A stretch of DNA of 36,803 nt, taken from Sphingopyxis sp. DBS4. Its GTDB lineage: Bacteria > Pseudomonadota > Alphaproteobacteria > Sphingomonadales > Sphingomonadaceae. The translations under genes were made by a program, and so were the position numbers. The DNA is taken from assembly GCF_024628865.1 (NCBI RefSeq), contig NZ_CP102387.1:1-36803 (forward strand). Direction: 5' to 3'. Shown in pieces: positions 1 through 36,803 of this stretch. The notes beneath the pieces were generated by a model, which did not search any database, was not told the DNA's origin, and was given only the letters and a program-made list of their open reading frames with translations. Each line of letters starts with the position of its first letter. Position 1 is the stretch's first letter.

Positions 1-125
1 AAGGGAAAACCGTGATGGAGATCGAGCCGAACGGCAAGGCGGCCGACGAGGTGCGCGAGCTTTACAAGTGGGCATGTAAGCATGTAAACATGCCAGCATC
101 TAGGAAGCGGAGGGCCAGCGCATGA
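1..125 (+). CDS. parA: ParA partition ATPase, 3' end (continues from 36275)
   Basis: This is the carboxy-terminal 41 codons of the ParA frame that leaves the right edge of the window. The last base of the window plus bases 1-2 form a Glu codon, and reading continues (EGKTVMEIEPNGKAADE) to a TGA at 123-125. The segment 'GKTVMEIEP.GKAADEVRELY' is the usual last helix of small plasmid ParA proteins, so the join is biologically sensible and indicates a circular molecule. The final residues are encoded by ACATG-type repeats at 72-93 and have probably been extended through them. The stop overlaps an ATG at 122 (ATGA), suggesting translational coupling to the next par gene. Confidence 0.85.
   Translation, partial: GKTVMEIEPNGKAADEVRELYKWACKHVNMPASRKRRASA
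72..93. repeat. Partition-type ACATG repeat, copy 1
   Basis: Contains GCATGTAAGCATGTAAACATG, several CATG cores spaced about 9 bp apart, inside the 3' end of parA. It belongs to a family of five clusters (72, 438, 790, 1164, 36241) confined to the par-rep end of the plasmid. Possible centromere (parS) or operator sites; the function is inferred from position. Confidence 0.55.
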
Positions 126-140
126 GCCGGGAAGCCATCA

Positions 141-437
141 TTGCTTGCATTGCGGGATCGCGAACCCGCGCCGTCGCCGGCGTCGGCCGAGCCGGAGGGC
201 AGGGCATCCGCGCCGATCGCGCCCAGGACCGGCACGGCGACCGGCAGCGGATCGAGCAGCAGCCCGGTTGCGCCGAGCCGTCAGGGCAAGAAGGCGATGA
301 CGGGCTATTTCAGTCCGGAAATGTCGTTCGCCATGCACATGACCGCGCGCAAGCACGGCATGAGCTTGCAGGACGCGATGGCCGAGGCGTTCAACGACTG
401 GCTTCGCAAGATGGGGGAAAGCCCTGTAGGCAAGTGA
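141..437 (+). CDS. Ribbon-helix-helix partition partner of ParA (ParB/ParG-like), start possibly frameshifted
   Basis: A 98-residue frame directly after parA. The first half is a low-complexity Ala/Pro/Ser/Gly linker. The second half (about residues 50-95, 'GKKAMTGYFSPEMSFAMH...') looks like a ribbon-helix-helix domain: a basic stretch, a beta strand, then two amphipathic helices (MSLQDAMAEAFNDWL). By position it should be the centromere-binding partner of ParA. The only in-frame starts are TTG at 141 or 150, with GGGAAG upstream. An ATG at 122 overlaps the parA stop (ATGA) but lies one frame away. Removing one G from the GGG at 129-131 would give MSRKPSLLALRD..., a more natural start. Either a one-base indel or a genuine TTG start explains this. 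The C-terminal identity is fairly secure, the start is not. Confidence 0.6.
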   Translation: MLALRDREPAPSPASAEPEGRASAPIAPRTGTATGSGSSSSPVAPSRQGKKAMTGYFSPEMSFAMHMTARKHGMSLQDAMAEAFNDWLRKMGESPVGK

Positions 438-457
438 GCATGTTCACATGCAAACAT
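438..457. repeat. Partition-type ACATG repeat, copy 2
   Basis: The 20-mer GCATGTTCACATGCAAACAT lies immediately after the ribbon-helix-helix stop. It is identical to the copy at 790-809. Confidence 0.6.
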
Positions 458-518
458 CTGCGTTAGGGAATGTTCATGGCCGTTCTAATCATATCGCCAT
501 CTTCGCGCTGCCGATGCA

Positions 519-776
519 ATGGATGATTTCTCGGTCAGAGCCTCTTTCCAAACAGTGATCGGGTCTGCCCCCCGCGCGCTCGTTCTTAGTTTTACCCCTG
601 TTCTGGCGATCTGCGTGCTGGGGCTGTTCAATATTGGAGCGATGACCCTAACGCCCAGGCCCGGCCAAGAGGGAATGGTGATTCCGTCCTTGATCTTCAT
701 AGGAAGCGGGTTTGTCGCGGCCCATATTTTCCATCTTTGGCTGATCGAGAAAACCTTGCGCCGCAACGGCGACTAA
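519..776 (+). CDS. Small two-helix membrane protein
   Basis: An 85-residue frame not recognised as any named family. Two hydrophobic segments, about residues 20-42 (ALVLSFTPVLAICVLG...) and 55-75 (SLIFIGSGFVAAHIFHLWLI), predict an inner-membrane hairpin with a basic C-terminus (EKTLRRNGD). No convincing Shine-Dalgarno precedes the ATG at 519, so the start is uncertain. It sits between two identical ACATG repeats, as if carried between par sites. The membrane pattern is visible; any role is unknown. Confidence 0.4.
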   Translation: MDDFSVRASFQTVIGSAPRALVLSFTPVLAICVLGLFNIGAMTLTPRPGQEGMVIPSLIFIGSGFVAAHIFHLWLIEKTLRRNGD

Positions 777-789
777 ATACCAGTTGCGG

Positions 790-809
790 GCATGTTCACA
801 TGCAAACAT
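790..809. repeat. Partition-type ACATG repeat, copy 3
   Basis: An exact second copy of the 20-mer found at 438-457, 18 bp upstream of the next gene's start. It may act as an operator there. Confidence 0.6.
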
Positions 810-827
810 ATTGGGGAGGGCGCATAT

Positions 828-1094
828 ATGTTCGTTGTCGAAAATGTTGACGATCTTTGGAATCATATAGCCTACGTACGAGGCTATGCGCCTGACGACT
901 TTCCGTATCGGGATTTCCTCCCCGAAGATCAGCAGATGAACTTGGATCGCGCCTTTGAACTCTTGCGTCAAGGAGTGGAGGTTGCCTACCCGGAATCTGA
1001 GCATGAGACAAAGCGCGCAACGCTCAATGAAATATTGGGCCGCTCCTTTGCTGCTTATAAGGCAGGCGAAGATATTGCTGCGGGCATTTACTGA
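828..1094 (+). CDS. Hypothetical acidic protein, 88 aa
   Basis: Begins MFVVENVDDLWNH. The ATG at 828 is preceded by GGGGAGGG at 813-820, a strong ribosome-binding site. This start is better than the ATG at 792, which lies inside the ACATG repeat and would translate the repeat itself. The protein is soluble, acidic and helix-rich (about residues 35-85), with no recognisable catalytic motif. I do not recognise the family. It is a monocistronic gene between par and rep, possibly controlled through the repeat at 790-809. Confidence 0.55.
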   Translation: MFVVENVDDLWNHIAYVRGYAPDDFPYRDFLPEDQQMNLDRAFELLRQGVEVAYPESEHETKRATLNEILGRSFAAYKAGEDIAAGIY

Positions 1095-1163
1095 ATGAGT
1101 TCGAGAGCCATATTTTCAAACGATAGCAGTCAATCCGCAAGATCATCCATTTCCGGTGTGTTC

Positions 1164-1193
1164 ACATGTTCACATGCTTGCATGTGAACATGT
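1164..1193. repeat. 30 bp perfect palindrome of ACATG type, copy 4
   Basis: Two 14 bp arms (ACATGTTCACATGC and its exact reverse complement) flank a TT spacer. It lies between the 88 aa gene and the 3' end of repA. It is the most symmetric member of the ACATG family, so it is the best single candidate for a centromere or transcriptional operator. It could also act as a hairpin terminator for the convergent genes. Confidence 0.65.
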
Positions 1194-1218
1194 CCGCTTG
1201 CCCGCATAGGGGCGAAGG

Positions 1219-2319
1219 TCAGCGCAGCGGCTTGCGTTCGTGCCGTTTCTTGCAGAATCCGAGGAAGGCGGCGCGGGGGCTTTTCAGTTCGGGCTTGCCC
1301 ATGTCGTGCCACCACGACACCCATTCGTCACGGAGCGCATACACGTCATAGCCTGGCGCGGCCGTCTTGGCGTCGTGCATGGTTTCCGGGTCGATATAGG
1401 GCGCATCGTCGGCGATGGCGACCGGATCGGGCTTGCCCTTGAGGCCCGAGCGGTTGCGGAACAGGATAACGTCATCCTCCATCGTCACCGCATAGTCGGG
1501 GAAATGGCCGTGATCCGCGTCATGTTCGCAGACCTTCTTGACCAGGGCGCGGAACACTCGGAGCGGACTGTTCGAGCCGCATTTCTTTTGCAGCAGCTCT
1601 AGCCCGATCTTCCATTCGTCCTTCACGCCGCAATGCTTGCGGGCCAGCTCATACATGCGCCGCTCGAACGGCTTGCGGAGCCGGAAATAGTCGCGGTGGA
1701 GCGTCAGGACGTTCTTGCTGATAACCGAGCGATAGACCCAATCCGACAGGGTGATTTCCAGATCGAGCATCCGCCCGTCGAACGTCTTGCGGGTGATCTT
1801 GGCTTCTTCGATCAGGCCGAAAATCCGCGTTTCCTCGACGCCGCCCGTCTGAATGTTGGTCCGCACGGTCGTTCCGCGCAGGCGGGTGAGGGCGTCGGCC
1901 ATCAGCCGATAGCCTTCGCCGCTGGTCTGCCGGTTGGTGGCGACCAGCATGTCATAGGCTTGCAGGCGCACGGTGCGGCTAGGCTGCTCGCCCCGGTTCA
2001 TCTTCGCGACGAGCTGCGAAATGCAGTAGATCAATATGTCCTTGTCGTGGATCGTCGCCAGGCCCTTGCCCGAGGGGATAATCTCGATGATGTTGCCGTT
2101 ATGCTCGTAGCGCCGCATCCGGTTGTCGGGCTTGGTCGAGAGCGAAAAGACCGGATGCTCCATCGAGGCCATGTCATCCTTGGGGATGGCGTCCAGCACG
2201 TCGCAGATGAACAGGTCCTGGTTGGGGTGCCGCACCGGCAGCAGGGGCGTGCGATCGTCGCCGTCCACGGCGGGGGGCGGCACGGCGTCGAACAGGGAAG
2301 GGGCAGGGTCTATCGTCAT
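1219..2319 (-). CDS. repA: Plasmid replication initiator protein RepA
   Basis: A 366-residue protein of the 'replication initiator protein A' family (pfam10134-like) common on alphaproteobacterial plasmids. Recognisable blocks are the N-terminal RHPNQDLFICDVLDAIPKDD, the central IPSGKGLATIHDKDILIY and SRTVRLQAYDMLVATNR, and the DNA-binding region DYFRLRKPFERRMYELARKHCG (about residues 210-232). Length is normal for the family. It binds iterons and recruits host DnaA/DnaB. Its start codon lies inside the first iteron (2311-2322), so RepA binding should repress its own transcription or translation, the usual copy-control arrangement. The C-terminal WWHDMGKPELKSPRAAFLGFCKK segment is typical too. 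Confidence 0.92.
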   Translation of the reverse strand: MTIDPAPSLFDAVPPPAVDGDDRTPLLPVRHPNQDLFICDVLDAIPKDDMASMEHPVFSLSTKPDNRMRRYEHNGNIIEIIPSGKGLATIHDKDILIYCISQLVAKMNRGEQPSRTVRLQAYDMLVATNRQTSGEGYRLMADALTRLRGTTVRTNIQTGGVEETRIFGLIEEAKITRKTFDGRMLDLEITLSDWVYRSVISKNVLTLHRDYFRLRKPFERRMYELARKHCGVKDEWKIGLELLQKKCGSNSPLRVFRALVKKVCEHDADHGHFPDYAVTMEDDVILFRNRSGLKGKPDPVAIADDAPYIDPETMHDAKTAAPGYDVYALRDEWVSWWHDMGKPELKSPRAAFLGFCKKRHERKPLR

Positions 2320-2406
2320 TTCAGTGACAGAGAGCTACTATCGTCATTTCACATACGCAAGCGGATTATCGTCATTTCAGATTCACCCGCCCGCTATCGT
2401 CATTTC
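2311..2406. repeat. RepA iterons, series A (four copies, 28 bp period)
   Basis: Four copies of TATCGTCATTTC start at 2311, 2339, 2367 and 2395, exactly 28 bp apart. The first overlaps the repA start codon. Regular spacing next to an initiator gene is the signature of replication iterons. Confidence 0.9.
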
Positions 2407-2440
2407 GATTACGCTTGGAGGGCGCGCGCGGGGCCTGGCG

Positions 2441-2506
2441 CTATCGTCATAGTGGATTCGCTTTTTCGTCACTCTGGATTCGCTTTTTCGTCATAGTGGA
2501 TTCACC
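2441..2506. repeat. RepA iterons, series B (three copies, 22 bp period)
   Basis: Three degenerate copies of CTATCGTCATAGTGGATTCGC start at 2441, 2463 and 2485, 22 bp apart. They keep the TCGTCA core of series A but have a different downstream half (TGGATTC). Spacing near two helical turns suggests the actual initiation array, with series A closer to autoregulation. Confidence 0.85.
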
Positions 2507-2640
2507 CACGCGCAAAAATCGGCCGATTATCTCCCTATTTCAAGGAGATACGAAACCGCCAGAATCCCGTAACACATCACTAAACCCATATTTTAACACT
2601 AGGGCGAGGCTGTGGATAACTTTTGGCCGTCGCGCTTTCC
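2507..2640. other. oriV: AT-rich region and DnaA box
   Basis: Downstream of the iterons is an AT-rich stretch containing ATATTTTAACACTA and a 7 bp inverted repeat (TATCTCC/GGAGATA, 2528-2550). A perfect DnaA box TGTGGATAA (complement TTATCCACA) lies at 2611-2619. Iterons plus AT-rich DNA plus a DnaA box next to repA is the classic theta-type plasmid origin layout. Confidence 0.8.
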
Positions 2641-2673
2641 TCCACGCCGAAAGGAAGAAAAGCGCCGCCTCTT

Positions 2674-2769
2674 GGGGCTTCGCCCCGCCGGCTCGCGCCC
2701 TACGGGCGCCCCGGATGGCTAAAGCCATCCTCCCACCCGGCATCCCCATGATGAGCCGGCTACGCCGGC
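2674..2769. repeat. Array of four tight hairpins beside oriV
   Basis: Four short perfect inverted repeats in 96 bp: GGGGC-TTC-GCCCC (2674-2686), GCGCCC-TAC-GGGCGC (2695-2709), GGATGGCT-AA-AGCCATCC (2713-2730) and GCCGGC-TAC-GCCGGC (2755-2769). No gene is evident between oriV and about 3080. Candidates are a single-strand initiation or primosome site, a structured RNA, or stacked terminators. Confidence 0.6.
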
Positions 2770-2792
2770 ACACTTTTTGTTTGTTTGGAATT

Positions 2793-2800
2793 GTTTAAAC
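2793..2800. repeat. GTTTAAAC backbone motif, copy 1
   Basis: The 8 bp core GTTTAAAC followed by GCC, in non-coding DNA after the hairpin array. It is the only copy lacking the leading C of CGTTTAAACG. Confidence 0.6.
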
Positions 2801-3042
2801 GCCGCGCCCAACCATCCAGCTCACCGCCAAGCCGAACCGTCCAATTGGCTTTCCAGAAAAGCCATGCGGATAGCGCGGCGATCAACATGAGAGGGCAGGG
2901 GAGACGGAAACGTCCCCGCAGGCGCGATTTCCGGCCCGCCCAGCCCCTTTTCAGGCGTCAGGCAAGGGGTGAGAGGGTCAACCGCCCACGGCGCTCTACG
3001 GGCCTCCCAGGCGGCCGATTTTCCGACGCGAGATCCTCGCGC

Positions 3043-3637
<595 letters not shown>

Positions 3638-3643
3638 ACGCCT

Positions 3644-5323
3644 TCACGCCTTATCGAACCGGCCCGCGAACTCGCGATCGGCATAGTATTTGAGCTTGGT
3701 GGCGACGATCGGGCGCTGGCCGGCGAGGAACAGCAATTCGAGGTTCGCCGGCATGGTGCGGACTTCATCGGGCGTGAGCAGGGCGCGGCCGACATGCTGC
3801 TGGCCGAATGATATGCCGGTTTCCTCCGCGTCGATCGCGCGGCTCATAGTCTCGAACACGACCGTTTCCTGGCCGAGCAGATCGGAAACGAGCTTGGCGC
3901 TATCGTGATCGTTGACCCCGAATATCTGCAAGACGCCGGCGTTCGACAGGAAGGTGCCGGCGCGGCGCTCGTAGAGCGCGCGGAGCTGGTGAACGTCCTG
4001 CAGGATCGGCCAGAGCTGGATGCCGTAGCCCGCCATCAGGCCCATCGCCCGCTCGACGGGTTCGAGACGGCCCAGCGCGGCAAATTCATCGAGCAGGAAC
4101 AGGACGGGGCGGGCAGGGGAGGCCGGCGCGCGCGCGAGATCGGTCAGAGCTTGCGCCAGCATGAGGCGCAGCCAGCGCGCATAGGTGGCGAGCCGATCGG
4201 GCGGCAGCACCAGATAGACGGTTGTGGGCTGCGCCTTCACATCGGCGAACGTGAAATCCGAGCGCCCCAGCACCGCCGTCATGCGCGGGGAATCGAGGAA
4301 ATGGGTATGGCGCTGCGCGGCCGACAGCACGCCGGCGGCTTCGCGATCGGACTTGCCCAGGTGGCGGTTGGCAGCGCGCGCGATCAGGCCCCGCGCCTGC
4401 GTGCTGGCCGACATTTCCCGGAGCATCTTCTGGAAATTGTCGGGCGCGAAGGTGAGGCAGTCGCGCACGGCTTCCAGCGTGCGGTCCTCGCCTTGCGCTT
4501 GGCCGTCACAGGCCACCCACAGGAGGATGCCGGCGATCAGCGCCTTGGCTTCCTCGTTCCAATGCGCCTCGCCAGCTTCGCCGGGAGCGTCATAGACCAG
4601 CGCGTCGGCCAGCGTCATGGCGTCGTCGGCGAGATCGAGGCCGACAGGGTCAAGACGATCGAGCGGATTGAACGCGGCCGAGGGCAGGCCGGTGACGCCG
4701 AACGGGTCGAGGACATGGACCGGGCCGAATTTGGCGCGATGGCGGGCGGTGATGCGGGCGTTCTCGCCCTTGGGGTCGATGCAGACGACCGGGCCGGGAT
4801 AGTCGAGCAGGTTAGGGATAATCGTGCCCACGCCCTTGCCGGTGCGCGTCGGCGCGATCGTCAACAGATGGGCGGGGCCGGCATAGCGCAGCAGCTTGCC
4901 CGACTTGCGATCACGGCCGATCAGCAGGCCGTCGCCATTTTGGGCGAGGGGGCGCGTCTCGCGATCGGTGGCGAAGCGGGCCGAGCCGTGGGTGTCATCG
5001 CCGGCAGGGCCGCCATATTTCAGGATCAGCGGTTGGAACAGCGCGCGCAGCGTGACGAGAATGATGACCAGGCCCGTCAGCATCATCACGATTTGGTAGA
5101 TATTGGAATCGCGCGGCAGGCCGAGCAGTTTGCCAAGGATGAGCGGCACCCCAAGCCCCAGCACCAGGGCGGTGATGAGAAACAGGACCAGGACGCCGAA
5201 CAGGTGGCGGATGAGCGCGACCGGGCTGACGACGAGGGCCGTGATCGCCCATATCGGCTGCGCGCGCGCGATGCGGGCAAGGTTGCGGATCGCGCGGCCG
5301 AGCTGGCGGAACCATTCCATCAT
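3644..5323 (-). CDS. traG: Type IV coupling protein TraG/VirD4
   Basis: A 559-residue coupling ATPase that docks the relaxase-DNA complex onto a type IV secretion channel. N-terminal membrane segments lie at about 25-35, 43-65 and 75-93. Then come the VirD4 signature GSARFAT (113-119), Walker A PTRTGKGVG (about 158-166), the PKGEN motif and Walker B LFLLDEFAALG. The start (MMEW) is preceded by GGGAGGGAGT. It is the last gene of the traC-traD-orf-ATPase-traG run on the minus strand. No virB/trb genes occur in the window, so this protein must work with a transfer channel encoded elsewhere. Confidence 0.93.
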   Translation of the reverse strand: MMEWFRQLGRAIRNLARIARAQPIWAITALVVSPVALIRHLFGVLVLFLITALVLGLGVPLILGKLLGLPRDSNIYQIVMMLTGLVIILVTLRALFQPLILKYGGPAGDDTHGSARFATDRETRPLAQNGDGLLIGRDRKSGKLLRYAGPAHLLTIAPTRTGKGVGTIIPNLLDYPGPVVCIDPKGENARITARHRAKFGPVHVLDPFGVTGLPSAAFNPLDRLDPVGLDLADDAMTLADALVYDAPGEAGEAHWNEEAKALIAGILLWVACDGQAQGEDRTLEAVRDCLTFAPDNFQKMLREMSASTQARGLIARAANRHLGKSDREAAGVLSAAQRHTHFLDSPRMTAVLGRSDFTFADVKAQPTTVYLVLPPDRLATYARWLRLMLAQALTDLARAPASPARPVLFLLDEFAALGRLEPVERAMGLMAGYGIQLWPILQDVHQLRALYERRAGTFLSNAGVLQIFGVNDHDSAKLVSDLLGQETVVFETMSRAIDAEETGISFGQQHVGRALLTPDEVRTMPANLELLFLAGQRPIVATKLKYYADREFAGRFDKA

Positions 5324-5450
5324 CAGGACTCCCTCCCATTATCATTTTTCCAGATATCCAGCGCGGATCATGGCCGAGCCGCCCTCGCGGCTTCGCGTTC
5401 TCCCAGGCTGGTGAAATAGTCCCGCACCGGCGCGCCGCGACGCGGCGATA

Positions 5451-6008
5451 TCAGCCATCTTGCTTGCCAATCCGTGCGCGAACGAACCGCACACGCTCGG
5501 AAACAGGGGCGAGGGGAAGCGTCACCAGCTCGTAGCCAAGGCCGGCATAAACCGCGACCATCGCCTCATAGGTCGCCTGTGCTTCCGCGAAGTCCTGTTT
5601 CCGCTCCGCGTCGGCTGCGAAAATCTCTCGCCAGGGCGGGGCGATGAACACGCGGCGCTGATAGCGGAACAGTTCGGCCGCGCGATCGGCATGGGCGGGG
5701 ACCGGCAAGCCGCACAGGCGCAGATAGCCGATCACATCGGGCACGCCGCGATCGAAGATCACCGGCCCCGCGCGATCATGGGCCTCGTGCCAGGAGCGCA
5801 ATTCCCAACCCAGCATCAATTCCGCGAAGGCGGCGCGATCGGCCCAGGGCAGGGCGGTGCCGCCAATCGCGACCTGATCGCGGATGATGGCCCGACCGGC
5901 TTCGGGCATGTGGTGGAACCCCTCCGCCGCCAATGCTTCGATCAGGGTGCTTTTGCCGGAGCCTGGACCGCCGGTGATGATGTAGAAATCGGGTGGATCG
6001 GGCAGCAT
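5451..6008 (-). CDS. AAA family ATPase/kinase (AAA_28-like) in tra operon
   Basis: A 185-residue P-loop protein with Walker A GGPGSGKS at about residues 12-19 and a FDRGVPD motif near residue 85, as in NadR-kinase-like AAA_28 proteins. A YQRRVFIAPPWREIF segment matches the lid region of the same family. These proteins phosphorylate small molecules or nucleotides; the substrate here is unknown. The start follows the TGA of the upstream 87 aa gene by three bases (TGA TTG ATG), so it is clearly in the same operon. It may be a cargo gene rather than a transfer function. Confidence 0.8.
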   Translation of the reverse strand: MLPDPPDFYIITGGPGSGKSTLIEALAAEGFHHMPEAGRAIIRDQVAIGGTALPWADRAAFAELMLGWELRSWHEAHDRAGPVIFDRGVPDVIGYLRLCGLPVPAHADRAAELFRYQRRVFIAPPWREIFAADAERKQDFAEAQATYEAMVAVYAGLGYELVTLPLAPVSERVRFVRARIGKQDG

Positions 6009-6011
6009 CAA

Positions 6012-6275
6012 TCAGCGATCTTCGGGCACGGAAATACGGGTGATGCCGGGAGCGGCGGCGATGGCGGCCACCAGGCTATCGACGGTTTCCATCCGATGGC
6101 TCGGCCAGTCGCGCGACGCATCGACATAGCCGGCATCGGTCTGGACAGCGATGCGGGCGGTGGCGGGAAGCAGATCGAGCAGCGCCGCGAGCTTGTCCTG
6201 AATGTCGGGCGTGATCCGGTCGAGGCAGGGACCGACAAGAAGGAGCTGCCATGAGCGGGGCGGGGTGTCCGTCAT
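6012..6275 (-). CDS. Conserved 87 aa protein of the tra operon
   Basis: Starts MTDTPPRSWQLLLVGPCLD and ends in GITRISVPEDR. The start is chosen because AAGGGAGG precedes the ATG with ideal spacing and the ATG overlaps the traD stop (ATGA). Longer in-frame readings would run through traD in a shadow frame. I do not recognise a named family. Predicted mixed alpha/beta with a conserved-looking hydrophobic N-terminal strand. Tight coupling to traD and the ATPase suggests an accessory role in mobilisation, but the sequence does not show one. Confidence 0.7.
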   Translation of the reverse strand: MTDTPPRSWQLLLVGPCLDRITPDIQDKLAALLDLLPATARIAVQTDAGYVDASRDWPSHRMETVDSLVAAIAAAPGITRISVPEDR

Positions 6276-6586
6276 CGTTGTTCCTCCCTTGTCGTTTCCT
6301 CCGCATCGAACGCGCGTTTGCCGCGCCGCTTCCAGAGCGCGAGAACGGTGCCGGCGTCGTCGGCCTGGACGCGCGCGGCGCAATCGAGCATCGCGCCGTA
6401 GAGGGTGGCGCGATCGTCGTCGGCCAGCTCGACCAGGCCGGCTTTCTGGACGAGGCCGCCCAGCTCGATCAGGTGGCGGGTGCGTTCGCGTCGGGCCACG
6501 ACCCAATCCCTCGTATCGGTGCGGCGCGCAGCGGCTTCAACGCGGTGCCTCGCCTGCGCCAGTTTCGTTTCCGTCTTTGCCGTCAT
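6272..6586 (-). CDS. traD: Conjugal transfer protein TraD (Ti-type)
   Basis: A 104-residue protein beginning MTAKTETKLAQARHRVEAAARR. It contains the TraD (pfam06412-like) core RDWVVARRERTRHLIELGGLVQKAGLVEL, followed by helices found in alphaproteobacterial TraD. It is a small accessory protein of the relaxosome/coupling complex. The internal ATG at 6586 is preferred because upstream codons overlap traC. It overlaps traC by about 50 bp and the downstream gene by four bases, indicating a compact operon read away from oriT. Confidence 0.83.
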   Translation of the reverse strand: MTAKTETKLAQARHRVEAAARRTDTRDWVVARRERTRHLIELGGLVQKAGLVELADDDRATLYGAMLDCAARVQADDAGTVLALWKRRGKRAFDAEETTREEQR

Positions 6587-6842
6587 AGCGAGGGTGGAGC
6601 GTAGCTTTGCGGCCCTTGCGTTGAAAGAAGGCCGCGCCTTTCGAGCGCCACGCCTCCTTTTCTTCCGCGCTGGCGGATGCGACGGCGGCGAGCAGCGCGC
6701 CCGCCAGCACATCGAGATCGAGCGCGTCGGCCCCGGTGGAGGTGACGAGTTCGCCGAGCTGCTGGACCTTGCGCGCCTTGAGCGCCTTGGCCTTGTCGTT
6801 CAGGGCTTTCAGTTCCGCGTCATAGTCCCGAACCTTACGCAT
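6537..6842 (-). CDS. traC: Conjugal transfer protein TraC (Ti-type)
   Basis: A 101-residue protein starting MRKVRDYDAELKALNDKAKALKARK, an amphipathic coiled-coil typical of TraC (pfam07820-like). It is followed by ...VQQLGELVTSTGADALDLDVLAGALLAAV. A basic C-terminal tail (FFQRKGRKATLHPRYDG) may contact DNA. The start at 6842 has AGGAGAGG just upstream. First gene of the leftward tra operon, diverging from traA across oriT, as in Ti plasmids. Confidence 0.83.
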   Translation of the reverse strand: MRKVRDYDAELKALNDKAKALKARKVQQLGELVTSTGADALDLDVLAGALLAAVASASAEEKEAWRSKGAAFFQRKGRKATLHPRYDGKDGNETGAGEAPR

Positions 6843-6939
6843 AGCCTCTCCTGAAAAGCCGATCATGTTGGCCCCGATAGTAGCACGGCACGCGCGCGAG
6901 GAAACCGGAACCGGCAAAAAATGCGGCGAAGTCAATCGC

Positions 6940-7004
6940 GCGAACGACAGAGAGTGTGAGTGCGCGCTTATACGTCGTTGCCGACGTGCGCTCAGAAGGG
7001 CAGT
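6940..7004 (+). other. Putative oriT / nic region (Ti/RSF1010-like)
   Basis: The short traC-traA intergenic region holds GCGCGCTTATACGTCG followed by a perfect inverted repeat ACGTCG-TTGC-CGACGT (6972-6987). The TTATACGTCG core and adjacent hairpin resemble the Ti-plasmid type oriT, and the location between divergent traC and traA is where that family places it. The exact nick position is inferred. Confidence 0.75.
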
Positions 7005-10000
7005 ATGAATGGCATGGCGATCTATCATTTCTCCGCCAAGGCCATCAGCCGCGCCAATGGATCAAGTGCGGTAGCGTCGGCTGCTTATCGTTCGGCATCC
7101 CAATTGCATGATGAGCGGCTTGGGCGCGACCATGATTTCTCGAACAAGGCCGGCGTCGTCCATTCCGAAATCATGCTGCCAGAAGGCGCGCCGGAGCGTT
7201 TAAACGACCGCACGACCTTGTGGAACGAGGTCGAGGCGGGGGAGAAGCGTGGCGACGCGCAGCTTGCCCGCGAGGTGGAGTTCTCGATTCCGCGCGAAAT
7301 GAATCAGGCGCAGGGCATCACGCTCGCCCGCGAATTTGTCGAAAAGCAGTTTGTCGATCGCGGCATGGTCGCGGACCTGAATGTGCATTGGGACATGGGC
7401 AAGGATGGAATGCCCAAGCCCCATGCGCATGTCATGCTGTCGATGCGCGATGTCGGGCCGGATGGGTTCGGGAACAAGAACCGGGACTGGAATGATCGCG
7501 CACTGCTGAAGGAGTGGCGCGAGGCGTGGGCCGATCATGTCAATGAGCGCCTTGCCGAGCTGGATATCGATGCCCGCATAGATCACCGCACCTTGGAGGC
7601 ACAGGGCATCGACCTTGAGCCGCAGCACAAGATCGGGCCGGCGGCATCGCGTATGCCCGAACAGGGGCTTGAGGCGGAGCGGGTCGAGGACCATGCGCGG
7701 ATCGCGCGCGAGAATGGCGAGAAGATCATCGCCAACCCGTCGATCGCGCTCGACGGCATTACGCGGGGGCAGGCGACGTTCACCACGCGCGACCTGGCGA
7801 TGTTCGTCCACCGGCACAGCGACGGCAAGGAGCAGTTCGACCAGGCCATGAGCGCGGTGCGGACCTCACCCGAACTGGTGGCGCTGGGGAAGGACGGGCG
7901 CGGCGAGGACCGCTTTACCTCCCGCGACATGATCGACACCGAACAGCGGCTTGAACGGGCCGCCGATCGGCTTGGCGCAAGGGAGGGGCATGGTCTCCCG
8001 GCAGCGTCGCTTTCAAGGGAGCTGGACGCCGCCGGGAGTGGGGGCCTGGTGCTGGGGGGTGAGCAGCAGGCCGCTTTGGAGCATATAGCAGGCAAGAGCG
8101 ATCTTTCCATAGTCGTCGGCTATGCCGGAACCGGCAAGTCGGCGATGCTGGGAGTGGCGCGCGAGGCGTGGGAGCATCAGGGCTATCAGGTGCGCGGCGC
8201 GGCCCTGTCGGGGATCGCGGCCGAGAATCTGGAAGGTGGATCGGCTATCCCCTCGCGGACGATCGCCAGCCTTGAATATCAGTGGGACCAGGGCCGCGAG
8301 CTGCTGACCAACCGCGACGTGCTGGTGATAGACGAGGCGGGCATGATCGGCACGCGCCAGATGGAGCGCGTGTTGTCGGCTGCCGAGCAGGCGGGCGCGA
8401 AAGTCGTGCTTGTCGGCGACCCGGAGCAGTTGCAGGCGATCGAGGCGGGCGCGGCGTTCCGCAGCCTCGCGGAGCGGCACGGCGCGGCCGAGATCACCAC
8501 CATACGCCGGCAGCATGAGGACTGGCAGCGCGACGCCACGAAGGCGCTGGCGACGGGCCGCACCGGCGAGGCGGTCCATGCCTATTCCGGCCAAGGCATG
8601 GTCGAGGCGGCCGAGACGCGCGAACAGGCGCGCAGCGAGCTTGTGGACCGCTGGGATGCGCAGCGCCTCGCCGCGCCGGAGCAAACCCGGATCATCCTCA
8701 CCCACACCAATGCCGAGGTGCGCGATTTGAACCTGGCCGCGCGCGACCGGATGCGCGACGCCGGCGAGCTGGGGGACGATGTGCGCGTGTCGGCCGAGCG
8801 GGGCGCGCGCGCGTTCGCAAGCGGCGACCGCATCATGTTCCTGAAAAACGAACGCGGCCTTGGCGTGAAGAACGGCACGCTGGGGAAGGTCGAGCGCGTA
8901 TCGCCCGACAGCATGGCGGTGAAGCTGGACGATGGCCGATCCGTCGCGTTCGACCTCAAGGATTACGCCCATGTCGATCATGGCTATGCCGCGACCATCC
9001 ATAAATCGCAGGGGGTGACGGTCGATCGCGCGCATGTCCTCGCCACCCCCGGCATGGACCGCCATTCCGCCTATGTGGCGCTGTCGCGGCACCGTGACGG
9101 GGTGCAGCTCCATTACGGCCGCGACGACTTCGCCGATCAGCGCCAGCTCACCCGCACGCTCTCGCGCGAGCGGGCGAAGGATATGGCGTCGGATTATCCC
9201 CGCGACCGCGACGCGGAGATTCGTGCTTTCGCCGACCGGCGCGGATTGTCGGGCGAGATCCGATTGCCGGAACGGGCGGAACGCTCGCCGGTGGAGATCC
9301 TTGGACCACGCGCGGGAACCATGCGCCAGATGGGCGAAGATCCACGCACGGTTCGCGATGCCGGCGACTGCGGCGCTGGCGCGGGACAAGCCGCGGCCGA
9401 GCGGCAACCGCGGCGGGGTATGTTCGACGGCTTCCGGCCTGCCCCGCAACGCCCAGCGCCGGAGCCGACGCCGGCAGGCGAGCGTGAGAAGGCGGCCCCC
9501 AGGCGCGGCATGTTCGACGGGCTGAAGCTGTCGGCCGCGCCGCTGAAGGGCGCGGAGCGCGCGCCGGTGCCGGCCGATCGCGGCCAGGGCCGCGACTATG
9601 CCCGCGCGGTCGAGCGGGCCTCGCGTTCGGCCGAGGCGGTGTTGCAGGCGCGGGCATCGGGCGCTCCGGTCCTTGAGCATCAGAAGGTCGCGCTCGAGCG
9701 CGCGACACAGGCGCTTGAGCAGATCAGGCCGGGAGCCTCGCGCGACCTGTCGGCGGCGATGCAGCGCGACCCCGCCTTGCTGCGCGAGGCGGCGGCGGGG
9801 CGCAGCGGGCCGATGCTCGACGCGATGGCGCAGGAGGCGCGCGTGCGGGCCGATCCAAACTTGCGCGCGACAAGGTTCGTGGAACGCTGGCAGGGGCTGA
9901 AACAGGAGCGCGACCGCCTTTATTGCGCCGGCGACATGGCGGGCCGGGAGCGCATGGGCAAGGAAATGGCGGGCATGGCGAAAAGCCTTGAGCGCGATCC

Positions 10001-10133
10001 GCAAGTGGAATCGGTGCTGCGCGGCCGCACCCGCGAGCTGGGGTTTGAAATGGACATGAGCCGAGGCAGATCAGTTAGCGCCGAGCTGACCCAGCAGCTC
10101 GGCATCGGCCGTGATCGCGGCCTTAGCCGGTAA
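7005..10133 (+). CDS. traA: Ti-type conjugative relaxase-helicase TraA
   Basis: A 1,042-residue fusion of a MobA/MobL relaxase and a RecD/TraI-like helicase. The N-terminus (MAIYHFSAKAISR, then SAVASAAYRS) is diagnostic for the MobQ-type relaxase. The metal-binding histidines are in KPHAHVML (about H140/H142). Helicase motifs follow: Walker A GYAGTGKSA (about 372-380), Walker B VLVIDEAGM (about 440), and the UvrD-like C-terminal HGYAATIHKSQGVT. It nicks oriT and unwinds the strand to be transferred. GAAGGG four bases upstream supports ATG 7005 (MNGMAIYHF); ATG 7014 is the alternative. A CGTTTAAACG motif lies within codons for Arg-Leu-Asn at 7197. Confidence 0.95.
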   Translation: MNGMAIYHFSAKAISRANGSSAVASAAYRSASQLHDERLGRDHDFSNKAGVVHSEIMLPEGAPERLNDRTTLWNEVEAGEKRGDAQLAREVEFSIPREMNQAQGITLAREFVEKQFVDRGMVADLNVHWDMGKDGMPKPHAHVMLSMRDVGPDGFGNKNRDWNDRALLKEWREAWADHVNERLAELDIDARIDHRTLEAQGIDLEPQHKIGPAASRMPEQGLEAERVEDHARIARENGEKIIANPSIALDGITRGQATFTTRDLAMFVHRHSDGKEQFDQAMSAVRTSPELVALGKDGRGEDRFTSRDMIDTEQRLERAADRLGAREGHGLPAASLSRELDAAGSGGLVLGGEQQAALEHIAGKSDLSIVVGYAGTGKSAMLGVAREAWEHQGYQVRGAALSGIAAENLEGGSAIPSRTIASLEYQWDQGRELLTNRDVLVIDEAGMIGTRQMERVLSAAEQAGAKVVLVGDPEQLQAIEAGAAFRSLAERHGAAEITTIRRQHEDWQRDATKALATGRTGEAVHAYSGQGMVEAAETREQARSELVDRWDAQRLAAPEQTRIILTHTNAEVRDLNLAARDRMRDAGELGDDVRVSAERGARAFASGDRIMFLKNERGLGVKNGTLGKVERVSPDSMAVKLDDGRSVAFDLKDYAHVDHGYAATIHKSQGVTVDRAHVLATPGMDRHSAYVALSRHRDGVQLHYGRDDFADQRQLTRTLSRERAKDMASDYPRDRDAEIRAFADRRGLSGEIRLPERAERSPVEILGPRAGTMRQMGEDPRTVRDAGDCGAGAGQAAAERQPRRGMFDGFRPAPQRPAPEPTPAGEREKAAPRRGMFDGLKLSAAPLKGAERAPVPADRGQGRDYARAVERASRSAEAVLQARASGAPVLEHQKVALERATQALEQIRPGASRDLSAAMQRDPALLREAAAGRSGPMLDAMAQEARVRADPNLRATRFVERWQGLKQERDRLYCAGDMAGRERMGKEMAGMAKSLERDPQVESVLRGRTRELGFEMDMSRGRSVSAELTQQLGIGRDRGLSR
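7197..7206. repeat. CGTTTAAACG backbone motif, copy 3 (inside traA)
   Basis: Encoded in frame as CGT TTA AAC (Arg-Leu-Asn). TTA is an unusual leucine codon in this GC-rich gene, suggesting that the DNA sequence itself may be kept. Confidence 0.65.
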
Positions 10134-10143
10134 GGAGAGGTTG

Positions 10144-10848
10144 ATGGACGAGGACGATTATCGCGACGAGACCAGCGACGATCCGGTGCGAGCGTTCGAG
10201 CGATTGCGCGGCGAGGTGTCGCTGCTCCGTAGCGCTATAGAGGGGCTGACCGCCGCGCGCGAGTCCATCGACATTCCCGATTACGAGCCGACGCTGGCCC
10301 GCACAGAGAAGGTGCTGGCAGTGCTGGCGCAGCAGATCGACGGCGTGCGCAAGAGCCCGGCGATGACGCTCACCCCGGAAAATATGGGGAGCCGTTTAAA
10401 CGCTTCCGTCATGGAGACGGTGAACACGCTTCGTGCCCAAGCCCAGGCGTCGAAAATGGCGCTGGACGGGACGGTGGGCGAGCTACGCGGCCTGGTGCTG
10501 TCGGCGCACACCGCCCGCGAGCAGAACCGATGGCTGTTTATCATCGGCGGCGTCGGAATCTTGCTGGGGCTGTTGCTCTATGCGACGTTTGCCGGCCCGG
10601 TCGCGCATCTCGCGCCGGCGAGCTGGCAATGGCCCGAGAGCATGGCGGCTCGTGTTTTGGACGAGCCGACGCCGTGGGATGCTGGCACGCATCTGATGCA
10701 GCGTGCATCGCCGGCGAGCTGGGAGATGATCGTCGCGGCCGATCCACTCGCCGATGGCAACCGCGAGGCGATCCAGGCATGTCGCGAAGCTGCGACGAAG
10801 GCGAAAAAGCCGGTGCGCTGCACGATCGAGATCAAAGCCGAGCACTGA
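10144..10848 (+). CDS. DUF6118-like membrane-anchored protein downstream of traA
   Basis: A 234-residue protein starting MDEDDYRDETSDDPVRAFERLRGEV, with TAAGGAGAGG as ribosome-binding site just after the traA stop. The N-terminal half (about 15-130) is a long charged coiled-coil. One membrane helix follows at about 133-155 (WLFIIGGVGILLGLLLYATF), then a roughly 80-residue tail with two Cys. The layout matches DUF6118 proteins regularly found after relaxase genes on alphaproteobacterial plasmids. Likely a transfer-associated membrane protein co-transcribed with traA. Family assignment is from memory of the pattern. Confidence 0.75.
   Translation: MDEDDYRDETSDDPVRAFERLRGEVSLLRSAIEGLTAARESIDIPDYEPTLARTEKVLAVLAQQIDGVRKSPAMTLTPENMGSRLNASVMETVNTLRAQAQASKMALDGTVGELRGLVLSAHTAREQNRWLFIIGGVGILLGLLLYATFAGPVAHLAPASWQWPESMAARVLDEPTPWDAGTHLMQRASPASWEMIVAADPLADGNREAIQACREAATKAKKPVRCTIEIKAEH
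10393..10402. repeat. CGTTTAAACG backbone motif, copy 4 (inside the DUF6118-like gene)
   Basis: Again encoded as CGT TTA AAC (Arg-Leu-Asn), with the same rare TTA codon as in traA. Confidence 0.65.
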
Positions 10849-10854
10849 TGGATC

Positions 10855-11490
10855 ATGCGCGGCGCTGATCCGGAAATTGTCGCGATATGGATCAAGGGAT
10901 GGACGACCGCGCGGGAGACCGCGCCTCCCGTTCCCGATCATGGCGGCTTTCGGGTCGATGTGGGCTGGCCGCAACAGAAGGCCCGCTATGTCTTTGCCGC
11001 CTTGTCTCCGGCGATCGGAGAGCTGGCGCGGGCGATCAACGAACCGTGGATATTCCTGAAGGCGTGTGCCCCTCCTGATGCCATGCAAGCGATGCTGCCG
11101 TCTCAGTGGATCATACAGCGCCCCGGTCACATGATGACGTGCGCGGGACCGATGGCGGGCGATTCCGCGCTTCCCGGAGGCTATGTGTTTGATGTGACCA
11201 AGGGTGCGATTTCGGGTGTGCGCGCGTTCGACCCAGCGGGCAACGAAGCGACGATCGGCCGCGTCGTGGTGGTGGACGGTTTCGCGATCTACGACCGGAT
11301 CGAGACGCGGCCTGAGCATCGCGGGCGCGGCCTCGCGCGCGCCGTGATGATGAAACTTGAGGCGATTGGTCGCGAAAAAGGAGCGGTGCGCGGTGTGCTG
11401 GTCGCAACGCCTGACGGCCGAGCCTTGTATGAGGGCTTGGGATGGGAGCTGCATTCTCCCTACACCACGGCCGTCATTCCAGAGGTTTGA
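10855..11490 (+). CDS. GNAT family N-acetyltransferase
   Basis: A 211-residue protein. The acetyl-CoA binding motif A is visible as YDRIETRPEHRGRGLARAV (about residues 143-161), followed by GVLVATPDGRALYEGLGWE, a typical GNAT motif B. The first about 110 residues form an extra N-terminal domain also seen in GNATs fused to a regulatory or second GNAT-like half. The substrate cannot be read from the sequence. Starts six bases after the preceding gene, probably the end of the traA operon. It could modify a small molecule, antibiotic or protein. Confidence 0.82.
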   Translation: MRGADPEIVAIWIKGWTTARETAPPVPDHGGFRVDVGWPQQKARYVFAALSPAIGELARAINEPWIFLKACAPPDAMQAMLPSQWIIQRPGHMMTCAGPMAGDSALPGGYVFDVTKGAISGVRAFDPAGNEATIGRVVVVDGFAIYDRIETRPEHRGRGLARAVMMKLEAIGREKGAVRGVLVATPDGRALYEGLGWELHSPYTTAVIPEV

Positions 11491-11535
11491 TGCCGCGCGC
11501 TACATCTTAGGGGCGACCAAACGCGCACCAAATAA

Positions 11536-11564
11536 TTGACAAAGCAATCATTGCTTCGGCAATA
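11536..11564 (+). promoter_or_regulatory. Promoter with MarR-type operator in its spacer
   Basis: TTGACA at 11536-11541, a 17 bp spacer, then GCAATA at 11559-11564. The spacer contains a perfect palindrome AAGCAAT-C-ATTGCTT (11542-11556). A repressor bound there would block RNA polymerase, consistent with autoregulation by the adjacent MarR protein. The predicted transcript start falls within about 2 bp of the GTG start codon. Confidence 0.6.
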
Positions 11565-11572
11565 GACACCTC

Positions 11573-12028
11573 GTGCCCATCGATTCGATCCTCTTCGACC
11601 TGACCAACGCCGTGCAGCCGGTGCGGCGCGCATGGGTGCAGGCAGCAAGCGTGATCATTGCCGATTTCGGGCTTTCCACATCGCTGGGAACAGTCGTTAT
11701 CCTGACATCGCGGCTTGGCCCTGCCGTTCCGCAGAAGGAACTGGCGCTTGAAGTAGGCGTCAACCAGGCGGCCCTGGTCCGCACGCTCGATCGGGGAGAG
11801 GCTGCCGGCCTACTCGAACGCAATGCGGTTTCCGGCGACCGCCGCAGCAATGCGGTGAGCCTGCTTCCCAAGGGCGAGAAGCTCGCGAAGGCGATGGAAC
11901 GAAGGGTGGCCGACCTGAGGCGCGCGTTGCTGAGCAATCTTCCGCCGGAAGAGATCGAAACCGTGACGCGCATTCTGCGAACGCTGGAGGAGCGTGCGCA
12001 TGCCTACGTGCAGCGAGGGCATATGTGA
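11573..12028 (+). CDS. MarR family transcriptional regulator of the efflux operon
   Basis: A 151-residue winged-helix regulator. The recognition-helix region is LGPAVPQKELALEVGVNQAALVRTLDRGEAAGLLERNAV and the wing is SGDRRSNAVSLLPKGEKLAKAM, both typical MarR. GTG 11573 is the only reasonable start. No Shine-Dalgarno precedes it and the promoter lies immediately upstream, so translation may be leaderless. The stop overlaps the GTG of the FUSC gene. It likely represses this aromatic-acid-type efflux operon and is relieved by an aromatic or phenolic ligand (inference from AaeR/MarR-type systems). Confidence 0.88.
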   Translation: MPIDSILFDLTNAVQPVRRAWVQAASVIIADFGLSTSLGTVVILTSRLGPAVPQKELALEVGVNQAALVRTLDRGEAAGLLERNAVSGDRRSNAVSLLPKGEKLAKAMERRVADLRRALLSNLPPEEIETVTRILRTLEERAHAYVQRGHM

Positions 12029-14001
12029 CTCCGCCCTATTTCTCATTTCCCCGCTGGCTGTTCGCGGCAAAGCTGTTCATCGCTGGGATGATTGCGTTTG
12101 CCATTGCCGTGAAGATCGGCCTGCCGCAGCCCTATTGGGCGCTTGTGACCTGCTGCGTGGTGATGAACCCCATCACCGGCGCCATCCGATCGAAGGCAAT
12201 CTACCGCTTCATGGGGACGCTGGGCGCGGGCGTGGTGTCGCTCATGTTTGCAGCGATCTTTGTGAACACACCGGTGCTGCTGATCGCCGTCATGGGGCTT
12301 GCCGCGACCGCCACCCTGGCGGTCTCTCTGATCGACCGCACGCCGCGCAGCTACGGTTTCCTCTTGTTCGGGGTGACGATGATGCTGGTCGCGGTGCCGG
12401 AGATTAACAGTCCCGGCAACATGTTCGGCACGGCGGTCGCGCGGGTCACCGAGATCGGTCTCGGGCTGGTGTGTTGCACCATGGTCGACAGCATCATTGT
12501 GCCGCGCTCGCTCGGTCCGCAGATGCGCGATCGGCTGCATGCCTGGCTGCCCGACGTCCAGCGTTGGTTCGAGGAAGCACTGGAGGGCCGGGAAACCGAT
12601 CCCGAAGCGACAGCCGATCGGCTGCGCATGATCGGCGATGTCACCGCCCTGTCGGTGCTGGCGGGGCAGTTGCAATATGATCCAATGGTGCCCCGCCGCG
12701 AGCGCAGGCTCGCCTTTGCGATCCAGCAGCGCATGCTGCGGCTGATCCCGCTGATCTCCTCCATCGAATCGCGCATCTCGGGCGGCGGTGATGCGCAGCG
12801 GAAGGCGCTGTCGCCGCCCCTCGCCGAAGCGGTCGGACTGGTCCGCGACGGCAAGGCCCCGCCCGACGATTTCGTTGCGCGCATGAATGCAGCCGATGAT
12901 GGGGCGCCCGGAAGCTGGCGCCGCCTAGTGCAGCGCGATCTGGCGTCCCTGATCGCTGACGCTCTCGCCCTCTGGGCCGAAATCCGCAGCCTCGACGCGG
13001 CGCTGGACACCGGCGCTCCATTGTCCTCCGCGCTTGAGGCCTCGGTCCAGAGTGTCCGTGCCTTTCCGCTACGGCCCGACTATCACATTGTCTGGCGCGT
13101 CTCCGCCGCCATCCTGCTCACCTACGCAACATTAACCGCGCTTTGGTATTTGACCGGCTGGCAGCAGGCGCCCGGCGCGTTGCTGATCGGGTCGGTATCG
13201 ATCGCCTTTTTCGGCGGAGCGGACGAGGCCGGCGCGGCAATCGCGCAGTTCGCGCGCTTTGCGGCGATCGCCGCCGTGGCCGCCGCCCTGCTGTGCTATG
13301 TCCTGTTGCCGCTGGCGGGCGATTACGGCTCCTTCGTCGTCATCATGGGGTTGTTCATGATGCCGATCGCCGCTTGGTCGGTCAGCAATCCGCTCGCGCT
13401 CCTGCTTCTCGCTTTCGCTCTCAGCACGATCAACCTTCAGGGCGAATATCAGCCACTGGAATTCGGCACGTTCATCGAGGCAAGCTTCGCCTCGCTGCTC
13501 GGCATCTATGTCGGCTTCTTCTGGCTGCACATGGCGCGCCGAATGGGAGCCGGGCATGCCGTGGAGCGGTTCACGAAAATGGCGCGCGCGGATGTGCGCG
13601 CGCTTACCCGGCGCGCCACTGCACGGGACCGCGACCTCTATGTCGCACGGTCGCTCGACCGGATAGGCGCGCTGACGGCGCGGCTGGCGGCGGCCGGCGA
13701 ACCGGACGAAAGTGTGCGGCTGCTTCGCCGGCTGCGCGCGGGGGCAAACATCGCGGACCTTCGCCATGCCGCTGACAGCCTGACCGGGGAGACGAGGCAA
13801 GCGGCCGAACATCTACTGCAAGCGTTGCGCGCGGAAATCGGCCGTGATGCACCTTCGCCCGCCCTGCTTGCCCAAATCGATGCAACGCTGTCGGATGCGC
13901 TGCGCAGCGCTTCGGGAGAGAACAACCCGCTGGTGCGCGGCCTCGTCGATCTGCGCCTGGCCCTGTTCCGGCAAAGCCCGGTATGGCGTCCGGCGGCATG
14001 A
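12025..14001 (+). CDS. FUSC family transporter (AaeB-like aromatic acid efflux)
   Basis: A 658-residue inner-membrane protein with the FUSC layout: an N-terminal bundle of about six helices (residues 10-165), a cytoplasmic domain (about 165-350), a second helix bundle (about 355-500), and a cytoplasmic C-terminus. The N-terminal PQPYWALVTCCVVMNP is a family signature. AaeB-type pumps export aromatic carboxylates together with a HlyD adaptor and an AaeX/DUF1656 protein, exactly the neighbours found here. Start GTG 12025 overlaps the MarR stop. The gene itself is full-length, although its adaptor is truncated downstream. Confidence 0.9.
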   Translation: MTPPYFSFPRWLFAAKLFIAGMIAFAIAVKIGLPQPYWALVTCCVVMNPITGAIRSKAIYRFMGTLGAGVVSLMFAAIFVNTPVLLIAVMGLAATATLAVSLIDRTPRSYGFLLFGVTMMLVAVPEINSPGNMFGTAVARVTEIGLGLVCCTMVDSIIVPRSLGPQMRDRLHAWLPDVQRWFEEALEGRETDPEATADRLRMIGDVTALSVLAGQLQYDPMVPRRERRLAFAIQQRMLRLIPLISSIESRISGGGDAQRKALSPPLAEAVGLVRDGKAPPDDFVARMNAADDGAPGSWRRLVQRDLASLIADALALWAEIRSLDAALDTGAPLSSALEASVQSVRAFPLRPDYHIVWRVSAAILLTYATLTALWYLTGWQQAPGALLIGSVSIAFFGGADEAGAAIAQFARFAAIAAVAAALLCYVLLPLAGDYGSFVVIMGLFMMPIAAWSVSNPLALLLLAFALSTINLQGEYQPLEFGTFIEASFASLLGIYVGFFWLHMARRMGAGHAVERFTKMARADVRALTRRATARDRDLYVARSLDRIGALTARLAAAGEPDESVRLLRRLRAGANIADLRHAADSLTGETRQAAEHLLQALRAEIGRDAPSPALLAQIDATLSDALRSASGENNPLVRGLVDLRLALFRQSPVWRPAA

Positions 14002-14207
14002 TCGGCGAGATCGACATTGCAGGCATCTTCATCTCGCCGCTGCTCCTGTGCCTGCTCGTCGCCTTCTTTGCGCGGCTGCTCGTTTCGCGGCTGCTCGACG
14101 CGATGGGCTTCTATCGCATCGTCTGGCAGCGGCCGCTGTTTGATCTCGCCCTGTTCTTTCTACTCGTCTGGCTTGCCTTTGCTTGCCTGCGCATAACGAC
14201 GACCTGA
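13998..14207 (+). CDS. DUF1656 (AaeX-like) small membrane protein
   Basis: A 69-residue protein with two hydrophobic helices (about 10-30 and 43-63). It begins MIGEIDIAGIFISPLLLC, the DUF1656 pattern. The ATG overlaps the FUSC stop (ATGA), which fixes the start. DUF1656 proteins always accompany FUSC-HlyD efflux systems as an accessory subunit of unknown mechanism. Confidence 0.88.
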   Translation: MIGEIDIAGIFISPLLLCLLVAFFARLLVSRLLDAMGFYRIVWQRPLFDLALFFLLVWLAFACLRITTT

Positions 14208-14210
14208 CCT

Positions 14211-14465
14211 ATGACCCTGACCCGAGAAACCCTTGTTCGCGGCCTCAAGATCGCGCTGACGCTCGCCCTGGCGGTACTCGCGGCCCTGATCTTGTGGCAT
14301 CTCTACAATTACTACACCTATGCGCCGCAGACGCGCGATGGAAAGCTGCGCGCCGATGCCGTTCCGCTTGCCGCCGACGTCTCGGGGCGCGTGGACTCGG
14401 TCGCCGTCCACGACGGGCAGATCGTGGAGAAAGGGCAATTGCTCTTCACGATCGACAAGGGGTGA
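14211..14465 (+). pseudogene. HlyD-family efflux adaptor, truncated by Tn3
   Basis: An N-terminal fragment of about 83 codons: a signal anchor at about residues 12-33 (LKIALTLALAVLAALILWHLY), then the HlyD biotinyl-lipoyl motif TRDGKLRADAVPLAADVSGRV...VHDGQIVEKGQLLFTID. Full-length adaptors have about 300 residues. The reading frame meets the left inverted repeat of the Tn3 element at 14459 and stops four bases beyond it. The rest of hlyD, and any outer-membrane channel gene, is not found on the other side, so the pump lacks its adaptor here. Confidence 0.9.
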
Positions 14466-14514
14466 CTACACGAAAGTGACGCAACTGCACGGTAAGGGCG
14501 AACGGATAGCGAAC
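14459..14514 (+). repeat. Tn3 left inverted repeat, 56 bp
   Basis: Begins GGGGTGACTACACGAAAGTG and matches the complement of 18612-18667 at 54 of 56 positions. It is longer than the usual 38 bp Tn3 ends. Confidence 0.95.
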
Positions 14515-14515
14515 G

Positions 14516-17473
14516 TCACGCGGCGAGCAAGGAGCTGACGGCGCGCAGCGGCCGCAAGGCATCCGGATCTGGGCGATCTTCGACATTCCAGCTATAGTCC
14601 CCTGTCAGCGAGATGTGCTCCCAGCCCAACGGTGCGATGTGGCGTGCGATCTCGTCGGGCGTACCGATGTCAGCCAACGCCATTTCGAGATAGCGGGTGT
14701 TCCACAGGATGATGGCGGCGACGAGCAGATTGAGGCCCGATGCCCGATAAGTCTGGTTCTCGAAGCGCCGATCACGCAGCTCGCCGAGTTGGTTGAAGAA
14801 GAGCGCGCGGGCGAGCGCATTGCGGGCTTCACCCTTATTGAGGCCCGCCTGGGTGCGCCGGCGCAGGTCAATGTCGCGCAGCCAGTCGAGCATGAAGATC
14901 GAGCGTTCGAGGCGGCCAAGCTCGCGCAACGCGAGGGCCAGTCCATTCTGTCGGGGATAGGCGGACAGCCGGCGGAGCATCGCCGAAGCGGTGACGGTGC
15001 CGGTGCGGATCGATGTGGCGAACCGCAGCAGTTCGTCCCAATGCGCGGCGACATGACCCAATGCGATCGGCTCGGCCGTCATGCCAGTGAGCAGCTGGCC
15101 AGATTCCTGGCCAGGCAGGAGGTGCAAGCGACGCTCCCTGATATCGCGGAGGCGCGGCGCGAAGCGGTAGCCGAAGAAAGGCATGAGGCCGAACACATGG
15201 TCCGATGCCCCGCCTGTATCGGTGTAGTGCTCCTCAATCGTCAGGCCGGTCTGATGATACAGCAAGCCATCCAGCACATAAGGCGCTTCGCCGGCAGTCG
15301 CCGCGATCACCCTGCTCGCGAAGGGATCATATCGATCCGAGACATGGGTGTAGAAGGCGACGCCCGGTTCGTTGCCGCTGCGTGCGTTGATGTCGCCGAT
15401 CGCGGCCCCACGACCGCCAGCGTGAAATTGCTGTCCGTCGCTCGACGAAGTGGTGCCGTCTCCCCACAGCGCGGCGAGTGGCATGGCGCGATGGGCGTCG
15501 ATCAGCCTTCCCAGCGCTTCGCCATAAGCGGCCTCGCTAATATGCCAGTCGTGAAGATGGGCGAGCTGACGCAGACTTGCGCCCCGGCAGGTTTCCGCCA
15601 TCCGCGTGAGGCCGAGATTGATGCCGTCGGCGAGGATGACGGTAAGCAGGGCATTGCGATCGTCGGCTTCCCTACCCGAACGCCGGTGGATGAAGCATTC
15701 GCTGAACCCGGTCCAGGCATCGACCTCAAGCAGAAGATCGGTGATCTTCACGCGCGGCAGTCGATCATAGGCGGCGCGACGGGCAATCTCGGTGGCGGGC
15801 GGCGTTGCCGCCTTCAGCGGCGAGATGATGAGGCCGTTTTCGTCAAGCCTCACCTGGGGCAGCTCGCCCTGACGCGCGAGGATCGTCACCTGTTCGATCG
15901 CCGTGTCGAGCCTGGTGCGCCTTTCCTCGATATGGCGCTCGAAATCCGTTTCGATGGCTAGCGGCAAAGGCCCCTTCTCGTGAAGCGCCGCAAAGGTCGC
16001 CGGCGGGATGAGATAGCTGTCGAAATCGCGAAACTGCCGGCTTCCCGCGACCCAAATGTCTCCCGCTCGCAGCCGTTCACGTAGCTGCGACAGGGCGCAT
16101 AGTTCATAGGCGGCACGATCGACGATGCCATCGCGCAGGACGAACGGCCGCCATGCGGACGGCACAAAGCGCAGCGGCACGCGATCAGGCAAGCGCCTTT
16201 TGCCGGTCTGGTAGAGCTCCGCGATGATGGCCAGCGCTGACAGGAGCCCCTGCACCGCACCGGCGCCGCGAAATTCAAAGGTGTTGAGAAAGGCACCGGC
16301 AAAGAGCTTCACAGTGCGATGCCGCTCGATCAATTCGGCCGTGCGATCGACGGTTTCCGGTCGCCCGAGCACTTCGGCCTGCTCGACGGCCACGGCGAAG
16401 CGCTGCCAGTCCAGCGCCTCGATCTGCGCCAGAAAATCCACGCCCTTGGTGCGCGCGTCGATGAGGAGCCGGCAAGATCCCGTGAGCGTCCGGAGATGGC
16501 CTTGCAGCTCGCGCACCGTCTTTAGGGCTTTGTCGCGAGTCCGGTTCTCGGCGCGGCGCGCCATGCTCCCCAACAGCTTGTCGAACATCGTCAGGGCCGC
16601 GTCGGTCAGGCTTTCCTCAAGGCGGATGCCGGTTGCCGCCAGTGTTGCATGTCTCCGTAGGGCATTGAGTTCGCCAAGGTGCTGGGGCGTGATGCGGCTG
16701 CCTTCGTCCGCCAGCCTGTCAAAAGTCAAAGCCGGGATCATGTCGGCACGGGCGCGATCGAGGCCCAGCGCGCGGACATAGGCGAGCCGTTCGATCAGGC
16801 GCAGGATGTTGCGCGCTGCCGGCGACTGTGGCGCATTGCGTAGCCAGGATAGCCATGTGGTGGCCTGCCCCGACCGTCGCGCCAGCAAATCGTCCAGGCC
16901 CTGTAGTGTGTCGGGCAGCAGGCCATTTGTGAGCACTTCATAGGTAAGCTGTTCAGCTTGCTGGCGAGCCCGTCGCAGTACCGCTTCGAGAATCGACGAA
17001 GAAGGCAGGAGGATCTGCCGACGGCGGAGTTCATCGACGATGACCCCTGCCATCTGGCCGGGATGGATGATGGTCTGCGCGATCGGGATCGAGAAGGCGA
17101 CAACTTCACGGAAGGCGTCGCGGTCGAAGATCCTGAACCCGTGCGATCGTCGGATTTCAACGAGATGCTCGCGACGGGTCTGGTCCCGATGAGCATAGGC
17201 CGCAAAGGCTTCAGGCGCGATGTCGAGTTGCTGCGCTACATAGGCGAGCACAGGAGCGGGCGGGACTTCGCCCGCTTCCAGCGCACGGCCAGGCCATCTC
17301 ATAGTGAGCAGGAGCATCGCGAAACCGAGCCGGGTGGCATCGCCGCGACGGCGGCCGACAATTTCCACGTCGTCGCTGGTCAGCGTATAGTGCCGCGCAA
17401 TCTCGCGCTCATCGAGCGGCGCGCTATAATGCCCCGCCCAGATTTCCGGGCTCACCAGTCGCCGTCTCGCCAC
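14516..17473 (-). CDS. tnpA: Tn3 family transposase TnpA
   Basis: A 985-residue DDE transposase of normal Tn3-family length. The N-terminal DUF4158-type domain (MARRRLVSPEIWAGHYSAPL) is followed by the long C-terminal catalytic domain. Likely catalytic acids are the D in LWGDGTTSSSDGQ (about 690), the D in HYTDTGGASDHVFGL (about 765) and the E in LNKGEARNALARALFF (about 900). It recognises the 56 bp inverted repeats and makes cointegrates. The gene stops about 2 bp inside the left repeat. The frame is intact, so the element may be active. A divergent promoter shared with tnpR lies in the res region. Confidence 0.96.
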   Translation of the reverse strand: MARRRLVSPEIWAGHYSAPLDEREIARHYTLTSDDVEIVGRRRGDATRLGFAMLLLTMRWPGRALEAGEVPPAPVLAYVAQQLDIAPEAFAAYAHRDQTRREHLVEIRRSHGFRIFDRDAFREVVAFSIPIAQTIIHPGQMAGVIVDELRRRQILLPSSSILEAVLRRARQQAEQLTYEVLTNGLLPDTLQGLDDLLARRSGQATTWLSWLRNAPQSPAARNILRLIERLAYVRALGLDRARADMIPALTFDRLADEGSRITPQHLGELNALRRHATLAATGIRLEESLTDAALTMFDKLLGSMARRAENRTRDKALKTVRELQGHLRTLTGSCRLLIDARTKGVDFLAQIEALDWQRFAVAVEQAEVLGRPETVDRTAELIERHRTVKLFAGAFLNTFEFRGAGAVQGLLSALAIIAELYQTGKRRLPDRVPLRFVPSAWRPFVLRDGIVDRAAYELCALSQLRERLRAGDIWVAGSRQFRDFDSYLIPPATFAALHEKGPLPLAIETDFERHIEERRTRLDTAIEQVTILARQGELPQVRLDENGLIISPLKAATPPATEIARRAAYDRLPRVKITDLLLEVDAWTGFSECFIHRRSGREADDRNALLTVILADGINLGLTRMAETCRGASLRQLAHLHDWHISEAAYGEALGRLIDAHRAMPLAALWGDGTTSSSDGQQFHAGGRGAAIGDINARSGNEPGVAFYTHVSDRYDPFASRVIAATAGEAPYVLDGLLYHQTGLTIEEHYTDTGGASDHVFGLMPFFGYRFAPRLRDIRERRLHLLPGQESGQLLTGMTAEPIALGHVAAHWDELLRFATSIRTGTVTASAMLRRLSAYPRQNGLALALRELGRLERSIFMLDWLRDIDLRRRTQAGLNKGEARNALARALFFNQLGELRDRRFENQTYRASGLNLLVAAIILWNTRYLEMALADIGTPDEIARHIAPLGWEHISLTGDYSWNVEDRPDPDALRPLRAVSSLLAA

Positions 17474-17494
17474 GCATCATCTCCTTCGCTTTGC

Positions 17495-17612
17495 GAGTCC
17501 GTCAGACGGTCCTCTGGCGGTCAGCATGAATATGTCCGTCAACTCTGGACCCGCGATGGCGATTCGGACAAGAATGCAAATTGATGGGAAAACGGACAGA
17601 TTGGGACCGGTC
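17495..17612. promoter_or_regulatory. res site / tnpA-tnpR control region
   Basis: About 120 bp between tnpA and tnpR contains repeated, oppositely oriented GTCCGTC/CGGACA half-sites (GTCCGTCAGACGG, TGTCCGTCAAC, TTCGGACAAG, AACGGACAG). This is the arrangement expected for a three-subsite resolvase target with overlapping promoters. Subsite boundaries are approximate. Confidence 0.7.
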
Positions 17613-18170
17613 GTGGCACTGATCGGCTATGCGCGGGTATCGACCGGCGATCAGAAGCTGGCGCTTCAGCATGACGCGCTGAATGTGGCCGGATGCGAGC
17701 GCATCTTCGACGACCATGCGTCCGGCGCCAAGACCGATCGGCCTGGCCTGGCCGAGGCGCTCGCCTATCTGCGTACCGGCGACACGCTGGTGGTCTGGAA
17801 ACTCGATCGTCTTGGGCGCTCAATGAGCCATCTGATCGAGAAAGTCGGCGAGCTTGCGGCGCGCGGCATCGGATTCCGCTCGCTCACCGAAAACATCGAC
17901 ACTACCACTTCGGGCGGGATGCTGGTGTTCAACATCTTTGGCTCGCTTGCCCAATTCGAGCGAGATCTAATCCGGGAACGCACCCATGCTGGCCTCAAGG
18001 CCGCGCGCGATCGGGGTAACAAGGGTGGTCGCCGCCCTGTCGTCACCCCCGACAAGCTACGCAAGGCGCGGGCGCATATCGCAGCGGGCCTAACTGTTCG
18101 CGAAGCCGCCGCGCGCCTCAAGATCGGGAAGACAGCTCTCTACAAGGCACTGGAACAAAAAACGCCATGA
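17613..18170 (+). CDS. tnpR: Tn3 resolvase TnpR (serine recombinase)
   Basis: A 185-residue resolvase. The catalytic serine is in ALIGYARVSTGDQ (about S10). Then come LVVWKLDRLGRS, the SLTENIDTTTSGGMLVFNIFGSLAQFERDLIRERT segment and a C-terminal helix-turn-helix (LTVREAAARLKIGKTALYKAL). GTG 17613 gives the standard resolvase length; in-frame starts further upstream (from 17526) would translate through the res site. It resolves cointegrates at res and normally represses tnpA/tnpR. Its stop overlaps the passenger gene start (ATGA). Confidence 0.92.
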   Translation: MALIGYARVSTGDQKLALQHDALNVAGCERIFDDHASGAKTDRPGLAEALAYLRTGDTLVVWKLDRLGRSMSHLIEKVGELAARGIGFRSLTENIDTTTSGGMLVFNIFGSLAQFERDLIRERTHAGLKAARDRGNKGGRRPVVTPDKLRKARAHIAAGLTVREAAARLKIGKTALYKALEQKTP

Positions 18171-18589
18171 ACTTGGGAATTACCTGCATGCTGTCGGAAC
18201 ATCGAGCGTTGCTCCGCAAACTGCTATTGCCGCTACTCTGTGCCCTCAGCGGATGCGCCACGGTCCAAGAGGCCGCAGATGCGCTAGAATATGCATGTGG
18301 AGACCTTGCCGTTGTCGGACGCATAGTGACGATTAGCTCAAAGGCCAGTCCCGGCTCCGATGGTCTGCCAAATTGGCGGAGCCAGTATAACCTTCAAGTA
18401 CGGATCAAACGAGTGATCCAAGGTAAGGAAAACAGGCATATAGTTCCCGCATCAGCAATCGCTCATGCGCAGATACGCGATGATCGGGACTTTCTGGCTG
18501 TTCTTCGTCCCGATGGGGAAGGTGGCTACACCCTCATGACAGCCAACCTGTGGGCATATCGTCCGAAAATAAGCGGACCGTGTTCGTAG
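18167..18589 (+). CDS. Putative lipoprotein, passenger of the Tn3 element
   Basis: A 140-residue protein with an N-terminal signal sequence and a lipobox LCALSGC (Cys about residue 30), so probably a lipoprotein. The mature part (GDLAVVGRIVTISS..., RSQYNLQVRIKRVIQGKENRHIVPAS, FLAVLRPDGEGGYTL) resembles a small beta-rich domain of periplasmic hypothetical proteins. I do not recognise a named family. The ATG overlaps the tnpR stop, so it is translationally coupled to the resolvase and lies inside the right inverted repeat. This makes it a genuine transposon passenger rather than a neighbour. Confidence 0.75.
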   Translation: MNLGITCMLSEHRALLRKLLLPLLCALSGCATVQEAADALEYACGDLAVVGRIVTISSKASPGSDGLPNWRSQYNLQVRIKRVIQGKENRHIVPASAIAHAQIRDDRDFLAVLRPDGEGGYTLMTANLWAYRPKISGPCS

Positions 18590-18611
18590 CGGAAATCTGC
18601 CCGCCACATGT

Positions 18612-18667
18612 GTTCGCTATCCGTTCGCCCTTAGCGTGCAGTTACGTCACTTTCGTGTAGTCACCCC
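18612..18667 (-). repeat. Tn3 right inverted repeat, 56 bp
   Basis: Ends ...CTTTCGTGTAGTCACCCC. It is complementary to 14459-14514 with two differences. Confidence 0.95.
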
Positions 18668-18742
18668 GGATATGGCGAGAACCTGCTCGATTATAACCGC
18701 CGCATGACGCGCCTGCGGGTCGGACTGGCGATCGTGCGGTGA
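18668..18742 (+). pseudogene. 3' end of outer-membrane phospholipase A (pldA remnant)
   Basis: The 24 codons directly after the Tn3 right end read GYGENLLDYNRRMTRLRVGL then AIVR and a stop. This closely resembles the last strand of outer-membrane phospholipase A1 (E. coli ends SGYGESLIDYNFNQTRVGVG...). Everything upstream is missing. The remnant is unrelated to the hlyD fragment on the other side of the transposon, so the two flanks come from different loci. Confidence 0.65.
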
Positions 18743-18748
18743 CCGCAC

Positions 18749-19078
18749 TCAGACACCATCGCGTCCGGGTGAGGGTTCAAGGGCGCGACTGACGGTTTCT
18801 GTATCAACGACACGGGCGCAGAGGCGAGCGGCAACTTCCAGCCCCTTGGCGTGATCGGCAGGCTCCATGTCTGCCGTGGCGTCGGAGACGAGGAAAGCGC
18901 GCATGTCGCGCATGTCGCGCATGAAGGCATCGATGGCCGAGCAATGGCAGCCGATCGAGGTATAGACGCCGACGATCAGGATTTGATCGCGGCCGAGCCG
19001 GCGAAGCAGCACCTCGAAATCGTTGCCGTAGAAGGCGCTGTAGCTCCGCTTTGTCAGAAGGCGGACGGGGAGCCCGTC
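18749..19078 (-). pseudogene. Isochorismatase, C-terminal part (interrupted by 19079-25849)
   Basis: Codes for DGLPVRLLTKRSYSAFYGND...RLGRDQILIVGVYTSIGCHCSAIDAFMRDM..., the C-terminal half of an isochorismatase-like hydrolase. The catalytic Lys is in LTKRSYSAF, and GVYTSIGC resembles EntB/PhzD (GVYAHIGC), which carry Gly where cysteine hydrolases have the nucleophile. It therefore looks like a true isochorismatase rather than a nicotinamidase-type enzyme. Joining it to 25850-26139 after removing one 8 bp duplication gives a continuous frame of 612 bp (203 residues), a normal domain length. The gene was intact before the insertion. Confidence 0.88.
19071..19078. repeat. 8 bp target-site duplication, left copy
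   Basis: AGCCCGTC, identical to 25850-25857. It lies exactly where the isochorismatase frame breaks. Confidence 0.88.
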
Positions 19079-19486
19079 GCAACCGTCCGGACGATGCCCA
19101 CCAATGCTGAACGGTGCGACGCTGCGATGCGCTATTATCTGCAGCGGGCACGCAACGACACGGTCTGGGGCTGGGCCATGATCCATATCTGCGCACACGG
19201 TCCACTTTTTGGCGCGAACACTTTCACTGCAGCGCACCAGACGATCGAGGCAGGCATTGAAAGCGGCGAGTTCGACGTGAGCGATGCACAGATCGGCCGG
19301 GACCTCGTTCTTGGCGCCGCTTATGCCGCGATGACCAACCATCTGCGAAACGCGGATGCGCCCATTGTCGATGGCTTGGTCTCGGCGTATGTCCTGCGCG
19401 GCCTCGGCGTTACCAAGGAGCGCATCGCCCGGCTCGTGGCCCGCGACTTGCCTCCGATCAAGCTTCCGCCGTCCGAGTTGCTCTAG
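19079..19486 (+). pseudogene. TetR family regulator, 5'-truncated
   Basis: Reads ...MPTNAERCDAAMRYYLQRARNDTVWGWAMIHICAHG...TFTAAHQTIEAGIESGEFDV...ERIARLVARDLPPIKLPPSELL. This is the ligand-binding C-terminal part of a TetR-type repressor. The N-terminal helix-turn-helix is missing because the transposable unit begins within the gene. The sequence upstream in the same frame is antisense to isochorismatase and is not TetR. Without a DNA-binding domain it should be non-functional. Its stop overlaps the stop of the convergent flavin reductase fragment. Confidence 0.75.
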
Positions 19487-19895
19487 GCGCAGCCAGGCAG
19501 CGGCGCGATCTTGTCGGTCGCATGATAACCGCCACGGTGGCAGAGAAGCGGCGCTTCATCCAAGCCCCGTGCTAGCGCTGAGACTTCGCCGACGACAAGC
19601 AGATGATCGCCCAGTTCGATCACTCGCATGATCTCGCACTCACCCCCAGGTAAGGAAACGACCGGTCCAGGCGATCGCCTGCCGAGCACCATGCCCCGCC
19701 GCTCGACATCGCTTCGGCATTCTCGCACATCAGCGTTCATCCAGGCTGCCATTCCAGATTCTGGATTGCCCCCCGGTCGCCCGCTCGTCGACATCGCCAA
19801 TCATGACACTGGGCCGGCGGCGGCGAATGCCTGGGCCGTCGCGCCGTCCGTGATGAGAACGGCTGCAGGCATCTTCCGAATGTCTTGCCATCCTA
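19483..19895 (-). pseudogene. Flavin reductase-like fragment with in-frame stop
   Basis: The C-terminal part reads LPGGECEIMRVIELGDHLLV...GEVSALARGLDEAPLLCHRGGY, the end of a FMN-binding flavin reductase domain (compare GDH.I..GEV...PLL.HRG.Y). In the same frame upstream are KMPAAVLITDGATAQAFAAAGPVS and then a TGA near 19803, so the gene is broken. The middle is poorly conserved. It probably once supplied reduced flavin to an oxygenase in this catabolic cluster. Confidence 0.5.
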
Positions 19896-19959
19896 TGCTT
19901 CCACGATGGTCGCATGCCGCTGATTGTCGAGGCCGGTCTTGATCATGTCTGCCGCCTTC

Positions 19960-20501
19960 TCGGCGATCCGCGCTCGTAAAATCCTCGGCATAGGGATAAC
20001 CGGCCTCGCGACTGGCCCCAATGAAGGCGCGCGATAGAGGATGGTTGCTTTCGGCCCGAGAGACCGGCAGCGGGCTCTGGCCACCGTGGAGCGCATCGCC
20101 GCCGCGCGCGAAATGCTCGGCCTTACGAAAATAGGGGAGGACATCATCCCAACCCCAGCCTGTTAGTCCGGTGGACTTCCATTGCTCATAGTCGAGTGGG
20201 TGGCCGCGGACATAGACATACCGTTGATCGAAGAGGATCCGCCCCAGACCTTCCCGCGAGGCCAGCTGATGCGCCGTCCTGCCAGATTAGCCTGGGGTTC
20301 GGTCTCGAAGCACCAGTTGAAATAGCGCTGCGTGAACCAGTAACCGGCCACGATCGGCACCTGGAGCAGCGGCTGGCGATCGCGTCCTCCTGCCTCGCTC
20401 AAGAGGATCTGGGCTCCGGGGTCTTCGGACAAACGATTTGCAAGGACACACCCCGCTGACCCGGCGCCAATGATGATATAGTCGAAGCCTTTTCCACCCA
20501 C
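19960..20501 (-). pseudogene. GMC oxidoreductase, frameshifted and truncated
   Basis: Starts (GTG 20501) with the FAD-binding Rossmann motif FDYIIIGAGSAGCVLANRLSE, then RGKVWGGSSSINGM. At about 20217 one base appears to be missing: the expected MVYVRGHPLDYEQW continues in the next frame as YVRGHPLDYEQWKSTGLTGW...LPYFRKAEHFARGGDALHGG. The match runs to about ...EDFTSADR (near 19975) and then ends. Only about 180 of about 530 residues remain and the C-terminal catalytic domain is gone. Originally an FAD-dependent alcohol or choline-type dehydrogenase. Confidence 0.75.
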
Positions 20502-20590
20502 TGTCTTCGCCCTCTCATTGGCGACCCCTCTCGCATGGGGAACGAGCCTGTTCGGCGGCGTGCGCGTGCCCCGATCGAGATGCGCGTAGC

Positions 20591-21481
20591 CTAGATCGGT
20601 CGCGCGCCGACGCGATCCTCGCCAAATTCGTTGATGGTCGCCCGACGCAGATCCCGCCGGTCCTCCATGTACGCATATTCGGTCGCGCGATGCATAGTGC
20701 AGCGATTGTCCCAGATAACGAGGTCGCCGGGCAGCCATTTGTGTGAATATATATACTCCGGTCGGCTGGCATCCGAGACCAACTTGTCGAGCAGGGTCCG
20801 CCCGGCCGCCTCATCCATGCCGACAACGGTTGCGGCGTGTGCGCCGATATAGAGAGCCTTACGGCCCGATGCGCTTGTCCGTACAAGTGGCTGTGTCACC
20901 GGCGGAAAGGCGCGATCGAAAACAGTCGTGCCGGTGAGGCCACCCCTTTCGCGCGAGTAGGTGAGACTGTGAATGACGCTCAGTGGTTCGACCTGCTCCT
21001 TCATCGAAGGCGACAGCGCATCATAGGCTGCCCGTGTATCGACAAATTCGGTATTGCCCCCCGTGGGCGTGACGACGTGGGCCAACAACATCGACCATTT
21101 GGTCGGCAGGTCATTGAATGAGCTGTCCGTATGGAAGAGCTCGTTGCCCTTGGCGAACTTGCGGCGCAGCGTATCGGGTTTGTCCAGATTGCCGTTCTCG
21201 TCCAAGTTCGACACGTCGTAGAGTTTCGGATGGACGCGCGTCGGCCTCGTCCTCTCCGACATGCCGAGATCGGGCGGCAACTCCAAGGGCCCGAATGCCT
21301 TAGCAAAGCGGACCTGATCCTCGTCACTCGCGGCCGCCTGATCGCGGATAACCAGCACGGCATATTTGGCCATCGCATCTTCGACGGCATTTCTCGTTTC
21401 ATCCGTCACCGGCTTGAGGATGTCGCAACCGAACATTTCTGCCGCAAAGATCGGATGCAGCTGATTGACCTGGAATGGCAT
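20591..21481 (-). CDS. TauD/TfdA family Fe(II)/2-oxoglutarate dioxygenase
   Basis: A 296-residue enzyme with the full fold. The iron-binding HxD is in ELFHTDSSFN (about H117/D119), the distal His is in NRCTMHRATEY (about residue 265), and the 2-oxoglutarate-binding Arg is in RRDLRRATI. AAEMFGCDI near the N-terminus and TRAAYDALS are further family elements. TfdA-like enzymes cleave ether, sulfonate or other bonds by hydroxylation. The substrate is not determinable, but amidohydrolase, GMC dehydrogenase and flavin reductase neighbours suggest catabolism of an aromatic or ether compound. It is the second gene of a minus-strand operon, 46 bp after the amidohydrolase, and appears intact. Confidence 0.9.
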   Translation of the reverse strand: MPFQVNQLHPIFAAEMFGCDILKPVTDETRNAVEDAMAKYAVLVIRDQAAASDEDQVRFAKAFGPLELPPDLGMSERTRPTRVHPKLYDVSNLDENGNLDKPDTLRRKFAKGNELFHTDSSFNDLPTKWSMLLAHVVTPTGGNTEFVDTRAAYDALSPSMKEQVEPLSVIHSLTYSRERGGLTGTTVFDRAFPPVTQPLVRTSASGRKALYIGAHAATVVGMDEAAGRTLLDKLVSDASRPEYIYSHKWLPGDLVIWDNRCTMHRATEYAYMEDRRDLRRATINEFGEDRVGARPI

Positions 21482-21527
21482 GGCTTTTGGATCCTCTTAT
21501 CGCAGCCCTTTTGTGTTGTCTCGTGCC

Positions 21528-22727
21528 TCACGCCGCGACCTTGGCAACTACGAGATCGAGCTTGCCCTTCACCGTCGCCTTCGAAACGTCGAGGCCGTAG
21601 AGCCGCGCCGCGTTTCCACCGACCAGGGCGCGCACCGTCTCCTCCGGCAGATGCCCCATCGTCTTTGAGATAGTGAGCTGGCTGTTGGGCCAGATGCTGT
21701 CCGGATGCGGATAGTCGCTCGCCCAGAGAAGATTGTCGGGGCCCCAGAACTCGAGCAGCCGCATCGCCGTCGGACTCTGCTGGAAGGTGCCGTAGACCTG
21801 CTCGCGAAACAGTTCCGAGGGTTTGCGCTTGTGCGGGATGCCGCCGCGGTCCTTCCAGAAATCGGCGCATTCCCAGAGGCGGTAGTGCCGATAGTCCATT
21901 TCCTCGATGACCCAAGGGACCCAGCCCACCCCGCATTCGGCAATCACAATCTTGAGCTTGGGGTGACGCTCGAGGATGCCCCAAGCGAAAAGATCGACAA
22001 AAGGATCGAGGAACTGTTCGATGAACATCTTCCCATGGAGGAAGGTCGCTCCCGGGCTCCCCTTATATTTGTCGAAGGCCTTTGAGACGTTCGCAAAGAC
22101 GGTCACGTGGAAGGAGAGGATAATTCCACTCTGCTCCAGGAGGTCGAACAGCGGTTCCCAACGCTTGTCCTCGAGACTGGGCTCGACCATCGCGATCTGG
22201 ACGTTGGCCTGGCGAACGCCACCGCGGATTGCGAGGCGCTTCAATTCTTCATAGGCCGCTTCCGGATGAGGTGGTAGCATCGCCACACCCAACAGGCGAT
22301 CGGGCGCCGCGGAAGAGAATTCGTCGAGCAGCCAATCATTATAGGCTGCATAGCAGGCCCGCAGCAGGTTCTCGTCATCAGTCTTGATCGACGTCACCGG
22401 CCCGAAGATGAGCTGTGCCCACACACCATCGCGCTCCATGTCCTGGAGGCGAAGCGCCGGCGTGCCTGCCCGCAACTCACTCGTATCAACAATCCCGCCG
22501 CGATCGTAGGCGGTCAGGAGCGGTTTTGGTCCGGCGGAAACAACGCGCTTGCCTGCCCACATTCCCCAGATCTGCGATCCGGACACCCATGCCGCCTTGC
22601 CGTCTCGCTCCTCGATATGTGGAACCTCATCACCCCAGGACGATGCGAGCCGATTTGTCCAGATGTCGGCCGGCATCATGTTCAAATCGAGATGATCGTC
22701 GCAGGAAATGAGGACGGCTTCGATCAT
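21528..22727 (-). CDS. Amidohydrolase family 2 metal-dependent hydrolase (ACMSD-like)
   Basis: A 399-residue protein of the amidohydrolase-related family containing ACMSD, LigW and similar decarboxylases/hydrolases. Visible elements are N-terminal ISCDDHLDL (metal site, in place of the usual DxHxxE), LLGVAMLPPHPEAA, SFHVTVFAN (metal His), KLKIVIAECGVGWVPW, and the C-terminal metal Asp in LLWASDYPHPDSIWP followed by GGNAARLYGLD. The full length suggests activity. AGGAGAGAGCC precedes the ATG. First gene of the catabolic operon, read from a duplicated 27 bp promoter segment. Likely acts on a ring-cleavage or aromatic acid intermediate (inference). Confidence 0.9.
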   Translation of the reverse strand: MIEAVLISCDDHLDLNMMPADIWTNRLASSWGDEVPHIEERDGKAAWVSGSQIWGMWAGKRVVSAGPKPLLTAYDRGGIVDTSELRAGTPALRLQDMERDGVWAQLIFGPVTSIKTDDENLLRACYAAYNDWLLDEFSSAAPDRLLGVAMLPPHPEAAYEELKRLAIRGGVRQANVQIAMVEPSLEDKRWEPLFDLLEQSGIILSFHVTVFANVSKAFDKYKGSPGATFLHGKMFIEQFLDPFVDLFAWGILERHPKLKIVIAECGVGWVPWVIEEMDYRHYRLWECADFWKDRGGIPHKRKPSELFREQVYGTFQQSPTAMRLLEFWGPDNLLWASDYPHPDSIWPNSQLTISKTMGHLPEETVRALVGGNAARLYGLDVSKATVKGKLDLVVAKVAA

Positions 22728-22765
22728 GGCTCTCTCCTATGATTAGCTTCTGCAAAAGTAGATAT

Positions 22766-22819
22766 AATGTTACGCATATCTGTGCAAGGGAGAATGTTAC
22801 GCATATCTGTGCAAGGGAG
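22766..22819 (-). promoter_or_regulatory. 27 bp perfect tandem duplication in the catabolic promoter
   Basis: Two exact copies (22766-22792 and 22793-22819) begin AATGTTACGCATATCTGTGC. On the minus strand each offers a TTGCAC -35-like element, and sequences such as TAACAT/TATATC lie about 15-17 bp downstream. The copies lie between the divergent amidohydrolase and MarR genes. Duplication could add a second promoter or operator. Confidence 0.65.
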
Positions 22820-23088
22820 TAAGCGTCTGCGAAGGCGAATGGACCACTCAAGTGCGCTGAAAGGGAGGCGGGTTTTACGATACCTCCGTGCGGAGCGAAG
22901 CTGATGGCCGCCACGGATTGGTGCGTTGCACGCGGGCTGCCAAGCGCATTATTGCAGATTCTCGCAACGCCTTGCGAGAGCCGCGATACTGGCCTGCGCA
23001 AGTTAACGAGGTGTCTTTTGGCCGATTGCATCAAACAACGTTCACGCACAGAGATGAACGTAGATTGCTGGAAGTGCAGGGAGTGTTC

Positions 23089-23303
23089 ATGTCCAAAGTG
23101 AGACCTCCTCTCTTCGAAGACGCTCCGCAGTATGGCGACCATTATCCGACCAACTCTCGCATCGAACGAGAGTTTCGCGCTATTTTCTTGATACTGCGGG
23201 CGGGCCGTCACTGGACAAAATGGGTCGACCAGCTGCTCGCCGAAAGATGCGAGCAAAGCCGCGTTCGCTGGGAGACTTTATCGGCCATCGCATTCGCCGA
23301 GGG
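23089..23303 (+). pseudogene. MarR family regulator, truncated by IS66
   Basis: Starts MSKVRPPLFEDAPQYG, with AGGGAG five bases upstream of the ATG. Residues 33-70 (FLILRAGRHWTKWVDQLLA, RVRWETLSAIAFAEG) match the first helices of MarR proteins. The IS66 left end at 23304 cuts it off before the DNA-binding helix, so about half is lost. Divergent from the amidohydrolase operon, it was probably its local regulator. Its missing 3' half is not elsewhere in the window, consistent with IS66 having carried only one flank. Confidence 0.7.
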
Positions 23304-23338
23304 GTAAGCATACGCCGAGTACCGCGGCGCAGTTTGGA

Positions 23339-25003
23339 TCAGGCGGCGAGCGCGACTTGGGCGGCCTTCCAATTCCACGGGAGCAGTTCGTCGAGGCGGC
23401 TGACGGGATGGTCGGCGATGCGGGCGAGGACGTAGGCGAGCCATGCCTGCGGATCGACGTTGTTGAGTCGACAGGTCAGGATCAGCGAATAGGCGACCGC
23501 CGCCCGCTGGCCACCGCGATCCGAGCCGCAAAACAGCCACGACTTGCGCCCGAGAGGCACGCAGCGCAGTGAACGCTCGGCGGCGTTGTTTGAGAGACAG
23601 ACCTTGCCATCGCTGAGGAAGCGGGTGAACGCGTCCCAGCGGCGCAGCATATAGTTGATGGCCTTGGCGAGGTCGTGGTTGCGCGAGATCCGGGCCAGCT
23701 GCGCGTTCAGCCATTTGTGGAGCTCGGCCATCAACGGCGCGCTGAGTTCCTGACGGACGGCGAGGCGCTCGGCCGGGCTCTTGCCATTGATGTCGCGCTC
23801 GATCGCGAACAGGGCGTCGAGCTTCTGCACGGCCTCGAGCGCGATCGGATAGACGATCGGCGCCTTCTTGCCGCGGCTCTTCTTGCGTGCCGCGCCCTCG
23901 ACGTCGGCGAGCTCGAAAAACTTCCTCCGCGCGTGCGCGAAGCATCCCGCCTCGAGGATCGGCCCGGGCTGCCGGTTGGGCGCATAGAGCTCATTGTAGC
24001 CGCTATAGGCGTCGGCTTGCAGAATCCCTGACCAGGCCGTGAGGTGGCGCCGTGGATGGTCGCCGCATCGGTCGCGGGAATAGTAGAAGACGACCGAGGG
24101 CGGATCATTGCCCCCGAAGGGTCGATCGTCATGCACATAGTTCCATAATCGACCGGTGACGGTCTTGCCCTTGGCCATGACCGGCACGGTGGTATCGTCG
24201 CCGTGCAGGCGCTCGGCGGCGAAGGTGTGGCCCTCCATCAGGTGGAAGACTGGCATGAGCGCCTGACAGGCCGCACCGATCTGGTCAGCCAGTGTTGACA
24301 CGCTGAGCGGCACGCCTTCGCTGGCGAAGCGCTCGGCCTGGCGGTGGAGCGGCTGATGCTGGCCGTACTTGTCGAACAGCAGCATGGCGAGGAAGCTGGG
24401 GCCAGCCCATCCGCGCGGGGTGACGTGGAAGGGTGCGGGCGGCTGCGTGATCTTCTCGCAATCCCGGCAGGCGAACTTCTCACGCACCGTCTGGATGACC
24501 TTCCACGAACGCGGGATCACCTCGAGCGTCTCGGTTATATCTTCGCCGAGCTTCGACAGGCGCCCGCCCCCACAAGCCGGGCACGAGCACGGCGCGGGCA
24601 CGACGACGCGCTCGCGCGGCAGGTGGTCGGGAAATGGCTTCCTGACCGGCTTCCTGCGCTGGAAAGCGGAAACGGTTGCCGTCATTGCCGCGGCGGCTTC
24701 GGCGGCGAGTTCGTCCTCGGCCGCGTCGGCTTCGAGGTCTTCGAGCCGGAGCTCAAACTGCGCGAGCAGCCGCTCCGTGCGTTCGGCACTGGGGCCGAAC
24801 TGCTCACGCCTCAGCTTGGCGTTCTGCAGCTTGAGGTGTGCGATCAGCGCTTCGGTGGCGCTCGCGAGGGCGCGGGCGTTGGCCAGCTCGGCCTCGACGC
24901 TTGCGGCGCGTTGCTCAGCCTCGTCAGCCCTCAGAAGCGCCGTTGCGAGGAGCGCCTTGAGCGCATCGGCGTCGTCCGGAAAGGGCGAAACGGCGGCTTC
25001 CAT
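23339..25003 (-). CDS. tnpC: IS66 transposase TnpC
   Basis: A 554-residue DDE transposase. Order: an N-terminal coiled-coil leucine-zipper-like region (about 5-60), the zinc-finger segment CSCPACGGGRL (about 137-147), the catalytic core beginning HGDDTTVPVMAKG (first Asp about 275), the middle ADAYSGYNELY, and the C-terminal IS66 domain FLSDGKVCLSNNAAERSLR. SWLFCGSDRGGQRAAVAYSL then DPQAWLAYVLARI completes the family pattern. Full length and uninterrupted. It stops 35 bp from the left end. Confidence 0.95.
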   Translation of the reverse strand: MEAAVSPFPDDADALKALLATALLRADEAEQRAASVEAELANARALASATEALIAHLKLQNAKLRREQFGPSAERTERLLAQFELRLEDLEADAAEDELAAEAAAAMTATVSAFQRRKPVRKPFPDHLPRERVVVPAPCSCPACGGGRLSKLGEDITETLEVIPRSWKVIQTVREKFACRDCEKITQPPAPFHVTPRGWAGPSFLAMLLFDKYGQHQPLHRQAERFASEGVPLSVSTLADQIGAACQALMPVFHLMEGHTFAAERLHGDDTTVPVMAKGKTVTGRLWNYVHDDRPFGGNDPPSVVFYYSRDRCGDHPRRHLTAWSGILQADAYSGYNELYAPNRQPGPILEAGCFAHARRKFFELADVEGAARKKSRGKKAPIVYPIALEAVQKLDALFAIERDINGKSPAERLAVRQELSAPLMAELHKWLNAQLARISRNHDLAKAINYMLRRWDAFTRFLSDGKVCLSNNAAERSLRCVPLGRKSWLFCGSDRGGQRAAVAYSLILTCRLNNVDPQAWLAYVLARIADHPVSRLDELLPWNWKAAQVALAA

Positions 25004-25063
25004 GAACGAAGTGAATCATCCCCAGGCCCCGAGGGCAAGCCGAAAATGCGCGGTCTTGTGAAG

Positions 25064-25405
25064 TTATCCGGCACTCTGCGGACGCCAGCTATACTGCGGG
25101 TTGCGCCAGTCGATCCCGTCGAGCAGGCAGGCCAATTGCGAACTCGTCAGCGACACCACGCCGTCCTTCGCGGAGGGCCAGATGAACTTACCCTTCTCGA
25201 GCCGCCGTGTGTACAGCGACATGGCAATCCCATCATGCCAGATAATCTTTATCAGCGATCCGGAGCGGCCCCGGAAGACCCAGAGATCGCCGGCGAACGG
25301 GTCCCTGGTGAAGTGCTGCTGGACCATCGCCGCCAGGCTCTGCATCCCGCGCCGCATATCGGTATGGCCCATCGCGATCCACACCCGCGCACCCGACGGG
25401 ATCAT
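25064..25405 (-). CDS. tnpB: IS66 accessory protein TnpB
   Basis: A 113-residue Orf2 protein starting MIPSGARVWIAMGHTDMRRG and containing DPFAGDLWVFRGRSGSLIKI and DGIAMSLYTRRLEKGKF, the invariant TnpB motifs. Length is normal. The ATG overlaps the tnpA stop, and upstream in-frame codons are tnpA shadow. Required with TnpA for transposition of IS66-type elements; its molecular role is not known. Confidence 0.95.
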   Translation of the reverse strand: MIPSGARVWIAMGHTDMRRGMQSLAAMVQQHFTRDPFAGDLWVFRGRSGSLIKIIWHDGIAMSLYTRRLEKGKFIWPSAKDGVVSLTSSQLACLLDGIDWRNPQYSWRPQSAG

Positions 25406-25758
25406 CGCACCGCCCTCAGCGCAGCCGCTGCCAACGCCGGCGGCGTCGATGCCGAAATGCGCATCCGCCGACCATCGGTCAGCTCCAGCACGATCGCCGC
25501 TTCCGGCTCGGTCGGTGCGGTGGGGACCACGGCCGGCTCCGGCGTATTGTCGATCACCGCCGGGACGAACGCCTCTTGCACCCGGCGCAGAGCCGCACGA
25601 CGCCACTGATAGATCAGGCTACGAGAGACGTCGTACCGCCGCGCAACGTGCTGGACCTTGGCACCAGGCGAAAACGCCTCACGAAGAATCTCGAGCCGTT
25701 CCTCATCCGACCAATCCCGGCGGCGAGCAGCCCCCGTCAACACCGTCACCTGCGTCAT
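25402..25758 (-). CDS. IS66 accessory protein TnpA (helix-turn-helix)
   Basis: A 118-residue protein starting MTQVTVLTGAARRRDWSDEERL. It carries a helix-turn-helix AKVQHVARRYDVSRSLIYQWRR (about residues 34-55) like other IS66/IS3 OrfA proteins. It likely binds the element's ends. An inverted repeat GTCCTTAAG/CTTAAGGAC (25763-25798) lies just upstream of its start and may be its operator or promoter control. Confidence 0.93.
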   Translation of the reverse strand: MTQVTVLTGAARRRDWSDEERLEILREAFSPGAKVQHVARRYDVSRSLIYQWRRAALRRVQEAFVPAVIDNTPEPAVVPTAPTEPEAAIVLELTDGRRMRISASTPPALAAAALRAVR

Positions 25759-25849
25759 GGCTGTCCTTAAGCGCGTCCTTATGTGCGACCTTAAGGACGT
25801 CCTGCGCACTCCTCTGCGCTTCGGCAAGCGGGTCAGGCCGGACGGTTAC

Positions 25850-25857
25850 AGCCCGTC
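25850..25857. repeat. 8 bp target-site duplication, right copy
   Basis: AGCCCGTC directly after the IS66 right end; same as 19071-19078. Confidence 0.88.
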
Positions 25858-26139
25858 AAACCTAAGCTCCGGATCGAGGGCGTCACTGGCGGCGGTGGGT
25901 CCCCTGCCCCACATATCGAGCATTAGGCCACGCTCGCGCGCGTCCTGCGCCGGCACCTGGGAAGCGAAGATCGGGATTCCGCGCGCGATGCACCCCATCC
26001 CGATCGTCTGCACGTTGGCGACAAGCTGGCGGCGACAAGCCTCGGGAAGTGCGCCGAGATAGTGCGGCTGCATGTCGTGGATCAGCAGCGCGCAGCGGCC
26101 GGGCTCGATAGCCCAGCTCACCTTGTTCGAGAACGTCAC
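25850..26139 (-). pseudogene. Isochorismatase, N-terminal part (interrupted by 19079-25849)
   Basis: Starts GTG at 26139 with GGGAGG about 10 bp upstream. Codes for WAIEPGRCALLIHDMQPHYL (catalytic Asp in LLIHDMQ), IPIFASQVPAQDARERGLML, then DMWGRG...DPELRFDGL. These match the N-terminal half of EntB/PhzD isochorismatases, which convert isochorismate to 2,3-dihydro-2,3-dihydroxybenzoate or a related diene. Translation meets a TAA in the IS66 end. The frame continues perfectly at 19070 once the insert is removed. Confidence 0.9.
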
Positions 26140-26245
26140 TTCGCTTTCCTCCCTCGGAGGCCGCCGCGACAGGTGACGTTTGCTGATTAGACCATTCCCC
26201 CCGGCACGGCGGCGATGGTCATGAATGATGACGACATGCCGCTCC

Positions 26246-26689
26246 CTAGAGGGAGCGCCAATAGTCCGCGCAGAACAGGGTGGCAGAGTCGGTCATCGGC
26301 GACTTAATGGCATGCGCGGCACCGACAGGCAATGCGGTGGATGAACGCTTAGCGTTACTGCGCTTCAGGTCGATCGCCGACATGGCGAGGGAAGAGGGCG
26401 AGCCACCTACGGCCGCAACTTCTTCATCCACACAGCGTGGTCTCGGGCTCCGGGTATCCTTTGGCCGCACAGGTACGGCATAAACCTCGCCGTAACCCGG
26501 CACGATGACCGTGCGCGCAACCGCACGGGGATCATCGGTTGGCACGGGCTGGACAAGAACAGTGCCGCGTCCCGGCACATAGACCATGCGCGGTTGCGGA
26601 GCCTTCTGGTCGGCCGACTGCGCGGCGATCGGCGAGGCCGCGCCGATCGCGAGCATCAAGGCTGCTACGGTCGAAGCCCTATGGCGCAT
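26246..26689 (-). CDS. Secreted hypothetical protein
   Basis: From ATG 26689 the product starts MRHRASTVAALMLAIGAASP, a typical signal peptide with an AAQSA cleavage region near residue 25. The mature part repeats a short Pro/Val-rich pattern, MVYVPGRGTVLVQPVP... and TVIVPGYGEVYAVPVRP, and ends with a Cys-containing tail (ATLFCADYWRSL). In-frame starts at 26722-26725 would add a hydrophobic stretch in front of the signal and are less likely. I do not recognise the family. Probably periplasmic; no operon partner. Confidence 0.55.
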   Translation of the reverse strand: MRHRASTVAALMLAIGAASPIAAQSADQKAPQPRMVYVPGRGTVLVQPVPTDDPRAVARTVIVPGYGEVYAVPVRPKDTRSPRPRCVDEEVAAVGGSPSSLAMSAIDLKRSNAKRSSTALPVGAAHAIKSPMTDSATLFCADYWRSL

Positions 26690-26838
26690 GAAAAAACACA
26701 TGAACTGAACCAGGGAGAGCATCAAGCATTGCCGGCTGAGTTATCGCGACACTTCTATAGACTTTGTGAATCAATGGGCGGCTTTTGATTCAAAGAAGTC
26801 GTCGGACAACGCAGAGCTGATTTTGTAGGCTTTGCGCC

Positions 26839-27135
26839 ATGAAAGGCGCAATTATCCCCGATGCGATCGAGTTGGTGGCGCTCGATCCGGCGCGCAACAT
26901 CCGCCGGCGCTATAGTATCACCGCGAGCCTCGACCTGTTCGGCATGATCGTTGTCGAAACCCGTTGGGGCCGGATCGGCACACGCGGCCAGGCGCAGCGC
27001 CACGCCTTTCCCGATCGCGCGGCGGCCGAGCGTCATATCGCCGCCACTCTGCGCCGGCGGGGCACCGCCAAAATCCGGATCGGAGTGCCTTATAGACCAA
27101 TGACAGTCGCCGGCGATTGGACGGAGAGCGTTTAA
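26839..27135 (+). CDS. WGR domain-containing protein
   Basis: A 98-residue protein with the WGR motif in IVVETRWGRIGTRGQ (about residues 35-50), preceded by NIRRRYSITASLDLFG. These are the strands of the WGR domain found in poly(ADP-ribose) polymerases and in bacterial stand-alone WGR proteins. Stand-alone WGR genes are common on sphingomonad plasmids; they probably bind nucleic acid. The stop codon TAA lies inside a CGTTTAAACG motif (27129-27138). Confidence 0.88.
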   Translation: MKGAIIPDAIELVALDPARNIRRRYSITASLDLFGMIVVETRWGRIGTRGQAQRHAFPDRAAAERHIAATLRRRGTAKIRIGVPYRPMTVAGDWTESV

Positions 27136-27138
27136 ACG
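27129..27138. repeat. CGTTTAAACG backbone motif, copy 5 (stop codon of WGR gene)
   Basis: The TAA stop of the WGR gene is the centre of the palindrome. It marks the right border of the accessory region. Confidence 0.65.
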
Positions 27139-27152
27139 GAGCCGTGCTACTA

Positions 27153-28090
27153 TCAATCTCGGCTCGCCTTTGATGAAAGGGCGAGGATCGTATCGACATC
27201 GATATGTCGTTCGAGTTCGGCGGCAAGACCATCGAGCGCGGCATCGACCGAGGCGTGATAATCGACGCCCGCGCCATTGCCGCCGAGCCGCGCGATCCAT
27301 GCTGCCCGCTGCCGGGCATCCGCCAGCAGCCCATGAAGATAGGTGCCCGAGACCAAGCCGTCTGCGCTCACGGCACCATCGTTGCGGCCGCTGTCGAGCC
27401 GCACGAGCGGGCGCTCTGTATCGGGACCAAAGGTAGCGCCGATGTGCATCTCATAGCCCTCACACCGCGCGCCCAGCGCCTCGCCCGCGACCCGCCGCAA
27501 CGTCTTTTCTCCAGCTAGCACGGTTTCGACATCAAGCAGGCCGAGGCCCGCCACATCAGCCTGTGCGCCCTCGATGCCGTCCGGGTCTGCGATGCGCTTG
27601 CCGAGCATCTGATAACCACCGCACAGGCCCAAAACCGCGCCGCCATGACGATGGTGGGCGAGGATATCAATGTCCCAGCCTTCGCGCCGGATCGCGGCAA
27701 GATCGGCGATGGTCGCCTTGGAGCCCGGCAGCACGATCAAAGCAGCCTCGACCGGGATTGGCTGACCCGGGGAAATCATCGCCAATTCTATGCCCGGTTC
27801 GAGCTTGAGCGGATCGAGATCGTCGAAATTGGAGATGCGCGGCGTGACGAGGCAGGCGATGAGCAATCGGCCGGAGGCGAGCGCTTGCCGCCTTTCGAGC
27901 ACGACCGCATCCTCGCTCGGGAGCCGCGCGCACTCTGCGAGCCACGGCACCACGCCGAAGCCGGGCCAGCCCGAAAGGCGCTCGATGTCGCGATAGCGGT
28001 CCTCGAACAGCGCGGGATCACCGCGAAACTTGTTGATGAGGAATCCCTGGATCATCGCCGCGTCTTCGGGATCGATCCCCGGCTGCGGGA
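27153..28090 (-). pseudogene. cobQ: Cobyric acid synthase CobQ, C-terminal fragment
   Basis: About 312 residues, beginning at IDPEDAAMIQGFLINKFRGD. It contains the end of the N-terminal ATPase domain and the whole class I glutamine amidotransferase domain: VLPGSKATIADL, GGAVLGLCGGYQMLG (nucleophile Cys) and SGTYLHGLL (catalytic His). CobQ amidates adenosyl-cobyrinic acid diamide in B12 synthesis. The N-terminal P-loop portion (about 170 residues) is missing. The fragment is in frame with the start codon of the adjacent btuB fragment, so a chimeric protein could be made under riboswitch control. Confidence 0.85.
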
Positions 28091-28382
28091 TCGTTGAAGT
28101 CGATCCCGTCCACAAAGACCAGCGTGTGGTTCGCCTCCGCTCCGCGAATGCGTATCTGGGTGAGCGAGCCCTGCGTGCCCGATGACGCGACCGTGAGGCG
28201 GATAAGGTCGAGCGCGAGGGGCTGGCCCAGTGACTCGATCGTCTTGGCATCGAGCTGGAGGCGGGCACGTCAGCGGACGCTACGGGCACCAGCGCAGCGG
28301 TAACGACGATATCGGGCGGCACCGCGCCGTCCACGGTGACAGGTCCGGCAGCGGCAGCGGCAAGAAGTAGGGCGATGGGCAT
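28091..28382 (-). pseudogene. btuB: TonB-dependent cobalamin receptor (BtuB-like), 5' fragment fused to cobQ
   Basis: ATG 28382 has GGAGG upstream and a signal peptide MPIALLLAAAAAGPVTVDGA followed by DIVVTAALVPV, a TonB-box-like start. After about residue 35 the plug-domain sequence continues in another frame: LQLDAKTIESLGQPLALDLI, SLTQIRIRGAEANHTLVFVD, GIDFNDPAAG. This is typical BtuB plug. So there is a frameshift or small deletion near 28270 and then a junction to cobQ at about 28090. The barrel (about 500 residues) is absent. Confidence 0.8.
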
Positions 28383-28499
28383 GGAAATTCCTCCGGGTAA
28401 TGCGACATACGTTGTCGCCCCAGAGGATCGGCACGGTCCCGCCAAAGGCCCACACTTCTCCACGCGCTTGCGGCTGGACCCGGCCGGGCGCGGACGACG

Positions 28500-28648
28500 G
28501 CGAGGGTAGGTTCCCGACTTGCCGGCTCAACCCGAAGGCTCGCGCACTGGCATTACGGTTGCGGGCACAGCGCCGGAATCACACCGGCTTCCCTTTTCAC
28601 CGTCCCCCCGCATCCGCCCAATGGCAGCGCGTGGACGGCACCTTCGCT
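28500..28648 (-). promoter_or_regulatory. Cobalamin (B12) riboswitch
   Basis: Read on the minus strand: an AGGTGCC element near 28642, GGGAAGCCGGTG, ATTCCGGCGCTGTGCCCGCAAC, GCCAGTGCGCGAGCC (B12-box region) and a closing GGGAACCTACCCTC. This is the conserved order of the cobalamin riboswitch aptamer. It lies about 120 bp upstream of the btuB start codon, the normal position for repression of B12 uptake genes. The aptamer looks complete even though its target gene is broken. Confidence 0.88.
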
Positions 28649-28728
28649 TAGCGTACTGCTTAAGGGTGGGCGGAAAGGAGTGTCAATGTGAAGAAGGCCA
28701 GTTATGGGCACGCTCGCCATTATCTGGG

Positions 28729-28756
28729 TGATGCGTAACTCAAAACTTTTGCATCA
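28729..28756 (-). repeat. 28 bp TGATGC...GCATCA imperfect palindrome, copy 1
   Basis: Its reverse complement matches 28860-28887 at 24 of 28 positions, including TGATGCAAAA and TGAGTT. Length and symmetry resemble a serine-resolvase crossover subsite. Two further TGCATCA half-sites lie between the copies (28808, 28821). Confidence 0.6.
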
Positions 28757-28859
28757 GGGCGATGGTGCTTGAAACAGGGATACTGGCAGCAGAACAGCGC
28801 CAGAATGTGCATCAGATTTTTGCATCACGGAGAGGCGCAGATTTCTGCGCTTTCTAGTC

Positions 28860-28887
28860 TGATGCAAAACTTGTGAGTTCTGCATCA
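28860..28887 (+). repeat. 28 bp TGATGC...GCATCA imperfect palindrome, copy 2
   Basis: The inverted copy of 28729-28756. A third, degenerate half-copy (CAAAAGTTTTGCATC) lies at about 29613-29628 beyond the SMR gene, so the gene is bracketed by this motif. Confidence 0.6.
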
Positions 28888-29194
28888 GCGGGGGGTGTTC
28901 TCCTGTTTTTCGTCTCAACCGCGCGGGGTTTCGGGCAACTAAAACCGTGCTGAGGCTGTCTGTCGATCATCGGTGCTCAGATTTCCGCATCATGTTTTCA
29001 ATTAGGGTCTGGCGATTAGCTGACGTGACGCTCGCGCGATGGTGATGTAGAGGCGCTTTGCCGAGAATAGAGTAGCAGGGTGGTGTCTCCTGCGTTCGCT
29101 ACGCGGATCTTCCCTGCCACGGCGTTAACTTGAAATGGTTCAGGGGCGCTTCGCATAACATGCTGGCCCGCTGATCCGACGAGCGGAGCCGAAC

Positions 29195-29524
29195 ATGAAT
29201 TACGTCTATCTTGCCATAGCGATCATTTCCGAAGTGATCGGCACCACGTTTATGAAACAGTCCGAGGGCTTTACCAGGCTCGTGCCTAGCCTCGTTACGG
29301 CTTTGGCCTATGCAATCGCATTCTTCTTCCTCTCACAAACTCTCAAAACTATCCCCACCGGCGTCGCCTACGCCATTTGGTCAGGGGCAGGCATCGTTCT
29401 GATCGCTACCGCCGCAGCAGTTTTCCAGGGTCAAAAACTCGACGCTCCAGCCATGATCGGGATGGGACTTATCATCTGCGGTGTGATCGTGATGAACGTC
29501 TTTTCCAAAGCGACAGGGCACTAA
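29195..29524 (+). CDS. Small multidrug resistance (SMR) efflux protein, EmrE/QacE-like
   Basis: A 109-residue inner-membrane protein with four helices (about 3-21, 30-52, 57-78, 85-104). Family residues are visible: the essential Glu in AIISEVIGTTFMKQSEGFT (E14), the dimer/substrate motif AYAIWSGAGIVLI, and GLIICGVIVMNVFSK. SMR proteins exchange protons for quaternary ammonium compounds or guanidinium-type cations. Length and residues are normal, so it should be functional. GCGGAGCC precedes the ATG. It is monocistronic and bracketed by TGATGC/TTTTGCATC repeats, suggesting acquisition as a small cassette. Substrate specificity cannot be assigned. Confidence 0.92.
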   Translation: MNYVYLAIAIISEVIGTTFMKQSEGFTRLVPSLVTALAYAIAFFFLSQTLKTIPTGVAYAIWSGAGIVLIATAAAVFQGQKLDAPAMIGMGLIICGVIVMNVFSKATGH

Positions 29525-29698
29525 AATGCGGAGTTAGCAGATACCGTCGCTCAACTTCCATTGAACCTGTTGTTCCAAAGCAGCATTCTAATCGAGATGC
29601 TAGGATAGTCAGATCAAAAGTTTTGCATCGAGGCTGACCCGGCAACAATTTGGACCTTGCCCATACAGAAATCTGACGCGGATTCACGCGCCGTTCTA

Positions 29699-29724
29699 TG
29701 TGTGATAATGTCCTTTATCACACA
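29699..29724. promoter_or_regulatory. Operator-like palindrome before the recombinase operon
   Basis: 10 bp arms TGTGTGATAA / TTATCACACA with a 6 bp spacer, 64 bp upstream of the ribbon-helix-helix gene start. Likely an autoregulatory operator. Confidence 0.6.
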
Positions 29725-29745
29725 CTATCGGAGATCCGATGGAGC

Positions 29746-29755
29746 CGTTTAAACG
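29746..29755. repeat. CGTTTAAACG backbone motif, copy 6
   Basis: Lies in the leader between the TGTGTGATAA operator and the ribbon-helix-helix gene. Confidence 0.65.
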
Positions 29756-29787
29756 TGCCGGAGATCCACCGCCGAGAGGAACGCTAT

Positions 29788-30168
29788 ATGGACGATATGA
29801 CCGGCGACGAGTTACTAGACGACAACGCGGCCGAGCGCGCCCAGGCCAAGGCATTGCGCGAGCAGGCGCGCACCGGGGGCCTCCGCTTCGAGGCGTATCT
29901 ACCCCCGGCGCTGGCCGATTGGCTGTTGGAGCGGATCGAGCGCGGCACGTTCGCCGATCCTTCCGAGGCGGTGTTCGCGATCGTCGGCAATTTCCGCGAC
30001 CTGGAACCGCACCGCGACCTGCGCGACGAGTTGCTAGGCCGCGTGCTGGACGCATCGGCCGCGAAGCTGGAATCGGCGCGAGCGGGCGAAACTGTGTTCG
30101 CCGAGCTGCGCCGCGAGCTGGCCGAGCCGCGCCCCGAACCGGCGCGATGGGCGAAGATCGCCCGATGA
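29788..30168 (+). CDS. ParD/ribbon-helix-helix-like regulator coupled to recombinase
   Basis: A 126-residue acidic protein beginning MDDMTGDELLDDNAAERAQA. GAGAGGA upstream supports ATG 29788. A central strand-helix-helix (LRFEAYLPPALADWLLERIERGTFADPSEAVFAIV) resembles ParD-type antitoxins. The C-terminal half is a charged helix. No RelE/ParE toxin follows; instead its stop overlaps the start of a tyrosine recombinase (ATGA). It may repress the operon through the upstream palindrome, or be a recombination accessory factor. Family assignment is by pattern only. Confidence 0.6.
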   Translation: MDDMTGDELLDDNAAERAQAKALREQARTGGLRFEAYLPPALADWLLERIERGTFADPSEAVFAIVGNFRDLEPHRDLRDELLGRVLDASAAKLESARAGETVFAELRRELAEPRPEPARWAKIAR

Positions 30169-31136
30169 ACCAGCTCGCCCCCCTGCCCTCGCTGGCGTTG
30201 CCGGCGCTGGCGCTGCCGGCGTTGATCGCGGCGGCCGACGACGCCACGCGGCTGCGCTTCCTTGAGTTCTTCGCCGTCACGATCCGCAACCCGCACACGC
30301 GCCGCGCCTATATGCGCGCGGCGGGCGACTTCCTGGCTTGGGTAGAGGCGCGCGGCGTCGCCTCGCTCGCCCAGGTGCAGCCGCTCCACGTCGCGGCCTG
30401 GATCGAGGCGCTGGGGGGCGAGCTGGCCGCGCCGAGCGTCAAGCAGCAGCTCGCCGGCGTGCGCCACCTGTTCGACTGGCTGGTGACGGGCCATGTCGTG
30501 CCGGTGAACCCCGCCGCGTCGGTGCGCGGGCCGGCGCACAGCCAGCGGCGCGGCAAGACGCCGGTGCTTGCCCCCGACGAGGCGCGCGCCCTGCTCGACA
30601 GGATCGACGTGACCACCCATGCCGGCTTGCGCGACCGCGCCCTGATCGGCCTCATGGTCTATAGCTTCGCGCGGATCGGCGCGGCGCTGGCGATGAAGGT
30701 CGAGGACGTGTTCATGCAGAACCGCCGCCTATGGGTTCGGCTGCATGAAAAGGGCGGCAAGCGGCACGAAATGCCGTGCCACCACAACCTAGAGGAATAT
30801 CTGATCGCCTATATCGACGGATGCGGCTTGCGCGATGATCGCAAGGGGCCGCTGTTCCGCACGATCGCGCGCGGGACTAAGCGACTAAGCGATACCCCCC
30901 TGCCCCAAGCCAATGCGTTCGCGATGGTGCGCCGGCGCGCGGCGGCGGCCGAGATCGGCACGGCGATCGGCAACCACTCGTTCCGCGCGACGGGGATCAC
31001 CACCTATTTGAAGAACGGCGGCACGCTCGAAACGGCCGCGACGATGGCGAACCACAGTTCGACCCGCACCACCCAGCTCTATGACCGTCGCCCCGATGAC
31101 GTGACGCTTGACGAGGTGGAGCGGGTGTTGATTTGA
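30165..31136 (+). CDS. Tyrosine recombinase/integrase (plasmid resolution type)
   Basis: A 323-residue site-specific recombinase. The N-terminal SAM-like domain (RNPHTRRAYMRAAGDFLAWVEARG) is followed by the catalytic domain, with Arg in VYSFARIGAALAMKVEDV, Lys in LHEKGGKRHEMP, HxxR in GNHSFRATGITTYLKNGG, His in MANHSSTRTTQLYDRR, and Tyr in QLYDRR. All catalytic residues are present. Overlap with the preceding stop fixes ATG 30165; the in-frame region upstream is a shadow of that gene. It probably resolves plasmid multimers rather than acting as a phage integrase, as no att sites or phage genes are visible. Confidence 0.92.
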   Translation: MNQLAPLPSLALPALALPALIAAADDATRLRFLEFFAVTIRNPHTRRAYMRAAGDFLAWVEARGVASLAQVQPLHVAAWIEALGGELAAPSVKQQLAGVRHLFDWLVTGHVVPVNPAASVRGPAHSQRRGKTPVLAPDEARALLDRIDVTTHAGLRDRALIGLMVYSFARIGAALAMKVEDVFMQNRRLWVRLHEKGGKRHEMPCHHNLEEYLIAYIDGCGLRDDRKGPLFRTIARGTKRLSDTPLPQANAFAMVRRRAAAAEIGTAIGNHSFRATGITTYLKNGGTLETAATMANHSSTRTTQLYDRRPDDVTLDEVERVLI

Positions 31137-31199
31137 GCCGGCGTTGGGGAATCGAGGGTTTTCGTTGCCTCGTAAGGCTATGCTTTGCATGGTGAAGCC

Positions 31200-31658
31200 A
31201 TGAAACTTTGGCGATTGACTCAGAAAGAACATCTGGCCCTTGATGGCAAAGGCGCTTTGCAGTTTGGGGGGCGAGACTTCTCACCCGGTCAGCCCATCAT
31301 CAGTTTTGCGAGCGAAGCCGGATTAGCTGTTCTTGTCGCCTTGCGGTATCTTCAATCCGGCGATGCCGATATGGATTATATGTTGGGCTGGACCCTGGTG
31401 AACGCGGTGCCGGAACGCGTGCCCGACAGTCTGGATGACCAGGCTAAAAAAGCTTTCGTGGACGAATGGGCCGGCTCAGCGCGTTCCCTCCTGATCGCTG
31501 TGCAATCGGCCGTGCTGCCGGAGGCCGATGTGATCCTGATGAATGCCCGGCACCATGCGGCGCAGGCGGTAGCTCCGCTGACAACACGCCCGTTTCGCTT
31601 TTCCGAGTGCTTGCACCGGCCGCCGATGCTGGATCAGTATCGGTCAACGCTTGTTTGA
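31200..31658 (+). CDS. RES domain protein (possible NAD-degrading toxin)
   Basis: A 152-residue protein beginning MKLWRLTQKEHLALDGKGAL, then QFGGRDFSPGQPIISFASEAGLAVLVALRYL and a C-terminal VLPEADVILMNARHHAAQAV...RPFRFSECLHRP. Both halves match the RES toxin fold, in which conserved Arg/Glu/Ser residues cleave NAD+. RES toxins normally pair with an Xre/MbcA-type antitoxin encoded just upstream; none is present, only the recombinase gene. Either the antitoxin is remote or the protein has another role. GGTGAAG precedes the ATG. Confidence 0.72.
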   Translation: MKLWRLTQKEHLALDGKGALQFGGRDFSPGQPIISFASEAGLAVLVALRYLQSGDADMDYMLGWTLVNAVPERVPDSLDDQAKKAFVDEWAGSARSLLIAVQSAVLPEADVILMNARHHAAQAVAPLTTRPFRFSECLHRPPMLDQYRSTLV

Positions 31659-31915
31659 TTTTCGGCGCACGCCGGGAAATTGCGAGGTGACGGAAAACCC
31701 CACCGGGCCGGTTGTCGTGCATCCGGGCAATCCGACAGGGTTTTTCGGACATTGTTAGGGATGGAGAGGCGGCGCAACAGTGTGAGAGGCCGGAATCTCT
31801 AGGATTTGCGCCGTCCCCTGCCGGATTTCATGTGTTTTCCGTCGCCTCAACGATAAAATCGTCCGATTGCTCGCGTTAGCAGGGATTGGTATTCTGGAGG
31901 GAAGAGGGCACCGCG

Positions 31916-32662
31916 TTGTTTGGTAAATTATTCAAAAGTGGTTCAATATCCCCGGCGCGGCAAGTCTGGGATGCTATGGAAAGCGGTGATCCAGCGTTAG
32001 TCCGCCGCGTCTTCATAAGATTCCCGGATGAACTCGCAAATGCGGAACCGGTGACCGGATGCCATTTTCATAATGCCTGCGGGCGCGGCAACATCGCCAT
32101 TGTTGAGGGTTTGGTCGATGCTGGGGCGGACATCAACTTGCGGGATAGCCGCGATGGCGTCGCCCCTATTGCAGAGGCGTGTGCGAATGGCAGGGTTCAG
32201 GTAGTTGAATTTCTGCTATCGCGTGGTTGTAAATTGGATGTTTCTACGTCCCTCCGAAATCCTCTCTTTTCCTGCATTTCTTCTTCACTTTACCGCAATG
32301 CTACGTTCGCGACCCAAGCCGGATATCGTGATGTGAATGAGGCAATCGACAATCTTGTCCAATCGGCCCGTCTCCTTATCGAGCATGGCATCGATTTGAC
32401 CGCTTGCTATATTCAGGACTCGATGGTCGATATGGATGCGGCTGCTTTCGCCTACATGATGGGGCGAGAAGAAATTGCTAAGGATATTATAGCAGCCCTC
32501 TATGGCCATGACGAACGGCTCACCGCCGCTGCATGGGCGGAAACTATTGAGGTCGCTCTTGGCAACGCATTCAGCCGACAGAAATTCAGGAAGCTGCGGT
32601 ATCCATCAAAGCGCGGCAAGAACGCAGACCAGCTACCCGCTACCGGCGAGTTTTGGGTTTAG
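31916..32662 (+). CDS. Ankyrin-repeat protein
   Basis: About 248 residues from TTG 31916 (read MFGKLFKSGSISP); GAGGGAAGAGGG lies just upstream of it, which argues against the longer frame starting at 31886. Ankyrin units are visible as AEPVTGCHFHNACGRGNIAIVEGLVDAGADINLRDSRDG and APIAEACANGRVQVVEFLLSRG. A third weaker repeat is ARLLIEHGIDLTACYI. The C-terminus is basic. It probably mediates protein-protein contacts; the target is unknown. Lower GC than its neighbours (many TTA/ATA-rich stretches) suggests separate acquisition. Confidence 0.78.
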   Translation: MFGKLFKSGSISPARQVWDAMESGDPALVRRVFIRFPDELANAEPVTGCHFHNACGRGNIAIVEGLVDAGADINLRDSRDGVAPIAEACANGRVQVVEFLLSRGCKLDVSTSLRNPLFSCISSSLYRNATFATQAGYRDVNEAIDNLVQSARLLIEHGIDLTACYIQDSMVDMDAAAFAYMMGREEIAKDIIAALYGHDERLTAAAWAETIEVALGNAFSRQKFRKLRYPSKRGKNADQLPATGEFWV

Positions 32663-32764
32663 CTTTCTGACGCCCGACAAACAGGCCATTTCCGACGCCC
32701 GCCATGTGATTGCCGTCAGGGCAAAGCTGTCGGTCGGCACGCGACCGGTTGCGGACGTTCGCTA

Positions 32765-33463
32765 CTATGAAGCGGAGGCAAACGCCGCTTCCGCGACGAA
32801 CTCCAGCCGCGATGCAATCGCATCCACGCCCGAAAGTTCCTTGCCCACCTCATATACTCCGTTGTCGACAACGCCATCTCGGCGAGCATAATCGGTGTAG
32901 CTCTGTATCAAAGAGGGCACGCGCTCCGGTTGCGCGAGGGCCGCAGCGGCGACGCCGTAGTAGCCCCGAAGTGGGAAGTTGTTGCAGAGCGGGTGCGTGT
33001 GCCCTTCGATGGGCGCATTTAAACCAACGGAGCACTCGTAAATGTCCGAATAGTGGCGAAAGAACTTGAAGCCGTCTGTAAGAAGCATTTCTGAAACACA
33101 GGATGCGACAGAACGTGTTCCCGCTTCCATTTGGTCGGGAGAAATGACCTTCTCGTTATCTCTCGCCTCGTCGAAAGGGAAGTATCCAAGCCCCCGGTAG
33201 AGGGTGGTAGTATTCTTCTTATTAACTTCACCCCATATATGTCCGAGCCGATTGACAATCTCATCGACTTGGTTGTGCCGAACGCCTAGACCTACGTTGA
33301 TCACATAGGGGCCACCCTTGCCCATCGCGAACGATGGAAACGAGAGATAATGGAATCCGAAGCTGGTGCGCCTCTTAAATCCCAGCTGCGGCTGAGACTT
33401 GAACCCCTCTTCACGCAACATCGGTTCAAGAAGGGTCTTTAACGCTTGCTCAGCTTGATTCAT
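32765..33463 (-). CDS. Hypothetical protein, DUF4304-like
   Basis: A 232-residue protein starting MNQAEQALKTLLEPMLREEG, then FKSQPQLGFKRRTSFGFHYLSFPSF, a pattern like DUF4304 and related phage-defence or immunity-type proteins (a helix followed by '..GFK...FxR'). The rest (VGLGVRHNQVDEIVNRLGHIW; SVASCVSEMLLTDGFKFFRHY) is not diagnostic. GC is lower than in the backbone. A single gene facing the ankyrin gene across about 100 bp. The name is tentative. Confidence 0.55.
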   Translation of the reverse strand: MNQAEQALKTLLEPMLREEGFKSQPQLGFKRRTSFGFHYLSFPSFAMGKGGPYVINVGLGVRHNQVDEIVNRLGHIWGEVNKKNTTTLYRGLGYFPFDEARDNEKVISPDQMEAGTRSVASCVSEMLLTDGFKFFRHYSDIYECSVGLNAPIEGHTHPLCNNFPLRGYYGVAAAALAQPERVPSLIQSYTDYARRDGVVDNGVYEVGKELSGVDAIASRLEFVAEAAFASAS

Positions 33464-33576
33464 CAACAGCCCACCGGTTTAGTTGGAGGGGTGTTGACTG
33501 CCACGGCGAGTGTGCGCTTTCCACCCCATTCTAGCCGTTCCCTGTCCGACGCGCGAAAATCAGGCGGTTTCCGCCA

Positions 33577-34197
33577 TCACGCGGCGACGGCCGACGCACA
33601 GGCCCAGCGGTCGCCCTGCCAATGGAACCCTACCCGCTCCGCGTTGCTGATCGCTGGCGGCTCGCCCTTGCGCCAGAAGGCGCGCATCTTGGCCCGATCG
33701 TCCAGATGGGCGTCGGCGACGATCGCGCGCGCGGCCTGGATGAACTGCCCATGCCCGAACACATAGACCAGCGATCCCGCAGGCATGGCGGCGAGGCGCG
33801 CAAGCGCCGCGTCGCAGCGCCGGAGCAAGGCGCGGAAACTTTCCGCCCCTTCCCCGTCGCAATAATCCGGGTCGGCCGCGCTCCAATAGCGTTCGAGGTG
33901 CGGCATCCGTTCGGCGCTGCGCGTGCCGTTCCAGCGCGCCGGTTGCAGATAGGTGAACTCTTCTATCGGCCACGTCTCCACCGGCACGGCGGGGAATCTG
34001 GCGATCGTCGGCGCGGCGGTCTGCCGGGTGCGGGTATAGGGCGAGGTGACGATGAGCGCGGGCGCTTGCGCCCAGCTCGCCGCGACCGCGCGCGCCTGTT
34101 CGTGGCCCCGCTCCGTCAGCTCGATCGTCGCGAGGTCGTGACAGGGAACGCCGGCGTTGCCGGTGCTTTCGCCATGCCGGATGAATATCGCCCTCAT
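33577..34197 (-). CDS. Histidine phosphatase (phosphoglycerate mutase-like)
   Basis: A 206-residue protein with the RHG catalytic motif FIRHGESTGN (about H8), the second catalytic pair in VTSPYTRTRQTA (Arg about 57), and the C-terminal His in VYVFGHGQFIQA (about 150). Family members remove phosphate from small molecules or proteins. Its start overlaps the stop of the 59 aa gene (ATGA), placing it last in a four-gene operon that begins with a toxin-antitoxin pair. This is an unusual context for such a phosphatase. Confidence 0.88.
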   Translation of the reverse strand: MRAIFIRHGESTGNAGVPCHDLATIELTERGHEQARAVAASWAQAPALIVTSPYTRTRQTAAPTIARFPAVPVETWPIEEFTYLQPARWNGTRSAERMPHLERYWSAADPDYCDGEGAESFRALLRRCDAALARLAAMPAGSLVYVFGHGQFIQAARAIVADAHLDDRAKMRAFWRKGEPPAISNAERVGFHWQGDRWACASAVAA

Positions 34198-34373
34198 GGT
34201 CTGCGGCCCTTGGCGCGGCGCGCGAGCAATTCGGCTCCCGTCTCGCCAGCGCCGATCTTCTGCGCCGCCGCCAGTGCGGCCGCGATCTTCGCCGTATGGG
34301 CATCGCTGCGCGCGCTGCGCTCATTCCGTTCCTTCAACAGATCGGAAAACGAGCGGCGGCCGATCAGGCTCAT
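34194..34373 (-). CDS. Small 59 aa protein between antitoxin and phosphatase
   Basis: Reads MSLIGRRSFSDLLKERNERS, then ARSDAHTAKIAAALAAAQKI and a C-terminus GAGETGAELLARRAKGRRP. It is a highly charged, helical protein, basic at the end. The start overlaps the antitoxin stop (TAATG) and the stop overlaps the phosphatase start (ATGA). This double coupling supports a real gene despite its size. No family recognised; it resembles small DNA- or protein-binding accessory proteins of plasmids. Confidence 0.7.
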   Translation of the reverse strand: MSLIGRRSFSDLLKERNERSARSDAHTAKIAAALAAAQKIGAGETGAELLARRAKGRRP

Positions 34374-34702
34374 TACAATACCCCTTCGATGCCCTTGCGG
34401 CGGATCACGTTCAGGATCGCGAGTGCCGGCCCCTTGGCCTGCTTGGTGCCGCGTTCGAGCTGCGAGATATAACCCGGCGTCAGGTTCGTATATTTGGCCA
34501 GGGCGGCCTGACTCAGATGCGCCCGCTTGCGAACGCTGCGGATTTCTTCCGGGCTGATCGGCTCGGCCGAGGGCACCACGTCCGGCCCCAGGTGGCGAAC
34601 GGTGATCTTCTCATAGGTTTCATCGCCCATCAGGCCGGCGCGGTGCATGTCCTCGGCCGTTTCCAGCAGGGCTTCGGTCAGTTTGCTAAGCTTCTTCGCC
34701 AT
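34373..34702 (-). CDS. HigA-like antitoxin (XRE helix-turn-helix)
   Basis: A 109-residue protein starting MAKKLSKLTEALLETAEDMH. The C-terminal XRE domain is ISPEEIRSVRKRAHLSQAALAKYTNLTPGYISQLERG (about residues 57-93), followed by PALAILNVIRRKGIEGVL. Its start overlaps the toxin stop by 17 bp, the toxin-first order typical of HigBA. It neutralises the toxin and represses the operon. Upstream in-frame codons lie in the toxin gene, so ATG 34702 is chosen. Confidence 0.9.
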   Translation of the reverse strand: MAKKLSKLTEALLETAEDMHRAGLMGDETYEKITVRHLGPDVVPSAEPISPEEIRSVRKRAHLSQAALAKYTNLTPGYISQLERGTKQAKGPALAILNVIRRKGIEGVL

Positions 34703-35066
34703 TGTCGATTTCCTGTAGCTTGCCCTCGCCCACGGCGTCATCAAGGGCGGTGTCGTCATGTTTCAAAAATTCGGCGGCGATGTCCCGCAAGGTCTGCAAT
34801 TCGTCGTCCTCGATGTTATCGCGCTCGTTCTTGGCGAAGCCATAGAGAAAGAACGCCCGTTCCTCCGTCCGATAGGCGACGATCATGCGGAACCCGCCCG
34901 ATCGCCCCTGCCCTGGTCGCGCGACCCGCTGCTTGATGAGGCCGCCGCCCAGATCGGCGTCGATGATTCCGCGCTCCGCCCGCGCGATAGCCTCTTTCAA
35001 GCCCGCATCATCAATTCGTTCGCGCCGGACAAACCGCGCGACCCATTTGGTTTTGAAAATCCGCAC
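34686..35066 (-). CDS. RelE/HigB-type toxin
   Basis: A 126-residue protein (GTG start, MRIFKTKWVARFVRRERIDD) with the pfam06296-type RelE-like core: AIARAERGIIDADLGGGLIKQRVARPGQGRSGGFRMIVAYRTEERAFFLYGFAKNER. The conserved basic and aromatic residues at the RNase active site are present. Such toxins cleave ribosome-bound mRNA and stabilise plasmids by post-segregational killing. First gene of the operon, with its own promoter at 35091-35118. Confidence 0.9.
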   Translation of the reverse strand: MRIFKTKWVARFVRRERIDDAGLKEAIARAERGIIDADLGGGLIKQRVARPGQGRSGGFRMIVAYRTEERAFFLYGFAKNERDNIEDDELQTLRDIAAEFLKHDDTALDDAVGEGKLQEIDNGEEA

Positions 35067-35090
35067 GGCATTGTCCTATTAACACTATGA

Positions 35091-35118
35091 ACTATAGCAC
35101 ATGATCGCATATTTGCAA
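35091..35118 (-). promoter_or_regulatory. Promoter of the toxin-antitoxin operon
   Basis: On the minus strand TTGCAA, a 16 bp spacer, then TATAGT, ending about 25 bp before the toxin GTG. The -10 overlaps an imperfect palindrome (CTATGAACTATAG), a likely antitoxin operator. Confidence 0.6.
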
Positions 35119-35530
35119 CCTTGGGGCGGGCATCCGCGAACGCCCTCCCCGTCTCTCACGCATGGTTGTCACAGCGAATAAGCGATTTAGCGCCTGCCGC
35201 TGGCGCGGCACCGTGGCTCTAGTCGCTCGCGCTCCCCAAGCCCGCAAGCGGTCTTGGCCCAAGGTGACGATCCACATGGCGGGCGAGATCGCGTGCGCGG
35301 ATCTCGCTTGGGCGATGGGCCGGCGCTGGCGCCGGCATGTCGTTTGTTGAGTGGGGAGAGGACGTTCCGCCCCCCTCTCCCCAGCAACGGGAATAGACGG
35401 GCCGTGGCTCACTCGCTGCGCTCCCTGCGCCCGCACCACCCCGTCGATTCCCGCTGCCCCCCTCTCTCGCCGGCGTTCTTGGGCGTCCGTGTTCCGGCCG
35501 ATGGCATGGCCATCGCCGGACAGGCGATTT
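35119..35530. other. Highly structured non-coding region
   Basis: No credible gene in about 410 bp. It contains strong inverted repeats: GCGAGATC/GATCTCGC (35283-35307), GCCGGCGC-TG-GCGCCGGC (35319-35336), TGGGGAGAGG/CCTCTCCCCA (35352-35383), GGGAATAGACGGG paired with CCCGTCGATTCCC around 35389-35455 (one mismatch), and CGATGGC-ATG-GCCATCG near 35500. Related direct copies of 'CGTGGCTC...TCGCT.GCGCTCCC' occur near 35211 and 35402. Confidence 0.6.
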
Positions 35531-35546
35531 GAAGGGAGTAGAGGCA

Positions 35547-36191
35547 ATGGAACAGGACAACCGCGAAAGCTGGCTCAACCGGGTGGCGCAGGGCATGGCT
35601 CCGCTGTTCGAGGCGCTGGAAAGCCCCCTGCCCTCGCGTGTGCGCGTGGCGATCGGCTTCACCAGCAGGGGAGCCAAGGGCAAGGCGATCGGCGAGTGCT
35701 GGGACAACCGGCTAAGCGCGGACGGGCATTTTGAAATCTTCATCCGCCCGGACCTGGCGCACGCGGCCGACGCCATGCCGGCGCAGATCGCGGCCATTCT
35801 CGCGCATGAGCTGGTCCATGCCGCTGTCGGCATCCCGGCAGGGCATGGGAAGGCGTTTAAACGGGTCGCGCTGGGGCTTGGCCTTGTCGGGCCGATGCGC
35901 GCCACCACTCCCGGCGAGGCGTTCCTTGCGGCGGTCGCGCCGATCCTGGCCGATGCTGGTCCCCTACCCCATGCCCGTCTCGACACCGGCGGGGAGTCGA
36001 CCGCGCCCAAGAAGCAGAAAGCTCGGATGCTCAAATGCGAGTGCGCGACGTGCGGCTATACCGTCAGGACCGCGCGCAAATGGCTGGAACTGGCCGGAGC
36101 GCCGCTCTGCCCGATCGAGGATCACGGCCAGATGAGCCATGAGCCGCTGGACGATGACGAGGCCGAGGGAGACGAGGGCAAAGGGGGTTAA
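35547..36191 (+). CDS. SprT-like zinc metallopeptidase domain protein
   Basis: A 214-residue protein starting MEQDNRESWLNRVAQGMAPL, with GGGAG upstream supporting ATG 35547. The metallopeptidase motif is HELVHAAVG (about residues 92-100), with a third ligand probably in AGHGKAFKRVA. The C-terminus has a zinc-ribbon-like CECATCGYTV...LCP and an acidic tail. SprT-like proteins are common plasmid backbone genes; they may process DNA-protein crosslinks or regulators. A CGTTTAAACG motif falls in the codons for AFKR (35854). It is upstream of parA, with a GGGGG/CCCCC hairpin after the stop. Confidence 0.85.
   Translation: MEQDNRESWLNRVAQGMAPLFEALESPLPSRVRVAIGFTSRGAKGKAIGECWDNRLSADGHFEIFIRPDLAHAADAMPAQIAAILAHELVHAAVGIPAGHGKAFKRVALGLGLVGPMRATTPGEAFLAAVAPILADAGPLPHARLDTGGESTAPKKQKARMLKCECATCGYTVRTARKWLELAGAPLCPIEDHGQMSHEPLDDDEAEGDEGKGG
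35854..35863. repeat. CGTTTAAACG backbone motif, copy 7 (inside the SprT-like gene)
   Basis: Read in frame as GCG TTT AAA CGG (Ala-Phe-Lys-Arg), a different frame from copies 3 and 4. Protein sequence therefore does not explain the motif. Confidence 0.65.
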
Positions 36192-36240
36192 GCCCCCTCC
36201 CCTCTCCCCCTTTCATTCGGATGCCGCTTGCTCTATGCCC

Positions 36241-36277
36241 ACATGCAAACATGCGGTCATGTAAGGATATTCACATG
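36241..36277. repeat. Partition-type ACATG repeat, copy 5 (parA leader)
   Basis: ACATGCAAACATGC, TCATGTAAGG and TCACATGCC occupy the leader and start codon of parA, consistent with autoregulation by Par proteins. Confidence 0.6.
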
Positions 36278-36803
36278 CCAACAATTGCCATCATCAGCCA
36301 GAAGGGCGGCGCGGGGAAAACCACCCTCGCCCTGCATCTGGCCGCCGCCGCCGAGGATTCCGGGCATACCGCGCTGGTGATCGACCTGGACCCGCAGGCG
36401 ACGGCGAGCCAATGGGCGGCATGGCGTCAGGACGCGCCCCCGGTCGTGATCGACAGCGCCCCCCCTCGCCTCGCGGCCAAGATCGAGCAGGCGACGGCGC
36501 AGGGCGCGGCGTTCATCGTCATAGACACCCCGCCCCATGCCGACAGCGCCGCCAGCGCCGCCGTCGAGGCGGCCGACCTGGTATTGATCCCCTGTCGGCC
36601 GAGCGCGTTCGACCTGGCCGCGATCAAGACCACCGCCAGCCTTGTGAAGATGCGCGGCAAGCCCGCTTTCGTCATCTTCACGGCGGGAAGCCCGACCGCG
36701 CCGCGCATGTATGACGAGGCCGCGCAGCTTGTGCAGGGCTATGGGCTGGACGCCTGCCCGCTGCATGTCGCCGACCGCGCCGCGTTCCGCCACGCGGCGA
36801 CCG
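36275..36803 (+). CDS. parA: ParA partition ATPase, 5' part (continues at base 1)
   Basis: A small ParA of 217 residues in total. The deviant Walker A is QKGGAGKTT (about residues 9-17, signature Lys10 and Lys15), switch I is VIDLDPQATASQW, and Walker B is FIVIDTPPHAD. Then PCRPSAFDLAAIKTT. It lacks the N-terminal helix-turn-helix of large ParA proteins, placing it in the small (type Ib-like) class that works with a ribbon-helix-helix partner, as found downstream. AAGGA seven bases upstream supports ATG 36275. ATP-dependent DNA binding on the nucleoid moves plasmid copies apart. Confidence 0.95.
   Translation, partial: MPTIAIISQKGGAGKTTLALHLAAAAEDSGHTALVIDLDPQATASQWAAWRQDAPPVVIDSAPPRLAAKIEQATAQGAAFIVIDTPPHADSAASAAVEAADLVLIPCRPSAFDLAAIKTTASLVKMRGKPAFVIFTAGSPTAPRMYDEAAQLVQGYGLDACPLHVADRAAFRHAAT

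Follow-up and report, generated by a model that had tools for sequence, protein, structure and literature searches.

A 6,771 bp IS66 unit on a Sphingopyxis plasmid with a putative surrogate left end inside a captured tetR gene

The window analysed here, a stretch of 36,803 nucleotides from Sphingopyxis sp. DBS4 that is one of the five contigs (C4) of a 4.9 Mb genome, contains a 6,771 bp unit (19079-25849) framed by perfect 8 bp repeats (AGCCCGTC). It is very probable that this unit came about when an IS66 element residing in a marR gene took a surrogate left end within a nearby tetR gene in place of its own left end, and moved onto a plasmid as a single piece with the genes lying in between. 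A prior sequence-only reading had proposed that IS66 moved 4.2 kb of neighboring DNA by means of a surrogate left end; this is still the best-supported reading in view of the empty target site, the alignment of TetR homologs and the break in marR, and each coordinate and sequence that it gave was right upon re-checking.

The unit starts with GCAACCGTCCGG and finishes with the complement of GTAACCGTCCGG, and its right boundary coincides with the right end of the IS66 (Table 1). The identical 8 bp noticed earlier at 19071 and 25850 were confirmed as AGCCCGTC at 19071-19078 and 25850-25857. An exact empty site is found in plasmid pSHV2 (NZ_CP020541.1) of Sphingobium herbicidovorans MH, in which the flanks of the window are contiguous at one copy of the 8 bp, indicating a target duplication of the length expected of the IS66 family; 8 bp is the value given for two IS66 elements in a table of PMC3281130, in the portion of that paper available. 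The annotated isochorismatase gene of pSHV2 is intact at 612 bp, and its two parts in the window (18749-19078 and 25858-26139) likewise amount to 612 bp. The proposal that this gene is split exactly at the unit and that its parts rejoin to a 612 bp frame is thus borne out by an uninterrupted counterpart with a single 8 bp copy, the very locus for which a search had been suggested. The flanks are 100% identical to pSHV2 over 413 bp on the left, where the match stops at another transposon, and over 3,037 bp on the right; the whole right-hand match extends to 3,877 bp at 99.95%, and a further match of 7,543 bp stands at 99.9%. With flanks this nearly identical, the unit would seem to have inserted recently and as a whole. 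The segment 19079-23303 joined to the isochorismatase gene without IS66, an arrangement singled out beforehand as contradicting the capture, was not found in the collections searched, and pSHV2 is devoid of the whole segment. The genome itself has a single copy of the unit and no second near copy of it or of its IS66, the two IS66 transposases encoded on contig C1 being only 42% identical; nothing like 19079-25849 was found among the plasmids searched.

Table 1. Features of the unit and of its target gene, in window coordinates
Feature	Position	Strand	Evidence or remark
3' part of target isochorismatase gene, 330 bp including left 8 bp copy	18749..19078	-	PF00857, E 8e-19; equals pSHV2 4752-5081
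Left copy of 8 bp target duplication AGCCCGTC	19071..19078	.	single copy at pSHV2 empty site
Putative surrogate left end GCAACCGTCCGG, tetR codons A-T-V-R	19079..19090	+	11/12 with IS66 right end; A invariant against 13 homologs
C-terminal part of tetR, N-terminal half missing	19079..19486	+	PF21306; 69-71% to P0002 and P0003
N-terminal piece of broken GMC oxidoreductase gene, continues in another frame	20163..20590	-	PF00732, partial
TauD/TfdA-type alpha-ketoglutarate dioxygenase, 296 aa	20591..21481	-	PF02668, E 1.7e-63; best solved relative 5bke
Amidohydrolase, 399 aa	21528..22727	-	PF04909; full-length relatives up to 77% identical
marR, 5' part up to the IS66 insertion	23089..23303	+	72 aa, 76% to P0015 (172 aa, MarR domain)
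IS66 own left inverted repeat, apparently bypassed	23304..23325	+	24-26 bits; 23.2 bits with matrix of other copies; same end in L120
tnpC, IS66 DDE transposase, 554 aa	23339..25003	-	PF03050; NF033517 above cut-off
tnpB	25064..25411	-	PF05717 (longer frame); NF033819 above cut-off
tnpA (start codon set by eye)	25402..25758	-	NF047595 above cut-off for 25402-25764
Right inverted repeat of IS66, bounding the unit on the right	25828..25849	-	same right end in S. xenophagum pSH1 copy L082
Right copy of 8 bp target duplication AGCCCGTC	25850..25857	.	pSHV2 empty site
5' part of target isochorismatase gene, 282 bp	25858..26139	-	identical to pSHV2

The first 12 bp of the unit (GCAACCGTCCGG, 19079-19090) are identical to the right end read inward (GTAACCGTCCGG, 25849-25838) in 11 of 12 positions, just as had been noted; in a background of 1,628,354 positions, taken from the 56 loci L025-L080 on both strands, the right end is matched at 11/12 or better 7 times, or about 4 per million. 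The position of 19079 is fixed independently by the 8 bp duplication, and its likeness to the right end is above chance. The claim that the captured segment starts inside a TetR gene also holds: homology to TetR extends to codon 1 of the unit, the DNA before 19079 is the pSHV2 isochorismatase sequence, and the TetR C-terminal domain recognized by Pfam begins shortly after the left boundary. In an alignment of the window's own protein with 13 homologous proteins the residue A encoded at 19079 is invariant. The nearest homologs, P0002 and P0003 (69-71%), read A-T-V-Q-x-M-P-T-N-A-E-R where the window has A-T-V-R-T-M-P-T-N-A-E-R, with 10 of the 12 residues the same; the A-T-V is common to only 2 of the 13 homologs, the other eleven keeping the A and varying after it. 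Because the two nearest homologs have A-T-V at the start of the unit, the 12 bp at 19079 look like native tetR sequence rather than an IS66 remnant, the A-T-V evidence being at the level of codons and not of bases. A second IS66 remnant at this position, which had been named beforehand as a case against the capture, was rejected on the TetR alignment, with the 12 bp falling on codons of the two nearest homologs.

The putative surrogate was further compared with IS66 ends by means of 22 bp matrices, one of left ends and one of both ends, built from 25 IS66 copies that include the copy L120. Over 22 bp the site at 19079 scores -3.2 (left ends) or -6.0 bits (both ends), ranking 91 or 108 of 73,564, and over the outer 12 bp it scores 8.9 or 9.1 bits, ranking 13 or 10 of 73,584. 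In this comparison of IS66 ends with 19079, which had been suggested as a check, the site does well only over its outer 12 bp. We count against the surrogate reading that the site is a poor end over 22 bp (-3 to -6 bits; 3.6 bits when scored leave-one-out), weak over the inner ten positions and similar to an IS66 end only over the outer 12 bp. Terminal repeats starting with GTA are present at 25849 and at the inner end 23304, whereas the outer left end starts with GCA.

The right 2,546 bp of the unit are an IS66 element encoding the family's TnpA, TnpB and DDE TnpC, all three above the NCBI cut-offs (NF047595, NF033819 and NF033517 respectively). Its own left end at 23304 (GTAAGCATACGC) agrees with the right end in 8 of 12 positions, and to that extent it does match less well than the surrogate, as claimed earlier; however, it is neither weak nor degenerate, scoring 26.0 bits by the matrix of left ends and 24.1 by that of both ends, higher than any other site in the window. 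The same left end is found in L120 (82% in tnpC), 37 bp from the tnpC match and with a duplication of its own (GCTGTATC), and a second genome has a 49 bp stretch that matches it at 90%. By these comparisons the left end at 23304 is intact and canonical. Being the best 22 bp end and one that is used by L120, it indicates that the element had a good left end which was left unused; apparently, the IS66 passed over a good end in favor of one that is both weaker and far away. On the same grounds we rejected the idea that the bypass was due to degeneracy of this end. An isolated left end of the window's type is also seen in L137 (G139:C64, 127-174), on a contig without a transposase match, and is either a remnant or a miniature element.

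On the other side of this junction, the 72 residues that precede 23304 are matched at 76% by P0015 (172 aa), which extends beyond the break, and therefore IS66 interrupts marR there, exactly at 23303, confirming that the captured segment stops where IS66 breaks this gene. Among 75 loci containing relatives of the amidohydrolase (L006-L080, a wider set than the 56 genome-contig loci that were fetched), 7 have a MarR homolog near the amidohydrolase gene; in six of the 75 (L012, L071, L017, L079, L076 and L032) an intact marR homolog of 170-175 aa is divergent as in the window and free of IS66. L012 gives the same values as L071, and L017 the same as L079; each pair probably represents a single genome, which leaves about four independent loci among the six. 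The occurrence of an intact, divergent marR beside the amidohydrolase elsewhere makes the pair look like the original neighborhood.

The cargo is partly decayed, with the TauD-type dioxygenase and amidohydrolase frames at full length and the GMC oxidoreductase gene broken, which qualifies its earlier description as 4.2 kb of catabolic DNA. The closest solved structure to the dioxygenase, 5bke, is named a 2,4-D dioxygenase. A perfect 27 bp tandem repeat in two copies (AATGTTACGCATATCTGTGCAAGGGAG, 22766-22819) lies between marR and the amidohydrolase gene and is possibly a duplicated operator or promoter.

A donor with tetR, the cluster and marR together was not found in the same genome, the plasmids, the family and order genomes or the amidohydrolase loci, which counts against the preferred explanation. 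The cluster was not found elsewhere in the genome or, by DNA comparison, among plasmids, where a search with the TetR protein reached at best 45%. In 298 genomes of the family none of the matches listed reaches the tetR or marR ends; in 396 genomes of the order 12 have a TetR match, the best being at 40% apart from the window's own. None of the 75 loci L006-L080 has a TetR match, and 7 of them have a TauD relative near the amidohydrolase. The suggested search for a TetR...MarR cluster with IS66 in marR but without the boundary at 19079 thus found none among the matches listed for these genomes and plasmids.

The following series of events would account for these observations. An IS66 would have inserted in marR beside an amidohydrolase-tauD-GMC-tetR cluster, as suggested by the break in marR and the intact marR-amidohydrolase neighbors elsewhere. 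The transposase would then have paired the true right end with the look-alike in tetR, 4.2 kb beyond the element's own left end, which at the level of sequence was passed over though intact and canonical. Everything between would have moved as one 6,771 bp unit, capture and present jump probably being one and the same event, and the unit would thereby have entered the isochorismatase gene of a pSHV2-like plasmid, with the 8 bp duplication that is evident from the empty site.

We surveyed IS66 copies in the window and in 79 regions chosen from longer lists, 8 plasmid loci and L217. Of the 87 copies examined 52 were distinct and resolved (i.e. identical 8 bp plus ends matching at 15/24 or 10/12), 32 were not, and 3 were repeats. 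L102 stands outside the 87 and gave no pair when looked at separately; L129 is counted as unresolved, its repeats matching at 7/8, yet it is among the 25 matrix copies, whose high outer scores are partly by construction. In each of the 51 other resolved copies the paired ends are flanked by identical 8 bp, a condition that the pairing rule itself imposes; the median distance between left end and tnpC match is 146 bp. In five of them (L188, L182, L184, L217 and L180) the left end is more than 1 kb from the tnpC match, so that long cargo alone is not unique. With left-end matrices made without the copy being scored, the window's inner end reaches 23.2 bits and its outer end 3.6 bits; the best inner site in the 51 others is at 10.5 bits (L217), and the window's outer left end is the second weakest of 52, the only lower one being that of L209 (-8.8 bits), from a divergent subgroup. 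Thus, among the 52 resolved copies only the window is seen to have kept a left end that was bypassed. Scanning for inner sites that resemble the ends of the copy itself had no power and missed even the window's inner end. The search for further IS66 units with displaced left ends that had been suggested yielded cargo-bearing copies, such as L180 (5.66 kb) and L217 (2.36 kb), and recovered no retained inner end above 10.5 bits.

A possible second displaced IS66 left end is that of L194 (G434:C22; oriented with tnpC on the minus strand; sites at 6960, 7241, 7411 and 13026), which has a pair 6.1 kb out at 8/12, two inverted right-end-like sites near that displaced end and an end-like site 52 bp from tnpC; unresolved copies reach 8/12 by chance, and L194, being at chance level by the rule, is uncounted. 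Four further copies (L123, L140, L142 and L145) have canonical left ends with unequal flanks and no distant partner within the fetched stretch. L180 (G365:C47, 7381-15637), from the same genus as the window, and L217 (Porphyrobacter sp. YT40 pYT40, 1507-6466) share the same 24 bp at each end and an identical first 72 bp of the left end, and have separate 8 bp duplications. The cargo of L180 includes genes for a chromate transporter and a superoxide dismutase among others, and that of L217 an annotated aminoglycoside acetyltransferase and a serine hydrolase, which looks like an exchange of cargo between fixed ends. An empty site for L180 was not found in 80 genomes of the genus.

The closest rival explanation shares the capture by a surrogate end with the preferred one and differs only in timing, and the confidence placed in the two accordingly overlaps: the unit could be an older, settled tIS66 (an IS66 with cargo on the tnpC side) for which 19079 was already the established left end and which has now moved whole into the plasmid. 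Cargo-bearing IS66 elements do exist, both in the survey (L180, L217) and in print (ISPa75), and with one known copy of the unit its age cannot be read off, a single insertion fitting either timing. Against this, none of the other 51 resolved copies has an inner left end above 10.5 bits, the outer left end of the window is at 3.6 bits second from the bottom among the 52, and both the cut marR and the cut tetR are still recognizable; we therefore regard an older origin as rather unlikely, though deserving of consideration.

Two other rivals dispense with the surrogate altogether. The 11/12 match of the 12 bp at 19079 to the inverted right end might also be expected of a composite transposon, in which a second, inverted IS66 at the left had been deleted down to its last 12 bp. 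However, 10 of the first 12 residues of the unit, A-T-V included, agree with P0002 and with P0003, the sequence past the 12 bp does not follow an IS66 end, and instead of two flanking IS copies there is one IS66, with the left boundary on tetR codons, making a composite origin highly improbable. Likewise, the 8 bp duplication taken alone would fit a plain insertion of IS66 in the isochorismatase gene, with the 4.2 kb arriving later in an event of its own. Such a second event would have had to join exactly at 19078/19079 and 23303/23304, mid-gene on both occasions, and the added DNA would by chance have begun with an 11/12 copy of the right end; this course of events can hardly be entertained. 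An IS66 alone in the isochorismatase gene between copies of AGCCCGTC was not found in the searches of the same genome and of plasmids.

The preferred reading, a one-step capture through the surrogate end, relates the unit to several previously described systems. Cargo-bearing IS66 elements are already described as tIS66, e.g. ISPa75 with fosZ, and 7 of 25 Pseudomonas IS66 members are stated to carry passengers, in the available part of PMC12888890. The window's unit resembles them in its IS66 transposase genes, tnpC-side cargo, IS66-type ends and target duplication (PMC12888890, same part); its 4,225 bp of cargo lie inside the duplication, between the tnpC side and the far end, with the empty site known. 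It differs in its multi-gene cargo and in keeping both an inner left end and a native surrogate site, as against the one cargo gene of ISPa75, for which the same part of PMC12888890 reports neither a bypassed inner end nor a native surrogate site. For ISEcp1 and ISPme1, both of the IS1380 family, capture through the misreading of ends has been described, and in their modules a single IS copy moves adjacent DNA upon taking a look-alike for the true end (accessible portions of PMC9330008 and PMC3281130). The noted resemblance to ISEcp1-type units accordingly extends to the surrogate end and the adjacent DNA, but not to the transposase, which is of another family (IS66 TnpA/TnpB/TnpC in place of IS1380) and goes with an 8 bp duplication. 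One-ended transposition of IS801/IS91 similarly recruits adjacent DNA once the usual terminus is missed (PMC3189936, in the part available), but IS91 elements move by a rolling circle and without direct repeats (PMC9330008, likewise), unlike the window's unit with its 8 bp duplication. The sequence-only reading knew of no such IS66 unit; this requires amendment for cargo-bearing tIS66, described in the accessible part of PMC12888890, and stands for those with a surrogate end, of which a literature search that reached few subscription papers found none.

Thus, the existence of cargo-bearing IS66 elements, including one spreading a resistance gene, is already known, and PMC12888890, in its available portion, speaks of capture but not of how it occurs. 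What the present unit adds are legible steps of capture, namely an empty target, source genes severed at both junctions, inner and outer, and a good inner end that went unused, and it illustrates how IS66 elements may acquire cargo. We tentatively suggest, as a possibility somewhat short of an even chance, a general route in which IS66 transposases pass by a left end that is intact and join the right end instead to a right-end-like 12-mer lying far off, whereby plain IS66 elements would become tIS66, the window representing an intermediate stage and older tIS66 having later lost the inner end. A second, unrelated IS family would then stand beside ISEcp1 as a single-copy gene mobilizer, and end bypass by IS66 is now directly testable by a transposition assay.

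Outside the unit, further pieces of the backbone are only 78-90% alike between the window and pSHV2, indicating that the two plasmids are mosaic relatives. The region 14461-18665, with a 985 aa ORF resembling a Tn3 transposase and a resolvase-like ORF (named by eye), stands in the place of about 5.5 kb of pSHV2 (38,793 through the origin to 4,668), as though a transposon had come in and the DNA around it had been lost. To the right of the unit there is a cobalamin riboswitch (RF00174, 61.5 bits, 28488-28660, minus strand), and the ORF at 27153-28463 appears by eye to be a fusion of what remains of a TonB receptor gene and of a cobyric-acid-synthase-like gene; the annotation of pSHV2 has a TonB plug-domain fragment nearby.
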